Position numbers and translations under genes: made by a program
Assembly: GCF_946892675.1 (NCBI RefSeq)
Contig: NZ_CAMPOV010000001.1
Location: 2,206,033 to 2,270,032 of the forward strand
From: Arthrobacter sp. Marseille-P9274
Lineage (GTDB): Bacteria > Actinomycetota > Actinomycetes > Actinomycetales > Micrococcaceae
Length of the DNA stretch: 64,000 nt
Direction: 5' to 3'
The notes under the pieces: model-generated
Told to the model about the DNA's origin: nothing
What the model saw: the letters and a program-made list of their open reading frames with translations, nothing else
Databases searched by the model: none
In this document: positions 1 through 64,000 of the stretch, piece by piece
Numbering within the stretch: position 1 is the stretch's first letter
Layout of the letters: every line of letters starts with the position of its first letter

Positions 1-828
<828 letters not shown>

Positions 829-969
829 TGAGTCCCCTTCAGGAGTCGTGGAAACTATCTGCACGGACGCCGTCCCAGTGGCGGCGCTAATGTGCACACT
901 CGGATCAAACGCTACCGGCACGGGGGCCGCGATTTCTAATCCGGAGGTCACTTTTAGGTTTACAGGGCG

Positions 970-2094
970 TCACCGCAGCCGTTCGACTGCCGCATCGATC
1001 CGTTCGTCGGCCTCGGTCAGGGCGACCCGGATGAAGCCGTTTCCGCGTTCGCCGTAGAAAACACCGGGTCCGACGACGATGCCGAGCTGGGCGAGCCGGT
1101 CCACCGCCGTCCAGGTGTCTTCGCCCGTGGTGCCCCACAGGTAGAGCCCCGCTTCCGAGTGCTGGACCTGCAGCCCGAAGTCCCGCAGGGCCGGCAGCAG
1201 CCGCTCCCGGCGGCTCCGGTACAGGTCCTTCTGGGCCTGCACGTGGGCCGTGTCGCCGAGGGCGGCACGCATCGCCTCCTGGACGGGCAGCGGCACGATC
1301 ATCCCGGCGTGCTTGCGGCTGTTGACCAGGTTCGCCATCAGGACCGGATCCCCGGCGATGAAGGCCGCCCGGTAGCCGGCCAGGTTGGACTGCTTGCTCA
1401 GCGAGTACACGCTGAGCAGCCCCTCGTGGCTGCCCTGCGCCACCTCGGGATCCAGTACGCTAGGCACGGCCTTGCCGCCCCGCTCCTGGTCCCATTCGTC
1501 CCAGCCCAGCTCGGCGTAGCATTCGTCCGACGCGACGACGGCGCCGGCCTCCCGGGCCTGCTCCACCAGCCCGCGCATCGAGGCGGTGTCCCGCACGATG
1601 CCCGTGGGATTGCCGGGCGAATTGATCCAGACCAGCTTGACGCGCCCGCGCGTGGCGGGGTCCAGCTCGTCGAGCGAATCGGCGGCAACCGGCGTCGCGC
1701 CGGCCAGGATGGCCCCGATGTCATAGGTGGGATAGGCGACGGTTGGCCGCACCACGACGTTGTCCTTGCCCAGGCCCAGCAGCAGCGGCAGCCAGGCCAC
1801 CAGCTCCTTCGACCCGACCGTCGGCATGACGGCGGCCGGGTCCAGGCCCGGCACGTTCCGCCGGCGGCCATACCAGTCCGCGATCGCCTCACGCAGTTTC
1901 AGCGTGCCGTGCGTCGTGGGATAGCCGGGCGAGTCCGCGGCGGCCTTCAGCGCCTCCTGGATGACGGCCGGCGTCGGATCGACCGGCGTGCCGATGGAGA
2001 GGTTGACCATGCCGTCCGGATGGCGCGAGGCCTTGTCCCGATACGGCTCCATGGTGTTCCACGGGTACTCGGGAAGCTGCAGTCCGAAGCCCAT
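970..2094 (-). CDS. dapC: Succinyldiaminopimelate transaminase
   Basis: PLP-dependent fold-type I aminotransferase of 374 residues, predicted to make N-succinyl-LL-diaminopimelate in the succinylase branch of lysine and peptidoglycan precursor synthesis. The N-terminal LPEYPWNTMEPY segment and the VNLSIGTPVDPTP block are typical of actinobacterial DapC. The PLP lysine is seen in SLSKQSN (Lys234), with NSPGNPTG near 158-165 and the SDECYAELGW block near 189. The ATG at 2094 lies only 4 nt after the fdxA stop. This is the usual actinobacterial fdxA-dapC pair and implies translational coupling. Nothing is truncated. Substrate specificity among aminotransferases rests on family resemblance and the fdxA neighbour. 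Confidence 0.9.
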   Translation of the reverse strand: MGFGLQLPEYPWNTMEPYRDKASRHPDGMVNLSIGTPVDPTPAVIQEALKAAADSPGYPTTHGTLKLREAIADWYGRRRNVPGLDPAAVMPTVGSKELVAWLPLLLGLGKDNVVVRPTVAYPTYDIGAILAGATPVAADSLDELDPATRGRVKLVWINSPGNPTGIVRDTASMRGLVEQAREAGAVVASDECYAELGWDEWDQERGGKAVPSVLDPEVAQGSHEGLLSVYSLSKQSNLAGYRAAFIAGDPVLMANLVNSRKHAGMIVPLPVQEAMRAALGDTAHVQAQKDLYRSRRERLLPALRDFGLQVQHSEAGLYLWGTTGEDTWTAVDRLAQLGIVVGPGVFYGERGNGFIRVALTEADERIDAAVERLR

Positions 2095-2098
2095 GCGC

Positions 2099-2422
2099 TC
2101 AGTCTTGGTTCTGCGGCGGCAGCGCGGCGATCAGCGGGTGGTCCTTGTGCGTGTTGCCGATCTTGGCGGCGCCGCCGGGCGAGCCCAGGTCGTCGAAGAA
2201 CTCGACGTTGGCCTTGTAGTACTCGGCCCACTCCTCCGGGGTGTCGTCCTCGTAGTAGATGGCCTCGACGGGACACACCGGCTCGCAGGCGCCGCAGTCC
2301 ACGCACTCATCGGGGTGGATGTAGAGCGAACGCTCGCCTTCGTAGATGCAATCCACGGGGCATTCTTCGATGCATGCCTTGTCTTTGACATCCACGCACG
2401 GCTGCGCGATTACATACGTCAC
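2099..2422 (-). CDS. fdxA: Seven-iron ferredoxin (FdxA type)
   Basis: Small electron carrier of 107 residues, predicted to hold one 3Fe-4S and one 4Fe-4S cluster. Cysteines sit in the N-terminal CVDVKDKACIEECPVDC region and in the CVDCGACEPVCP block, followed by the acidic tail found in actinobacterial FdxA. I chose the GTG at 2422 (MTYVIAQP...), the usual N-terminus of the family, with AAAGG about 11 nt upstream. An in-frame GTG at 2434 would add four residues and cannot be excluded. It is the first gene of the fdxA-dapC unit and is divergent from the small gene at 2511. The redox partner is not evident from the context. Confidence 0.93.
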   Translation of the reverse strand: MTYVIAQPCVDVKDKACIEECPVDCIYEGERSLYIHPDECVDCGACEPVCPVEAIYYEDDTPEEWAEYYKANVEFFDDLGSPGGAAKIGNTHKDHPLIAALPPQNQD

Positions 2423-2498
2423 GTCCTTGAGCACCTTTCTTGTCTGCTACCCCAAGGGTAGCCCTTCGTCCATTATCTCCCCGCGTCCGGTCCTCACC

Positions 2499-2504
2499 TA
2501 AACT
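2499..2504 (+). promoter_or_regulatory. Candidate -10 box of a leaderless transcript
   Basis: TAAACT ends 6 nt before the GTG at 2511, so transcription would start at or next to the start codon. No Shine-Dalgarno sequence is visible. No clear -35 was recognised. Confidence 0.4.
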
Positions 2505-2510
2505 GGTGCC

Positions 2511-2744
2511 GTGCCCTCCCCCACCCCGGCCGGCTTCCTCCGTGCAGCGGCCCCCGGAACCAGAGTCGTGGTCCGCTACCGGATCCCCGGCGGCCTCACG
2601 GATGCCCTCGGCGAGCTGGTTTCCGCTAACGACGGCGAGTGCACCGTCCGGACGAAGCGCGGCGATGTGGTGGTGGACCTGGGTGCCGTGACGGCTGCCA
2701 AAGAAATTCCGCCCCCGCCGCGCCGCCGCGCCCGCAGCGATTGA
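2511..2744 (+). CDS. Small SH3-like (Rv0428c N-terminal type) protein
   Basis: A 77-residue basic-tailed protein with the pattern RVVVRYRIPGG-TDALGEL-CTVRTKRGDVVV-VTAAKEIPPPP. That pattern resembles the SH3-like N-terminal domain found in front of the acetyltransferase domain in actinobacterial Rv0428c-type GNAT proteins. Here it stands alone, with no GNAT domain downstream in any frame. Function is unknown; a small binding module is the most that can be said. The GTG start is set by a TAAACT -10 box 6 nt upstream. It is divergent from fdxA and precedes the ArsR-like gene by 42 nt, which also has its own promoter candidate. Confidence 0.65.
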   Translation: MPSPTPAGFLRAAAPGTRVVVRYRIPGGLTDALGELVSANDGECTVRTKRGDVVVDLGAVTAAKEIPPPPRRRARSD

Positions 2745-2774
2745 GGAACATCAATCAGCCGGGCGTTTCTGACG

Positions 2775-2780
2775 TATGCT
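2775..2780 (+). promoter_or_regulatory. Candidate -10 box for the ArsR-like gene
   Basis: TATGCT followed by 6 nt and then ATG (2787). The spacing predicts a leaderless mRNA. It abuts the palindrome at 2780-2793. Confidence 0.45.
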
Positions 2781-2793
2781 TGGCATATGCCAA
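2780..2793. promoter_or_regulatory. Perfect 14-bp palindrome over the start codon (candidate operator)
   Basis: TTGGCATATGCCAA is fully self-complementary. It begins on the last base of the -10 box and contains the ATG of the regulator gene. Position and symmetry fit an autoregulatory operator for a dimeric winged-helix protein. That is inference; no binding data are available. Confidence 0.5.
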
Positions 2794-3281
2794 CCGATCA
2801 GGATCTGCAGGCCACCGGACGGGCGCTCAGCTCGCCAGTGCGGCTGCGCATCCTGCGGCTCTGCCTCCACCGCTCGCGCACCAACAAGGAGATCGCCGGG
2901 CTGCTGCACCTGAACCCGGCGACGAGCCTGCACCACGTCAGGACGCTGCTGAACACGGGGTTCCTGGAGGCCGAGGAGCCGCGCAAGGGCAACCGCGGCG
3001 CGCGGGAGGTGCCGTACCGGGCCACCCGCCGCTCCTGGGGCGCCGCGATGCCCGATGCCGCGCCGGTGCTGGTGGAGACCTTCCTGCAGGAGATCGACGG
3101 GCTGGCCCCGGACGAGATCGAGACGACCCGCATGGGCATCAAGCTGAACGATGCAAACCGGAAAGAGCTGATGGACAAGCTCCACGCCGTGCTGGAGGAG
3201 TATGCGCGGCGGCCGGCCGACGAGGACGGCACCGCGACGTCGATCTTCCTGGCCCACCACGTGGACCGGACCGCGAACTAG
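2787..3281 (+). CDS. ArsR-like winged-helix transcriptional regulator
   Basis: A 164-residue DNA-binding protein. Residues 10-80 form a helix-turn-helix with the ArsR/HTH_20 look: ALSSPVRLRILRLCL, then TNKEIAGLLHLNPATSLHHVRTLLNTGFL, then a basic wing. The C-terminal half is helical and acidic and may hold the effector or dimer function. No metal-binding CxC motif is visible, so a classical arsenic/metal sensor is unlikely. The ATG at 2787 is preceded by TATGCT and no Shine-Dalgarno sequence, and it lies inside a perfect palindrome, suggesting autoregulation. Its stop overlaps the stop of the convergent membrane gene (3278). The target genes are unknown. Confidence 0.82.
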   Translation: MPTDQDLQATGRALSSPVRLRILRLCLHRSRTNKEIAGLLHLNPATSLHHVRTLLNTGFLEAEEPRKGNRGAREVPYRATRRSWGAAMPDAAPVLVETFLQEIDGLAPDEIETTRMGIKLNDANRKELMDKLHAVLEEYARRPADEDGTATSIFLAHHVDRTAN

Positions 3282-3817
3282 CGGCGAGGCTTGAGCGCCC
3301 AGGCGGTCACTGCGACCGACAAAATCACCATGACGGCCAGGCCGATGGTCCAGATCCGGCCCGCGATGGCGACGGCCAGTTCCTTGTCCGCCGACGTGGC
3401 GGTGACGATCAGCGGTTCGCCGAATAGCCCGCTGGCCATCAGTCCCACGAGGACGTAGGCGATGATCCCGGTCAGCCCGGCGGCGAGAACGTTCATGGTC
3501 CGCAGCCCGACCCAGACCATCGCCGCGGCAGCGAACAGCAGGGCCGCCGCGGCGCCCCACGGGTAAGCCTGGCCGGCGGTGAACCAGACCTGGCTGTGCA
3601 GGTTCGTCCCCAGCAGAGCCACCAGCAGCCCGCCCGCGATCGCGGTGCCCCAGCCGCGGGACGTCAGCCGCCGCCGTCGTGCGTTCTCCTGTTCCGAAGG
3701 CCGGACCGGCACCTGGCCCGCCGCCGTCGCGCCCGGGAGCTGCTGGCCGGACGGCAGGTTAAAGGCGGGAGGCAGCCCGCTCTCGTGTGGATCGGCGGGC
3801 TGCCTCTGCGCTGTCAT
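3278..3817 (-). CDS. Membrane protein with four predicted helices, function unknown
   Basis: A 179-residue protein with a Pro/Gln-rich cytoplasmic N-terminus of about 50 residues and a basic NARRRRLTSRG stop-transfer signal. Four hydrophobic segments follow at about 56-72, 85-105, 110-132 and 150-172, ending in KPRR. I recognise no family. The ATG lies 9 nt after the typA stop, so it is probably co-transcribed with typA. It overlaps the convergent regulator gene by 4 nt. Confidence 0.75.
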   Translation of the reverse strand: MTAQRQPADPHESGLPPAFNLPSGQQLPGATAAGQVPVRPSEQENARRRRLTSRGWGTAIAGGLLVALLGTNLHSQVWFTAGQAYPWGAAAALLFAAAAMVWVGLRTMNVLAAGLTGIIAYVLVGLMASGLFGEPLIVTATSADKELAVAIAGRIWTIGLAVMVILSVAVTAWALKPRR

Positions 3818-3826
3818 GGAGCCAGC

Positions 3827-5749
3827 CTATGCCTTCGCGCGGGCGCGGTTGGCCTTGGCCCGTTCATTGGAGTCCAGGATCACCTTGCGGATCCGGATGG
3901 CCTCCGGGGTGACCTCGACGCACTCGTCCTCGCGGGCGAACTCGAGCGACTCTTCGAGGGTCAGCGTCCGCGGCGGGGTCAGGTTCTCGAAGCTGTCCGA
4001 GGAAGCCGCACGCATGTTGGTGAGCTTCTTTTCCTTGGTGATGTTCACGTCCATGTCGTCCGCGCGGGAGTTCTCGCCGACGATCATGCCCTCGTACACC
4101 TCGGAGGTCGGCTGGACGAAGAACGAGCCGCGCTCCTGCAGGTTGATCATCGCGAACGGGGTCACCACGCCGGCGCGGTCCGCCACCATGGAGCCGTTGG
4201 TGCGGTAATCGATGGGGCCGGCCCACGGCTCGTAGCCCTCCGAGTAGGAGGAAGCGATGCCGGCACCGCGGGTCTCGGTCATGAACCGGGTGCGGAAGCC
4301 GATCAGGCCGCGCGCGGGAACGATGAATTCCATCCGGACCCAGCCGGTGCCGTGGTTGGCCATGTTGACCATGCGGCCCTTGCGGGCGGCCATCAGCTGC
4401 GTTACGGCGCCGAGGTACTCTTCGGGCACGTCGATGGTCATGTGCTCCATCGGCTCGTGGACCTTGCCGTCCACGGTCCTGGTGACCACCTGAGGCTTGC
4501 CGACGGTCAGCTCGAAGCCTTCGCGGCGCATCTGCTCAACGAGGATGGCCAGCGCGAGCTCGCCGCGGCCCTGGACTTCCCAGGCATCCGGACGCTCGGT
4601 CGGCAGCACCTTCAGCGAGACGTTGCCGATCAGTTCCTTGTCCAGCCGGTCCTTGACCTGGCGGGCCGTGACCTTGGCGCCCTTGACCTTGCCGGCCAGC
4701 GGGGAGGTGTTGATGCCGATCGTCATGGAGATCGCCGGATCGTCGACGGTGATCAGCGGCAGCGGCTGCGGGTTCTCCGCGTCGGTCAGGGTTTCGCCGA
4801 TGGTGATGTCCTCGATACCGGCGACAGCGACGATCTCGCCGGGGCCGGCGGATTCGGCGGGAACGCGCTCCAGGCCCTTGGTGGCCAGCAGCTCGGAGAT
4901 GCGCACGCTCTTGAGTTCGCCGTTGGCCCGGGCCCAGGCCACCGTCTGGCCCTTCTTGAGGGTGCCGTTGAAGATGCGCAGCAGGGCGAGGCGGCCCAGG
5001 AACGGTGAGGCGTCCAGGTTGGTCACGTGGGCCTGCAGCACGCCCTCGGGATCGTAGGTAGGAGCCGGGATGTGCTCCATGATGGTGGCGAACAGCGGCT
5101 CGAGGTCCTCGCTGTCCGGGGCGGCGCCGTCCGCGGGCTGCTCCAGGGAGGCACGGCCAAGCTTGCCGGAGGCGTAGACCACCGGCACGTTCAGGACGGC
5201 GTCGAGGTCAAGATCGGGAACCTCGTCGGCCAGGTCCGAGGCCAGGCCGAGCAGCAGGTCCATCGATTCCGCGACGACCCCGTCGATCCGGGCGTCGGGG
5301 CGGTCCGTCTTGTTGACCAGCAGGACTACGGGCAGCTTGGCGGCCAGCGCCTTGCGCAGGACGAACCGGGTCTGCGGCAGCGGGCCCTCGGAGGCGTCGA
5401 CCAGGAGCACCACGCCGTCCACCATGGACAGGCCGCGCTCCACCTCGCCGCCGAAGTCCGCGTGGCCCGGGGTGTCGATCACGTTGATCGTGACGTTCTC
5501 GCCGTTGGCCGAGGGACCCGAGTAGAACACGGTGGTGTTCTTGGCCAGAATGGTGATGCCCTTTTCGCGTTCCAGGTCACCGGAGTCCATCACGCGCTCT
5601 TCGACTTCGCCGTGCGTGGAGAAGGCGCCGGTCTGGCGGAGCATCGCGTCCACCAGGGTGGTCTTACCGTGGTCGACGTGGGCTACGATGGCGACATTCC
5701 GAAGGTCGCTGCGGACGGCGCTCTGCGTCGACGTGGTGGTTTCAGACAT
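3827..5749 (-). CDS. typA: Ribosome-associated GTPase TypA/BipA
   Basis: A 640-residue translational GTPase of the EF-G/LepA superfamily that binds the 70S ribosome and helps 50S assembly and stress adaptation. The G domain shows G1 AHVDHGKT (23-30), G2 GITILAK (64-70), G3 DTPGH (92-96) and G4 NKTD (146-149). These are followed by an EF-Tu-like domain II, domain III and domain V, and by the TypA-specific C-terminal region including the [15 protein letters not shown] block. The length is normal. The start at 5749 gives the expected N-terminus ([16 protein letters not shown]); no strong Shine-Dalgarno sequence is visible. The 3' neighbour at 3278 appears co-transcribed. Confidence 0.97.
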
Positions 5750-5826
5750 ACGTGATGGCTCAATTCAGGTTGAGAACTGGAGAATCCGGCCCGGACGTGG
5801 CCGCGCCCTCAAAAAGGGGCATCTAC

Positions 5827-5832
5827 ATACTA
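5827..5832 (-). promoter_or_regulatory. Candidate -10 box for typA
   Basis: On the minus strand this reads TAGTAT, about 77 nt before the typA ATG. The surrounding bases are the only AT-rich patch in the gap. No convincing -35 was recognised, so confidence is low. Confidence 0.3.
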
Positions 5833-5876
5833 GCGTCTGAAGGCAAAACGAACCTAATGCGCGCACGCTGGCGGCC

Positions 5877-5909
5877 CGTACGACGGCGTGTGCGCCCCGC
5901 CGTCGTACG
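5877..5909 (-). terminator. Stem-loop after the first peptide ABC operon
   Basis: A 12-bp perfect stem (arms 5877-5888 and 5898-5909, loop of 9). It lies 25 nt beyond the stop of the ATPase gene (5934) on the minus strand. There is no strong T-run, so it may stop transcription weakly or protect the 3' end. The ACGACGGCG core is shared with the hairpin at 56835-56869. Confidence 0.5.
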
Positions 5910-5933
5910 CCATGCTTCCAGTGGGCGGCCGGG

Positions 5934-7621
<1,688 letters not shown>

Positions 7622-7625
<4 letters not shown>

Positions 7626-8578
7626 CGTTTCCTGGCTTTCGGATCGAGGGCATCGCGCAGGGCGTCCCCGAGCATGATGAAGCTCAGCACGGTCACGGAC
7701 AGCGCGGCGGCGGGCCAGAGCAGGGTCGACGGGTTCGACCGCAGCGAAACCTGGGCTGCGGAAATGTCATTGCCCCAGCTCATCACGGCCGGCGGCAGGC
7801 CGATCCCCAGGAAGGACAAGGTGGCCTCGGCCACGATGAAGATGCCCAGGTTGACGGTGGCCACGACGATGACGGGTGCCAGCGCGTTCGGGATGACGTG
7901 CCGCACCAGCGCCGCCGCCCGCGACACGCCCAGCGAACGCGCGGCCGTGACGAAGTCCGCGTTGCGCACGGAGATGACGGCGCCGCGGGTAATGCGTGCG
8001 ACCTGCGGCCAGCCGAACACCACCAGCGTGATCACCACGGTCCAGACATTGCGGTTTTCCCGGAAGAACGGCAGCTGCATGATGATGATCGCTCCGAGGA
8101 TCAGCGGCAGGGCGAAGAATACGTCGCCGATCCGGGCGATGACCGAATCCAGCCATCCGCCGTGGAACCCGGCGATGGCGCCCAGCACGCCGCCGACCAG
8201 CAACGCACCGAGGGTCGCGAAAATGCCGACCGTCAGCGAGGCCTGCGTGCCGTAGATCAGCCGCGCGTAGACATCGCAGCCCTGGACCGTGAAGCCGAGC
8301 GGATGTCCCGGCGCGGGACCGCCGTCGGAATTGGCCAGCTGGCAGTTCGCGTTCGGCTCAGTCTGCGTGAAGAGCCCCGGAAGAAGCGCCACCACGACGA
8401 TCAGCAGGATCAGGACCGAGGCAATGATGAACAGCGGCTGGCGGCGCAGGTTGTGCCACGCCTCGGCCCACAGGCTGAGCGGCTGGACGTCCTCGGCGAC
8501 CTTGTCGGTCGCCTGCAGCGGCGTCTCCTCGATCGGTGCGACGTAGTGTTCGATGTGGTCTCTGCGGTACTCAGGCAT
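7622..8578 (-). CDS. Peptide ABC importer permease (DppC type)
   Basis: A 318-residue inner-membrane permease. The N-terminal cytoplasmic tail leads into a first helix (PLFIIASVLILLIVVVALLPG), a periplasmic loop with the HPLGFTVQGCDVYARLIYGTQ block typical of DppC/OppC, and then five helices. The EAA-type coupling loop is near SLGVSRAAALVRHVIPNALAP. The start is the ATG at 8578 (MPEYRRD), which overlaps the upstream permease gene by 8 nt. A longer frame starting at 8644 exists but its first 22 codons lie in that upstream gene. It should pair with the DppB-type permease at 8571. Confidence 0.92.
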
Positions 8579-9497
8579 AGCGGATCCTCGGGTCGAGCCA
8601 GGCGTACAGCACATCCACGACCAGGTTGGCCAGGATGTAGACAAGGATGAGGACGCTGACGATCGACACGATCGTCGGTCCCTCTCCGCGCAGGACCGAC
8701 TGGTACAGCCGCTGCCCTACGCCGGGCACGTTGAAAATGCCTTCCGTGACGATCGCCCCGCCCATGAGCGCGCCCAGGTCCGCCCCGAGGAAGGTGACCA
8801 CGGGGATCATGGAGTTCCGCAGGATATGGACGACGACGACGCGTGGCCGGGACAGTCCCTTCGCCGTGGCAGTGCGCACGTAGTCCGCGTTCATGTTCTC
8901 GATGACCGACGTCCGGGTCAGTCGGATGACGTAGGCCAGGGACACCAGGCCGAGCACGATGGCCGGCAGGATCAGGTCGGACCACCCGGCCTGCGCGCCG
9001 ACCGTCGGCTTGGCCCAGCCGAGCTTGACGCCCACGACGTATTGCAGGACGAAGCCGAGCACGAAGATCGGGACGGCGATGAGGACCAGGGACGCGATCA
9101 GGACGGTTCCGTCGAAGAAGCGGCCCTTCCTCAAGCCCGCGATCACGCCGAAAATGATGCCGAAGACGGCCTCGAACAGGAGCGCAAGGATCGCCAGCCT
9201 GATCGTCACCGGAAAGACCTGGGCCAGGACCTCGGCCACTGGGCGGCCGGAAAAATCGTTGCCCAGATTGAATGTCACCAGGTTCTTCAGGTACAGGAAG
9301 TACTGGACCAGGAAGGGCTGGTCCAGGTTGTACTGCTCCCGCAGCTGGGCGGCGACGGTCGGATTGACGGCACGGTCGCCGAACAGCGCCTGGATCGGGT
9401 CCCCGGGAAGCGAAAAGACGAGGAAGTAGACCATGAAGGTCGCCCCGAAGAATACCGGGATCATTTGCAGGAACCGCCGGGCGACGTACCAGGTCAT
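8571..9497 (-). CDS. Peptide ABC importer permease (DppB type)
   Basis: A 308-residue permease with six predicted helices. It begins with MTWYVARRFLQMIPVFFGATF, the typical DppB/OppB amino end, followed by the GDPIQALFGDRA loop and the NLGNDFSGRPVAEVL block. The coupling loop is near TATAKGLSRPRVVVVHILRNSMIP. It normally heterodimerises with the DppC-type partner. A hairpin (9587-9624) separates it from the binding-protein gene, so read-through probably sets a lower level for permeases than for binding protein. Confidence 0.93.
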   Translation of the reverse strand: MTWYVARRFLQMIPVFFGATFMVYFLVFSLPGDPIQALFGDRAVNPTVAAQLREQYNLDQPFLVQYFLYLKNLVTFNLGNDFSGRPVAEVLAQVFPVTIRLAILALLFEAVFGIIFGVIAGLRKGRFFDGTVLIASLVLIAVPIFVLGFVLQYVVGVKLGWAKPTVGAQAGWSDLILPAIVLGLVSLAYVIRLTRTSVIENMNADYVRTATAKGLSRPRVVVVHILRNSMIPVVTFLGADLGALMGGAIVTEGIFNVPGVGQRLYQSVLRGEGPTIVSIVSVLILVYILANLVVDVLYAWLDPRIRYA

Positions 9498-9586
9498 CAG
9501 CCTGCCCCGCCGTCGGAGGGATGATACGTGTGAGTCTGCATGAGTCCTTTGCCCGTTCGCTCTAGATTAGCCGCCGTCGTGGAAAA

Positions 9587-9624
9587 GCCCGCAGGGCCCG
9601 GCCAAAGTGCCGGACCCCACGGGC
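9587..9624 (-). terminator. Strong hairpin between binding-protein and permease genes
   Basis: Arms 9587-9602 and 9609-9624 pair almost fully (GCCCG, GGG and CCGGC blocks) around a 6-nt loop. On the minus strand the hairpin follows the stop of the binding-protein gene (9633) and is followed by TTTTCC, fitting an intrinsic terminator or partial attenuator inside the operon. Confidence 0.65.
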
Positions 9625-9632
9625 CGCTCAGG

Positions 9633-11261
9633 CTACTTGCGGGTGATCTGGTGGTAGATCGGGACACCGCTCCAGGCAGTGTCGACCTTGTCCACGTTCT
9701 CGCTCCAGCCGACCTGGCGGACCTGGTACCACAGCGGCACGGCGGGCAGGTCCTGCAGCAGGATTTCCTGGGCCTCGTTGAACGCCGCGGTCCCGGCCTC
9801 CGGGCTCTTGGCGGACAGTCCCTCGCGGAGCTTGGCGTCGAACTCCTTGTTGGAGTAATCGCCGTCATTGGAACCGGCTCCGGTACCGAAGGTCGGGCCG
9901 AGGAAGTTGTACAGCGACGGGTAGTCGGCCTGCCAGCCCGTGCGCAGCGCGCCCTCGAGATTCTTGGACGTGGCAATCTCCCGGACCTCGGCGAAGGTCG
10001 CGTAGGGCTTCCCCTGCGCGTCAATGCCCAGCTCGTTCTTGATGCTGTTCGCCACCGCGTCGATCCACTCCTTGTGGCCGCCGTCGGAGTTGTACGAGAT
10101 CGTGAACGGCTTGTCGCCCCACGGCTCGATCTTGTCCGCCTGGGCCCAGAGTTTGCGAGCCTCCTCCGGATCGAACTTCAGCACTTCGCTGCCCGTGATG
10201 CCTTGGTCGTAGCCGTCGATCACCGGCGCGGTGAATTCCGTGGCAGGCTCGCGGCCGCCGGAGAAGATCACCTTCGTGATTTCGGGACGGTTGATCGCCA
10301 TGGAGATGGCCTTGCGGCGCAGATCCCCCGCCTCTCCCTTCCACTCATCGAGGTAATCGGGAATGGTGATGGCCTGGTTGCCCGCATACGGCTTCTCCAG
10401 GTAGCGCCCCTCGCCGAGGTCCGTCTTGAAGTTCTTCAGGGAACTCGGCGGAATCGTGTCGAGCAGGTCGAGGTTGTTGGCCAGCAGGTCCTGGTAGGCC
10501 GCCTCGAAGCCGGAGTAGATCTTGAAGGTGATGCCGTCGTTCTTGGGAGCGCGGGTGCCCGTGTAGTCGGGATTCGGCACCAGGGCGATCTCGACGTCGT
10601 GCTGCCAGGCACCGTCACCGGAAAGCTTGTAAGGACCGTTGCCAACAGGGTTCTCGCCGAACGCCTCCATGTCCTGGAAGGCGGCCTCGGGAAGCGGCGA
10701 AAAGGCCGTGTAGCCCAGCCGCAGCGGCCAGTCCGACTCCGGCTGGGCCAGTTCCACGGTGAAGGTTTTGTCGTCGAGGACCTTCAGACCGGACATCTCC
10801 TTCTTCTTGCTGTCCTTGGCACTGACCTCGTCATACCCGGCGATGCTGTCGAAGAAGTACTCGTTCAACTGCGCGTTCTCCGCCGCAGCCCCGTAGTTCC
10901 AGGCGTCCACGAAAGAACTGGCCGTGACCGGGTCGCCGTTCGTGAACTTCTGGTCCGGCTTCAGGGTGATGGTGTAGTTCTTCGAATCCTTGGTCTCGAT
11001 GGATTCGGCGACCTCATTGACCGGCGCACCGGAAGCGTCGTAGCTGATCAGGCCTTCGAAGAGCAGGTCGACGACCCGGCCGCCACCGACCTCGTTCGTA
11101 TTGGTGGGCACGAGCGGATTCTGCGGCTCGGTGGTGTTGGCGGTAATGACTGCCGAGGCATCGGCACCGTCCGTTCCCCCGCCGCTGCCCCCACAGGCGC
11201 TCAAGGCCAGCGCAGCCGCGGCCGCGAGGCCAACAATTCTGGAAGTGCGAGCAAATCGCAT
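9633..11261 (-). CDS. Peptide ABC importer substrate-binding lipoprotein
   Basis: A 542-residue extracytoplasmic solute-binding protein of family 5 (DppA/OppA). The signal peptide MRFARTSRIVGLAAAAALAL is followed by lipobox LSAC with the lipidated cysteine at 23 and a Gly/Ser linker. Family 5 blocks include VVDLLFEGLISYD near 65, NYTITLKPDQKFTNGDPVTA near 95-115 and the C-terminal LPAVPLWYQVRQVGWSENV. It is the first gene of the operon, with a GAGGAGG Shine-Dalgarno sequence 8 nt upstream. The substrate cannot be told from the sequence; peptides are usual for this family. Confidence 0.93.
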   Translation of the reverse strand: MRFARTSRIVGLAAAAALALSACGGSGGGTDGADASAVITANTTEPQNPLVPTNTNEVGGGRVVDLLFEGLISYDASGAPVNEVAESIETKDSKNYTITLKPDQKFTNGDPVTASSFVDAWNYGAAAENAQLNEYFFDSIAGYDEVSAKDSKKKEMSGLKVLDDKTFTVELAQPESDWPLRLGYTAFSPLPEAAFQDMEAFGENPVGNGPYKLSGDGAWQHDVEIALVPNPDYTGTRAPKNDGITFKIYSGFEAAYQDLLANNLDLLDTIPPSSLKNFKTDLGEGRYLEKPYAGNQAITIPDYLDEWKGEAGDLRRKAISMAINRPEITKVIFSGGREPATEFTAPVIDGYDQGITGSEVLKFDPEEARKLWAQADKIEPWGDKPFTISYNSDGGHKEWIDAVANSIKNELGIDAQGKPYATFAEVREIATSKNLEGALRTGWQADYPSLYNFLGPTFGTGAGSNDGDYSNKEFDAKLREGLSAKSPEAGTAAFNEAQEILLQDLPAVPLWYQVRQVGWSENVDKVDTAWSGVPIYHQITRK

Positions 11262-11798
11262 TCCGCCTCCTCAGTAGCTAGTCAATTCCCGGGCGGAATA
11301 CGGGCGCCGGGTGGATCGTCGCGTTTCGGTGTCCCTCCAGCGCCGAGCTTTGGCGGCCACGTCAGAAGTGACCCGGGTTACAGTATGTGGTTTACAGGTT
11401 CCTTGCAATTTCGGACCGGCGGTGCGCCGGGAGGGGGATCCGTCCCGGTGAAGCGCGGCTCCGGCCTGCCGGCCGCCTGCGGGAAGGCACGGGGAATAAC
11501 GATTCACTGGGAAGGGCGGCATACTGCCCGGATGCGGATCTCGACATGGCTGCCCCTAGGCCCGCGGCACCACGAAGGGCGCTGTGCGGACGGCTGCCGT
11601 CCGTTGACGCTCGAAGGAATACATCCTGACCAGCCCTTCGCCAGAGGCCGGAGGCGCTGGGCAGTGCCTCCGGGATTCAGTGTATCTCCGGCCTCCCGCT
11701 TCCGCAGCTAACCCAATTGGGCGAGACCCTATTGCAATACCGGGCCCCCAATTCGCGTCGGAGCATTCGGGCTTCCGGCTCCTCCCTACCGGTCCCGC
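11262..11798. other. 537-bp intergenic region between the two peptide ABC operons
   Basis: No convincing gene was seen; short open frames here lack start signals and family resemblance. The right part holds nested inverted repeats: GAGGCCGGAG at 11644-11653 pairs with 11686-11695, and CCGGAGGC at 11648-11655 pairs with 11666-11673. They lie about 100 nt past the stop of the second ATPase gene (11799) and may be its 3' end. The left part must carry the promoter of the binding-protein gene. A weak minus-strand candidate is TTGCAA near 11403-11408 with TACTGT 17 nt downstream. A small palindrome CCCAATTGGG lies near 11712. Confidence 0.6.
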
Positions 11799-13628
11799 TC
11801 AGCTCCCCGACCCGAGCAGCTGTTCCCTGAGCTCCCTGCGCTCGCGCTGCAGGACGGGGTCGGGCAGCGGAACCGCCGCCAGCAGCCGCTGCGTGTAGGC
11901 CTCCTGGGGATTGCGCAGGATCTCGTCGCGGGTTCCCTGCTCGACAATGTTGCCGTGCCGCATAACGCAGATCCGGTCCGCGAGCACGTCGATGACCGCC
12001 AGATCGTGGGTGACGAACAGGCAGGCGAAGCCCAGTTCCCGCTGCAGATCGCGGAACAGCTCCAGCACCTTGGCCTGCACGGAAACGTCCAGCGCCGAGG
12101 TCGGCTCGTCCGCGACCATCAGCTTGGGCTGCAGCGCCAATGCCCGGGCGATGCCGACACGCTGCTTCTGGCCACCGGAGAGCTCGTGCGGATACCGGTT
12201 CCGGTAGGCCCGCGGCAGCTCCACCTGATCCAGCAGGACCTCGATCTTCTTCTGCAGCGCTTCGCCCTTCGCCACTCCGGCAAGGTACATCGGCTCTCCG
12301 ATGCTCTCGCCGATCGGCAACCGCGGATTCAGAGACGACGACGGGTCCTGGAACACCATGCCCACGTTCCTGCGCAGCGACTGCAATTGCTTGCGGCTGG
12401 CCCCCGCAATCTCCTGGCCTGCCACCTTGAGCGAGCCTTCGGCCACCGGCAGCAGGCCCACGGCGGCCCGGCCGATTGTGGTCTTGCCCGAACCCGACTC
12501 GCCCACCAGTCCGACCACCTGGCCCGGGTAGATCACCAGGTCGGCTCCCTCCACTGCCCTAAAGGCCGGAACCCTGCCTTGCTTCGGGTAATCGATAGCA
12601 CCACCGGCCAACTCCAGCACCGGGTCACCGTGGACCGCTTCCTCCGCGGCGCGGGCCAGGGCGGCCTCGTTCTCTTCCTCGCGGCGCTTCATCTCGTCGT
12701 CGTCGACGATGTCCAAGGTGACGCCCGTTGCCGAGGCAAGGGCCGCAGTGACGTCCACCTCCGCTTCGCCGCGCTCATGGCTGGCGCCCAGCCTCGGCAC
12801 GGACGCCAGCAGCTGCCGGGTGTATTCGTGCCGCGGATTGCTGAAGATCTCCTCGGCCGTACCCGTTTCGACGATCCGGCCGTTCCGCATCACCGCGATT
12901 TTATCCGCCAGGTCGGCGACCACGCCCATGTCATGGGTGATGAGGACGATGGCGCTGTCCAGCTTGTTCCTCAGGCTGCGCATGAGGCCCAGGATTTCCG
13001 CCTGGACAGTAACGTCCAGTGCCGTGGTGGGTTCGTCAGCGATCAGCAGCTTGGGGTCGCAGGACAATGACTGCGCGATCATGGCCCGCTGGCGCTGTCC
13101 GCCGGAGAGCTGGTGCGGGTAGGACTTGAACGCCTTGGCGGGGTCCGGCAGTTCCACCAATTCCAGTAGCCGGAGGGCACGCTCGCGCGCTTCCTCCGGA
13201 GAAATGGCATTGTGCAGGCGGAGCGTCTCGACGATCTGGAAACCGATTGTGTACACGGGGTTCATCGCCGTCATCGGTTCCTGGAAAATGACGGCGACGT
13301 CGTTGCCACGGAGCCGGCGCAGCTTTGCCGGGCCGAGGCCCAGGATCTCCTGGCCGTTGAGTTTCACGCTTCCGCTCACGCGGCTGTTGGGCGGCAGGAG
13401 CCCCAGCAGGGCCATGGAACTGGCGCTCTTGCCCGAACCGGACTCCCCCACCAGCGCCAGCACCTCGCCGGCACGCACCTCATAGTTCAGGTCGATGGCC
13501 GCCGGGACCCATTCCTTGTCCACGCCGAAATCCACGCTGAGGTCGGTGACCTGCAGGACGGGCCTGCCGGGTTCGCCGGCAACATCCTCGGTCGGGGCGG
13601 GGATGACCGGATCGATCATTTCAGTCAT
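11799..13628 (-). CDS. Second peptide ABC importer, fused double ATPase
   Basis: A 609-residue fusion of two peptide-type ABC ATPases. Domain 1 has Walker A GESGSGKS (61-68), signature LSGGQRQR and LLIADEPTTALD. Domain 2 has GESGSGKT near 375, LSGGQKQR and MVADEPTSALD. An acidic linker (EMKRREEENEAALARAAEEA) joins them. The C-terminus carries the NPQEAYTQRLL extension. Unlike the first system, this gene is cut off from its permease genes by a plus-strand gene (13717-14337), so it needs its own promoter in the 88-bp gap before that gene. AGAAGGACG serves as a Shine-Dalgarno sequence. Confidence 0.92.
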   Translation of the reverse strand: MTEMIDPVIPAPTEDVAGEPGRPVLQVTDLSVDFGVDKEWVPAAIDLNYEVRAGEVLALVGESGSGKSASSMALLGLLPPNSRVSGSVKLNGQEILGLGPAKLRRLRGNDVAVIFQEPMTAMNPVYTIGFQIVETLRLHNAISPEEARERALRLLELVELPDPAKAFKSYPHQLSGGQRQRAMIAQSLSCDPKLLIADEPTTALDVTVQAEILGLMRSLRNKLDSAIVLITHDMGVVADLADKIAVMRNGRIVETGTAEEIFSNPRHEYTRQLLASVPRLGASHERGEAEVDVTAALASATGVTLDIVDDDEMKRREEENEAALARAAEEAVHGDPVLELAGGAIDYPKQGRVPAFRAVEGADLVIYPGQVVGLVGESGSGKTTIGRAAVGLLPVAEGSLKVAGQEIAGASRKQLQSLRRNVGMVFQDPSSSLNPRLPIGESIGEPMYLAGVAKGEALQKKIEVLLDQVELPRAYRNRYPHELSGGQKQRVGIARALALQPKLMVADEPTSALDVSVQAKVLELFRDLQRELGFACLFVTHDLAVIDVLADRICVMRHGNIVEQGTRDEILRNPQEAYTQRLLAAVPLPDPVLQRERRELREQLLGSGS

Positions 13629-13716
13629 GGTGCTTCGTCCTTCTAACGTTTTTCGGGAGTCCGACGGCGGCTGGTCCCGTTAGTGCCCTGGTGCCGGCAA
13701 CTGCAAGGATGGAGCC

Positions 13717-14337
13717 ATGCCCGCCCGCAACACCGGACCCGTTGTCCTCCGAGCCAGAAGCGCCCCCTGGCTGACCGGCATCGTATGGCTGATCGCGGCC
13801 GTCAGCGCGGGGTCCGCCCTGCTGACCCACGGCGGCACCGGCCTCCTGCAATCCTGGCCGCTCATGGCGGCGGCCTATGTGGCGTGGTGGCTGGCCTGGT
13901 TTCCCGCCGTCGTTATTTCCGACGACGGCGTCAGGCTTCGGAATCCGATCCGCACCATCGATGTGCCGTGGCACGCCCTCGTCACCGTCGATACCAAGTA
14001 CGCCTTGACCCTCGTGACAGCCTCGGGCCGCTATAGCGCCTGGTCCGCTCCGGCCCCCGGCCTGTTCGCGGTCCAGCGCGCGCAGCCAGACCACATACGG
14101 GGACTGCCCGAGACCACCTACGGCCCCGCCGGCTCGGTGAGGCCCGGAGACCTGGCCACTTCTGATTCCGGCACGGCCGCCTACCACGTCCGGCAGCGCT
14201 GGTCCGCGTTGCTCGCGTCCGGCGCCGTGGAACCGGGCATGGCCGAGGCCTCCCGGGCGCGCGTCAGCGTCAACTGGACAGTGCTCGCCGTGGGCGCCGC
14301 GCTGGTAGCCGCGGCCGTGTTGGCGATCGCGGCGTGA
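13717..14337 (+). CDS. PH-like domain membrane protein, function unknown
   Basis: A 206-residue protein with two N-terminal hydrophobic segments (about 18-38 and 45-65). A bacterial PH-like stretch follows (VISDDGVRLRNPIRTIDVPWHALVTVDTKY-type, about 66-110), and a C-terminal helix ends in VLAIAA. This resembles the bPH2/DUF2581-like membrane-anchored PH proteins of actinobacteria. AAGGATGGAG precedes the ATG. It lies on the strand opposite to the peptide transporter genes and separates their permease and ATPase genes. A role in transport is not shown. The family call is moderate; function is unknown. Confidence 0.7.
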   Translation: MPARNTGPVVLRARSAPWLTGIVWLIAAVSAGSALLTHGGTGLLQSWPLMAAAYVAWWLAWFPAVVISDDGVRLRNPIRTIDVPWHALVTVDTKYALTLVTASGRYSAWSAPAPGLFAVQRAQPDHIRGLPETTYGPAGSVRPGDLATSDSGTAAYHVRQRWSALLASGAVEPGMAEASRARVSVNWTVLAVGAALVAAAVLAIAA

Positions 14338-14371
14338 CCGTCCCGGCTTCGGCGCCGCGGGGAGCGTCATT

Positions 14372-15400
14372 TCACAGCTCCTTCGCCGGCCCCGCGGGGC
14401 CCGGCCGGCGGGCCACGACATCCCGTGCCCGCTTCGCGCTGAACTTCTTCTGGCGGGGATCGAACGCGTCACGCAGGCCATCTCCGATGAAGTTGATGCA
14501 AAGGCAGATGGCGACGATGAACATGCCCGGCCACCAGAACAGCCAGGGACGGGTCGAAAAGGCCTCCTGGTTCTGGCTAATCAGCAGGCCGAGCGACACA
14601 TCAGGCGCCTTGACGCCCATGCCGACGTAGGACAAGGAGGTCTCCAGCAGGATCGCCGAGGACATGCTGAGCGTCACGAAGACGATGATCACTCCGACAG
14701 CGTTGGGCAGGATGTGCCGGAAGATGATCCGGGTACTGGAGGCACCGGCTATGCGCGCCGCATCGACGAATTCCCGCTCGCGCAGGGAGAGGAACTCGGC
14801 GCGCACCAGCCGGGCCAGTCCCGTCCATACGACCAGCCCCACCATCAGTCCGAGGGCCAGGGGCTGCAGGTTGGACGCCACCACCCGGCTGGCCATCTGG
14901 CCCAGGACCGCTGCGAGGATGATCAGCGGGATGACGATCACGACGTCGGTCAGGCGCATCAGGACAGTGTCGACCCAGCCGCGGAAATAGCCGGCCGACG
15001 CCCCGATGACCACGCCGAACGCGCCGCCGACGATGCCAATGATGAACATGACGAGGACCGAGATCTGCACGCCCCGCATGGTCTGCGCGAACGTGTCCCG
15101 GCCCAGCCGGTCCTGCCCGAACGGGTGCTCGCCGAAGTTGAACGGAAACAACTGCAGCGTCGGACGCCCGCCATTGATCAGGTCATTGACTTCGTTGTGG
15201 GTGTACTTCCACCATCCAGGGATGCCCATGAATCCGCCGGCGGAGAACGCCAGAACCAGGATCAGGACGAAGATGACCAGGCTCGCGATCGCCGCAGCGT
15301 TTCCGATGAACCTCTTCCGGACGATCTGGCCCTGGCTTAAGCCCTGCTTTTCCGGGCCGGCACCTTGTATTTCCGGTGCCGAAGTTGTCGTCGTGGTCAT
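14372..15400 (-). CDS. Second peptide ABC importer permease (DppC type)
   Basis: A 342-residue permease. A Thr-rich start leads to the first helix (AAAIASLVIFVLILVLAFSAGGF) and a periplasmic loop with the HPFGQDRLGRDTFAQTMRG block that defines DppC/OppC proteins. Five more helices and the coupling loop (AARIAGASSTRIIFRHILPNAVG region) follow. The C-terminus has a basic tail (KKFSAKRARDVVARRPG). Its ATG overlaps the upstream permease stop by 4 nt. The downstream gene is the convergent PH-like gene, 34 nt away. Confidence 0.92.
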   Translation of the reverse strand: MTTTTTSAPEIQGAGPEKQGLSQGQIVRKRFIGNAAAIASLVIFVLILVLAFSAGGFMGIPGWWKYTHNEVNDLINGGRPTLQLFPFNFGEHPFGQDRLGRDTFAQTMRGVQISVLVMFIIGIVGGAFGVVIGASAGYFRGWVDTVLMRLTDVVIVIPLIILAAVLGQMASRVVASNLQPLALGLMVGLVVWTGLARLVRAEFLSLREREFVDAARIAGASSTRIIFRHILPNAVGVIIVFVTLSMSSAILLETSLSYVGMGVKAPDVSLGLLISQNQEAFSTRPWLFWWPGMFIVAICLCINFIGDGLRDAFDPRQKKFSAKRARDVVARRPGPAGPAKEL

Positions 15401-16938
15401 ACCTTAACCCTCACTCGCGGGTCCAGCGCGGAGTAGAGCAGGTCCGCGATCAAATTGAAGACGAGAGCCATGATGCCGGTCACGAGGAAGACACCCATGA
15501 CGGGATTCGGGTCCACGCGCAGCAGGGCCTCGATGAAGAGCTGCCCCATGCCGGCGAAAGCGAAGACGCGTTCGGTAATGACCGCGCCGCCGATCAGGCC
15601 GCCGATGTCGAAGGCCACGATCGTGGCAATGGGGATCAGCGCGTTCCGGAACGCATGGCGCATGACGACGGTCCGCTCCCCCAGGCCTTTGGCCCGCGCC
15701 GTCCGGATGTAGTCCATGTTCATGATTTCCAGCATCGACGAGCGTGCATACCGGCTGTAAGAGGCCAGCGAAATCAGCAGCAGGGCGATGGTCGGCAACA
15801 GCAGGTGCGTGAACGTGTCCAGCCCCTGCACCCAGTAGTCGCCCTGCAAATTGGGCGTTTCGGAGCCGATCGTGGCGATCGGGCGGCCGTTGATCCGTGA
15901 GTTGTCGAAGTAGGCCGGCCAGGCCTGCATGTAACGGTCCAGCAGGACCATCCCGGCAACCAGGACCGCCGTCATGACGGCGGCATTTATATTCTGCCGG
16001 CGGTCGTAGCCGCCCATCAGGTAGCCGATACCGATCCCCACCAGGACGGTGGCAATGGCCAGGAGCGCGATCATCAGCGTAGTGGCCTGCGCCAGGAGCG
16101 GCTGGAGCGGGAAGTACAAGACCAGCCCGACTGCCACCGCGGCCAGCGCGGAGTAGAGCGCCCTGCGGTTTTTCAGCCCCGCCGCGAGGGTTGTCGCGCC
16201 GAAGGCAATGGCGACGCCGGCGATCAGGATCACCGCGAGGCCGAGCCCTGGTGTGCTGAACCAGCGTGTCACGGACAATGCCCACAGGATGCCCGCAGCC
16301 AGGACGAATCCCGTGACCGCGGCCAGGAGCCGGCGTTTGACGCTGCCGCGCGCGCAGATATACCACAACAGCCCGCTGACCAAAGAGATCACGGCGATGG
16401 TGGCCGGCGGTATGTGGGGCTCGCGCAGGAAGTTGTTGAAGCCGATCGCCGCGTATTCCTTCAGGAGGACCGCGACCCAGAACACGGGCAGGGAGAAGAA
16501 GAGGAACGCCATGAAGGTCACCCCGTAATCCAGGGTGCTGTACTGCCGCAGTGCTGTCACGATGCCGAGGCACACCCCGATGACGACCGCCAGGATGGCT
16601 GCACCGGTCACCAGCAGGATGGTCATCCCCATCGCGCGGCCCAGTGCTTCGGTGACGGGCTGCCCGTTGATGGCGAAACCCAGGTCGCAGCGGCCCACGA
16701 AGGGCACCAGGCACTGGGCGGCTCCGCCGAGCCAGTGGAAATAGCGGAGAGGGGCAGGGACGTCCAGGTTCAGCAACTCGACGCGCTGCTGGATCAGTTG
16801 TTCTTTGTTCGGCTGGTTGCTTTCCCGTAGGTCGGCAAGTGGGTCACCCGACAGGGCCGTCAGCTGATACACCAGGAACGAAGCGCCTAGGAGAATAAGC
16901 ACGGCCGTGAAGAGCCGCCGCACGATGTAGGTCACCAT
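15397..16938 (-). CDS. Second peptide ABC importer permease (DppB type) with a ~200-residue membrane insertion
   Basis: A 513-residue DppB-type permease; the family is usually about 310-340 residues. The normal N-terminus (MVTYIVRRLFTAVLILLGAS) and the normal C-terminal half (SSMLEIMNMDYIRTARAKGL, then RNALIPIATIVAFDIGG) are intact. Between about residues 165 and 375 an extra hydrophobic stretch carries roughly six further helices (181-196, 203-222, 231-252, 262-280, 285-306, 317-336). Its SALDPRVRVKV end is typical. An even number of added helices would keep the topology. The reading frame is clean, so this is an in-frame insertion and not a fusion artefact. Confidence 0.9.
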   Translation of the reverse strand: MVTYIVRRLFTAVLILLGASFLVYQLTALSGDPLADLRESNQPNKEQLIQQRVELLNLDVPAPLRYFHWLGGAAQCLVPFVGRCDLGFAINGQPVTEALGRAMGMTILLVTGAAILAVVIGVCLGIVTALRQYSTLDYGVTFMAFLFFSLPVFWVAVLLKEYAAIGFNNFLREPHIPPATIAVISLVSGLLWYICARGSVKRRLLAAVTGFVLAAGILWALSVTRWFSTPGLGLAVILIAGVAIAFGATTLAAGLKNRRALYSALAAVAVGLVLYFPLQPLLAQATTLMIALLAIATVLVGIGIGYLMGGYDRRQNINAAVMTAVLVAGMVLLDRYMQAWPAYFDNSRINGRPIATIGSETPNLQGDYWVQGLDTFTHLLLPTIALLLISLASYSRYARSSMLEIMNMDYIRTARAKGLGERTVVMRHAFRNALIPIATIVAFDIGGLIGGAVITERVFAFAGMGQLFIEALLRVDPNPVMGVFLVTGIMALVFNLIADLLYSALDPRVRVKV

Positions 16939-16977
16939 GGTGTCGAAAGACCTCGATTTTCACTTCTGGAGAATGCC

Positions 16978-17016
16978 AAGGCGCCGGGACCGTCCTGCTC
17001 GTGGTCCCGGCGCCTT
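16978..17016 (-). terminator. Perfect 14-bp hairpin between binding-protein and permease genes
   Basis: Arms 16978-16991 and 17003-17016 (AAGGCGCCGGGACC and its complement), loop of 11. It follows the binding-protein stop (17048) on the minus strand and has only a short T/C run after it. Its position equals that of the hairpin in the first peptide operon, suggesting a shared way to make more binding protein than permease. Confidence 0.65.
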
Positions 17017-17047
17017 CGCTTAGTTCGCTAACAGAACGCCAGGGGTA

Positions 17048-18847
17048 CTACTCGCCCTTGACCTTCCAATCCCAGAAGTTCCAGAACACGCCGGTCTGGT
17101 TCGGCTGGTAGACGACGCCTTCGACCCGGTCGCTGTTGTAAGCGTCCAGTCCGACCGCCTGGAACAGCGGCAGTCCGTAGAAGGAGTCCCACACGATTTT
17201 GTCGATCTGGGTGATCAGCTTGTCCTGTTCGGCCGGTTCGATGGTGACCATCAGCTCGTCCATCAGCGCGTCGGCCTTCGGGTCGGAGAATCCGTTGTAG
17301 TTGGAGCCGCTTCCCGTCCGGAAGATCTGCGGCACGCCGGAGACGCCCACGCCCGAGTTGATCCAGCCGAAGATGGAGGCGTCGTAACCGCCCTTGCCAA
17401 GCGCAGCACCCCAGTCGGAGGCACCCAGACCGCCGTCGACGACCTTGAACCCGGCCTTCTCCGCAGACTCCTGGATCAGGGAGAACGCGTCGGCACGGTT
17501 CGGGTTGTCCTTGTTGTACATGATCCGGACCTCAGGAGTCTTGCCCGCCAGGAGCTTCTTGGCGCCGTCGATATCCGGTTCGGCGTAGGCCGAGGAGCCG
17601 TTGCCTTCCGCCGAGGGAGTGTACGCCTCCTGCGCGGGAACGAAGAACTGCGAGTTGAGCGGCGCGGCGTCCTCCTTGATCGGCTTGACGATGCGGTCAA
17701 CGATGGCCTGCCTGGGCACGGCCTTCATGAACGCCTCGCGGACGTCCGCATCCGCGAAGACGCCGCTGTAGTTGAGGTCGAGGTGGTCATAGGACAGCTG
17801 GTCATCGATATGGACCGTCACGCCGTCGATGGCATTGAGCAGTTCGACAGTATCCGCCGACGGCTGCGGGGCGATGATGTCCACTTCGCCGTTCTTGAGC
17901 GCCTGTACCTGGTCGGGTGCGGCACCGATGAACCGGATCGTCACCTCGTCGATGCTCGGCTTCTGGCCCCAGTTGTAGGAATCATTGCGAACCAGCGTGA
18001 TTGACTGGTCCGGCGTAACGCTGTCCACGATGAAGGGACCGCTGGAGAGGTAAAGCGAGGTGTCCCCCGGCAGCGACTTGCTGTCAAAGCCGGTATTCCA
18101 GAAATCTCCCACGGCCTTGAGCTCGGCATTGGGCTTGGCCGGCTTCTCCGCGTCCCCGCGCTCCAGGCCGTTGATCAGATCGATCAAAGCCTGCTCGTCG
18201 GCAAGGCCTGCCTTCTCGGCAACAACATGCGCCGGCATGCCGATGCCTCCGTCCTGGAGACCTCCGAAGGCGATTTCCCAGTCGGCAAAGGGCTTGGAGT
18301 AGGTCAGGGTGATCGAGCGGCCGTCGTCACCGATCTCGGGAATCCCGGTCAGCCCAAGGCCGCTGGTGTCGCCCGCGTAGTCGAAGTAGTTAGTGCCCGA
18401 GGTGACTTCGCCTTCCTCGTTGCTCTTGGCATCGTTGGCATAGCCGGATTCGGCTACCCAATTCAGCAGCAGGTCTCCAGCGTCGACCGGTTCCCCGTCC
18501 GACCAGGTGACGCCCTCCTTGACCGTGTACTTCACGACCAGCGGGTCGTCGGAGACCTTTTCGTAGGTACCGAATTCTTCGTTCCGGACGACGTTGAGCT
18601 CATTGTCGATGTGGTAGAAGCCGCCCCGTGTCATGTAGGCGACCTTGCCGTTGACGTCGACGTTGCCAGCAGCGGTGTCGGAGTTGAACGAACTGAACGC
18701 GTTGACTTCCGCAACGCTGATGGTTCCGCCGGTCGCGCTGGCTTCCCCCGTAGATTCGGCGCCGCCGCCTGCCGATGCGCAGGCGCTCAGTGCCAGAGCC
18801 GCGACTGCTGCAACTCCGATTGCCTTGGAATAACGTCCGAAACGCAT
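17048..18847 (-). CDS. Second peptide ABC importer substrate-binding lipoprotein
   Basis: A 599-residue family 5 solute-binding protein. The start is the ATG at 18847 (MRFGRYSKAIG), preceded by GGAGGCGGA. Upstream in-frame codons to 19036 are not used, because the lipoprotein signal begins here. Signal residues 1-20 are followed by LSAC with Cys23, then ASAGGG. Family 5 blocks include FYHIDNELNVV near 75, VVKYTVKEGVTWSDGEPVDAGD near 95-116 and FYGLPLFQAVGLDAY near 560. The first six residues resemble those of the first binding protein (MRFARTSR versus MRFGRYSK), suggesting the two systems are paralogous. The substrate is not known. Confidence 0.92.
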   Translation of the reverse strand: MRFGRYSKAIGVAAVAALALSACASAGGGAESTGEASATGGTISVAEVNAFSSFNSDTAAGNVDVNGKVAYMTRGGFYHIDNELNVVRNEEFGTYEKVSDDPLVVKYTVKEGVTWSDGEPVDAGDLLLNWVAESGYANDAKSNEEGEVTSGTNYFDYAGDTSGLGLTGIPEIGDDGRSITLTYSKPFADWEIAFGGLQDGGIGMPAHVVAEKAGLADEQALIDLINGLERGDAEKPAKPNAELKAVGDFWNTGFDSKSLPGDTSLYLSSGPFIVDSVTPDQSITLVRNDSYNWGQKPSIDEVTIRFIGAAPDQVQALKNGEVDIIAPQPSADTVELLNAIDGVTVHIDDQLSYDHLDLNYSGVFADADVREAFMKAVPRQAIVDRIVKPIKEDAAPLNSQFFVPAQEAYTPSAEGNGSSAYAEPDIDGAKKLLAGKTPEVRIMYNKDNPNRADAFSLIQESAEKAGFKVVDGGLGASDWGAALGKGGYDASIFGWINSGVGVSGVPQIFRTGSGSNYNGFSDPKADALMDELMVTIEPAEQDKLITQIDKIVWDSFYGLPLFQAVGLDAYNSDRVEGVVYQPNQTGVFWNFWDWKVKGE

Positions 18848-18899
18848 TCCGCCTCCTTGTATCTCATGATGAAGATGCCTCTGCGAGGTCACCGGAGAA

Positions 18900-18950
18900 G
18901 GGCCACTGGCGTGGTTGAAACGATTGAGACCCCCTCCACGCCAGTGGCCC
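18900..18950 (-). promoter_or_regulatory. Perfect 15-bp inverted repeat in the binding-protein leader
   Basis: Arms 18900-18914 and 18936-18950 (GGGCCACTGGCGTGG and its complement) with a 21-nt spacer, 53 nt before the ATG. It could be an mRNA stem-loop in the 5' leader or an operator; the sequence alone does not decide. Confidence 0.5.
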
Positions 18951-19120
18951 GCCTCACATGGATAAGAGAGTAGACCGAGGCCGCAGAATTGGGTATAAAA
19001 ATTTTGCTTCACAACCGACTTGTTATCGAGATGCAACCAAGACGACGGACCGCGTCACGGTCTCAAACATGTACTTCACAAAGCGTCGCACCCCGGAAAC
19101 CTCCGCGAAATACGCGGGAA

Positions 19121-19167
19121 ATGCCGCAGGCGTCCGAGGCCCGCAGGTCCTTGGACGCCTGCGGCAT
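19121..19167 (-). terminator. 15-bp hairpin downstream of selB
   Basis: Arms 19121-19135 and 19153-19167 (ATGCCGCAGGCGTCC and its complement), loop of 17, followed on the minus strand by TTTCCC. It is the first strong stem-loop after the selB stop (19361), so it probably ends the selC-selA-selB transcript. The 194-nt distance from the stop is long for this. Confidence 0.5.
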
Positions 19168-19360
19168 CAGGAGTCAGTTATTGACACCTAACTGGAAGAG
19201 CGTGCGGAGCGCGGAGGACGCGGCCTGTTGGGCATTGGATCGGAACTCAACTGCGTTCCGTAGCGCAGATGCATCGCCACCGTGCCCGTTGCCCGGCGAA
19301 CGACAGGATCGCAGTTCCCGCTCCGGCGCCGTGACCACCATCCGGCGTCGCGTCCCAATC

Positions 19361-21148
19361 TCAGGCGATCGTCCGACGGGTCGCGTCCAGCCGCCTGGTC
19401 CAGCCGCGGCTGTCGAGGTACTCCAGTAGCGGGATCGCGACCCGTCGAGTGGTGTCCAATGCCTTGCGCGCCTCACTGGTCGTGAACGGCTGCGGCAAGG
19501 CGGCGAGCTCCCGCATGGCCAGGGCAGGTGCCCGCGGCAGCAGGACGACGCCATCGCCGAGCCGCAGCAGACGGCCGCTGCGCTCGGCTGCCGCCAGTTC
19601 GCGGGCTCCCAGGCCGAGGGCATGCAGATCGTGGGCTTCGGGGGCAGCGAACGGCGCGACCTTCAGCCGGTTCTCCAGCGCTCCGATCCCGTACTCTGCC
19701 GCGCCGAGGTCCTGGCGCTGCCCTGGGAGATTGATGTAGCCCGCACGGTGCTCCAGTCCAGCTTCCCGGACAACCGCTTCCAGCAGCGCGCCGCGGGCCG
19801 GTCCGATCAGGTCCTTGGCGGCTCCGAGGGACAGCCCGGCCGCCAACGGGTCCTGCTCGCCGAGTTGCTCCACGGCGCTGCGCAGCCGCCGCCGCCACGC
19901 GTCGAAGACGGGTTCGTGCACCCACCACTCGCCAAAGGCCCTTACCCCGTCGGGCACCCGGCGCAGCCCGGCAACACCCATCCGGCGCAATTGTTCGACT
20001 CGGACGGCACCCCGGCGGGCCACTTCCGTCAGCGCGTCCCCGCCGGGTGGCATGGTGGCCAGGACGCCGGCCCGCCGGCTGCCATCGCCGCGGCGGTCGA
20101 GCGCGGGCGGTTCGACGTCGAGGATCTGTGCCCCGGCCAAGACCGATCGGCTACCGGTCGCCCGCAGCACCAAACGGTCGCCCAGTTCCAGGGGTAACCG
20201 ACGGTCGAGGGTCAGGCGGGCGTGGTCCGCACCGAACGGACGCATGCGACCGGGCACGGCGGCGGTGCCGATGTGGACGAGCAATTGCCCTGGTGCGTCT
20301 GCGAAAGAGGCACCCATGGTCCGCCGGACGTCGACGGTGTCCACCACCGGCCAGCTATCCCCGGTGACGAGAACGTCGCCGCGGTGGATGGCGTCAGCGG
20401 ATAGGCCGGACCGGAGGTTGACGGCGACGCGGCTGGTGGGGCCAACGGAGCCGACGGCCACATTGCAGCTGTGCAGGGCCCGCACCGCCACTGGTCTGGC
20501 GCCGTCGTGGCCGATCAGCAGCAAACGGTCGCCCTGGGCGAGCGTGCCAGCCGTCAAGGTTCCGGTCACGACCGTTCCGGCGCCACTGATGGTGAACGAC
20601 CGATCGATCCACAACCGCACGCGCGCGTCTGGCTTTGCTTCGGGCAAAGACGTCAGCATGTCATCCATCGCGCTGCGCAGCTCGTCGAGTCCGGTCCCGT
20701 CGACCGCGGACACGGCGACGGCCGGCGCGTCGCGCAGACCGGTGCCCCTGAGCTCGGCCCGCACCCGCGCGAGTACCTCGTCTGCGCCGTCGGGTGCGCG
20801 GTCACTGCGGGTCAGCACCACGATCCCGTGGCTGATCCCCAAGGCTGCGATGGCGTCGCGATGGTCGCTGGACTGGGCCTGCCAGCCTTCATCGGCGGCG
20901 ACGACGAAGCACACCGCAGGCGCCGGCCCGAGCCCGGCCAGCATGTTGCCAAGGAATCGTTCGTGCCCCGGGACGTCCACGAACGCCACATCCCTGCCCG
21001 ATGCCAGCCGGGTCCATGCGAAGCCCAGGTCAATCGTCAGCCCGCGGCGGCGCTCCTCGGCCCACCGGTCGGGCTCCATCCCGGTCAGCGCGCGCACCAA
21101 GGTGCTCTTGCCGTGATCGACATGTCCGGCGGTGGCCACCACGAACAT
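19361..21148 (-). CDS. selB: Selenocysteine-specific elongation factor SelB
   Basis: A 595-residue translational GTPase that carries Sec-tRNA(Sec) to the ribosome at UGA codons marked by a SECIS element. G1 is GHVDHGKS (8-15), the switch region has GLTIDLGFAW, G3 is DVPGHE, and G4 reads TRSD where NKxD is usual in EF-Tu (SelB proteins often deviate). EF-Tu-like domains II/III follow. The C-terminal ~200 residues contain the winged-helix repeats that bind the SECIS RNA (for example TSEARKALDTTRRVAIPLLEYLDSRGWTRR). The ATG lies 2 nt after the selA stop, with GGAGGC upstream, so the two are co-translated. The neighbouring fdh gene is its only visible client. Confidence 0.96.
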   Translation of the reverse strand: MFVVATAGHVDHGKSTLVRALTGMEPDRWAEERRRGLTIDLGFAWTRLASGRDVAFVDVPGHERFLGNMLAGLGPAPAVCFVVAADEGWQAQSSDHRDAIAALGISHGIVVLTRSDRAPDGADEVLARVRAELRGTGLRDAPAVAVSAVDGTGLDELRSAMDDMLTSLPEAKPDARVRLWIDRSFTISGAGTVVTGTLTAGTLAQGDRLLLIGHDGARPVAVRALHSCNVAVGSVGPTSRVAVNLRSGLSADAIHRGDVLVTGDSWPVVDTVDVRRTMGASFADAPGQLLVHIGTAAVPGRMRPFGADHARLTLDRRLPLELGDRLVLRATGSRSVLAGAQILDVEPPALDRRGDGSRRAGVLATMPPGGDALTEVARRGAVRVEQLRRMGVAGLRRVPDGVRAFGEWWVHEPVFDAWRRRLRSAVEQLGEQDPLAAGLSLGAAKDLIGPARGALLEAVVREAGLEHRAGYINLPGQRQDLGAAEYGIGALENRLKVAPFAAPEAHDLHALGLGARELAAAERSGRLLRLGDGVVLLPRAPALAMRELAALPQPFTTSEARKALDTTRRVAIPLLEYLDSRGWTRRLDATRRTIA

Positions 21149-21150
21149 CT

Positions 21151-22482
21151 TCAGCTGCCTCCGGTCCCGAGTGGTTCGCCGATGCGCGCCAGGGCTGCCC
21201 GCACGGCATCGGCCAGCCGTTCATCGTCATCCTCCGGGATGCACCGCAGATCCAGCAGGCAGGCACCGCCGTGGACCCGGGGCAGCACCGCCGGGTCGCC
21301 AGTGCGCAGCAACCGGGCCACGCCCTCGGGGAGCCGGATCGCCCAGCCGGGCAGCGGCACGCCCGGCGCTCCCCCGCCACCGACCCTGCCATCGTGCTCG
21401 ACAAAGGCGCAGCCGACAGCCTCCGCGAGCGCTTCGGTGCGCTCTCGGAGCCGCACCGGGTCGGCGTGCAGGGCGGCTGTCACCGGCGGCGCCTCCCCGG
21501 AGACGGTCGCTTCCAGCGCGGCCAGAGCCAGTTTGTCCGCCCGCAGCGCCCGAGCCATCGGATGGCGCGCCAGCCTAGCGATGACTTCGGCGCGCCCGAG
21601 CAGAAGCCCGGCCTGGGGCCCGCCCAGGAGTTTGTCACCGCTGGCGATCACGACGTCGGCACCGGACATCAACGCACTGGCGACATCGGGCTCGTCAGGC
21701 AGTACGGGGTCCGGGGCGAGCAGACCGCTGCCGAGGTCCACCACCAAGGGAACACGGTGTTCACCGGCCAGCGACCGGAGTTGGCTGATGCCGACGCCTG
21801 AGGAGAAGCCGGTGACCCGGAAGTTGCTGGGGTGGACCTTGAGCAGGCAGCCGGTCTGCTCCCCCATGGCGGACTCGTAATCGTGCAGGTGCGTCCGGTT
21901 GGTGGTGCCCACTTCCCGCAACCGGGCTCCGGTCGATTCGATCAGTTCGGGAAGCCTGAAGCCCGCGCCGATTTCGACAAGCTCCCCGCGGCTGATGACT
22001 ACCTCGCCGGTGCCGGCGAGGACGGTGGTGGCTAGCAGCAGGGCGGCCGCCCCGTTGTTCACTACCAGCGCGTCCTCGGCGGCGGGACATGCGCGCATCA
22101 ATGCCTGGCGCGCTCCGGCCCCGCGCCGGGCGCGCGTCCCCGACGTCAGGTCCATTTCGACGTCGACATAACCAGCCGCCGTGAGCAAAGCCCTTCGAGC
22201 GGATTCCGACAGCGGGGCGCGTCCCAGGTTCGTGTGCACGATGACGCCGGTGGCGTTGAGCACCGGCCGCAATGATGTGGCCGCGCGGGACGATACCGCG
22301 GCCAGGACCTCCGCTTCGACTTCCTCGGGCGCAAGCTGGCCGGAGCGGGCCTGGTCCTGGATCCCCCGGACGATGGAACGAATTATATCGTCGCCGAGGC
22401 GTCCCCGGGCGTGCCCAAGCTCCGCGTGCGCGAGCAATCGATCGGTACGCGGAATAAGCCTTCGCGGGTCGTCTTGGGCCAC
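21151..22482 (-). CDS. selA: L-seryl-tRNA(Sec) selenium transferase
   Basis: A 443-residue PLP enzyme that converts Ser-tRNA(Sec) to Sec-tRNA(Sec) with selenophosphate. Family blocks: DPRRLIPRTDRLLA at the N-terminus, NATGVIVHTNLGRAPLS (77-92), NNGAAALLLA (142-151) and SGDKLLGGPQAG with the PLP lysine at 284. The GTG at 22482 is the start: it has an AAGGAGGAG Shine-Dalgarno sequence immediately upstream and gives the usual N-terminus. The frame is open back to 22644, but those codons overlap the tRNA-Sec gene. It lies directly downstream of selC and 2 nt upstream of selB. Confidence 0.96.
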   Translation of the reverse strand: MAQDDPRRLIPRTDRLLAHAELGHARGRLGDDIIRSIVRGIQDQARSGQLAPEEVEAEVLAAVSSRAATSLRPVLNATGVIVHTNLGRAPLSESARRALLTAAGYVDVEMDLTSGTRARRGAGARQALMRACPAAEDALVVNNGAAALLLATTVLAGTGEVVISRGELVEIGAGFRLPELIESTGARLREVGTTNRTHLHDYESAMGEQTGCLLKVHPSNFRVTGFSSGVGISQLRSLAGEHRVPLVVDLGSGLLAPDPVLPDEPDVASALMSGADVVIASGDKLLGGPQAGLLLGRAEVIARLARHPMARALRADKLALAALEATVSGEAPPVTAALHADPVRLRERTEALAEAVGCAFVEHDGRVGGGGAPGVPLPGWAIRLPEGVARLLRTGDPAVLPRVHGGACLLDLRCIPEDDDERLADAVRAALARIGEPLGTGGS

Positions 22483-22505
22483 GCTCCTCCTTCCGCTGCG
22501 GCAGT

Positions 22506-22600
22506 TGGCGGAGGCGGACGGGAATCGAACCCGCCAGGCCGAGCTACTCGGTCTCACCGGTTTTGAAGACCGGGGGGCCCACCAGGACCCGGACGCCTCC
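22506..22600 (-). tRNA. selC: Selenocysteine tRNA (anticodon UCA)
   Basis: Reads GGAGGCG at the 5' end and CGCCTCC-G-CCA at the 3' end, so the CCA is encoded. The anticodon arm is CCGGTCTTCAAAACCGG, giving anticodon TCA that reads UGA. A long variable arm (ACCGAG-TAG-CTCGGC) and a T-arm with GGGTTCGATTCCC are present. The 95-nt length including CCA is that of tRNA-Sec rather than a normal tRNA. The acceptor pairs seven bases clearly; the eighth (T with C) is a mismatch in my folding. It sits 23 nt upstream of the selA start, on the same strand. Confidence 0.96.
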
Positions 22601-22607
22601 AAGAGGA

Positions 22608-22613
22608 TGCTAA
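22608..22613 (-). promoter_or_regulatory. Candidate -10 box for selC
   Basis: On the minus strand TAGCAT lies 7 nt before the first base of the tRNA. It shares the 42-bp gap with the divergent selD promoter candidate. No clear -35. Confidence 0.4.
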
Positions 22614-22629
22614 CACTGCCCTGCTCTCC

Positions 22630-22635
22630 TAGACT
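22630..22635 (+). promoter_or_regulatory. Candidate -10 box for selD
   Basis: TAGACT, 7 nt before ATG 22643, suggests a leaderless mRNA. The same hexamer and spacing occur at the Nudix gene (40783). Confidence 0.45.
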
Positions 22636-22642
22636 GAGGGCC

Positions 22643-23656
22643 ATGGACGCGATGATGGCCCTAGACCAGGAACATTCCGGAGCCGTCCGGCTTACCGGCT
22701 ATGCGCATGGCGGAGGGTGCGCCTGCAAGATTCCTCCCGGGGAGCTCGAGGACGTTGTCCGTGGCCTGGTCGGCCAGACCCACCCCGACGTTCTGGTGGG
22801 ACTCGACGGCGGCGACGATGCCTCCGCGGTGCTGGTCGGCGACGACCTTGCGGTGCTCTCGACCGCGGATTTCTTCACTCCGGTGGTCGATGACGCCTAC
22901 GACTGGGGCCGGATCGCGGCAGCGAACGCCATATCCGACATCTATGCCATGGGCGGGCGTCCCGTCAGCGCCATCAATCTTGTGGGCTGGCCGCGGGACA
23001 GGTTGCCGATGGAGTTGCTGGCCGAGGTTCTGCGCGGCGGGCTGGCGGTTGCCGCCGAAGCCGGCTGCCCGGTGACTGGGGGACACTCAGTCGATGACCC
23101 GGAACCCAAATACGGAATGGCGGTGACCGGCGTCGCCCGCCCCGGTTCGCTGCTTCGCAACGATGCCGCGCGGCCCGGGCTGCCGCTCACGCTGACCAAG
23201 CCGATCGGCCTGGGCTTGTTGAACAATCGCCACAAGCAAACCGGCGAGGTATTCGCCGAAGCCATTGCGACGATGGTGCAGTTGAACCGAGAGGCTGCCG
23301 AGGCGGCCGTGCAGGGCGGCCTCCGAGCCGCGACGGATGTCACCGGGTTCGGCCTGCTGGGCCATCTCTACAAGATGTGCCGGGCCTCCGGCGTGGGTGC
23401 GGTCATCGACCGAAACGCGGTGCCGCTGGTCTCCGGCGCCCGGGAAGCGCTGCGGGACGGCTTCATCTCCGGCGGAACGCGGCGCAATCTGGAGTGGGTG
23501 CGTCCCCACCTGCGGCCGGGGCCCGGGGTCTCCGAGGAGGACCTGCTGATGCTCGCCGATGCCCAGACCTCCGGCGGCCTGCTCGTGGTGGGCGAACTGC
23601 CCGGTTACCCCGTCGTCGGATACACGACTGGAGGCCAGGGAATCGAGGTGCGCTAG
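22643..23656 (+). CDS. selD: Selenide, water dikinase (selenophosphate synthetase)
   Basis: A 337-residue ATP-dependent enzyme making selenophosphate, the selenium donor for SelA. The active-site block reads GGGCACKIPP: Cys26 occupies the position that is Cys17 in E. coli SelD, and Lys29 the catalytic lysine. It is therefore the Cys form, with no selenocysteine of its own. The ATP/Mg-binding Asp-rich block DGGDDASAVL and the AANAISDIYAMGGRP segment follow; GGHSVDDPEPKYG and SGGTRRN are also present. The start at 22643 is set by TAGACT 7 nt upstream; ATGs at 22652 and 22655 are alternatives. It is divergent from selC-selA-selB, and its stop faces the fdh operon end. Confidence 0.96.
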   Translation: MDAMMALDQEHSGAVRLTGYAHGGGCACKIPPGELEDVVRGLVGQTHPDVLVGLDGGDDASAVLVGDDLAVLSTADFFTPVVDDAYDWGRIAAANAISDIYAMGGRPVSAINLVGWPRDRLPMELLAEVLRGGLAVAAEAGCPVTGGHSVDDPEPKYGMAVTGVARPGSLLRNDAARPGLPLTLTKPIGLGLLNNRHKQTGEVFAEAIATMVQLNREAAEAAVQGGLRAATDVTGFGLLGHLYKMCRASGVGAVIDRNAVPLVSGAREALRDGFISGGTRRNLEWVRPHLRPGPGVSEEDLLMLADAQTSGGLLVVGELPGYPVVGYTTGGQGIEVR

Positions 23657-23690
23657 CGCGTCGCGCCTGTTCCCACCGCTCGCGGGCGCC

Positions 23691-24773
23691 TCATTCGGTG
23701 GTCGTGATCGAATCGTGGATGACGCCTGCTTCGCGGCGCGCAGCGAGCCGTTTCTTCTGCGGTTCGATCGTGTAGCGGGGATTTTCTGTAGAGCGAATGC
23801 CGGCGCGCAGGATCCCGAATCTCGTGAGGGCCGAGGCGCCGAGCAACAACAGCCCCGACATTGCCGCCGTGGGCCGGTACCGGCCGCCGACGAGCGTGCC
23901 CACACCACCCGCGACGGCCAGCCGCTCACTCCAGGCCAGCATCCGCCCCGGACCGCCGGAGTGCAGGGGCTCGGCCGCGACGGGGTCCATGTTCTTCTCC
24001 ATGGACCGAGTCGCGATCAGCTCGCCCGTGACTCCGAGCACCGCGAGTGCACGTGCTGGCCCGGCCTCCTTGACCGGGGTCGTGATCATGGCCAGGCCCG
24101 CCGCGGCGAGGCTGGCAGAACTGACGAAGACGAAGGGCAGATCCTCCCGTGCGGCGTTCCAGGTCGGATTCGCGGTGTCCGACAGCAGGACCGCGGTGTA
24201 GGCGGACAGCGGGGCCGCGAACACGGCAGCTTCCATCCCCGCCGGCCCCTCGAGTCCGCGCAGCAGCCGGCGCAGCGGCCCAAGCGGGATTCGCGAGCCG
24301 GTCATCCGGTCGATTTCGGAAACGGCCGAGACTCCGGCACCGGCGCTGAAGGCCGTCAGAATCCACGAGCCCAGGCTCATCGGCGATGTGGGCTTGATGG
24401 TACGGAGCATGTTGAGGAACCGCTCGGGGCGGCCCAGGTCGGCCACCAGTGCCGCGCCTCCCACCCCGATGGCGGCGAGCGCTGCCAACCGGCTGTTGCG
24501 GCAAAGTATCGGCCTGCCGGTTATCTGCCCGCCGGCTCCGAGCAGTGCCGAGCCGCCGGCCACTCCCCCCAGGAAGAGGTAGAGGGCGATCGGGTCTCCC
24601 CACGGCGGCGGCTTGACGACCGGTCGGCCGTAATAGGACGTGAACTCCGCCTCGGGAACCACGGGCGCTTCGGCGCGGCCCTCGCCCGTACCGGCGCGGC
24701 GGCGCTTGCCGCCCCGCTTGCGCCGGCGCGGCGGTTCGGGCGGACGGTAGTCATCGAAGTCGGAGACCGTCAA
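23691..24773 (-). CDS. Formate dehydrogenase membrane subunit, NrfD/PsrC family
   Basis: A 360-residue membrane anchor of the NrfD type, expected to pass electrons from the iron-sulfur subunit to the quinone pool without haem. A 50-residue basic and proline-rich cytoplasmic tail is followed by YYGRPVVKPPPWGDPIALYLFLGGVAGGSALL, a hallmark opening of NrfD proteins. About eight helices follow, with the DLGRPERFLNMLRTIKPTSPMSLGSW block (about 112-137) also typical. Its ATG overlaps the FeS-subunit stop by 4 nt. This membrane subunit replaces the cytochrome b (FdnI/FdoI) of enterobacterial enzymes. Confidence 0.9.
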   Translation of the reverse strand: MTVSDFDDYRPPEPPRRRKRGGKRRRAGTGEGRAEAPVVPEAEFTSYYGRPVVKPPPWGDPIALYLFLGGVAGGSALLGAGGQITGRPILCRNSRLAALAAIGVGGAALVADLGRPERFLNMLRTIKPTSPMSLGSWILTAFSAGAGVSAVSEIDRMTGSRIPLGPLRRLLRGLEGPAGMEAAVFAAPLSAYTAVLLSDTANPTWNAAREDLPFVFVSSASLAAAGLAMITTPVKEAGPARALAVLGVTGELIATRSMEKNMDPVAAEPLHSGGPGRMLAWSERLAVAGGVGTLVGGRYRPTAAMSGLLLLGASALTRFGILRAGIRSTENPRYTIEPQKKRLAARREAGVIHDSITTTE

Positions 24774-25765
24774 GCCCGGCCTCCCGCCAGGAAGGCCCCG
24801 GTGGCGGCGGCGAGCATGCCGGCGGCGGCAAGGCCCGCCCGCTTGAACATACGCGGGAGGTCCGCCGTGGGCACGCGGGGATCCGGCGGGAGCCCGTACA
24901 CCTCCGGTTCGTCCAGCAGCAGGAAGACGGAACCGGTGCCGCCGACGCCGTCGGAATCATTGGCTCCGTAGAGCCGCGCCTCCGTCAGCCCCTGCGCATG
25001 CAGTTCGGCCACCCGTTCCTTCGCCGTGGCCACCATGTCCTCGCGCTCGCCGTATTTGATGGACGTCGTCGGGCAGGCCTGCGCGCACGCGGGCGTCTGA
25101 CCGTCAACGATCCGGTCATAGCACAAGGTGCACTTCTGCGCGACGCCGGCGTTAGGCGTTGGGGCTTGTTCCCCCGGCGTGAAGTCGCGCTCGGTCTTCG
25201 GCCCTGCCGTGCCGTCGCGGCGCCGCTCGATCACCCCGAACGGGCACCCCGCCACGCAGGTTCCGCAGCCGTTGCACACATCGTCCTGCACGACGACGGT
25301 TCCGTGCTCCGTGCGGAACAAGGCACCCGTGGGACAGACGTCGAGGCATCCGGCGTTGGTGCAGTGCTTGCACACGTCGGAGGACATCAGCCACCGGAAG
25401 TCGGGGGTGTCAGGCGGCGTCGTGTCCGCCCCGGCCAGGTTCACCGCGCGGTCTTGCCCCGGCGGGCCAAGGCCGGGCATGCCAAGACTGACAAGAGCCC
25501 GCCCGGATTCGCGGGCGCGGCCGATCTGCTCCCGGTCCTGCTCAATGAACGCGACGTGCCGCCAGGTGTCTGCTCCCAGGGACCCGGTGTTGTCGTAGGA
25601 AGACCCGAGCAGCTCGTATTCCGAGTCTTGGGGGTTGCGGTTCCATTCCTTGCAAGCAACCTCGCAGGCCTTGCATCCGATGCAGATCGAGGTGTCCGTG
25701 AAGAAACCCTTCCGAGGATGCCCGGTGTGCCTAGCGTGGTCCGGAGATTCGGTCAGCTGGTTCAT
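24770..25765 (-). CDS. Formate dehydrogenase iron-sulfur subunit
   Basis: A 331-residue ferredoxin-like electron transfer subunit with four 4Fe-4S sites. Cluster motifs in order: CIGCKACEVAC (28-38), CKHCTNAGCLDVCP, CNGCGTCVAGCP and CTLCYDRIVDGQTPACAQACP. The C-terminus ends in a hydrophobic helix (AAAGMLAAATGAFLAGG) that could anchor it to the membrane, as in FdnH. The ATG follows the catalytic-subunit stop with no gap (TGA-ATG); its GGAGGAG Shine-Dalgarno sequence is inside the end of that gene. It links the Mo/W subunit to the NrfD-type anchor. Confidence 0.94.
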   Translation of the reverse strand: MNQLTESPDHARHTGHPRKGFFTDTSICIGCKACEVACKEWNRNPQDSEYELLGSSYDNTGSLGADTWRHVAFIEQDREQIGRARESGRALVSLGMPGLGPPGQDRAVNLAGADTTPPDTPDFRWLMSSDVCKHCTNAGCLDVCPTGALFRTEHGTVVVQDDVCNGCGTCVAGCPFGVIERRRDGTAGPKTERDFTPGEQAPTPNAGVAQKCTLCYDRIVDGQTPACAQACPTTSIKYGEREDMVATAKERVAELHAQGLTEARLYGANDSDGVGGTGSVFLLLDEPEVYGLPPDPRVPTADLPRMFKRAGLAAAGMLAAATGAFLAGGRA

Positions 25766-28700
25766 TCAGTTCTCCTCCTTCGTCTCGTGGCCCGAGGCTC
25801 GGCCGGGACTGGTGGGCTTCTGGTTGCCGGTCTCCGGTGTCACCCCCGCACGGGTCTGGTAATCGGCGATCAGCGATAGCAGCGCGGCGCCACGCGGCCG
25901 GCGCCCCGGGACGATGGCGCACGACCCGACCTTGGACTCCTGGATCTGCACGTTCGGATCGAGTGTCACCCCGAGCAGGTCGTTGGCCGCGTCGCCGGAA
26001 ACCACAGCGTCCTGCCCCACGCCCCAGTGGTAGGGCAACCCGATCTGGTGGAAGGTCCGCCCGCTCACGACCAGCGGCTTCACCCGTTCGGTTACCAGCA
26101 CTCTGGCCTCGATCGCCGAACGCGGCGAGATGATGGTGGCCCATCCGTAGGGCTCCAGTCCCCGTTCGGCTGCCAGTTCCGGGGAAACCTCGCAGAACAT
26201 TTCCGGTTGGAGCTCGGAGAGGTAGGGCAGCCATCGGCTCATCCCGCCGGCCGTGTGATGCTCGGTCAGGCGGTACGTGGTGAACACGTAGGGGTAGACC
26301 TCGGAACCGGGCTCGCCTGCGCTGGGCGCGCTGAGGTTGTCCGCGCGCGGATAGGTCAGCCGGGCAGGATTCTGCTGCTGCCGGTAGAGCGGGTTGGCGA
26401 TCGGAGACTCCTGGGGCTCGTAGTGCGTCGGCAGGGGTCCGTCCACCATGCCCTTCGGCGCGAAAAGCCATCCCTTGCCGTCCGATTGCATGATGAACGG
26501 ATCGTCGCCCGCGAGCGCCGCGGCTCCGCCGGCCTCGGGATCCGGTCGAGTCCCCGGCGCGCGGTCCACGGGGAAGTCCGGCACGTCCTGTCCGGTCCAC
26601 CGGCTCTGCTCCGAGTCCCACCAGACGTACTTCTTGCGTTCGCTCCAAGGTTTGCCGTCGGGGTCCGCCGATGCCCGGTTATAGAGAATTCTCCTGTTCG
26701 CGGGCCAGACCCAGCCCCATTCGGGGGCGACCGGGCCTTGTTCCTGCTGCGGTTTCCGATCGGCGGCATGGTTGATACCGTCCGCATAGACTCCGGTGTA
26801 GATCCAGCAGCCGCCCGACGTCGACCCGTCGGCGCGCATCTCGGTGTAGGACGAGAGTGGTTTGCCGGCCTGCGGCCCCGTCAGATGCACGCCGTTGATC
26901 TCCGCGAGCACCGCCTCGGCGTCGGGCTCGCCGTGTTCGTTCATGGGATAGTCCCACGTCAGGTCCAGCAGCGGCCGGTCCCGCTCATCGGTCGAGTCCG
27001 CCAGTTTCGCCCGGATGCGCTTGCCCAGTTCGTAGAAGAACTCCAGTTCGCTCTGGCAATCGCCCGGCGGCAGGACAGCCTGGTGGCGCCATTGGAGCAT
27101 CCGCTGCGTCTGCGTGAAGGATCCGGCCTTCTCCACGTGAGTGGCTGCCGGCATGAAGAAGACTTCAGTGGCGATATCTTCGGTCGCGAGTTCGCCCGAG
27201 GCGATCTCCGGGCCGTCCTTCCACCACGTAGCCGATTCGATCAGGCTCAGGTCCCGCACGACCAGCCATTTCAAATGGGACATGGCCAGCCGCTGCATGC
27301 GCCCGTGGGCCGACCCGACGGCGGGGTTCTGGCCGAAGAGGAAGTAGCCCTCGACGTCGTCGTCAAGCATTTTCATGACCGTCTCGTACGTGCCGTGGGG
27401 GCCGTTGATCCGGGGCAGGTAGCGGTAGCCCCATTCCGAATCCTCGTTGGCCGCGTCGCCCCACCAGGCCTTGAGCAGGCTGACCGTGTAGGTGTCGGCG
27501 GCCGCCCAGTATCCCTTCTGGGTGGGCGAGGCGATGCCTTCCAGGTATTGCTCCAGGGTCTCCATTTCGGCCTTGGGCATCGGGAGGTAGCCCGGCAGCA
27601 GGTTGAACAGGGTTGGAATGTCGGTGGAGCCTTGGATGCTGGCGTGGCCGCGCAGCGCCATGATCCCCCCGCCGGGGCGTCCCACGTTGCCCAGCAGCAA
27701 TTGCAGGATCGCCGCGGTCCGGATGAACTGAGCGCCCAGGGTGTGCTGCGTCCATCCGACGGCGTACGCGAAGCACGTGGTCCGGTCCCTTCCGGAGTTC
27801 TCCGTGACGGCCCGGGCCAGATAGTCGAAATCCTCGAGGGAAATGCCGCAGGCCTCGCGGACCATCTCGGGGGTGTAGCGCGCATAGTGCCGCTTGAGGA
27901 TCTGGAACACGGTCCGCGGGTGCTCCAGCGTGGGGTCTTGTTCGAATTGAGGGTTTGCCAGCGTCGGGCCCCCGCTGCCGTATTGCTGGCCGGCCGCCCG
28001 CGCCGCGGTGTCGGCGCCGTGCTCGTGCCCGCCGGGTTCTTCCGCGCCGCGCTTCCGCTCATAGGCCCAGGAAGACAGGTCGTACTGCCCGGTCGCAGGG
28101 TCGAATCCGGAGAACAGCCCGTCGAGGTCCTCAGTGTCACGGAAGTCTTCGCCGACCAGCGTCGCCGCGTTGGTATAGGAGAGCACATACTCCTTGAACC
28201 ACAGCTCGTTGCTGATCACATGGTTGATCAGGGCGCCAAGCAGCACGACGTCCGATCCGGCGCGGATGGGCACATGCTTGTCGGCTACCGCGCTGGTGCG
28301 GGTGAACCGCGGGTCCACATGGATGACCCTTGCTCCCCGAGCCTTGGCCTCCGTCACCCACTGGTAGCCCACGGGGTGGCATTCGGCCATGTTGGAGCCC
28401 TGGATAACGATGCAGTCGGCATTTGCCATGTCTTGGAGCGATTGTGTGGCGCCTCCCCGCCCAAACGAGGTTCCCAAACTGGGAACCGTGGCGGAGTGTC
28501 AAATGCGGGCCTGGTTCTCCAGCTGGATGGCCCCTGCGGCGGTGAAGAGCTTCTTGATCAGGTAGTTCTCTTCATTGTCCAGCGTGGCCCCGCCCAGACC
28601 GGCAATGCCCATGGTGCGGCGCAGCGGCCGGCCCTGCTCATCGTTCTGCTGCCAGTTGTTCCGGCGTGCCTCGAGGAATCTGTCGGCCACCATCTCGATG

Positions 28701-29065
28701 GCGGTGTCCAGGTCCAGCTGCTGCCAGTCCTTGGCGTGGGGTGCCCGATAGAGCACCTTTGTCTGCCTGCCGGGCGCGTTGACCAGTTGCTCGCTGGCCG
28801 ATCCTTTGGGGCAGAGCCTCCCCCGGGAAATCGGCGAATCGGGGTCCCCTTCGATCTGGACGACCTTTTCGTCCTTGACGAAGACACGCTGGCCGCATCC
28901 GACGGCGCAGTAGGGGCACACGCTTTGGACCACTCGGTCCGCAGTTGACGTCCGCGGCATAATTCCACGGGTCTTCGGCGATGTCACGGCTTCGCCGCGG
29001 CCGAGTGGATCACCCGAGCCGAATTGCCGGACAACCGGCCATCCTAAGAAGCTGAACCGCGACAT
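25766..29065 (-). CDS. Formate dehydrogenase catalytic subunit, selenoprotein (Sec at residue 189)
   Basis: A 1099-residue molybdopterin/tungstopterin enzyme that oxidises formate to CO2. The 4Fe-4S cysteines are 50, 53, 57 and 85 (CPYCAVGC, RLCPKGSASEQL). The frame meets UGA at 28499-28501 in ENQARI-U-HSATVPSLG, exactly where E. coli FdnG has selenocysteine (QARVUHGPTV), and continues without break for 910 codons through SNMAECHPVGYQW, VIHVDPRFTRTSA and the C-terminal molybdopterin-dinucleotide domain (HHTAGGMSRWLP, TIISPRSAIEA). A SECIS-like hairpin starts 11 nt after the UGA. A simple gene caller would split it into two. The ATG at 29065 gives the usual actinobacterial N-terminus and has TATGGT 6 nt and TTGTCG further upstream, suggesting a leaderless mRNA. 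Confidence 0.96.
28457..28494 (-). promoter_or_regulatory. Bacterial SECIS-like stem-loop after the UGA codon
   Basis: On the mRNA, GGTTCCCA-GTT-TGGGAACC forms a perfect 8-bp stem (28480-28487 with 28469-28476). The 3-nt loop begins with G, 19 nt after the UGA. CCGCC (28490-28494) can pair with GGCGG (28457-28461) as a lower stem. A G at the start of the apical loop and this distance fit bacterial SECIS elements bound by SelB. Confidence 0.8.
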
Positions 29066-29071
29066 GGGGCC

Positions 29072-29099
29072 ACCATAGCCCACCACCCCTCCCCGACAA
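29072..29099 (-). promoter_or_regulatory. Candidate sigma-70-type promoter for the fdh operon
   Basis: Minus strand: TTGTCG (29094-29099), 16-nt spacer, TATGGT (29072-29077), then 6 nt to the ATG. This is the best two-part promoter seen in the window and predicts a leaderless transcript. Confidence 0.55.
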
Positions 29100-29193
29100 T
29101 AGGGGTGCACGGCAACTGGGTCCGGAGCATCTTCTAAACCAGCCATTTCGATCCAAGCTGCTGTTCGGAGGCCAAAGATGCGCGTCAGTTGCG

Positions 29194-30279
29194 CTAGACG
29201 TTGAAGCGGAACTCCACCACGTCGCCGTCGGCCATCACATAGTCCTTGCCTTCGATCCGAACCTTGCCGCGGGACTTGGCTTCCGCCATCGAGCCGGCCT
29301 CCACGAGGTCCGCGAAGGAGACGACCTCCGCCTTGATGAAGCCGCGCTGGAAGTCCGAGTGGATCACCCCGGCGGCCTGCGGTGCCGTGTCGCCCTGGTT
29401 GATTGTCCAGGCGCGTGCCTCCTTCGGCCCCGCCGTCAGGTAGGTCTGCAGTCCCAGGGTGTGGAAGCCGACGCGGGCCAGCTGGTCGAGGCCGGATTCC
29501 TCCTGGCCGTTCATTTCCAGCATCTCCCGGGCCTCTTCGGGCTCCAGTTCGACCAGGTCGGATTCGAGCTTGGCATCGAGGAAGACGGCGTCGGCCGGAG
29601 CCACGAGTTTGGCCAGTTCGGCCTGCCGTTCCTGGCTGCCCAGGATCTGGTCGTCCACGTTGAAGACGTAGATGAACGGCTTGGCGGTCAGCAGGCTCAG
29701 TTCCTTGAGATGCTCAAGGTCCAGCTTGTCGCTCTCCGCGGACTCGTAGATCGTGTCGCCGCGCTCCAGCACCTTGCGGGCCCCCTCGAGGGCCGCCAGC
29801 TCGGCCGCGTCGCGCTTCTTGATCTTCACTTCCTTTTCGATGCGCGGGAAGGCCTTCTCAATCGTCTGCAGGTCCGCCAGGATCAGCTCGGTATTGATCG
29901 TCTCCATGTCGGAAACCGGGTCCACCTTGCCCTCGACGTGCACCACGTCGGGGTCGTCGAAGACGCGGATGACCTGGGCGATGGCCTGTGCTTCGCGGAT
30001 GTTCGCCAGGAACTGGTTGCCGAGCCCCTCGCCTTCCGAGGCACCGCGGACGATGCCGGCGATGTCCACGAAGGAGACGGTGGCGGGCAGGATCCGCGCG
30101 GAGCCGAAGATCTCCGCGAGCTTATCCAGCCGCTCGTCCGGCAGCGGGACCACTCCGACGTTGGGTTCGATGGTGGCGAACGGATAGTTCGCCGCCAGCA
30201 CCTGATTGCGGGTCAGCGCATTGAAGAGGGTTGATTTGCCGACGTTGGGCAGTCCGACGATGCCAATAGTAAGAGCCAC
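29194..30279 (-). CDS. ychF: Obg-family ATPase YchF
   Basis: A 361-residue P-loop protein of the Obg-related class that prefers ATP and associates with ribosomes and stress responses. It shows GLPNVGKST (G1), the YPFATIEPNVG switch region, DIAGIVRGASEGEGLGNQFL (G3) and a G4 reading NVDD where GTPases have NKxD; G4 deviations are known in YchF. A C-terminal TGS domain begins near YLTAGPKEARAW and ends in EGKDYVMADGDVVEFRFNV. The start is the GTG at 30279 (MALTIGIVGLPN), with TATCCT 8 nt upstream. A TTG three codons earlier is less likely. Confidence 0.95.
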   Translation of the reverse strand: MALTIGIVGLPNVGKSTLFNALTRNQVLAANYPFATIEPNVGVVPLPDERLDKLAEIFGSARILPATVSFVDIAGIVRGASEGEGLGNQFLANIREAQAIAQVIRVFDDPDVVHVEGKVDPVSDMETINTELILADLQTIEKAFPRIEKEVKIKKRDAAELAALEGARKVLERGDTIYESAESDKLDLEHLKELSLLTAKPFIYVFNVDDQILGSQERQAELAKLVAPADAVFLDAKLESDLVELEPEEAREMLEMNGQEESGLDQLARVGFHTLGLQTYLTAGPKEARAWTINQGDTAPQAAGVIHSDFQRGFIKAEVVSFADLVEAGSMAEAKSRGKVRIEGKDYVMADGDVVEFRFNV

Positions 30280-30287
30280 GGTAGTCA

Positions 30288-30293
30288 AGGATA
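30288..30293 (-). promoter_or_regulatory. Candidate -10 box for ychF
   Basis: TATCCT on the minus strand, 8 nt before the GTG start. No Shine-Dalgarno sequence is visible, so a leaderless or near-leaderless mRNA is likely. Confidence 0.4.
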
Positions 30294-30373
30294 CCGGTGC
30301 GGCCGCATGGGGCGCGATTCGTCCCTGGCAGGCCTTGGGCTAAATTGTCATACCCCGCTGGCAAGCTGTAGTC

Positions 30374-31585
30374 ATGGATGCTTTTCAGGTTGTACTGGTG
30401 CTGCTGGCGCTGCTTCTCGGGGCGGCGGGCGGCGCGTTTGCCGTCGCTGTGCCGTTCCGGCGCAGGGTGCGGGACCTATCGGAGGAAATCGACGACGCCG
30501 GAGCCCGGCTGGGTGCCGCGGCCGCGAGCCTGGCGGCGGCAGAGGCTGAGAACCGGCTGCTGGGCCAGCACAACCGGCAGCTCTCGGCGCAGGGCGAGCA
30601 GGAGAATGTGGTGCTCCGCGCCCTCGGGCCGGTCGGCGAGAAACTTCGCAGTGTCCAGCAGCAGGTCAGCCTGCTGGAGCGGGACCGGGTGGAGCACTAC
30701 GGCCAGCTCCAGGAACAGCTGCGCGCGGCCCGGCTCAGTGACGAGCAGTTGCTGCGTTCCACGCAGACCCTGACCGCGGCACTGCAATCGAACTCGGCGC
30801 GCGGCCAGTGGGGCGAGGTGCAGCTGCGGCGCGTAGTCGAGGCCGCCGGCATGCTGGCGCACGTGGACTTCTCCGAGCAGGTCCATCTGGCCGGGGCGGA
30901 CCGTTCGATGCGGCCGGACATGCTGGTGCGGCTGCCCGGTTCCAAAGCGCTGGTGGTGGACGCCAAGGTGCCGTTGCGGGCCTATCTGGAGGCGCAGGAG
31001 CTGCCGGTCCACGGGGATGCCCATGTGGAACGCCGGCGGGCCGAGCTGCTGGCGGCCCATGCCAAGGCGGTGAAGGCGCACGTGGATGTCCTTGCCGGCA
31101 AGAGGTACTGGGAGGGCGTGCAGGCCTCACCGGAACTGGTGCTGTGCTTCCTGCCGGCCGAGTCGGTGCTGTCGGCGGCGCTGCACAGCGACCCGGAGCT
31201 GCTCGACTACGCGTTCGCCCGCAACGTCGGGCTGGTTTCCCCCGTGTCACTGCTGGCTTCGCTGAAGTCCGTGGCCTTCAGCTGGCGGCAGGAAGTGCTG
31301 ACCGAAAACGCCCGCGAGATCTTCGAGCTCTCGCGGCAGCTGTACGAGCGGCTGGGAACGTTGGGCGAGCATGTCACGCGTCTGGGTTCCTCGCTCAAGG
31401 GGTCGGTGGAGAAGTACAACTCCTTCGTCGGCACCTTGGAATCCAGGGTGCTGCCGACCGCGCGCAAGATCAACGCTTTCGATCCGTCCGCCCTTGAGCC
31501 GGCCGCCGGACCGACGGTGCTGGAGAGCACGCCGCGCCTGCTGTCGGCGCCGGAACTGATTTCCGGACAGGAACGCAGCGCTTAG
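30374..31585 (+). CDS. rmuC: DNA recombination protein RmuC
   Basis: A 403-residue RmuC-family protein, linked in E. coli to limiting recombination at inverted repeats and predicted to be nuclease-like. An N-terminal membrane helix (QVVLVLLALLLGAAGGAFAVAV, about 5-26) is followed by a long coiled coil (about 30-130). The RmuC core then runs from SARGQWGEVQLRRVVEAAGM (about 137-157), with MRPDMLVRLPGSKALVVDAKVPL containing the PD-(D/E)xK-like D-x-K motif, and LVSPVSLLASLKSVAFSWRQE further on. Length and order are normal. It is divergent from ychF. Confidence 0.94.
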   Translation: MDAFQVVLVLLALLLGAAGGAFAVAVPFRRRVRDLSEEIDDAGARLGAAAASLAAAEAENRLLGQHNRQLSAQGEQENVVLRALGPVGEKLRSVQQQVSLLERDRVEHYGQLQEQLRAARLSDEQLLRSTQTLTAALQSNSARGQWGEVQLRRVVEAAGMLAHVDFSEQVHLAGADRSMRPDMLVRLPGSKALVVDAKVPLRAYLEAQELPVHGDAHVERRRAELLAAHAKAVKAHVDVLAGKRYWEGVQASPELVLCFLPAESVLSAALHSDPELLDYAFARNVGLVSPVSLLASLKSVAFSWRQEVLTENAREIFELSRQLYERLGTLGEHVTRLGSSLKGSVEKYNSFVGTLESRVLPTARKINAFDPSALEPAAGPTVLESTPRLLSAPELISGQERSA

Positions 31586-31609
31586 GCCCCGCGCGCGTGC
31601 TTTGCGGCC

Positions 31610-31646
31610 TGGGCCCGCGGGGGCCCAAGCCGGCTTTCGCGGGCCC
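31610..31646. terminator. Convergent hairpin between rmuC and ispH
   Basis: GGGCCCGCG (31611-31619) pairs with CGCGGGCCC (31638-31646). An alternative inner stem pairs 31610-31616 with 31620-31626. It sits in the 62-bp gap between the two facing stop codons and could serve both strands. Confidence 0.5.
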
Positions 31647-31647
31647 G

Positions 31648-32733
31648 CTACCGGTTGGGGCGGGAGCCGCGGCCGCCCAGGCCGCGGGAGGCGTCGCCCT
31701 TTTCCTTCAGCGTCGCGCGGAGTTCCTTCGGCAGCGAGAAAAGGATGTCCTCTTCGGCCGTAACCACTTCTTCCACGTCGGCGTAGCCGTATTCGGCCAG
31801 CAGCGCGAGGACTTCCCGCACGAGGACCTCGGGCACCGACGCTCCGGAGGTCAGCCCGATCGTAGAGACTCCCTCGAACCAGGACTCGTCCACCTCGTTC
31901 GCGAAGTCCACGCGATGGGACGCCTTCGCTCCGTACTCTAGGGCGACTTCCATCAGGCGCACCGAGTTGGACGAGTTCGCGGAACCGACCACGATCACCA
32001 GGTCGGCCTGCGGGGAAATCTTCTTGATCGCGGCCTGCCGGTTGGAAGTGGCGTAGCAGATATCGTCGCTGGGCGGATCCTGCAGCTTCGGGAACCGCTC
32101 ACGCAGGATGGACACGATCTCCATGGTCTCGTCGACCGACAGCGTGGTCTGGGACAGCCAGATCAGCTTGTCGGGGTCGCGGACCTCGACCGTCCGCGCT
32201 TCGGCCGGGTTGTTGACGATCGTCGTGTGATCGGGCGCCTCGCCGTAGGTGCCCTCGACTTCTTCGTGGCCCTCGTGCCCCACCAGCAGAATCTCGTTGC
32301 CGTCGCGGGCGAAACGGACCGCCTCGCGGTGCACCTTCGTGACCAGCGGGCAGGTCGCGTCGATCGTGCGCAGTCCGCGGTCGTCGGCGGACTTGACCAC
32401 CGCCGGAGAAACACCGTGCGCCGAGAAGATGACGAGGGCGCCCTCGGGAACCTCGTCCGTCTCTTCGACGAAGATCGCGCCCTTCTCCTCCAGCGTGCTT
32501 ACCACGTGGAGGTTATGCACAATCTGCTTCCGCACGTAGACCGGCGGCCCGTAGTGTTCCAAGGCCTTTTCGACGGCGATCACGGCCCGGTCCACGCCCG
32601 CGCAGTATCCGCGCGGCGCGGCAAGGAGGACCCGTCGGGGGCCTTCCACTTCCGCAGCGGCGGCGATTTCCTCCGGGCTGCGGCGCTTGCGCGGGATGCT
32701 GGGCATGGGAACAGAGACAGCGGTGCTCGTCAT
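31648..32733 (-). CDS. ispH: 4-hydroxy-3-methylbut-2-enyl diphosphate reductase
   Basis: Last enzyme of the MEP isoprenoid pathway: a 4Fe-4S protein making IPP and DMAPP, with 361 residues. The three cluster cysteines are Cys44 ([12 protein letters not shown]), Cys128 (DATCPLV) and Cys226 ([11 protein letters not shown]). [19 protein letters not shown] and [10 protein letters not shown] are further family blocks. The start is the ATG at 32733 ([11 protein letters not shown]), which has GGAGG 3 nt upstream and also TAGCAT 7 nt upstream. Codons further upstream lack family resemblance. It is divergent from xseA, as in many actinobacteria. Confidence 0.96.
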
Positions 32734-32740
32734 GCCCTCC

Positions 32741-32746
32741 ATGCTA
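32741..32746 (-). promoter_or_regulatory. Candidate -10 box for ispH
   Basis: TAGCAT on the minus strand, 7 nt before the ATG. A GGAGG sequence lies between, so both leadered and leaderless readings are possible. Confidence 0.35.
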
Positions 32747-32921
32747 GCCGCTTCCACCTCGGGAACCAGCTGGCCGTAAGCCCCGTCACGGGGTGCGGCC
32801 AGCTGCAGGCCGCCGGGCGGCAGCAGGCAGGAATCAATCCTGTCGGTGATTGCTGATAAGAATGTAAGGACTTGCTCTACCGATTGGCATGGCCCCGCAC
32901 GGGCTGAGAGGGGCTCCTGAC

Positions 32922-34190
32922 GTGAACCACAACCATGGACTTGTCCACGGGGAAGTGGGCTCCCCCGCCGCAAAAACGACCTTGCCTGCCACGGCCATGG
33001 AGACCACGGCGGAAAACCCGTGGCCGCTGCGGATGCTGTCGCAGAAGCTGAAGACCCACATCGAACGGGTGCCGCCCACTTGGGTCGAGGGCCAGGTCAT
33101 TGAGCTGAACCGGCGCAACAGCGTGACGTACCTGACCTTGCGCGACACTGAGGCCGAGGCATCGTTCAGCCTGATGGCTTTCAACAGCGTCATGGCCCGG
33201 CTTGAGCTCCCGTTGGAGCCCGGATCCCGCGTCGTCGCCCAGCTCAAGCCCGAGCTCTATGTCAAGACCGGCCGGCTCTCGATGCAAACGCGGGATATCC
33301 GCCCGGTCGGTTTGGGCGACCTGCTGGCCCGGCTGGAGCGGCTGCGGCAGGCGCTGGGCCGTGAAGGCCTGTTCGACACAGACCGCAAGAAGCCGCTGCC
33401 TATGCTGCCGCACCGTATCGGTTTGATCACCGGCCGCGATTCGGACGCCAAGAAGGACGTGATTCGGAATGCCTCGCTGCGCTGGCCGGCCGTCGCCTTC
33501 GAGGTCCGCGAAGTGGCCGTCCAGGGCGTCAACGCGGTGTCCCAGGTCATGAAGGCGCTGGCGGAGCTCGACGGCCGGCCGGACGTCGACGTCATCGTCA
33601 TTGCGCGTGGCGGCGGTTCCCTGGAGGATCTGCTTCCCTTCAGCAGCGAGGACTTGATTCGCGCCGTTGCGGCTGCGGCCACGCCGGTGGTCAGCGCCAT
33701 CGGCCATGAGGCCGACCGGCCGCTGCTCGACGAAGTGGCGGACCTGCGTGCGTCTACACCTACCGATGCGGCCAAGAGGATCGTCCCGGACGTCAACGAG
33801 GAGCTTACGCGCATCGGCCGTGCGCGCCAGATGCTGGACCGTCGCGTCGACCACTTGATCCGGGTGGAGTCCGAGCGGCTGGCCGCACTGCGCAGCCGCC
33901 CGGTGCTGTCGGCTCCTGCCACCATGGTCGATTCCCGGGCCGAGGACATTACGCGCCTCACGCAGCGGGCGCGCAACTGCATGACGTCGGCCATCCATCG
34001 TGATGCGGACCGCGTGGGCCACTTGAAGGCGCAAATCCGCGCGCTCTCCCCGCAGAACACGCTGGACCGGGGCTACGCCGTCGTCCAGTTGCCGGACGGC
34101 AGCATCCTGCGCGACAGCGCGGACGCCGCGGCGGACACCCGGCTGCGGATCCGGGTGGCGGTCGGCGAAGTAGCGGCCAAAGTCATCTAG
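32922..34190 (+). CDS. xseA: Exodeoxyribonuclease VII large subunit
   Basis: A 422-residue catalytic subunit that degrades single-stranded DNA from both ends. An N-terminal OB-fold ([21 protein letters not shown], about 55-75 and on) is followed by the catalytic XseA domain with [36 protein letters not shown] and [27 protein letters not shown] coiled-coil region and a C-terminal [15 protein letters not shown] segment complete it. I chose the GTG at 32922 because GAGAGGGG lies 8 nt upstream. The in-frame ATG at 32889 is an alternative and would add 11 residues. It pairs with xseB 59 nt downstream. Confidence 0.95.
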
Positions 34191-34249
34191 GCCCGGACGG
34201 TCCGTCCTCCGCCGACATTTTCCATCCCCCCTGCAGAAAGAGCGAACCC

Positions 34250-34525
34250 ATGACTGAGACCCCGACGGCCAACGCCGGCAACGGCGACAACACCGACGTC
34301 GCGGCGATGAGCTACGAGCAGGCCAGGGAGGAGCTGGTGGCAGTGGTCAACCAGCTGGAAGCAGGCAACACCAGCCTCGAGCAGTCCCTGGCCTTGTGGG
34401 AGCGCGGCGAAGCGCTGGCGGCCCGTTGCGAGGCGTGGCTCGAAGGCGCGCGCCAGCGCCTGGATGCCGCCCGCGCGGGCGCCGAGGACAGCGGCGCCGG
34501 TCCGGCGGACAACGGCTCGGACTAG
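34250..34525 (+). CDS. xseB: Exodeoxyribonuclease VII small subunit
   Basis: A 91-residue helical-hairpin subunit that binds the coiled coil of XseA. The core runs from [20 protein letters not shown] to [31 protein letters not shown] (about residues 20-75), flanked by low-complexity Ala/Asp/Gly-rich ends. AGAAAGAGCG lies upstream of the ATG. It follows xseA in the same operon. Confidence 0.93.
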
Positions 34526-34530
34526 CCGGC

Positions 34531-34547
34531 CGGTCCGCGCCGGACCG
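34531..34547. terminator. Short convergent hairpin between xseB and ppk2
   Basis: CGGTCCG (34531-34537), loop CGC, CGGACCG (34541-34547), inside the 27-bp gap between facing stop codons. A short stem without a T-run, so weak. Confidence 0.35.
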
Positions 34548-34552
34548 TCGGA

Positions 34553-35428
34553 CTAGCTCGCCTCGAGCCGCCGCTTCTCCAGCTCGACGTCGAAGGTTGC
34601 CGGCGGCCACTGCGGATCGACCGCCGCCAGCGCGCCGATCAGCAGCTGCTGTACCGCGATCCGCGCATACCATTTGCGGTTGGCCGGCACCACGTACCAC
34701 GGGGCTGCGTCAGTGCTGGTCCGGTCAAGCACCAGCTGGTAAGCGTGCTGGTACTCGTCCCAGAAGGCACGCTCGTCGACGTCCCCCGGGTTGTATTTCC
34801 AGTACTTGTCGGGCCGGTCCAGCCGCTCCCTCAACCGTTTCTTCTGCTCGTCCTTGCTGATATGCAGCATCACCTTGAGGATGCGCGTGCCGCTGGCGGC
34901 GACCTTGGCTTCGAACTCGTTGATCATCGCGTAACGCTGCTCGACTTCGGCCAGCGGCGACAGCCCGCGGACGCGGTGGATCAGGACATCCTCGTAGTGG
35001 GAACGGTCGAAGACCCCGATGATCCCGTCCGGCGGGAGTTCCTTTTGCACCCGCCAGAGAAAGCCGTGCGCCCGTTCCTCCTCGGTGGGGGCCTTGAAGG
35101 CTTTGTGCTTCACGCCCTGCGGGTCCACCGCGCCGATCACGTGCCGGACGATTCCGCCCTTGCCTCCGGTGTCCATCGCCTGCAGCACGAGCAGGACCGC
35201 GCCCGTGACCCCGGAACGGCTCTGCGCGAACAATCTTTCTTGGAGTTCGGATAGCTGGTCGTCTTCCGAGGCCAGCAGCTGGGCCCCTTCGTCCTTGCCG
35301 CCGTCGAAGCCCGGCGTCGAGTTAGGGTCCACGTCTGCCAGTTGGAAACCCTCGCGCACGCGCAGCAGGCCCGCCGGGTCGAATCCCGCGGCCCCTTCCG
35401 CTCCCGCTACCCCGTTTGGCCTTTTCAT
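34553..35428 (-). CDS. Polyphosphate kinase 2 family protein
   Basis: A 291-residue PPK2-fold nucleotide kinase predicted to transfer phosphate between polyphosphate and nucleotides. Walker A-like QAMDTGGKGG (Asp86, Lys90), the lid region KAPTEEERAHGFLWRV and Walker B-like DRSHYEDVLIHRV (Asp141 on) are present, as is KVMLHISKDEQKKRL. The size fits class III or class I short PPK2 enzymes; the class is not resolved here. The start is the ATG at 35428, which overlaps the alaA stop by 4 nt. The frame runs far upstream antisense-like through alaA, but those codons are not coding. Confidence 0.9.
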   Translation of the reverse strand: MKRPNGVAGAEGAAGFDPAGLLRVREGFQLADVDPNSTPGFDGGKDEGAQLLASEDDQLSELQERLFAQSRSGVTGAVLLVLQAMDTGGKGGIVRHVIGAVDPQGVKHKAFKAPTEEERAHGFLWRVQKELPPDGIIGVFDRSHYEDVLIHRVRGLSPLAEVEQRYAMINEFEAKVAASGTRILKVMLHISKDEQKKRLRERLDRPDKYWKYNPGDVDERAFWDEYQHAYQLVLDRTSTDAAPWYVVPANRKWYARIAVQQLLIGALAAVDPQWPPATFDVELEKRRLEAS

Positions 35429-36639
35429 GGCCGGTACGTGCTCAGGAACTCGCCGATGCGGCCGACTGCTTCTTCGAGGATGCCCAGGTTCGGCAGCGTC
35501 ACCAGGCGGAAGTGGTCCGGCTTCACCCAGTTGAACGCCCGGCCGTGCGAGATCAGGATCTTCTGCTGCTTCAGCAGGTCCAGGGCGAAGGCCTCGTCGT
35601 CCTTGATCGGGTAGACGTCCGGATCCAGCTTCGGGAACAGGTACAGTGCACCCTTGGCCTGCTGGGTGCTCACGCCCGGGATGGCATTGAGCATCTCGTA
35701 CGCCTTGTCCCGCTGTTCCAGCAGCCGCCCCCCGGGCAGGATCAGGTCGTTGATGCTCTGGTAGCCGCCCAGCGCCGTCTGGATGGCGTGCTGCGCCGGC
35801 ACGTTCGCGCACAGCCTCATGTTCGTGAGCAGGTTGATGCCCTCGATGTAATCCGAAGCCAGATGCTTCGGCCCGGAGACCGCCATCCAGCCGCTGCGGA
35901 ATCCGCAGACCCGGTACGCCTTGGACAGGCCGCTGAAGGTCAGGATCAGCACGTCGTCCGCCAGCAGCGCGGTGTTGGTGTGGACGGCGTCTTCGTAGAG
36001 GATCTTCTCGTAGATTTCGTCCGAGAAGACCACGAGGTTGTGCCGGCGGGCCAACTCCAGCATCCCTTCGAGGATGTGGCGCGGATAGACGGCGCCGGTG
36101 GGGTTGTTCGGATTGATGATGACCAGGCCCTTGGTGTTGGGCGTGATCTTCCGCTCCATGTCCTCCAGGTCCGGCAGCCATCCCTCTTCCTCCACGCAGA
36201 GGTAGTGGACGGGATGGCCGCCGGCGAGGCTGACGGAGGCGGTCCAGAGCGGATAGTCCGGCGCCGGGATCAGCACCTCGTCGCCGTTGTTGAGCAGCGC
36301 CTGCAGGCTCATCGTAATAAGCTCGCTGACCCCGTTCCCCAGGTAGACGTCGTCGACGCCGATCTCCTGGATTCCGCGGGTCTGGTAGTACTGCGACACC
36401 GCCGTGCGGGCCGAGAAGATGCCGCGCGAATCGCTGTAGCCCTGCGCGTTCGGCAGGTTCCGGATCATGTCCACCAGGATCGCGTCCGGCGCCTCGAAGC
36501 CGAACGGCGCGGGGTTGCCGATGTTCAGCTTGAGGATGCGGTGGCCCTCCGACTCCATCCGCTGGGCATGCTCAAGCAGCGGGCCTCGGATGTCGTAGAG
36601 GACGTTATGGAGCTTGTTGGACTGCTTGAACTCGGCCAT
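35425..36639 (-). CDS. alaA: Glutamate-pyruvate (alanine) aminotransferase
   Basis: A 404-residue PLP aminotransferase closely resembling E. coli AlaA: SNKLHNVLYDIRGP at the start, LNIGNPAPFGFEAPD (38-52), GNGVSELI (101-108), NPNNPTGAVYP and the PLP lysine Lys240 in SGLSKAYR. It makes alanine from pyruvate with glutamate as amino donor. The start at 36639 gives the usual N-terminus. It is translationally coupled by a 4-nt overlap to the PPK2 gene downstream, an uncommon pairing. The binding-protein gene of the osmolyte operon ends 27 nt upstream, so some read-through is possible. Confidence 0.94.
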   Translation of the reverse strand: MAEFKQSNKLHNVLYDIRGPLLEHAQRMESEGHRILKLNIGNPAPFGFEAPDAILVDMIRNLPNAQGYSDSRGIFSARTAVSQYYQTRGIQEIGVDDVYLGNGVSELITMSLQALLNNGDEVLIPAPDYPLWTASVSLAGGHPVHYLCVEEEGWLPDLEDMERKITPNTKGLVIINPNNPTGAVYPRHILEGMLELARRHNLVVFSDEIYEKILYEDAVHTNTALLADDVLILTFSGLSKAYRVCGFRSGWMAVSGPKHLASDYIEGINLLTNMRLCANVPAQHAIQTALGGYQSINDLILPGGRLLEQRDKAYEMLNAIPGVSTQQAKGALYLFPKLDPDVYPIKDDEAFALDLLKQQKILISHGRAFNWVKPDHFRLVTLPNLGILEEAVGRIGEFLSTYRP

Positions 36640-36666
36640 TCAAGAATCTTCGCATACCGCCTGCGG

Positions 36667-37620
36667 TTACTCCGCGAAGCCCTTTTCCTTCAGCCAGTCG
36701 GCGGCGGCATCCTTCGCATTGCGCTTCTCGTCGCCGCTGACCTGCCGGTTCAGGTCGACGAGGTCCTCCGTGGTGAGCGCGGCGGATAGCTCGTTGAGCA
36801 CATCCGCGGCTTCCTGGCCCACCGAGTCTGAGGACACGAGCGGCAGCACCTGCTGGGCGATGAAGTTGTTCTTCGGGTCCTCCAGCACCACCAGGCCGTT
36901 GTCCTCGATGGAGGGCGTGGTCGTGTAGATGTCGGCCACCTGGATCTTGTCCGTAATCAGCGCCTGCAAGGTAGCGGGACCGCCGCCGTCGTTAATGGGT
37001 TCGAAGGATTTGGGTTCGCAGCCGTAATTCTCCTTGAGCCCCTTCAGCCCGTACTCACGCTCGGCGAACTCCGGGTTGGCGCCGAGCGCCAGGTCCTTGC
37101 ACACCGGCCCCATGTCCTCGATGGAGGTCAGCTTGTATTTCTCCGCCGTGGCCTTGGTGACGACCATCGCGTCCTTGCTCTCGGCCGGCGCCGGTTCAAG
37201 GACCCCCAGCCCCTGCGGCAGCGCCGCGGGAAGGGCATCCTTGATCTCGTCGGCGGAGGCCGCCGTCGCCTCGGGGTCCACCGCCAGCAGCAGGTTGCCG
37301 CTGTAGTCCGGAACAACGTCCACGGAGCCTTCTTCGACGGCCTTGAGGTAGACCTCGCGCGAGCCGATGCCGGGCTTCGTGCTGGCCTGGATTCCTGCCG
37401 CGTTGAGCGCTCCGGCATACAGTTCGCCGACAATCTGGCTTTCCGGGAAGTTGGCTGAGCCCACCACCAACTGGCCCGCAGCCCCCGAACTGGCGGCGGG
37501 GCCCGATGTGTCTTCTTCCAGCGGGTTGGAGCCGGCGCCGCAGGCGCTCAGGGCCAAGGCCACGGCGGACGCTGCAGCCGCCGTCATGATGCTGCGGCGG
37601 ACCGGGAACAGGTTCTTCAT
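36667..37620 (-). CDS. Osmoprotectant ABC importer, substrate-binding lipoprotein (OpuCC/ProX type)
   Basis: A 317-residue lipoprotein binding quaternary amines such as glycine betaine, choline or carnitine. The signal peptide has a basic MKNLFPVRRS start, a hydrophobic core and lipobox LSAC with Cys27. The mature part carries VGSANFPESQIVGELYAGAL (near 53), GSREVYLKAVEEGSVDVVPDYSGNLL (near 88-113) and the DNGLVVLEDPKNNFIAQQVLP block. These are typical of OpuAC/OsmX-type periplasmic domains. It is the last gene of a four-gene operon: ATPase, two permeases, binding protein. The exact ligand is not decided. Confidence 0.92.
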   Translation of the reverse strand: MKNLFPVRRSIMTAAAASAVALALSACGAGSNPLEEDTSGPAASSGAAGQLVVGSANFPESQIVGELYAGALNAAGIQASTKPGIGSREVYLKAVEEGSVDVVPDYSGNLLLAVDPEATAASADEIKDALPAALPQGLGVLEPAPAESKDAMVVTKATAEKYKLTSIEDMGPVCKDLALGANPEFAEREYGLKGLKENYGCEPKSFEPINDGGGPATLQALITDKIQVADIYTTTPSIEDNGLVVLEDPKNNFIAQQVLPLVSSDSVGQEAADVLNELSAALTTEDLVDLNRQVSGDEKRNAKDAAADWLKEKGFAE

Positions 37621-37628
37621 GCTTCTCC

Positions 37629-38348
37629 TTAGATGCCGCCTTGGACGGCGCCAACAGTTGGTGTTTCCCGTCGCTGCCGGTGCCGGCGGTCGGCCAGTCC
37701 GGGCGAAACGGCGTATTTCTGCGCGACGGCGAGGAGCCCGTCGACGACCAGGGCCAGCAGCGCAATCAGGATCGCACCGCCGAACATGCGCACCGGATCA
37801 CTGACGGCCAGGCCATCGATCAGGAAGCGGCCAAGGCCGCCGAGATTGATGTAGGCGACGACGGCGACCGTGGCGATCACCTGCAGCACCGCCGCGCGCA
37901 CTCCCCCGAGCAGCACCGGCAGGGCGTTCGGCAGTTCCACCTTCGCCAGCACCTGCCATTCCGTCATGCCCATCGCCCGCGCGGCATCCACGAGCGTCCG
38001 GTCCACCGCAGCGATCCCGGAGTAGGCTCCGGCGAGCAGGGGCGGGATCGTGAGGATGACCAGTGCCAAGATCGGCGGCATGAGGCCGAGCCCCATCACG
38101 ATGACGAAGAGCGTCAGCAGGCCGAGCGTCGGCAAGGCGCGCAGCGCGCTGGCAACGCTAACGACGGCGATGCGTCCCTTTCCGGTGTGGCCCACGTACA
38201 TGCCGATCGGCAATGCGACCGCAGCCGCAATCAGCAGGGTCAGGGCGGCGTAGCCCAGATGCTCGGCGAGGCGCGCGGGGATGCCGGCCGGGCCGCTCCA
38301 CTGGGACGGATCCAGGAACCACTCGGCGACCGCTGCGAAGATGTTCAC
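37629..38348 (-). CDS. Osmoprotectant ABC importer permease (second)
   Basis: A 239-residue permease with about six helices. It begins [19 protein letters not shown], followed by the family segment LRALPTLGLLTLFVIVMGLGLMPP and the coupling loop AVDRTLVDAARAMGMTEWQVLAKVELPNALPV. The GTG at 38348 is the start because it overlaps the upstream permease stop (GTGA); a longer frame from 38456 lies inside that gene. It ends in a basic tail. Confidence 0.9.
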   Translation of the reverse strand: MNIFAAVAEWFLDPSQWSGPAGIPARLAEHLGYAALTLLIAAAVALPIGMYVGHTGKGRIAVVSVASALRALPTLGLLTLFVIVMGLGLMPPILALVILTIPPLLAGAYSGIAAVDRTLVDAARAMGMTEWQVLAKVELPNALPVLLGGVRAAVLQVIATVAVVAYINLGGLGRFLIDGLAVSDPVRMFGGAILIALLALVVDGLLAVAQKYAVSPGLADRRHRQRRETPTVGAVQGGI

Positions 38349-39073
38349 GGCAGCACCGCCGCCTCTGCCGGGTCCGGCCGCTCCCCCGCGTGCGGGCGCG
38401 CAGCGAAGCCCGCTCCGGTGCCCGCCGGAGGTTGCTTGGCTCCGGCACGAAGCCAAGGCGTCAGCACGCGCTCAACGGCCACGATGATCAGGTCCATCAC
38501 CACGGCCAGCAGCAGCGTCAGCACGATCCCGATAACAATCTCGGTGACGAAGAACCGCAGGAGCCCGTCCGTGAACAGGGTGCCGAGGTTGCGGACCCCG
38601 ATCAGCGCGCCGACGCTGGCCAGCGAAATGTTGCTCACCGACACCACCCGCAGCCCGGCAAAGAGCACAGGCAGCGCCAGCGGCAGGTCGACCCCGAAAA
38701 ACCGGCGCAGCGGCCGGTACCCCATGGCCACCGCGGCCTGCCGCACGCCGTCGTCAATGGACTCGAGGGCGTCGACGACGGACCGCACCAGTAGCGCCAC
38801 CGCGTAGATGGTCAGCGCGACAATCAGGTTCAGCGGATCGAGGATCCGCGTCCCCAGGACGAACGGCAGCAGCACGAAGAGGGCGAGCGACGGGATGGTG
38901 TAGAGCACCGAACTGACTGACAGGATCGCCCCGCGGATGGGGCGCAGCCGCCAGGCCACGTAGCCCAGCGGAAGGGACAGCACCAGGCCGAGCAGCAGCG
39001 GCAGCACGCACTGGAGCCAGTGCAGCCAGGTCAGCTCCAGGACGTCGGGGAGGTTGGCCAGCAGCCACGCCAT
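38345..39073 (-). CDS. Osmoprotectant ABC importer permease (first)
   Basis: A 242-residue permease. N-terminal region: [21 protein letters not shown]. Helices follow with [22 protein letters not shown], and the coupling loop is near [51 protein letters not shown] is also typical of OpuC/ProW permeases. The C-terminus is a 35-residue Pro/Ala-rich tail. The ATG at 39073 lies 1 nt after the ATPase stop. Two different short permeases per operon is the OpuC arrangement. Confidence 0.9.
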
Positions 39074-39074
39074 A

Positions 39075-40187
39075 TCAGCCGCTCCTGCCCGCTTCGAGCC
39101 GCTTGAGCACATCCTCGGCGTCGACCAGGCCGGCAACCCGGCCATTGCCGTCCACAGCGACGCCGCGGCCCGAGGGGGACGACAGCGCCGCGTCCAGCGC
39201 CTGCCGCAGGGACGATCCGAGCATGAACAGGGATCCGCCGACCAGCAGCCGGGCCGGGGACCGCTCTCCGGGAGGCAGCCACCCCACGGGGGCGCCGCCG
39301 TCGTCAACGATGAGCAGCCACACGCCGCCCGGTGCGTCCGCGAGCGTCGCCAGGGTGGCGGTGGCGGCCGAATGCACCGGCACCTCCCCCGCCGGGCGGA
39401 AGGACAGCGAACGGAACCCGCGGTCGCGCCCCACGAAGCCTGCCACGAAGTCATCCACCGGGGCACGGAGCAGCTCCTCCGGCGGCGCGTACTGCGCCAG
39501 CCGGCCGCCCGTGGCGAACACGGCCACCTTGTCGCCGAGCAGCGTCGCCTCGTCGATGTCATGCGTGACGAACACGATGGTCTTGGCCAGCTCCTGCTGC
39601 AGCCGCAGCAGCTCCTGCTGCAGTTCGGCACGGACCACCGGGTCCACGGCGCTGAACGGCTCGTCCATCAGCAGAATGGGCGGATCGGCGGCGAGCGCCC
39701 GGGCCACGCCGACGCGCTGCTGCTGCCCGCCGGAGAGCTGGGACGGATACCGGGAGCCGAGGACGGCCGGAAGGCCCACGATCTCGAGCAGCTCCTGCGC
39801 GCGGGCCCGGGTCTGGCGTTTGGAGGCGCCGTTGAGCCGCGGAACGGTGCCAATGTTGTCGAGCACCGTGCGGTGCGGCAGCAGTCCGGCCGACTGCAGC
39901 ACATACCCCATGGAACGGCGCAGCTTGGCCGGCGCCTGCCCGGCGACGTCCTTCCCGTCAACCAGCACGGTGCCCGAGGTCGGTTCGACCATGCGGTTGA
40001 TCATCCGCAGCGAAGTCGTCTTTCCGCAGCCGGAGGGGCCGACGAAGACGGTGATCGCACCGCGGTCCAGGTCCAGCGTCAGATTGTCGACGGCTGGGTT
40101 CCCCGCGGCGTAGCTCTTCGTCACGTTGCGGAAGCTGACCATGGGGTCGGTGGCTGCAGCTGCCGAACGCCCGCGGGGCTCTTCCAT
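39075..40187 (-). CDS. Osmoprotectant ABC importer ATPase with CBS region (OpuCA/ProV type)
   Basis: A 370-residue ATPase. Walker A is GPSGCGKT (50-57), the signature is LSGGQQQR and Walker B is [12 protein letters not shown], with [16 protein letters not shown] after it. The C-terminal third (about 260-370) has CBS-like halves, one with [20 protein letters not shown], which in this family sense ionic strength or nucleotides. The ATG at 40187 has AGGGAG upstream; the in-frame codons up to 40310 look non-coding. It is the first gene of the operon, with its promoter in the 164-bp gap before the Nudix gene. Confidence 0.92.
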
Positions 40188-40351
40188 GCGGGGCTCCCTC
40201 CGGGCTCTGTCAGGCAGGACTGTCGTAACGGTCTCGGGCAGGTAGGCCCGATGGTCCAAAACTGTGCCGGCCCTGGGGCCGGGTGGAACTCTTGGACCGA
40301 GTCTAATCACATCCCCGGGGCTGCAACATATTCCCGGACACAGCCGTGTCC

Positions 40352-40783
40352 CTAGACTTTCTCCGAGCCGAAGAGCCGCAGGCCCTCGTCGACGAGGTCG
40401 AGCCGGTCAAGCGCGGCCACTTCCTCCAAGGCGAACCAGCACGCCTCGTCGGTGGAACCGTCCAGTTCGTGGGCGAGTTCACCGCCGGTGACGGTGGCCG
40501 AATAGATGATCCGCAGGGCATGCAGCGGCCGTGCCGCGCCATGCAGCCGGCGCTCGGCGGGGATGAACTTGCTGTCGACGCCGAGGAGCCGGCCGAGTTC
40601 GGCGATGTAGCCGGTCTCCTCCGCGATTTCGCGCACCGCCGCTGACGGGGCGTCTTCGCCGAGCTCCAGGCCGCCGCCGGGCAGGGTCCAGCGCGGGATG
40701 CCCGACTCCGTCCAGCGGGCGAGCAGGACGGCACCGTCCCTGACGATGACGCCGTAGGCGCCGACCCGGGTGTCAAAGTTCAT
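40352..40783 (-). CDS. Nudix hydrolase
   Basis: A 143-residue hydrolase of nucleoside-diphosphate-linked substrates. The Nudix box is intact: GGGLELGEDAPSAAVREIAEETGY (about 37-60) with the REIAEETG core that binds Mg. WTESGIPRWTLPGG precedes it. The substrate is not predictable. The ATG at 40783 (MNFDTRVGAYG) has TAGACT 7 nt upstream; 12 further upstream codons are not supported. It shares a short divergent promoter region with the TPR gene. Confidence 0.9.
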   Translation of the reverse strand: MNFDTRVGAYGVIVRDGAVLLARWTESGIPRWTLPGGGLELGEDAPSAAVREIAEETGYIAELGRLLGVDSKFIPAERRLHGAARPLHALRIIYSATVTGGELAHELDGSTDEACWFALEEVAALDRLDLVDEGLRLFGSEKV

Positions 40784-40790
40784 GAGGATC

Positions 40791-40796
40791 AGTCTA
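40791..40796 (-). promoter_or_regulatory. Candidate -10 box for the Nudix gene
   Basis: TAGACT on the minus strand, 7 nt before the ATG, the same arrangement as at selD. Predicts a leaderless mRNA. Confidence 0.45.
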
Positions 40797-40854
40797 GGGC
40801 GCACGGCCCTGCGGCACATTGCGCGGCTCCGCCGCGGCGACTACAACTGGAACC

Positions 40855-42630
40855 ATGGGGATCAGGCCAGCAAGGCATCGTGCGGAGCCCGCCCCGCCGG
40901 TTTGGAGCTTGGCACTGCCCGCGACAGAGCGCCGGCTGCTGGACGTCCTGGCCGGGTCGGGGCCGGACCCGGCGGCGGTTCCGGCCAGTGCCCGCGACTG
41001 CCTGGACCGCGCGTACGAGGCAGCCTACGCGGAGGACAACCATGGCGCGATGCTCCTGGCGCAGATGGGGCTCGACCAGGCCGGCGGCAATGAGACCGAC
41101 GTCGTGCTTGCCTTGTATTCGGTGATGATCGCCGTCGCGCAGATCCAAGGTGACCAGGATAAGGCCGAAGAGTACCTGCAGGAGCGCATCGCCACGCTGC
41201 GCAGGACCGGCCGCACGCTCCAGGCGGGGGTCGAGGCGGACCTGGGCACGGTCCTTTTCCGCGAAGCCGCGGAACCGGAGCTGCCGGTGCTGGAAGCGGC
41301 GCTGGAGGAACTTGTCGCGGACAAGGCCGGCCCTGGGGTTATCGCCGACGTCAAGCTGGCTGTCGCCGTCGCACTTTCGCAGCAGGGAGCGCGGCCGCGG
41401 GCGCTGGAACTGCTGGAGCAGGCCGTCGACGGATACGCCGCGGGCGACCGGACCGACAGCATGGCGGGGGCGCTCATGTACCTGGCCCACACCTACCTGC
41501 AGGCCGACCACCCGCGCCGCGCTATCGCGGCGGCGGACCGGCTGCTGTCCCTGCCGGCCAACCGCGCGCTGGCCGCGTCGATGTGGCTGCTGAAGGCCAA
41601 TCTGGCGAGCACCGGGGAGCACGTCGGCGACGCCATGGAATACGCGCTGACCGCGCTGGAGCTCTACGCGGCCTGCGGGGTCCGCAAGGGAGCCGTGTCG
41701 GCCGCCGTCGTGGTGGCGCAGCTCTGCGCTGCCGCCGGCGACGACGAGAGTTCGGTGCTGGCGTGGCGCGCCGCCGTTCAGCAGGCCGAACGCGGCGAAG
41801 TGCGCGAGGAGTCCACGCTCCGGCTGGCCCTGGGCAACCAGCTGCTGGAGGCCGAGGAGTACGAGCTGGCGGTCGCGGTGCTGGGCAAGCTGCTCCAGCG
41901 GCAGCGGCTGGCGGCGGCACCGCCTTCGGAAGTGGCGCGGACGCTGATGAGCCTTGGGCATGCGCACCGGCACGCGGAGCGCACGGCCGAGGCGCTGGAC
42001 AACTGGCGGCAGGCGGTCGCCGCCTTCAGCCGGGCCGGCGAATTTGGCGAAGCCGCCAGGTCCCTGCTGGCCATCGGCACGCTGCTCTCCCGCGAGGACC
42101 GCGACGCAGACGCCATCGTCTGCTTCGAAGCCGCGGTCGCGGCGGCCCGCAAGGAGACCGAGGATGCCGCCGTGCTGCCGCAGGCCCTGCACGCCCTGGG
42201 CCACGCCCTCTGCGAGGCCGGCGACCCGGACGGCATCACGCAGCTGGACGAGGCCATCCGGCTGGCACGCGACTACGGGGCCCACTGGTACGAGGCCGAC
42301 TACAGCGATACCCGCGCGCGGGGCCTGTGGGCCCTGGACCATGGGCCCGCGGCCGTGTCAGCGGCGCTCCAGGCGGCGGACCTGTATTCAGCGGCCGATG
42401 ATGCTGCCTCCGCCGGCAACGCCGAACTGTTCGCGGCGCATATCCTCTCCGAACTGGGCCGCCCGGCTGACGCCGTCCCGATGTACCGCATGGTGCTTGA
42501 CCAGCCCGGCATCAGCCGGATGCTGCTGGTGGCCGCAAACCTGGGGCTCGCGGCCGCCCTGGAAAGCCTGGGCCGCAAGAACGAGGCCAAGCAGGCCCGG
42601 CAGGCGGCAGAAGAGGCCGCCGAGGAGTAG
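40855..42630 (+). CDS. TPR-repeat protein, function unknown
   Basis: A 591-residue Ala/Leu/Glu-rich, all-helical protein built of tetratricopeptide-like repeats. Examples are DRTDSMAGALMYLAHTYLQA near 203, SEVARTLMSLGHAHRHAERTAEALDNWRQA near 360 and LPQALHALGHALCEAGDP near 440. No signal peptide, membrane helix or catalytic domain is visible, so a cytoplasmic scaffold is likely. The ATG at 40855 is chosen because TACAACT ends 6 nt upstream; 12 earlier in-frame codons overlap that region. It is divergent from the Nudix gene and ends 46 nt before the two-component cluster. The partner is unknown. Confidence 0.85.
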   Translation: MGIRPARHRAEPAPPVWSLALPATERRLLDVLAGSGPDPAAVPASARDCLDRAYEAAYAEDNHGAMLLAQMGLDQAGGNETDVVLALYSVMIAVAQIQGDQDKAEEYLQERIATLRRTGRTLQAGVEADLGTVLFREAAEPELPVLEAALEELVADKAGPGVIADVKLAVAVALSQQGARPRALELLEQAVDGYAAGDRTDSMAGALMYLAHTYLQADHPRRAIAAADRLLSLPANRALAASMWLLKANLASTGEHVGDAMEYALTALELYAACGVRKGAVSAAVVVAQLCAAAGDDESSVLAWRAAVQQAERGEVREESTLRLALGNQLLEAEEYELAVAVLGKLLQRQRLAAAPPSEVARTLMSLGHAHRHAERTAEALDNWRQAVAAFSRAGEFGEAARSLLAIGTLLSREDRDADAIVCFEAAVAAARKETEDAAVLPQALHALGHALCEAGDPDGITQLDEAIRLARDYGAHWYEADYSDTRARGLWALDHGPAAVSAALQAADLYSAADDAASAGNAELFAAHILSELGRPADAVPMYRMVLDQPGISRMLLVAANLGLAAALESLGRKNEAKQARQAAEEAAEE

Positions 42631-42637
42631 GGCCGGT

Positions 42638-42670
42638 TCTCATCTTCATCTCATTTTCGGCTTGAATAAT
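42638..42670 (+). promoter_or_regulatory. Direct-repeat operator and -10 box before the two-component operon
   Basis: TCTCATCTTCA (42638-42648) is followed immediately by TCTCATTTTCG (42649-42659): 9 of 11 positions equal, period 11. AATAAT (42665-42670) follows, 6 nt before the ATG at 42677. An 11-bp tandem repeat over the -35 position is the usual layout of OmpR/PhoB-type activator sites, and such a regulator is encoded downstream. Confidence 0.55.
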
Positions 42671-42676
42671 CGGGGC

Positions 42677-43063
42677 ATGCAGCGTGCCACCCTCCGATAC
42701 GTGCTCATCGGCCTGGCTGTCGTGCTGGGCATGAGCCTGGCCGGTTTTGCCGTGGCGAGCACCTTCCAGGAGCCCGGGACTTCCGACCTGGGCCCCTCGA
42801 TCGTGTTCACGCCATCGCCCGCGGCGAGCGAACCGCGGAAGCCCGCCCCGGACAAGGGCGCCGAGCCGAAGCCCAAGCCGACGGGGCCGTCGGCACCGCC
42901 AAAGCCCGCGCCCGCGCCCGAGCCCGACAAGGCGCCCCCGCCTCCGCCTGCACCGGCGCCCGTCCCGGTGCAGCCTGCGCCGCCTGTGGAGTACGACGAC
43001 GACTTTGACGATGACGATGACGCCGCCGAGCCCGACGAGGACGATAACGGTATCGATGACTAG
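42677..43063 (+). CDS. Small membrane-anchored protein with Pro-rich and acidic tail
   Basis: A 128-residue protein. A short basic start (MQRATLRYV) and one hydrophobic segment (about 8-28, LIGLAVVLGMSLAGFAVAST) act as signal or anchor. The rest is low complexity: a Pro/Lys/Ala-rich stretch (about 48-100) and then an Asp-rich end (YDDDFDDDDDAAEPDEDD, about 103-120). It resembles an exported, unstructured protein that could bind cations at the acidic tail; no family is recognised. It precedes the histidine kinase by 20 nt and is probably co-transcribed, which suggests a link to the signal sensed. Confidence 0.75.
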   Translation: MQRATLRYVLIGLAVVLGMSLAGFAVASTFQEPGTSDLGPSIVFTPSPAASEPRKPAPDKGAEPKPKPTGPSAPPKPAPAPEPDKAPPPPPAPAPVPVQPAPPVEYDDDFDDDDDAAEPDEDDNGIDD

Positions 43064-43083
43064 ACTTTCTCCGGTGTGCCCTG

Positions 43084-44526
43084 ATGCGATTGTTTAGTCG
43101 GCCCGGCGGGCTCTCCGTACGGACGCGCGTCCTGGCGGCCGTCGTCGCACTGTCCGCGCTTGGCCTCGCGGTCGCTGGCGGCGTGGCACTCGGACTCCAG
43201 CGCGGCGAGATAACCCAGAACATCGACGACTCATTGCGCAGGTCGGTCGAGGAGTTCAATACCCTCGCGGAAATCGGCGTCGACCCGGAGACAGGCCGCG
43301 ATTTCACCGAGGCGGCCCAACTGGTTCGGACAGCCATGGCCCGCACGTCGCCGGCTGCCAACGAAGGCATGGTCGGGATCGTGGACGGCCGCGTCCAGCT
43401 CGCCGCGAGTTCCGCGGTTCCGCTGCGGCTGGAACAAGACGCGCAGCTCATGGAACGGATCCTGGCAATGCCGCCGGGCGACCGCATCGAACTGACGTCG
43501 GTCGAGACCGCGCAGACCACCTACCGCGTGGTGACGGTGCCGGTCCAGCTCTCCTCCGATCCGGCCCAAAGCACCTTCGTGCTGGCCTTCGACTACGAGG
43601 CCGAGATGGATGAACTGAACAGCATCTTCCGCACCTACTGGCTGATTGCGCTGATCGCGCTGATCCTGATTGCCGGTGTGGGCTGGCTGGTCGCCGGCAG
43701 GCTGCTGGCTCCGGTACGGCTTGTACGGGAGACAGCGCAGAAGATCACGGAAACCGACCTGTCGCTCCGTATTCCGGTGACCGGTAACGACGACCTCTCG
43801 GAACTGGCCCGGACCTTCAACGAAATGCTGGACCGGCTTCAGGCCTCCATGACGGCGCAGCGGCAGCTGCTGGACGACGTGGGGCACGAGCTGCGGACGC
43901 CAATCACCATCGTGCAGGGCCACCTCGAGCTGCAGGACCCGAGCGATGCCGAGGACGTCGAATCCGTCCGTTCCATTGCCCTCGACGAACTGGACCGGAT
44001 GCGCCTGCTGGTCGACGACCTGGTGACGCTGGCGGCCGCCGACCGGCCGGAGTTTGCCATGCGGCAACCACTGGAGGTCGGGCGGCTGACCGACGACGTG
44101 CTGGACAAGGCGCGTTCGCTCGGCGATCGATGCTGGAGCGTGGATGCCCGGGCGGAGGAACGCTGGCCGCTGGATCCGAACCGCATTACCCAGGCCTGGC
44201 TGCAGCTGGCGGTCAACGCCGTGAAGTTCTCCGCCCCCGGTTCGCCGATCGCCTTGGGGTCGCGCAGCGCGCAGGGCGAACTGCGTTTGTGGGTCCGGGA
44301 CGAGGGCGCAGGCATCGCGCCCGAGGACCAGAAGCGGATTTTCGAGCGGTTCGCCCGCGGCGCCAACAGCACCCGCGCCGAGGGATCGGGCCTCGGACTG
44401 CCGATCGTCAGCGCCATCGCCGCGGCGCACGGCGGCCGGGTGGAGCTCGCCTCGGCGCCGGGCCGCGGCTCCACCTTCACCATCGTCATCGCAGAGCAGC
44501 AACCGGAGCAGGAGGACGCAGCGTGA
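43084..44526 (+). CDS. Two-component sensor histidine kinase
   Basis: A 480-residue membrane kinase. TM1 is about 14-37, an extracytoplasmic domain of about 145 residues follows, TM2 is about 185-205, then HAMP (about 206-260). The HisKA box DVGHELRTP places the phosphorylated histidine at 268. HATPase_c has the N box with Asn378 (AVNAVKF), G1 DEGAGI (407-412) and G2 GSGLGL (435-440). The sensed signal is unknown; the neighbouring acidic-tail protein is a hint at best. It overlaps the response regulator gene by 4 nt (GTGA). Confidence 0.94.
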   Translation: MRLFSRPGGLSVRTRVLAAVVALSALGLAVAGGVALGLQRGEITQNIDDSLRRSVEEFNTLAEIGVDPETGRDFTEAAQLVRTAMARTSPAANEGMVGIVDGRVQLAASSAVPLRLEQDAQLMERILAMPPGDRIELTSVETAQTTYRVVTVPVQLSSDPAQSTFVLAFDYEAEMDELNSIFRTYWLIALIALILIAGVGWLVAGRLLAPVRLVRETAQKITETDLSLRIPVTGNDDLSELARTFNEMLDRLQASMTAQRQLLDDVGHELRTPITIVQGHLELQDPSDAEDVESVRSIALDELDRMRLLVDDLVTLAAADRPEFAMRQPLEVGRLTDDVLDKARSLGDRCWSVDARAEERWPLDPNRITQAWLQLAVNAVKFSAPGSPIALGSRSAQGELRLWVRDEGAGIAPEDQKRIFERFARGANSTRAEGSGLGLPIVSAIAAAHGGRVELASAPGRGSTFTIVIAEQQPEQEDAA

Positions 44527-45191
44527 GCCAGATTCTGGTGATCGAGGATGAGGAGCGGATCAGCTCCTTCGTCGCCAAGGGATTGAAGTCGGCCGGCTAT
44601 GTGCCCAGCGTGGCTGCCACCGGCCGCGAGGGCTACCACCTGGCGATGACGGGAGACTTCGAGCTGATAGTGCTGGACCTCGGCCTGCCGGACCAGGACG
44701 GGTTCACGGTGCTGCGGCGCATCCGGGAGGCCCGCAACGACACCCCCGTTATCATCCTGACGGCCCGCAGCTCCGTGGACGATACGGTGGCAGGCTTGGA
44801 AAACGGCGCCGACGACTATATGGCCAAGCCGTTCCGCTTCGAGGAACTACTGGCCCGCGTGCGCCTTCGGCTGCGGACCGATCCGCCGTCGGTGGACCTG
44901 GGCCTCCTGTCCAGCGGCGACCTCCAGCTGGACCTGCGTATGCGCCGGGCGACCGTCGGCGGCAAGGAAGTCGACCTGTCGGCCCGCGAGTTCGCGTTGG
45001 CCGAGGCCTTCCTGCGCAACCCCGGCCAGGTCCTGAGCCGTGAGCAGCTGCTCTCCAGGGTCTGGGGCTACGACTTCGACCCGGGTTCGAACGTCGTCGA
45101 CGTCTACGTCCGGTACCTTCGCAACAAGCTCGGCGCCGAGCGTTTCGCCACCGTCCGGGGCGTGGGTTACCGCCTGGCGGCGGACAACTGA
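44523..45191 (+). CDS. OmpR/PhoB-family response regulator
   Basis: A 222-residue DNA-binding regulator. The receiver domain has acidic residues IEDEE (7-11), phospho-acceptor Asp52 (VLDLGLPDQDG) and Lys102 (MAKPF). The C-terminal winged helix is of the OmpR type (LSAREFALAEAFLRNPGQVLSREQLLSRVW, then NVVDVYVRYLRNKLG). The GTG at 44523 overlaps the kinase stop, giving the partner pair. It ends in a 25-bp overlap with the convergent APH-like gene. A likely binding site is the direct repeat at 42638-42659. Confidence 0.94.
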   Translation: MSQILVIEDEERISSFVAKGLKSAGYVPSVAATGREGYHLAMTGDFELIVLDLGLPDQDGFTVLRRIREARNDTPVIILTARSSVDDTVAGLENGADDYMAKPFRFEELLARVRLRLRTDPPSVDLGLLSSGDLQLDLRMRRATVGGKEVDLSAREFALAEAFLRNPGQVLSREQLLSRVWGYDFDPGSNVVDVYVRYLRNKLGAERFATVRGVGYRLAADN

Positions 45192-46393
45192 TCGGCCTGC
45201 GCGGCCAACTCCTCCGCGGCCTGCAGCCGTTGCAGCGCGTCCGGTTCCCAGCTGGAGCCGGCCGTCTTGGCGCCGGCGACCAGTGACAGCGCGACCCCTG
45301 CTGCCCGAGCACGCAGGCCCGCCGGGTCCACCTCGGTGTCGAACGCCCGCAGGAACCTCTCCATCGCCTCGGGCACATGCACGTAGGCGCTGTGCACGGC
45401 CGGCAGGACGGCCAGGTGCCCGATGAAGCAGGCGAGATCGTCCACCAGATGTCCCGGGCCGAGCGAGTCCACGTCGAGGAGCCCCGTAATCCGGCCACGA
45501 TCGACCAGGATGTTGGCTTCGTAGAAGTCGCCGTGCGTCGGAACCACAGGTCCGGCGTCGGTCGTGGACAGCAGGTCCCGGACGCGTTCGGCCAGCCGGA
45601 AGATGCGGTCCTGCTCCCCCGGCAGCACCGCCGCCGCCGCCTTCGCGTAGTCGGCGGCCCGCTCGGCCCACGCCGGCCGGCGGGACAGGCCGAGCACGTC
45701 TTCCGGCAGCCTGTGCAGCAGCGAGATCAGTGTTTGCGGATCGAGCTCCAGTGCGCCGTCGTCCATCAGGGCCTGGGCCAGCGGGGTACCCGCCGCCTCG
45801 CGCAGGATGGCGACTCCTTCGCCCGGTCCCGGCAGCGCCTCCGGAGCGGGAATGCCCGCATCGATGAGCATCCGGTGGCGGCGCAACAGGGCCTGCGCAC
45901 GGTCCGGCCGAACCACCTTGATGAACACGCGGCTCTGTCCCTGCACCGCCGTCAGGACCGCACGGCGCAGCGGCCGGTAGTTGATCATCTGCAGGTCCGC
46001 GGTGCCACCGCCGAAGGCCGCCGCGGCCACGGCGGAGGGATCGCACGCGGCGGGAAGCCCGGCCAGCACCGGGTCCGCGGGATACAGCCACGCGGTGAGG
46101 TTGATGCCGCCGTTCTGCAGGCGCACCATGGACAGCCCGCAGTCGGGCACGTTCGAGCTGGTGATGCAGACGTACTCGGTCCGGTCCGGCCGGTCGGCAA
46201 ACGCCACGTCCACACTGTAGATGCCGGTCGCTCCTGCTCCCGGCCGGTGCTGGAGTTTGGCCAGGTGCCAGGAACGGACAGAGCCGCCGAGGGTGTTGAC
46301 GGCCAGCTCGAGGGGCTCCCCCATTGCGGGGCTCTCCAGGAGTTCGATGCCGGCCGTCTCGTCAGCGACGGCCCCCAAGCCCGTGATGTCCAT
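45167..46393 (-). CDS. APH-fold phosphotransferase-like protein
   Basis: A 408-residue protein whose C-terminal ~250 residues have the aminoglycoside/choline kinase fold. The catalytic HGDFYEANILVD (HxDxxxxN) and the metal-binding LLDVDSLGPGHLVDDLACF are seen at about 285-325. An IKVVRPDRAQALLRRHRML block near 165 supplies the ATP lysine. The N-terminal 130 residues are of unknown type. The real substrate is unknown; antibiotic resistance should not be inferred. The ATG at 46393 has TAAGAC 7 nt upstream, a weaker -10. The 3' end overlaps the response regulator gene by 25 bp on the other strand. Confidence 0.82.
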   Translation of the reverse strand: MDITGLGAVADETAGIELLESPAMGEPLELAVNTLGGSVRSWHLAKLQHRPGAGATGIYSVDVAFADRPDRTEYVCITSSNVPDCGLSMVRLQNGGINLTAWLYPADPVLAGLPAACDPSAVAAAAFGGGTADLQMINYRPLRRAVLTAVQGQSRVFIKVVRPDRAQALLRRHRMLIDAGIPAPEALPGPGEGVAILREAAGTPLAQALMDDGALELDPQTLISLLHRLPEDVLGLSRRPAWAERAADYAKAAAAVLPGEQDRIFRLAERVRDLLSTTDAGPVVPTHGDFYEANILVDRGRITGLLDVDSLGPGHLVDDLACFIGHLAVLPAVHSAYVHVPEAMERFLRAFDTEVDPAGLRARAAGVALSLVAGAKTAGSSWEPDALQRLQAAEELAAQADQLSAARR

Positions 46394-46449
46394 AGGTTCC
46401 GTCTTACCATCCCCCGGAAGGGACGGAAGCCCCTGCAAGCAAATGGAAA

Positions 46450-47364
46450 TCAGGCGCGCCGGCGCTGCAGGACATCGTCCAGGTTGAGCCGGTTGGCGCG
46501 CTCCTCGCGGGGCGCAGCAGCCGGCAGTTCCACCTTCGGCGCGACGGCCGCCTGCTTGATCGGCGTCTTCACCGTCGGCTTTTTCTCTTCCGGCACCGGG
46601 AGCGGCTCCGGCGCCGGCCGTGCCACCTTGGCGGACTGGGTGTAAGTGGGCTTCGGAACCTCCACAGGCTGCCACGGCGTACCTGCTTCCGGTTCGGGGC
46701 GTCGGGCGGCTTCCGCCTCCACGGCGACCTTCCGGGCTTCGGCGCGCAGTTCCTCCGCCGTCAGCGGCGCCGGTGCTGCGGGTTCCTCGGCCCCTTCCGC
46801 GGCATCGAACAATACAGTCTCCCGGCGTGGAGCGGCGGGCACCTCGTCCGGAACCACGGGGCCCATCGCTTCTTCGAAGGCGCGGGACACACGTGCTTCC
46901 GCTTTGCGGCGGCGGTCCCTGCGGGCCAGCGTACGCAGGACGACGACGACGGCGGCCACCGTCAGCAGCGCAAAGCCCGGCACGCTTCCGGAGACGGCCC
47001 CGAACAGTGCCAGGCCGCCGCCGACGACCAGGGTCACGAGCGCCGCAGCTCCCAGCAGGGCCAGGGCGGTACGACCATAGCGGATCTTCAACGGCGCCGG
47101 ACCGGCCGGACGGACGGCAGCCGCAGGCGCGTGGCTGCCGCGCAGCGGCGCAGGTTGCGTGTTTCCGGTATGGGCGGTGTTTTCCATGATGATCCCCTGT
47201 GGGCCACTTCCCGTGGCGATTGCGGGCACTGGTTCAAAAGTCATTGACGGGCCGCCGGCTTCGGCGAGGCTGCCGGCGCATTGGAAACGAAGCAGGTACG
47301 GCCCTACCCAGACAAGCCAGAGCCCCACGATCGCCACAAAAATGACTGAGCTCTGAATGTCCAT
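46450..47364 (-). CDS. Membrane protein with Ala/Pro/Glu-rich tail, function unknown
   Basis: A 304-residue protein with three hydrophobic segments: an N-terminal helix (VIFVAIVGLWLVWVGPYLL, about 7-25) and a pair near 95-140 (ALALLGAAALVTLVVGGGLALF and FALLTVAAVVVVL). A basic ARRDRRRKAE stretch follows, then a long charged and Pro-rich cytoplasmic tail ending in NRLNLDDVLQRRRA. The arrangement is common in actinobacteria near galU and rimJ genes but has no function I know. The ATG at 47364 has TACGGT 6 nt upstream, so a leaderless mRNA is likely. The upstream in-frame codons to 47472 lack support. Confidence 0.78.
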   Translation of the reverse strand: MDIQSSVIFVAIVGLWLVWVGPYLLRFQCAGSLAEAGGPSMTFEPVPAIATGSGPQGIIMENTAHTGNTQPAPLRGSHAPAAAVRPAGPAPLKIRYGRTALALLGAAALVTLVVGGGLALFGAVSGSVPGFALLTVAAVVVVLRTLARRDRRRKAEARVSRAFEEAMGPVVPDEVPAAPRRETVLFDAAEGAEEPAAPAPLTAEELRAEARKVAVEAEAARRPEPEAGTPWQPVEVPKPTYTQSAKVARPAPEPLPVPEEKKPTVKTPIKQAAVAPKVELPAAAPREERANRLNLDDVLQRRRA

Positions 47365-47370
47365 TCTCAC

Positions 47371-47376
47371 ACCGTA
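47371..47376 (-). promoter_or_regulatory. Candidate -10 box for the membrane-protein gene
   Basis: TACGGT on the minus strand, 6 nt before the ATG at 47364; no Shine-Dalgarno sequence. Confidence 0.4.
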
Positions 47377-47452
47377 GGAGCCAAAACATGCCCCGCGCGG
47401 CATTGCCTCCGGTGTGTCGGCCAAACGGGTCGAAAGCGGGCAAATCAGCAGG

Positions 47453-48079
47453 TCAGCGCTGCTGGCCGCCATCGCGGAGCCAGCGGGTCAGGAGCCCTTC
47501 CGGGACCTCTTCCGTGGTCAGCGCGAAGCTGCGGTGGTCCGCCCAGGCGCCGTTGATGTGAAGGTACCTTGGCCGCAGCCCCTCGTCGCGGAAACCGAGC
47601 TTTTCCACCACCCGCAGGCTGGCCGCGTTCTCCGGCCGGATGTTGATCTCCATCCGGTGCAGCCCCAGCACGCGGAAGCAGTGGTCCGTTGCCATTGCCA
47701 CCGCCGTCGGCGCGATTCCGCGGCCCGCCGAACCCTGGTCCACCCAGTACCCGAGCGTGGCCATCATCGCCGATCCCCACACGATGCTGGAAACCGTCAA
47801 CTGCCCGACGATCACCGGCTCGCGGGCGATCCCCCGGCGCTCGGCAATCACCCAGGGCAGCGCCGTCGCAAGTTTTGCCTGCCGGTTCAGCGAACGCACC
47901 ATTTCCCCGAAACCGGGTAGCTGACCGCCCGGCTGCGGATTGGACGCCTCCCATGGAGCCAGCCAGGCGGCATTGCGCTGGCGCAGCTGCAGCCACTCCC
48001 GCTTGTCCCGGTGGTAAATGGGCCGCAGCAGCAGGTCCCCGCATTCGACCGTCGCGGGCCAGATGGCAGAACTCACCAC
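47453..48079 (-). CDS. GNAT acetyltransferase, RimJ/RimL type
   Basis: A 208-residue acetyl-CoA-dependent N-acetyltransferase. GNAT blocks: GDLLLRPIYHRDKREWLQLR at the start, GYWVDQGSAGRGIAPTAVAM with the acetyl-CoA pyrophosphate loop (QGSAGRG) and INIRPENAASLRVVEKLGFRDEG near 150-172, typical of RimJ-like enzymes. The target could be a ribosomal protein N-terminus; this is family inference. GTG start at 48079, with another GTG next to it. It follows galU by 17 nt, and this galU-rimJ order is also seen in mycobacteria. Confidence 0.88.
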   Translation of the reverse strand: MVSSAIWPATVECGDLLLRPIYHRDKREWLQLRQRNAAWLAPWEASNPQPGGQLPGFGEMVRSLNRQAKLATALPWVIAERRGIAREPVIVGQLTVSSIVWGSAMMATLGYWVDQGSAGRGIAPTAVAMATDHCFRVLGLHRMEINIRPENAASLRVVEKLGFRDEGLRPRYLHINGAWADHRSFALTTEEVPEGLLTRWLRDGGQQR

Positions 48080-48096
48080 TGCGGCACCCTGCGGCC

Positions 48097-48999
48097 CTAG
48101 GGCTGCGACCCCTCGACGAACTGCTTCAGCCAGGAGCGCAGGTCCTCGCCGATGTCCGCGCGGTCCGAGGCAATGGTGACGACGGCCTTCAGGTAGCTGA
48201 GCTTGTCGCCCGTGTCATACCGGCGGCCGCGGAAAACGACACCGTAGACCCCCCCGCCTTCTCCTTCGGATGCCGCCAGCGTCTGCAGCGCGTCGGTCAG
48301 CTGGATTTCGCCGCCGCGGCCGGGGCCGGTCTCTTCGAGGACATCATAGACCGCCGGGTGCAGCACGTAGCGGCCGATCACCGCCAGGTTGGAGGGCGCT
48401 TCCTCCGCCGAGGGCTTCTCCACCATCTTGTTGATCCGGACAAAGTCTTCGCCGTCGACCGCGGTCACGTCCGCGCAGCCGTAGGCGCTGATTTCGGACG
48501 GCTCGACTTCCAGCAGCGCGACTACCGAACCGCCGGTCTTTTCCTGCACCTCGATCATCCGGCTGAGCAACGCTTCGTTTTCGTCAATCAGGTCGTCGCC
48601 GAGCAGCACGGCGAAGGGCTCGTCGCCGACGTGCTGCCGTGAACGCAGCACGGCGTGCCCCAGCCCCTTCGGGTCGCCCTGGCGCACGTAATGGATGTCA
48701 GCCAGCTCCGAGGCTTCCCGGACGGCCGCGAGCTTGTCCAGGTCGCCCTTCGCTTCGAGCGTCTGCTCAATGAAGGGCACGCGGTCAAAGTGGTCTTCCA
48801 GGGGGCGCTTGTTGCGGCCGGTGATCATCAGGACATCGTTGATCCCGGCCCGGACGGCTTCTTCGACCACATACTGGATGGCGGGCTTGTCCACCACCGG
48901 CAGCATTTCCTTGGGCATGGCCTTGGTGGCAGGCAGGAAGCGGGTCCCGAGACCGGCGGCTGGAATGACGGCTTTACGGACAGTGCGGTGAGACTTCAT
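48097..48999 (-). CDS. galU: UTP-glucose-1-phosphate uridylyltransferase
   Basis: A 300-residue nucleotidyltransferase making UDP-glucose for glycan and envelope synthesis. The start region AVIPAAGLGTRFLPATKAMPKEMLP carries the nucleotide-binding signature, and KPAIQYVVEEAV, RQGDPKGLGHAV, VLLGDDLI (Mg-binding region) and GYDTGDK-like GRRYDTGDKLSYL follow. The ATG at 48999 has TACGCT 7 nt upstream, so a leaderless mRNA is likely; ten earlier codons are not supported. It is divergent from the 5-formyl-THF cyclo-ligase gene. Confidence 0.96.
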   Translation of the reverse strand: MKSHRTVRKAVIPAAGLGTRFLPATKAMPKEMLPVVDKPAIQYVVEEAVRAGINDVLMITGRNKRPLEDHFDRVPFIEQTLEAKGDLDKLAAVREASELADIHYVRQGDPKGLGHAVLRSRQHVGDEPFAVLLGDDLIDENEALLSRMIEVQEKTGGSVVALLEVEPSEISAYGCADVTAVDGEDFVRINKMVEKPSAEEAPSNLAVIGRYVLHPAVYDVLEETGPGRGGEIQLTDALQTLAASEGEGGGVYGVVFRGRRYDTGDKLSYLKAVVTIASDRADIGEDLRSWLKQFVEGSQP

Positions 49000-49006
49000 G
49001 AGCCTA

Positions 49007-49012
49007 AGCGTA
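49007..49012 (-). promoter_or_regulatory. Candidate -10 box for galU
   Basis: TACGCT on the minus strand, 7 nt before the ATG; no Shine-Dalgarno sequence. Confidence 0.4.
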
Positions 49013-49097
49013 CCCAAGGGCCCTGACAAAGAGCACCACTATGACGATTCCGGGGCCCGTCAGGCGCGCGTTCTCCAGGCTGTGGCAGGATCGACCC

Positions 49098-49712
49098 ATG
49101 ACCACGATGGACAAGGAAACCGCCCGCCGGCATTTCCGCGAACTGCGCCGCGGCATGACCGACCAGGAGCGGCGGGAAGCCGCCCGGGCCCTGTGCGACG
49201 TCATCATGGAGGGCCTTGCGCCATTGGGGATCGCCCCGGGCCGGACCGTCGCCGCCTACCTCTCCACCGGCCCCGAGCCCTCCACCGATCTGGTCCTCCC
49301 GGCGCTGGAAAAGGCGGGGTACAGGGTCCTCGTGCCGGTCTGCGAACCGGGTTACCAGCTCAGCTGGACGCGGTGGTACGACGGCGTGGAACTGGTCCGC
49401 AGCCCGCGGGCCTGGGTGTACGAACCGGTGGGAGAACGTCTGGCCAATAGTGTCATGGCCGACGTCGACCTGCTCCTGATCCCCGGTCTGGCCGTGGATA
49501 GCGACGGCAACCGGATGGGCCAGGGCGGCGGGTACTACGACCGGTTCCTTGCGGCCCTCGAGACCCTGCCGTCCAGGCCGCGGAAAGCCGGGGTGTTCTA
49601 TCCCCACGAAGTCGTGCCCGCCGGAACCTTCGAAGTGACGAATCTGGATGCTCCTCTCGAAGGCGCGGTTTCCACGGACAAGTGGCGGTGGTTCGGTCCG
49701 CAGACGGTGTAG
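49098..49712 (+). CDS. 5-formyltetrahydrofolate cyclo-ligase
   Basis: A 204-residue enzyme converting 5-formyl-THF to 5,10-methenyl-THF with ATP. MDKETARRHFRELRRGM at the start, VAAYLSTGPEPSTDLVLPAL near 50 and the family signature DVDLLLIPGLAVDSDGNRMGQGGGYYDRFL near 135-165, with its glycine-rich ATP loop, are intact. The ATG at 49098 is used; the ATG at 49107 is an alternative. Its stop codon (49710-49712) forms part of the -10 box of the downstream gene. The galU / cyclo-ligase / FmdB-type order matches the M. tuberculosis Rv0993-Rv0992c-Rv0991c region. Confidence 0.93.
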   Translation: MTTMDKETARRHFRELRRGMTDQERREAARALCDVIMEGLAPLGIAPGRTVAAYLSTGPEPSTDLVLPALEKAGYRVLVPVCEPGYQLSWTRWYDGVELVRSPRAWVYEPVGERLANSVMADVDLLLIPGLAVDSDGNRMGQGGGYYDRFLAALETLPSRPRKAGVFYPHEVVPAGTFEVTNLDAPLEGAVSTDKWRWFGPQTV

Positions 49713-49715
49713 AAT
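49710..49715 (+). promoter_or_regulatory. -10 box before the CIRCE element
   Basis: TAGAAT ends on the first base of the CIRCE element, so a bound repressor would cover the start of transcription. No confident -35. Confidence 0.5.
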
Positions 49716-49741
49716 TGGCACTCGGAATCTCCGAGTGCCAG
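49715..49741 (+). promoter_or_regulatory. CIRCE-type HrcA operator
   Basis: TTGGCACTC, 9-nt spacer, GAGTGCCAG. The consensus is TTAGCACTC-N9-GAGTGCTAA, so 8 and 7 of 9 positions agree, with the arms fully complementary except at the outermost base. It lies between the -10 box and a good Shine-Dalgarno sequence, where HrcA would block transcription. Confidence 0.85.
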
Positions 49742-49793
49742 CGCTGGCCGCCCGGAGCGTCCCGGACCGAGATTTTTTTCAGGAGGATTCACC

Positions 49794-50102
49794 GTGCCTA
49801 CCTATGCCTATGCGTGCAAAGACTGCGGCCATGCATTCGATATCCAGCAGTCCTTCAGCGATGACTCACTGACCGTCTGCCCGGAATGCTCGGGAACACT
49901 GCGCAAGAAGTTCAACAGCGTGGGCGTGGTCTTCAAGGGCTCCGGCTTCTACCGGACGGACTCGCGCGACGCCAAGAGCACCAGCACGGTGCCGGCCGCC
50001 TCGACCAAGAATGAAAGCGGCTCCGGCTCGGACGCTTCGTCTTCCTCGTCGACGGCTGCCAAGGCGCCGGCCTCTGCAACACCGGCGGCCGCCGCCAGCT
50101 GA
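49794..50102 (+). CDS. FmdB/Ruc-type zinc-ribbon protein (redox-regulated chaperone family)
   Basis: A 102-residue protein. The N-terminal zinc ribbon MPTYAYACKDCGHAFD...CPEC has Cys8, Cys11, Cys29 and Cys32; a conserved LRKKFNSVGVVFKGSGFYRTD segment (37-57) follows. The rest is a Ser/Ala/Thr-rich, probably disordered tail. This is the FmdB/CxxC_CxxC family layout. Its M. tuberculosis relative Rv0991c (Ruc) is a chaperone activated by oxidation and belongs to the HrcA-controlled genes. The GTG has AGGAGG 8 nt upstream. The CIRCE element just upstream and the galU/cyclo-ligase neighbours support orthology with Ruc; activity itself is inferred. Confidence 0.9.
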   Translation: MPTYAYACKDCGHAFDIQQSFSDDSLTVCPECSGTLRKKFNSVGVVFKGSGFYRTDSRDAKSTSTVPAASTKNESGSGSDASSSSSTAAKAPASATPAAAAS

Positions 50103-50206
50103 CCCCGGCGAAGCTTCCCGTTCAGCTGTTCCTCCACAGCCCCCCACAGCCGTTCCGCTTGCCCACAGGCGGGACGGCTGTCCTGTTGGCAGGCAGAACG
50201 CCCGAA

Positions 50207-50212
50207 TAATCT
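50207..50212 (+). promoter_or_regulatory. Candidate -10 box for the SAF gene
   Basis: TAATCT, 6 nt before ATG 50219; a TTGGCA lies 15 nt upstream. Suggests a leaderless mRNA. Confidence 0.4.
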
Positions 50213-50218
50213 GGCGCC

Positions 50219-50878
50219 ATGCAGCGTACTTCTCCGGCAGGAATCGCCCGTCTCTTGCGGCGCATCGTCCGCCGTCACTACCGCCTCCTCGCGGCGGCCT
50301 GTTTCTGTGCCGCCGCGGGCTTGGCCGTGCAGGCCCTGACGCCCGAGCCGGCAGCAACCGTGCCGGTGGTCATTGCGGTCACCGATCTTCCCGCAGGATC
50401 CGTCTTGGCCGAGTCCGATCTGCGTGCCGCCAGGATGCCGTCGGCCGCCGTGCCCCCCGGAGCCTCCCCCTCCGCCATGCAGCTGGCCGGGCAGCGCCTT
50501 GCCACGGCGCTGCGCGAGGGCTCCCCCGTACTGGACACGTCGGTTGTCGGCCCGGGGTTACTGGCGGGGGCGCCGCCGGGCACGGCGGCGGTTCCGGTGC
50601 GCCCGGCCGACAAGTCGACCGTCCAGCTGGTGGCTCCCGGCCAGCTGGTGGATATCGTCCTCAGCACGGGCAACGGTTACGAGGACCCGGAGGAAACACT
50701 GGTCCTGGCTGACGCCGTCCCGGTGCTGTGGAAAGCGGACACGGCCGGGACGGACGAAGGCCTGCTCGGCCCGCAGGAAAGCGACGGCCTCGTCGTGGTC
50801 GCAGCCTCGCCCTCGGAAGCCGCCGCGCTGGCCAGCGCGAGCAGCCGCGGCAAGGTCTTCCTGGTCCTGGTCGGCTAA
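50219..50878 (+). CDS. SAF-domain (CpaB-like) membrane-anchored protein
   Basis: A 219-residue protein. A basic start (RLLRRIVRRHYRL) and one helix (about 24-43) anchor it, followed by an SAF domain: VPVVIAVTDLPAGSVLAESDLRAARMPSAAVPPG (about 48-82). The second half resembles the RcpC/CpaB domain (VQLVAPGQLVDIVLSTG, about 131-150). CpaB proteins serve Flp-type pilus assembly, but no pilus genes are in this window, so the role is open. The ATG is set by TAATCT 6 nt upstream. It follows the Ruc-like gene in the same direction. Confidence 0.8.
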   Translation: MQRTSPAGIARLLRRIVRRHYRLLAAACFCAAAGLAVQALTPEPAATVPVVIAVTDLPAGSVLAESDLRAARMPSAAVPPGASPSAMQLAGQRLATALREGSPVLDTSVVGPGLLAGAPPGTAAVPVRPADKSTVQLVAPGQLVDIVLSTGNGYEDPEETLVLADAVPVLWKADTAGTDEGLLGPQESDGLVVVAASPSEAAALASASSRGKVFLVLVG

Positions 50879-50891
50879 TGCCTGCCGGAGC

Positions 50892-53800
50892 TCAGTCCCA
50901 GTGCGGCGGTCGCTGCTCCTTCAGCCAAGCGTCCCGGTCCGGCTCCCGCTCGCCCCATGAACGGGGGTCATCCTCGGCGGCCTTCGCCGGAATGGCGCGT
51001 TCCCGCAGCGCCTTCCGGGTCAGCATCTCCCGCTCCTCGGACGCTTCGTCGCTGCTTCCCTCGACCGCGTCGTCGCCGCCCTCGGCAGCACCGTCAGCAC
51101 CGTCCGCACCGTCCGCACCCTCAGCACCCTCAGCACCTTCAGCACCGTCAGCGCCCGAGGATGTAGCCTCGGGTGCCGGCTCGGCCCCGTTCCCGGGGGC
51201 CGCGGCAGCATCCTTCGCCGTCCCGTGCGAATTCGCTTCTTCGTCCCTACCGGCGGCGCCAAACGGACGCTGCGGCGCTTCGTCATCGTGCGAGGCCGCC
51301 GATGCAGTGTGGCGTCCGGCCTTGGCCTCGTCCGGTTCCCTCAGTCCCAAGTATCCTCCGATCAGCCGGGCGCACTGGTTCGGATCCGTGAAGACCTCGA
51401 TCGTCCACAGCGTCAGGGGGCGCCAGCCCAACCGTTCGAGCAACTGCGGACGGAGGCGGCTGCGCTCGCGCACGGTCATATTCAAGTATCGCTCAGTGCC
51501 GTCCGACTCGAGCGCTACGGGCAGCCCGGGATCCCGGTCGTTGGCGACGTGGTCCGGATCGGCGGCCGCGACGATGTCCAGCACACCGTGGTAGTGGTCC
51601 TTCACCCGGGCGCCATGGCTCCGAATGCGCTCCACCAGGTCTGCCACCAGCGGATCTTCGATCCCGGCCGGGAACCGCTGTTTCTGGCCGTAGCCGGGCA
51701 ACAATGCCCGGCTGATCAGCTCGAGGAAGTCGGCCGCGCCGTGGCTGAGGCGGTCTGCATCGAGGTCCTCGGGGCGGAAGCAGGTGAGCACACGCAGGTT
51801 GTGCCGCGCGCGCGTCATCGCCGTCGCGAACCGGTTCCGGCCGTCGGGCTCGGACAGCGGCCCGAAGTTGTGCACCGCACGGCCATGTGGCGTCCTGCCG
51901 TAGCCAAGGGAGAAAATGATGTCGTCGCGGACCAGGCCGGAGGCACGTTCCACCGGGACCACCCGGAAAGATTCCTCCGCCCTCTGGAAGAACTCCGCCG
52001 CGTCCGGATGGTTAGGCAGCTGGAGCCGGATCGCTTCACCGATCCGCGCGGCGTGGCGCAACGTAACGGTGACGACGGCGAGAGACCTCGCCGGCCGCAG
52101 CCGGGCATGTTCGAAGACCATGTCGACGACGCGGTTGATTTCGGCCGGGACGCTTTCGACCCCCTCATGGCCGGCCCCGGGCAGGCCCGTACCGTCCGGC
52201 AGGTACTCGACCGTCAGTCCTCCGCCGCCGGTCATCTCGGCGGCCGACGGCAGCCTGGTCAGGGAACCGCCGTAGAAGCTGTCGCTCAGGGACTCGGCGA
52301 GGGCCAGGTCCACCGCGCGGTAGGCCGTGGTCAGCGGAAGCACCGGCAGGACCCGTTCCAGCGCATGGAACGCGCTGATCAACGGCTCCGGCTGTTCCGT
52401 GGTGCCCGCCCCCTGGCGGCGGTCCACGTTGACTTCGAACCGTTCCGCGGTACCGAGCTGCCCGTCGCCGAAGGCAATGATCTGCGGCGCCCGGCAGATG
52501 GCCCCAACGGCCGACTGCAGGCTGGTCGCCTCGGCATCGAGGATGATCACGGCGTCGAACCGCTGGCCGGCGGGCAATACTGCGGGCAGCACGAGGGGCG
52601 AGGCCGCCCACACCGGCATCAAGGCCGTCAGCAGGGAGCCGGACTGGTCGTTCAGGGCCGCGAGGGTGGGTTCCCCCGACTTGAGCAGCTCGCGCAGCCG
52701 TTCGGCCGTCTTGGGCTTGCTCTTGATGGCGTCGCGCCAGTTCTGTGCAAGTTCCCAGCGCAGCCTTGCGGGACCCGAGGCGATGTGGGCATTGTCGGCC
52801 AGGCGGTAAACCGCTTCGAGCTTTCGCAGGTTGTCGCCGTCCGACATGGCCAGGTAGTCGTCGCCGCTGATCATGGCTTCCAGGGCGGACTGCCACCAGG
52901 CCAGATCCAGCTCCGATCCCACGCCGGCCGCACCAACCTCGCGTTCGGCCAGGTCATCGAGCAGCTCGCCGAGCCCCTGCTCACGCATCTGCTCAAGCAG
53001 CAGCGTCCGTTCAGGCAGATGCACCAGCGTCTCGCGGTCCGCCGCCAGCGACTCGAGGTGGCTGGCGAGTTCGCCCAGTTCCAGGTCCATCAGCCTGGCG
53101 CCCTCCGCCGGCTCGGCCAGGACGGAGCCGAGCTTGCCGAGCCGCTGGCGCACGTCGAGGTAGAAGCCGTTCAGTTCGGCCAGTCCCGAGGGCACGGACG
53201 GATGGCGCTGCGTGGTCGCGTAGTCGGTCCACTGCGTCCGCTGTTCCTGGACCTCGATCAGGGATTCGTGGAGATCGGCGATATGGACGCCCGGCCGCAC
53301 GTATTCCTTGGCCACCCGGCGAAGCCTGGAGCGGGTCATCGAGCTCATCTCGATGCCGCGTTCCCGCCTCCAGCCGGAGGATGCCGTCGCCGAGATCAGG
53401 TCCGTGACCGGCCGGTCGAAAATATCCGGAGTGAACTTGTCCAGGCTGCTGCGGACGGAGACCAGCAGCAGCAGCTGCTCGCCCCATTCGCGGAAGGTCA
53501 CGCCGAGGGCGATCTTGGAATGCTCGGCCGCGCGCTCCATCTGGCTGCGAAGCTCCGGCAGGTCGCGGGCGAGGCTGGCCGCCAGCTCGTGGGCGTCCTC
53601 GGTTTCTTTCCTGTTGTGCAGCTTCGCACCGAACCACGGGCTCGTCGTGGACGCCTTGCTGAAGCTGCCCAGTTCGGCTGCGCGGTGCAGCCGCCCCGTC
53701 AGCTCGGCGCGGTCCGTGATGCTGTCCAGCACGGAGCGCTTCAGCCGCACCGTGGTGGCGGGAGCCGGATCGAGGGAGGTCAGCTTGGCGAGCGACTGCA

Positions 53801-55067
53801 TGGCCTGGTAGGGCGAACAGTTCCAGCGCTTGCGGACGTTGTGCAGCGACTTGACGTGGTCCTGCAGCTGGTGCCGGTGACCGGCCAGGGTGCTGTGCAG
53901 CTTCTCCAGCTGCGGAGCGGCGGCCTTTTCGTTCCGGATGATGGCGCGGACCAGCTGGTCCTTGAGCTGCTGTCCCGTGAGGTTCGGATTCAGCTGAAGC
54001 ACCATGGAGCCGAGCTTGAGCTCGTCCAGCTGCTTGGCAAACTGGTTCAGTGTGGCCCTGCGCTCGGCGACCACCAGCACGGATTTGCCCTCGTAGGCAA
54101 GCAGCGCCGCCGCGTTGAGGGCCGTCTGGGTCTGGCCGGTGCCCGGTGGGGCGGAGACCACCAGCGAGTGGCCTTCCTGTACCAGGTCCAGGACATCCTG
54201 CTGGGCCGAGTCGGCGTCCAGCACGAGGAACTCGTCCTGCGGTGCCCGCTCATCCAGCGGCGGCAGGCCGGTGTCAGGCACCGGGATGTGCACCTCGGTT
54301 TCGGGGTCCATCTCGGCGGCCATGAGGGCGTTCAGCACGGGATGGTCCGGCTCGATCGTGGCATGGGCGGCGGTGTGGGCAACGTCGGCAAACGTCGAGA
54401 CGAGCAGGTGGTGCTCGATCGTCATGCTCCGGACGTCCTCGGTCAGGGCACGCAGCCGGTCCAGCACCGGGTGCGGATCGAAGCGGGCCGTGCTGTACGC
54501 GAGCCGGGCCACGGACTCGGGATCGATATCGATGCCCTGCTCGTGCCGCAGGTGCCGGGCCATCGCCGGGTTGAGCTTGGCCTTGTCCATCAGCTGCAGT
54601 TCGTAGTCGTCCTGGCTCGGCCGCACCGTCAGCGCGATGGGGATCAGCATCACCGGGGCGTACAACGCTTCGGACCGTCCAACGTCCGGGACCCGCCAGG
54701 AGGCCGTGCCTGCGGCCAGATAACCCACGTCGATCCCGCGGTCATTGCCGAGCTCGAAGATCTTGGCGCGGAGCGCGCGTGCCGTCTTCATGGCGGCGCC
54801 GTAATGCGCCGGGTCGCGCAGCAGCGTGGAGATCCGGGTGCGGCGGCCGGTCAGCAACTGCGCCAGGCCGGACGGGTGCGCATGGGTCAGATCGATGCTG
54901 TTGGCCGGGGTCGGCGCGTAGTACAGCAGAGTGTCCGTTCCTGCGTGCTGCCCCAACTGCTGCAGCCAGTGGGTCAGGATATCCTCGTCCGCTTCGACAG
55001 CGCGGTTGCGGGACACGGCTACCTTCTTCTCTTCACTTTGGGACACAAGCCTGGACCAAATCGGCAT
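50892..55067 (-). CDS. DUF4011 / SF1 helicase-like protein with degenerate Walker motifs and nuclease-like C-terminus
   Basis: A 1391-residue protein. The N-terminal ~280 residues are DUF4011-like (SIDLTHAHPSGLAQLLTGRRTR, PVMLIPIALTVRPSQDDYEL). An AAA/SF1 helicase core starts at SAPPGTGQTQTAL, where Gln312 replaces the Walker A lysine. The Walker B-like segment reads ILDAEATS (about residue 840) where DEAS is usual. IIFSLGYGRTPHGRAVHNFGPL and TAMTRARHNLRVL match late helicase motifs. A Vsr-like REase_MTES_1575-type domain follows (ARVKDHYHGVLDIVAAADP, LESDGTERY), then a Glu/Asp/Gly/Ala-rich tail with a tandem repeat. The ATG at 55067 has TAGCTT 7 nt upstream; GTG 55016 with AGAAGG is an alternative. 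Function unknown; defence or repair is speculative. Confidence 0.82.
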   Translation of the reverse strand: MPIWSRLVSQSEEKKVAVSRNRAVEADEDILTHWLQQLGQHAGTDTLLYYAPTPANSIDLTHAHPSGLAQLLTGRRTRISTLLRDPAHYGAAMKTARALRAKIFELGNDRGIDVGYLAAGTASWRVPDVGRSEALYAPVMLIPIALTVRPSQDDYELQLMDKAKLNPAMARHLRHEQGIDIDPESVARLAYSTARFDPHPVLDRLRALTEDVRSMTIEHHLLVSTFADVAHTAAHATIEPDHPVLNALMAAEMDPETEVHIPVPDTGLPPLDERAPQDEFLVLDADSAQQDVLDLVQEGHSLVVSAPPGTGQTQTALNAAALLAYEGKSVLVVAERRATLNQFAKQLDELKLGSMVLQLNPNLTGQQLKDQLVRAIIRNEKAAAPQLEKLHSTLAGHRHQLQDHVKSLHNVRKRWNCSPYQAMQSLAKLTSLDPAPATTVRLKRSVLDSITDRAELTGRLHRAAELGSFSKASTTSPWFGAKLHNRKETEDAHELAASLARDLPELRSQMERAAEHSKIALGVTFREWGEQLLLLVSVRSSLDKFTPDIFDRPVTDLISATASSGWRRERGIEMSSMTRSRLRRVAKEYVRPGVHIADLHESLIEVQEQRTQWTDYATTQRHPSVPSGLAELNGFYLDVRQRLGKLGSVLAEPAEGARLMDLELGELASHLESLAADRETLVHLPERTLLLEQMREQGLGELLDDLAEREVGAAGVGSELDLAWWQSALEAMISGDDYLAMSDGDNLRKLEAVYRLADNAHIASGPARLRWELAQNWRDAIKSKPKTAERLRELLKSGEPTLAALNDQSGSLLTALMPVWAASPLVLPAVLPAGQRFDAVIILDAEATSLQSAVGAICRAPQIIAFGDGQLGTAERFEVNVDRRQGAGTTEQPEPLISAFHALERVLPVLPLTTAYRAVDLALAESLSDSFYGGSLTRLPSAAEMTGGGGLTVEYLPDGTGLPGAGHEGVESVPAEINRVVDMVFEHARLRPARSLAVVTVTLRHAARIGEAIRLQLPNHPDAAEFFQRAEESFRVVPVERASGLVRDDIIFSLGYGRTPHGRAVHNFGPLSEPDGRNRFATAMTRARHNLRVLTCFRPEDLDADRLSHGAADFLELISRALLPGYGQKQRFPAGIEDPLVADLVERIRSHGARVKDHYHGVLDIVAAADPDHVANDRDPGLPVALESDGTERYLNMTVRERSRLRPQLLERLGWRPLTLWTIEVFTDPNQCARLIGGYLGLREPDEAKAGRHTASAASHDDEAPQRPFGAAGRDEEANSHGTAKDAAAAPGNGAEPAPEATSSGADGAEGAEGAEGADGADGADGAAEGGDDAVEGSSDEASEEREMLTRKALRERAIPAKAAEDDPRSWGEREPDRDAWLKEQRPPHWD
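51088..51150. repeat. 9-bp tandem repeat inside the DUF4011-like gene
   Basis: Seven consecutive copies of a 9-bp unit close to GCACCGTCM (GCACCGTCA, GCACCGTCC twice, GCACCCTCA twice, GCACCTTCA, GCACCGTCA). On the coding strand it encodes Gly-Ala-Asp/Glu triplets. Such low-complexity units may expand or contract without frameshift. Confidence 0.8.
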
Positions 55068-55074
55068 GCCACTC

Positions 55075-55080
55075 AAGCTA
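55075..55080 (-). promoter_or_regulatory. Candidate -10 box for the DUF4011-like gene
   Basis: TAGCTT on the minus strand, 7 nt before ATG 55067. Confidence 0.35.
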
Positions 55081-55185
55081 TCCGATTCAGGGACGGAAAC
55101 GAGTGACCGCAACACTGGCCGGGACAAATTACCCGTGGTTCACGCACCCAGCGCTGTTCGTGCTGCGGCCACCCGCTCGGGAGGC

Positions 55186-56775
<1,590 letters not shown>

Positions 56776-56781
56776 CCACCT

Positions 56782-56787
56782 AGGATA
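56782..56787 (-). promoter_or_regulatory. Candidate -10 box for guaA
   Basis: TATCCT on the minus strand, 6 nt before the GTG; the spacer AGGTGG could also act as a weak Shine-Dalgarno sequence. Confidence 0.4.
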
Positions 56788-56834
56788 GTCGCCGCGTGCA
56801 GCTGGGCGCACATCGGCTGCCCGCCAGCGGAAAC

Positions 56835-56869
56835 GCTAACGACGGCGGGCGACGACCGCCGTCGTTAGC
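56835..56869 (-). terminator. Perfect 14-bp hairpin after the DUF3817 gene
   Basis: Arms 56835-56848 and 56856-56869 (GCTAACGACGGCGG and its complement), loop of 7, 21 nt past the stop at 56891. It is followed on the minus strand by GTTTCC. The core resembles the hairpin at 5877-5909. Confidence 0.6.
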
Positions 56870-56890
56870 ATCCTTGCCCTACGCGCCGGC

Positions 56891-57397
56891 TCAGTAGCGC
56901 TTGGCAGCCTCCGGATGGGCGGCCAGGTCCTCTTCGACCTCGCGGTGGACCTTCTTCTCCAGAATGACCGACAGCAGCGGAATCACGCCGCCGAGCGCAA
57001 TCAGGATGAACCGCGTGAACGGCCAGCGCATCAGCGACCACAGCCGGAAGTCGGCGATCAGGTAGAGCACGTACAGCCAGCCATGCGCGATCAGCACGGC
57101 GATCGAGAGGTTAACCCCGCCGTCCACCGCGGCGGGCTCGGCCTGGGCGAAGCCGAAGCCGAACGGCTCCCCCGTCACCGTGTTGGTGCCGCCGGCGAAC
57201 AGGAAGAGGTTGAAGCCGTAGCGCAGCACCATCTCGACGCAGAGCAGCAGGAGCATCACTCCGGTGATCCACGAGGTCGCCTTGTAGAAGGTCAGGGCCG
57301 AGCGGATCTGCGCGTGCGTGCCGCCGTAGCGGCGCTTGACCGGCCGTTCGGGGCGCTGGCCGGTCTGCTGGGGCTGCGGGTTGGGATTGTCTGTCAC
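56891..57397 (-). CDS. DUF3817 membrane protein
   Basis: A 168-residue protein with an N-terminal Pro/Gln-rich tail and about three to four helices: SWITGVMLLLLCVEMVLRYG (about 42-61), LSIAVLIAHGWLYVLYLIADF (about 97-117) and FILIALGGVIPLLSVILEKKVHRE (about 130-153). ALTFYKATSWITG, IAHGWLYVLYLIADFRLW and VIPLLSVILEKKVHREVEE are DUF3817 signatures. The function is unknown; it is often next to SURF1 or guaA in actinobacteria. The GTG start overlaps the SURF1 stop by 4 nt. Confidence 0.88.
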   Translation of the reverse strand: MTDNPNPQPQQTGQRPERPVKRRYGGTHAQIRSALTFYKATSWITGVMLLLLCVEMVLRYGFNLFLFAGGTNTVTGEPFGFGFAQAEPAAVDGGVNLSIAVLIAHGWLYVLYLIADFRLWSLMRWPFTRFILIALGGVIPLLSVILEKKVHREVEEDLAAHPEAAKRY

Positions 57398-58254
57398 GGG
57401 GATACCTCGTTCCTTGGCGCACCGTTCGGTGCACCGTCCTGCGTACCGCCGACGTCCTGGCCGGCCTGGTACCGGGCCTCGGCGGCGGCGAATTCCTGGT
57501 CCTCGAGCGTGCGCCGGTAGTCATCGGCCACCAGACGCCACCAAAGGAAGATGGCGAAGCCCGCGAAGACGACCCATTCGACGGCGTAGAACACGTTCAT
57601 CCAGTTGACCGGGGTCTCCTGCGGCTGGGCGCCGACGACGACGGCGCGCATCTGCGTGCCCGCGGTCCCGTCGCCGAGGTCCTCGCCGCCAACGGTCAGG
57701 TCGGTGGCGGTCGCGAACGCGGAGTAGGACGGCACGTCCCACAGGTTGATCAGCTGGGCCACGGACAACGTGGGCACCTGGCCCGGGACCGGGTGTTCGG
57801 CCTCGGGGGCTTCGCTGGGCAGCAGCCGTCCGACGACGGTCGCGTCGCCTTCCGGCGCGGCGGTCGCGTCGGCCGGATCGGCGACCCAGCCGCGGACCAC
57901 GGGGATCATCACCGCTTCGCCGTCCAGCTTGGGTGCGTCCGCGACCGTAAAGCCGGTCACCACCCAGTAGCCCTTGTCGCCCTCGTAGAGGCGGTCGTGC
58001 ACAAGGACCTGATGCTCCGGCTCGAACCGGCCGTCGAAGGTCACCATCTGGTCCGCTTCGGTGGCCAGCATGGGAGCGCCCGGCTTGAAGGCCTCAGTCA
58101 GCGGCCGGACCGTTTCGGTCTGCGACGTCGGCGGCGGGGCTTCGCTCTTGGAGGCGGAAAACTGCCACTGGCTCAGCAGCACGAAGACCGTTGCGACGGC
58201 CAGCGCCAGCACCAGCGCCGCTATCCAGCGGGGCTTGAGGGCAGTTTTCAACAC
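57394..58254 (-). CDS. SURF1 family protein (cytochrome oxidase biogenesis)
   Basis: A 286-residue membrane protein with an N-terminal helix (about 11-28) and a C-terminal helix (about 224-241) around a ~190-residue extracytoplasmic domain, the SURF1 topology. It carries TFDGRFEPEHQVLVHDR, VPVVRGW-type IPVVRGWVADP, GRLLPSEAP and the C-terminal block NWMNVFYAVEWVVFAGFAIFLWWR. SURF1 proteins help cytochrome c oxidase assembly, possibly haem a insertion. The GTG start has TAGGGT 6 nt upstream. Its stop overlaps the DUF3817 start. Confidence 0.92.
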   Translation of the reverse strand: MLKTALKPRWIAALVLALAVATVFVLLSQWQFSASKSEAPPPTSQTETVRPLTEAFKPGAPMLATEADQMVTFDGRFEPEHQVLVHDRLYEGDKGYWVVTGFTVADAPKLDGEAVMIPVVRGWVADPADATAAPEGDATVVGRLLPSEAPEAEHPVPGQVPTLSVAQLINLWDVPSYSAFATATDLTVGGEDLGDGTAGTQMRAVVVGAQPQETPVNWMNVFYAVEWVVFAGFAIFLWWRLVADDYRRTLEDQEFAAAEARYQAGQDVGGTQDGAPNGAPRNEVSP

Positions 58255-58260
58255 CCATTA

Positions 58261-58266
58261 ACCCTA
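58261..58266 (-). promoter_or_regulatory. Candidate -10 box for the SURF1 gene
   Basis: TAGGGT on the minus strand, 6 nt before GTG 58254; no Shine-Dalgarno sequence. Confidence 0.4.
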
Positions 58267-58306
58267 CTTCGTCCCGTTGTAGAAAACCGAATCCGCGCCC
58301 CTGGGC

Positions 58307-60034
58307 TCAGGCGAGCGGGACGATGTCCTCCACGGCCATCCGGGCCGTGTCCGCGGCGGCGTCATCGGGCTGCTCCTGGCTCAGCCGCTCGGCGTCGACG
58401 CGCGCCAGGTAGTACTTCGTCTCGCGGTCCCGTTGCTCGTCCGGCCAGCCCAGCAGCGGCGCCATCAGCCCGGCCACCACGGGAGCCGCGGACACGCCGC
58501 GGTCCCAGGCCTCGATCGAAATCCGGGTGCGGCGGGTCAGGACGTCGTCGACGTGGCGCGCACCCTCGTGGGTGACAGCGTAGACAACCTCGGCCCGGAG
58601 GTAGTCGTCCGCTCCAGGCAGCGACTCGGCCAGCTGCGGGTCCGCGGCAATGAGCGCCAGGACTTCTTCTGCGAGCGAGCCGTAGCGGTTGAGCAGGTGC
58701 TCCACCCGGGCCACGTGCACGCCGGCCCGTGAGGCAAGGCGGCTGCGCTTGTTCCATTTAGCTTTGAAACCCGGGGCGCCCAGCAGCGGCACGCTCTCGG
58801 TGCAGCTGGGCGGGACGCGTTCGTCCAGTGCCCGGACCGCCTCGTCCACCGCATCCCTGGCCATCACGCGGTAGGTGGTGTACTTGCCGCCGGCGACGAC
58901 CACCAGGCCGGGTACCGGGTGCGCCACGACGTGCTCGCGCGAGAGCTTCGCCGTCGTATCGCTCTCCCCCGCCAGCAGCGGACGCAGGCCGGCATAGACC
59001 CCCTCGACGTCCTCGCGGGTCAGCGGGGTGGTCAGCACCTGGTTTACATGGTCCAGCAGGTAGTCGATATCCTTCGCCGTCGCCGCCGGATGGGCCTTGT
59101 CCAGGCTCCACTCGGTGTCCGTGGTGCCGATAATCCAGTGCCGGCCCCACGGGATGACGAAGAGCACGGACTTCTCGGTGCGCAGGATCAGGCCGACCGT
59201 GGACTGGAACCGGTCGCGCGGGACGACCAGGTGGATGCCCTTGGAGGCCCGGACCTTCAGCTGTCCGCGGTCGGTGACCATGGCCTGCGTCTCGTCCGTC
59301 CATACCCCGGTCGCGTTGACGATCTGCCGGGCGCGGATATCGAACTCCGAGCCGTCGTCCTGGTCCTGCACGCGGGCGCCGACGACGCGTTCGCCTTCGC
59401 GCAGGAAGTTGATGACCTTCAGCCGGTTGGCCGCATGGGCGCCGTAGTCGGCCGCGGTCCGGACCAAGTTCACGACCAGCCGGGCATCGTCCACCTGGGC
59501 GTCGTAGTAGCGGATCGAGCCGACCAGCGACTCCTTCTTCAGGCTGGGGGCCGCCCGCAGGGTCCCGTGCCGGGAGAGGTGCTTGTGGAAGGGCACTCCC
59601 CTGCCCTGTCCGGTGGCAATCGAGAGGGCGTCGTAAAGGGCGACGCCGGCGGCGACGTAGGGGCGCTCGACGAAGCGTTTGGTCAGCGGGTACAGGAAGG
59701 GGACGGGCCTGACCAGGTGCGGCGCGATCCGCTGCAGCAGCAGGCCGCGCTCCTGCAGAGCCTCGCGGACCAGCCCGAAATCCAGCATCTCCAGATAGCG
59801 CAGTCCGCCATGGATCAGCTTGGAGGAGCGCGAAGACGTGCCCGAGGCCCAGTCCCGCGCCTCGACGATGCCGACGTCGAGGCCGCGCGTGACGGCATCC
59901 AGCGCGGCGCCGGCGCCGACCACGCCGCCACCGACGATCAGGACATCGAGTTCGCGACCGCTGGTTCCGGTGGCCCGGAGCGCGGACAGGGCCTCGCCGC
60001 GGCTCTCCGGGCTGAGGGCGGCGGGCGTGCTCAC
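58307..60034 (-). CDS. glpD: Aerobic glycerol-3-phosphate dehydrogenase
   Basis: A 575-residue FAD enzyme that oxidises glycerol 3-phosphate to dihydroxyacetone phosphate and feeds the quinone pool at the membrane. FAD-binding VLIVGGGVVGAGAALDAVTRG (about 31-51), the SSRSSKLIHGGLRYLE motif (about 67-82), VPRDRFQSTVGLILRTEKSVLFVIPWGRHWIIGTTDT and the GKYTTYRVMARD segment are intact, with the helical C-terminal DAO_C domain. GGAGGA is upstream of the GTG start. It follows guaB3 by 18 nt on the same strand. Confidence 0.95.
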   Translation of the reverse strand: MSTPAALSPESRGEALSALRATGTSGRELDVLIVGGGVVGAGAALDAVTRGLDVGIVEARDWASGTSSRSSKLIHGGLRYLEMLDFGLVREALQERGLLLQRIAPHLVRPVPFLYPLTKRFVERPYVAAGVALYDALSIATGQGRGVPFHKHLSRHGTLRAAPSLKKESLVGSIRYYDAQVDDARLVVNLVRTAADYGAHAANRLKVINFLREGERVVGARVQDQDDGSEFDIRARQIVNATGVWTDETQAMVTDRGQLKVRASKGIHLVVPRDRFQSTVGLILRTEKSVLFVIPWGRHWIIGTTDTEWSLDKAHPAATAKDIDYLLDHVNQVLTTPLTREDVEGVYAGLRPLLAGESDTTAKLSREHVVAHPVPGLVVVAGGKYTTYRVMARDAVDEAVRALDERVPPSCTESVPLLGAPGFKAKWNKRSRLASRAGVHVARVEHLLNRYGSLAEEVLALIAADPQLAESLPGADDYLRAEVVYAVTHEGARHVDDVLTRRTRISIEAWDRGVSAAPVVAGLMAPLLGWPDEQRDRETKYYLARVDAERLSQEQPDDAAADTARMAVEDIVPLA

Positions 60035-60052
60035 GAGTAGGTCCTCCGAAGG

Positions 60053-61192
60053 TCAGTCGTTGATCTGGTACGGCGCCAGGACAACCTCGCACCGCTGGAA
60101 TTCCTTCAGGTCAGAGTAGCCCGTGGTGGCCATCGAACGGCGCAGCGCACCAATAATGTTGGACGTTCCGTTGGTGTGGTGCGAGGGCCCGTAAAGCACT
60201 TCCTCCAGCGGACCGACAGTGCCGATCCGCACGCGGTCGCCGCGCGGAAGTTCGTGGTGGTGGGCTTCCTGGCCCCAGTGCCAGCCATGGCCCGGCGCCT
60301 CTTCCGCCCGGGCCAGCGTGGCGCCGAGCATGACGGCGTCCGCGCCCATCGCGACGGCCTTGATGATGTCCCCGCTGCTGCCCAGTCCGCCGTCGGCAAT
60401 CACGTGCACGTACCGTCCGCCGGACTCGTCCATGTAGTCCCGGCGCGCCGCAGCGACATCCGAAATGGCCGACGCGAGCGGCGAGTGGATCCCCAAGGCG
60501 CGCCTCGTCGTCGTTGTTGCCCCGCCGCCGAAACCGACCAGCACGCCGGCCGCGCCGGTGCGCATCAGGTGCAGCGCCGGGGTGTAGCCGGCGGCGCCGC
60601 CGACGATGACCGGGACGTCCAACTCGTAGATGAACTGCTTCAGGTTCAGGGGTTCATGTTCGCGCGAGACATGTTCGGCAGAAACGGTGGTGCCGCGGAT
60701 GACGAAGATGTCGACGCCGGCGGCCAGGACGGTCTTGTAGAACTCCTGGGTGCGCTGCGGCGTGAGCGAACCGGCCACCGTAACGCCGGCTTCCCGGATC
60801 TCGGCCAGCCGCGACGTGATCAGTTCGGGCTGGATCGGGGCGTTGTAGATTTCCTGCATCCGCTCGGTCGCGGCCGGGCTGAAGTTGTCCTCGCTGAGGC
60901 CGGCGATTTCCTCGAGCAGCGGCTGCGGGTCCTCGTACCGCGTCCACAGTCCTTCCAGGTTCAGCACGCCGAGGCCGCCCAGCCGGCCCATCGCGATGGC
61001 GGTAGCCGGGGACATCACGGAGTCCATCGGGGCTGCCAGGACGGGCATCTCGAACTCGTAGGCGTCGATCTGCCACTTGACCGAGACGTCCTTGGGGTCG
61101 CGGGTCCGGCGGGACGGGACGATCGCCACATCGTCGAGGGAGTAGGCACGACGCCCACGCTTGCCACGGCCAATTTCAATCTCGTAAGTCAC
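60053..61192 (-). CDS. guaB3: GuaB3-type IMP dehydrogenase family protein
   Basis: A 379-residue TIM-barrel protein of the IMPDH/GMP reductase family without CBS domains. MTYEIEIGRGKRGRRAYSLDDVAIVPS, MDSVMSPATAIAMGRLGGLGVLNLEGLW and HVIADGGLGSSGDIIKAVAMGADAVMLG are typical GuaB3 segments. At the position of the catalytic cysteine in the neighbouring GuaB (GPGSICTTR, Cys313) it reads GGGATTTTR with Thr227, so classical IMPDH chemistry is doubtful. The GTG start has TAACCT 6 nt upstream. guaB lies 128 nt further upstream, with a strong hairpin between. Confidence 0.92.
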   Translation of the reverse strand: MTYEIEIGRGKRGRRAYSLDDVAIVPSRRTRDPKDVSVKWQIDAYEFEMPVLAAPMDSVMSPATAIAMGRLGGLGVLNLEGLWTRYEDPQPLLEEIAGLSEDNFSPAATERMQEIYNAPIQPELITSRLAEIREAGVTVAGSLTPQRTQEFYKTVLAAGVDIFVIRGTTVSAEHVSREHEPLNLKQFIYELDVPVIVGGAAGYTPALHLMRTGAAGVLVGFGGGATTTTRRALGIHSPLASAISDVAAARRDYMDESGGRYVHVIADGGLGSSGDIIKAVAMGADAVMLGATLARAEEAPGHGWHWGQEAHHHELPRGDRVRIGTVGPLEEVLYGPSHHTNGTSNIIGALRRSMATTGYSDLKEFQRCEVVLAPYQIND

Positions 61193-61198
61193 GGCTCT

Positions 61199-61204
61199 AG
61201 GTTA
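61199..61204 (-). promoter_or_regulatory. Candidate -10 box for guaB3
   Basis: TAACCT on the minus strand, 6 nt before GTG 61192. Confidence 0.4.
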
Positions 61205-61270
61205 TCCCACCGGCGCGCGTGCGCCCCGCTGGCCGGGGCGGATGCGGACAGCCGCACCCTGCGTTAACGG

Positions 61271-61307
61271 CCGCGGCGGCCCTGGCAGAGTGCCAGGGCC
61301 GCCGCGG
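61271..61307 (-). terminator. Perfect 17-bp hairpin after guaB
   Basis: Arms 61271-61287 and 61291-61307 (CCGCGGCGGCCCTGGCA and its complement), loop GAG, 13 nt past the guaB stop. The longest perfect stem in the window; no T-run, so it may be a terminator, a processing site or a 3' stabiliser. Confidence 0.65.
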
Positions 61308-61320
61308 AGAGAGGCTGGGG

Positions 61321-64000
<2,680 letters not shown>

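Follow-up and report, generated by a model that had tools for sequence, protein, structure and literature searches.

The window, by which we mean the whole 64,000-nucleotide stretch analysed from Arthrobacter sp. Marseille-P9274, contains the gene for a formate dehydrogenase (FDH) alpha subunit (fdhA), genes for a 4Fe-4S beta subunit and a membrane subunit, and a set of sel genes for selenocysteine (Sec) insertion (Table 1). Translation of the minus strand of window:25766-29065 showed exactly two TGA codons, one at residue 189 (28499-28501) and one as the terminator, with no TAA and no TAG. This confirmed an earlier sequence-only reading of this DNA, in which the frame from 29065 to 25766 was described as interrupted by one UGA only. 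The same reading had called for annotation as one 1099-residue selenoprotein in place of two fragments, and the profile searches agree on one full-length protein. With the TGA read as Sec, the product matched NF041513 (formate_DH_Act) at full length across the TGA, from residue 6 to 1071, with 1949.1 bits (cut-off 1400), and it also belongs to TIGR01553 (920.4 bits, cut-off 814.2). A relative with Cys at the site exceeded the NF041513 cut-off as well (2016.5 bits), so this family is no test for Sec.

Table 1. Features of the fdh-sel locus (positions in the window; strand; basis of the assignment)
Feature	Position	Strand	Evidence
fdhA/fdnG, formate dehydrogenase alpha subunit, 1099 residues with predicted Sec189	25766..29065	-	translation, NF041513, TIGR01553, PDB relatives
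UGA codon for predicted Sec189	28499..28501	-	TGA at site in 109/109 other loci read
Putative SECIS apical hairpin, 8 bp, loop GUU	28469..28487	-	positions 15-33 from U of UGA
SECIS_3 (RF01989) sub-threshold match	28446..28504	-	24.4 bits, gathering 63, E 0.002 over 251 bases
fdhB, 4Fe-4S beta subunit	24770..25765	-	TIGR01582 FDH-beta best match, 172.5 bits, cut-off 334.7 not reached
fdhC, NrfD-type membrane subunit	23691..24773	-	PF03916, 66 bits
selD, selenophosphate synthetase, Cys form	22661..23656	+	TIGR00476, 381 bits
selC, tRNA-Sec, anticodon TCA	22510..22600	-	RF01852, 76.1 bits; ARAGORN
selA, selenocysteine synthase	about 21151..22461	-	TIGR00474, 412.7 bits from residue 62 of longest ORF
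selB, Sec-specific elongation factor	19361..21148	-	TIGR00475, 280 bits, cut-off 242.25

The start of fdhA at 29065 agrees with NF041513, since residue 6 of the product falls on position 3 of the model. Among 13 relatives viewed, the start codon was ATG in 11 and GTG in one, and the remaining one had its ATG one codon earlier. Six nucleotides upstream of the fdhA ATG lies TATGGT (29072-29077), a possible -10 box for a leaderless transcript; the same place held TATGGT in eight of these 13 relatives, TAGGGT in two, and TATGCT in two. The molybdopterin domain (PF00384) spans residues 150-586 of the product. Structural relatives include PDB 1h0h, which we take to be the D. gigas enzyme, and 1kqf, presumably E. 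coli FDH-N; residue 189 aligned to X, a non-standard residue, in 1h0h. Among named relatives, Arthrobacter mangrovi is the nearest, with an FDH that is 95% identical. E. coli FdnG has a twin-arginine pair, unlike the product here, where none was visible in the first 45 residues.

Residue 189 sits in the context QARI-U-HS. We fetched and translated fdnG of E. coli K-12, which reads QARV-stop-HGP with the stop at residue 196, and the claim that the UGA occupies the Sec site of FdnG therefore stands. We then read the aligned site in related loci. The search for relatives kept the best 80 of 590 matches; from 118 loci in all, eight were other genes without alignment over the site and one was the window's own gene, which left 109. 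The codon was TGA in all 109, from several genera, within a sample chosen for resemblance to the FDH of the window (73.7-95.5% identity) that leaves remote FDHs unsampled. Some of these loci are the same genome drawn from two collections, and 98 relatives were distinct in codon sequence. Together with the TGC described below for 10 of 10 paralogues and the UGA of fdnG, this aligns the in-frame UGA with the Sec/Cys site of its relatives.

The codons that follow the TGA carry a constraint beyond that on the protein. Across 584 fourfold-degenerate positions in 99 distinct sequences, identity averaged 0.51. The seven codons 191-197 scored 0.921, the highest synonymous score among 659 seven-codon segments with at least four usable positions. 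All nine top-scoring segments start at codons 187-195, and the next, at codon 861 and away from the hairpin, scored 0.719. Codon 194 was GTT in 97 of the 99 sequences and codon 195 was CCC in 99 of 99.

A bacterial selenoprotein gene needs a hairpin directly 3' of the UGA, with a conserved U17 and a GU in the loop, and each of these features is present here. The TGA is followed by 11 nt and then by GGTTCCCA-GTT-TGGGAACC, which bears out the perfect 8-bp hairpin with a GTT loop that had first been noticed at this spacing; its register is that of E. coli fdhF and fdnG, both of which have U17, G23, and U24 at the same positions. U17 and G23-U24 were found in 111 of 111 rows (109 from other loci and two from the window's own gene). 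Folding of 40 nt gave a minimum free energy of -13 kcal/mol and a shuffle z-score of -2.0, and the z-score was -2.5 for 50 nt, -1.6 for 60 nt, and -0.5 for 100 nt. We also considered a hairpin arising by chance, counting perfect 8-bp hairpins that begin 8-14 nt after a codon with a loop of 3-6 nt. The two strands of the window hold 1354 TGA trinucleotides, and only the one at the fdhA site has such a hairpin after it; of 1084 fdhA codons, three do. A chance hairpin is rejected by this rarity among TGAs and codons and by the synonymous constraint, which peaks on the hairpin.

In 64 distinct sequences, 98.6% of the helix cells were paired, versus at most 70.9% when the helix was slid along the alignment. 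Changes on both sides of a pair (compensatory changes) were confined to two pairs and four cells, and three of the eight pairs never vary; a helix slid by -1 column had 23 cells changed on both sides versus the four in the helix itself. No Rfam SECIS family matched over its threshold, and the hairpin is not filed under SECIS_3 because the score is far below gathering. A covariance model built here (R1) gave 26 bits for E. coli fdnG and 15-28 bits, at the same place, for all 10 Cys paralogues, with fdhF absent among its matches; since fdnG and the Cys paralogues score alike, R1 does not discriminate at that distance. Searched against the whole genome, it returned one strong match (79 bits, the fdhA site) and four at E 6.7-9.6, and among the 150 of 7478 first-look candidates that were scored no second SECIS of the R1 type was seen, in a search that would miss selenoproteins with a different SECIS.

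U17 faces A or G in 62 of the 64 distinct sequences. The corresponding nucleotide is bulged in the E. coli fdhF hairpin. It is conceivable, if rather unlikely, that SelB of this clade recognises a paired or wobble U17 within an 8-bp stem instead of a bulge.

Downstream of fdhA, a 4Fe-4S beta subunit and a membrane subunit are encoded in the same operon, the arrangement of an FDH-N-like respiratory complex, with fdhB scoring below the FDH-beta cut-off. FdhD is encoded elsewhere in the genome. The genes selA, selB, selC, and selD all lie within 10 kb, and the assertion that a full sel set adjoins fdhA held in the profile and tRNA searches. Convergent to fdhC, selD has an approximate start (its profile match covers about 22688-23590), and its N-terminus reads GGGCACK, with Cys and not Sec in the motif. 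A candidate gene on the minus strand at 22661-23689 had no family match and was discarded, selD being on the opposite strand. For selA we infer a start at 22461 because the longest ORF, from 22644, overruns selC. SelB contains a SelB-wing_3 domain (58 bits). This arrangement is shared: all 56 loci above 23 kb in length had fdhB, fdhC, selD, and selB near fdhA, and 55 of them had selA there, counting matches from 80 bits in loci that had been picked for fdhA (best 80 of 590), with shorter loci left out. A group of Mycobacterium loci has the sel genes on the opposite flank of fdhA and in the reverse direction.

In the 295 family genomes analysed, the TGA gene and SelB were nearly always found together. 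Of these genomes, 79 contained an FDH match at E 1e-100: 73 with the TGA gene, five with only a gene without a stop, and one (G128) with only a C-terminal part reported. SelB over the cut-off was listed for 69 genomes (the tally gave 70), and 68 of these 69 carry the TGA gene, the remaining one being G128. Five genomes with the TGA gene were outside this SelB list; G280 has an intact SelB, G150, G233, and G167 have fragments of it, and the G029 assembly had neither SelB nor tRNA-Sec over threshold, its FDH gene lying 104 bases from a contig end. The assemblies of G150 and G167 had no tRNA-Sec over threshold. Nine genomes without the TGA gene (four of the same genus and five with only the Cys form) were rechecked, and none had SelB or tRNA-Sec over the cut-off; their best SelB-profile matches, at 82 bits or less, appear to be EF-Tu-like. 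The distribution of the TGA gene is patchy, at six of 10 genomes in the genus and 73 of 295 in the family, a pattern consistent with the fdh-sel block (19361-29065) having been gained and lost.

Full-length copies of the FDH alpha gene without the stop, 62-65% identical, occur in at least 12 genomes of the family, a lower bound because scoring was limited to the top two candidates in each genome. We fetched 10 of these 12 paralogues, and all 10 have TGC at the Sec site; GU at hairpin positions 23-24 was found in one of them. In seven of these 12 genomes the TGA gene is present too, so the Sec and Cys forms can coexist in one genome. This provides a natural comparison between the Sec and Cys forms of the same enzyme in one bacterial family. 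A homologue with Cys or a sense codon in the same strain, which the sequence-only reading had named as evidence against Sec, was not found in the genome studied here: the sole other match aligning over the site (E 1e-3) has Cys, shares 26% identity across residues 50-299, and probably represents a nitrate-reductase-like enzyme.

Several other readings of the interrupted frame were weighed against Sec insertion. A pseudogene or sequencing error, in which a gene that formerly had Cys now shows a nonsense mutation, whether genuine or false, would account for one stop splitting the frame. It would leave unexplained a frame that is open apart from the TGA, a TGA kept at the site in every other locus read from several genera, and the strongest synonymous constraint of the gene in the codons just after it. 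We rejected this reading on the conserved TGA and consider it extremely improbable. About equally improbable is the production of two proteins, an N-terminal fragment of 188 residues made by termination and a C-terminal piece made by re-initiation. Termination at UGA does compete in part with Sec insertion in known systems, and the ORF list offers TTG at 28477 as the next in-frame start. The molybdopterin domain would be split by such an arrangement, however, and the second piece would leave mostly unused the 11 codons directly behind the UGA, which are the most constrained.

Readthrough of the UGA by other means, through general suppression or insertion of Cys or Trp and not through SelB and a SECIS, is only slightly less improbable than these. 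The inserted residue is not readable from the sequence alone, which leaves such readthrough some room. Against it stand the complete sel set adjoining fdhA, the co-occurrence of the TGA gene with SelB over the 295 genomes, and a hairpin whose U17, G23, and U24 fall in the same register as in E. coli.

We therefore favour, with a probability of roughly 0.98, the reading of fdhA as the alpha subunit of a molybdopterin FDH in which Sec189 would be decoded by the sel machinery and the hairpin. Sequence analysis shows the reading frame, the site, the hairpin, the conservation, the sel genes, and the operon, and known biology suggests the decoding, the metal ligand at residue 189, and the activity of the enzyme as follows. 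SelD would supply selenophosphate, with which SelA would convert Ser-tRNA-Sec (selC) to Sec-tRNA-Sec. SelB with GTP would bring the Sec-tRNA-Sec to the ribosome, and its C-terminal winged-helix part would bind the hairpin that begins 11 nt past the UGA, which would thereby be read as Sec. In the fdhA product, Sec at residue 189 would be a metal ligand, very probably placing selenium at the active site of the formate-oxidising enzyme. The full-length alpha subunit, the 4Fe-4S beta subunit, and the NrfD-type membrane subunit would together form a respiratory FDH. This resembles E. coli FdnG and FdhF in the context of the UGA and in the register of the three conserved hairpin nucleotides, but differs in the hairpin sequence, with the stem of the window pairing over 8 bp, and in the membrane subunit, which is NrfD-type here (PF03916) and a cytochrome b in E. 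coli FDH.

Selenocysteine FDHs encoded with sel genes have already been described in Corynebacterium and Actinomycetospora, and the locus here is an ordinary member of that system. The published account of Corynebacterium aurimucosum ATCC 700975 describes an fdnG with an internal UGA in an fdnG-fdxH-sel cluster with selABD and selC (PMC2830990); this is another genus, and the likeness is one of description. For Actinomycetospora chiangmaiensis DSM 45062, also another genus and compared by description, the report describes Sec FDHs whose SECIS elements were found with bSECISearch, and an FDH1 cluster in which a Sec membrane FDH alpha subunit of 1078 residues is accompanied by beta and gamma subunits and by SelA and SelB, with selD listed outside the cluster (PMC7176365). 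According to that report, the FdhA1 alpha subunit was found in the proteome and formate removal was selenium-dependent, an effect that is not assigned to FDH1 alone because the organism has three Sec FDH systems (PMC7176365). Within Arthrobacter, a survey records the Sec trait in A. crystallopoietes BAB-32 and lists it as a recent horizontal acquisition from Microlunatus (PMC5029168). The survey states that FDH alpha is the only selenoprotein gene in most of its donor and recipient organisms, close to the sel genes, and places FDH alpha at the top of its table of bacterial selenoprotein families (PMC5029168). The fdhA case leaves knowledge of selenocysteine decoding unchanged; its use is in helping to avoid the annotation of one selenoprotein as two fragments.

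Beyond the fdh-sel block, a 723-aa ORF on the plus strand (9540-11711) had no Pfam match at E 0.001 and may be no gene, because a 542-aa minus-strand ORF overlaps it. Genes for an ABC transporter of the oligopeptide/nickel type (11799-19036) lie downstream of selB and are probably unrelated to fdh-sel, since the solute-binding gene was in the flank of four of the 56 related loci longer than 23 kb.
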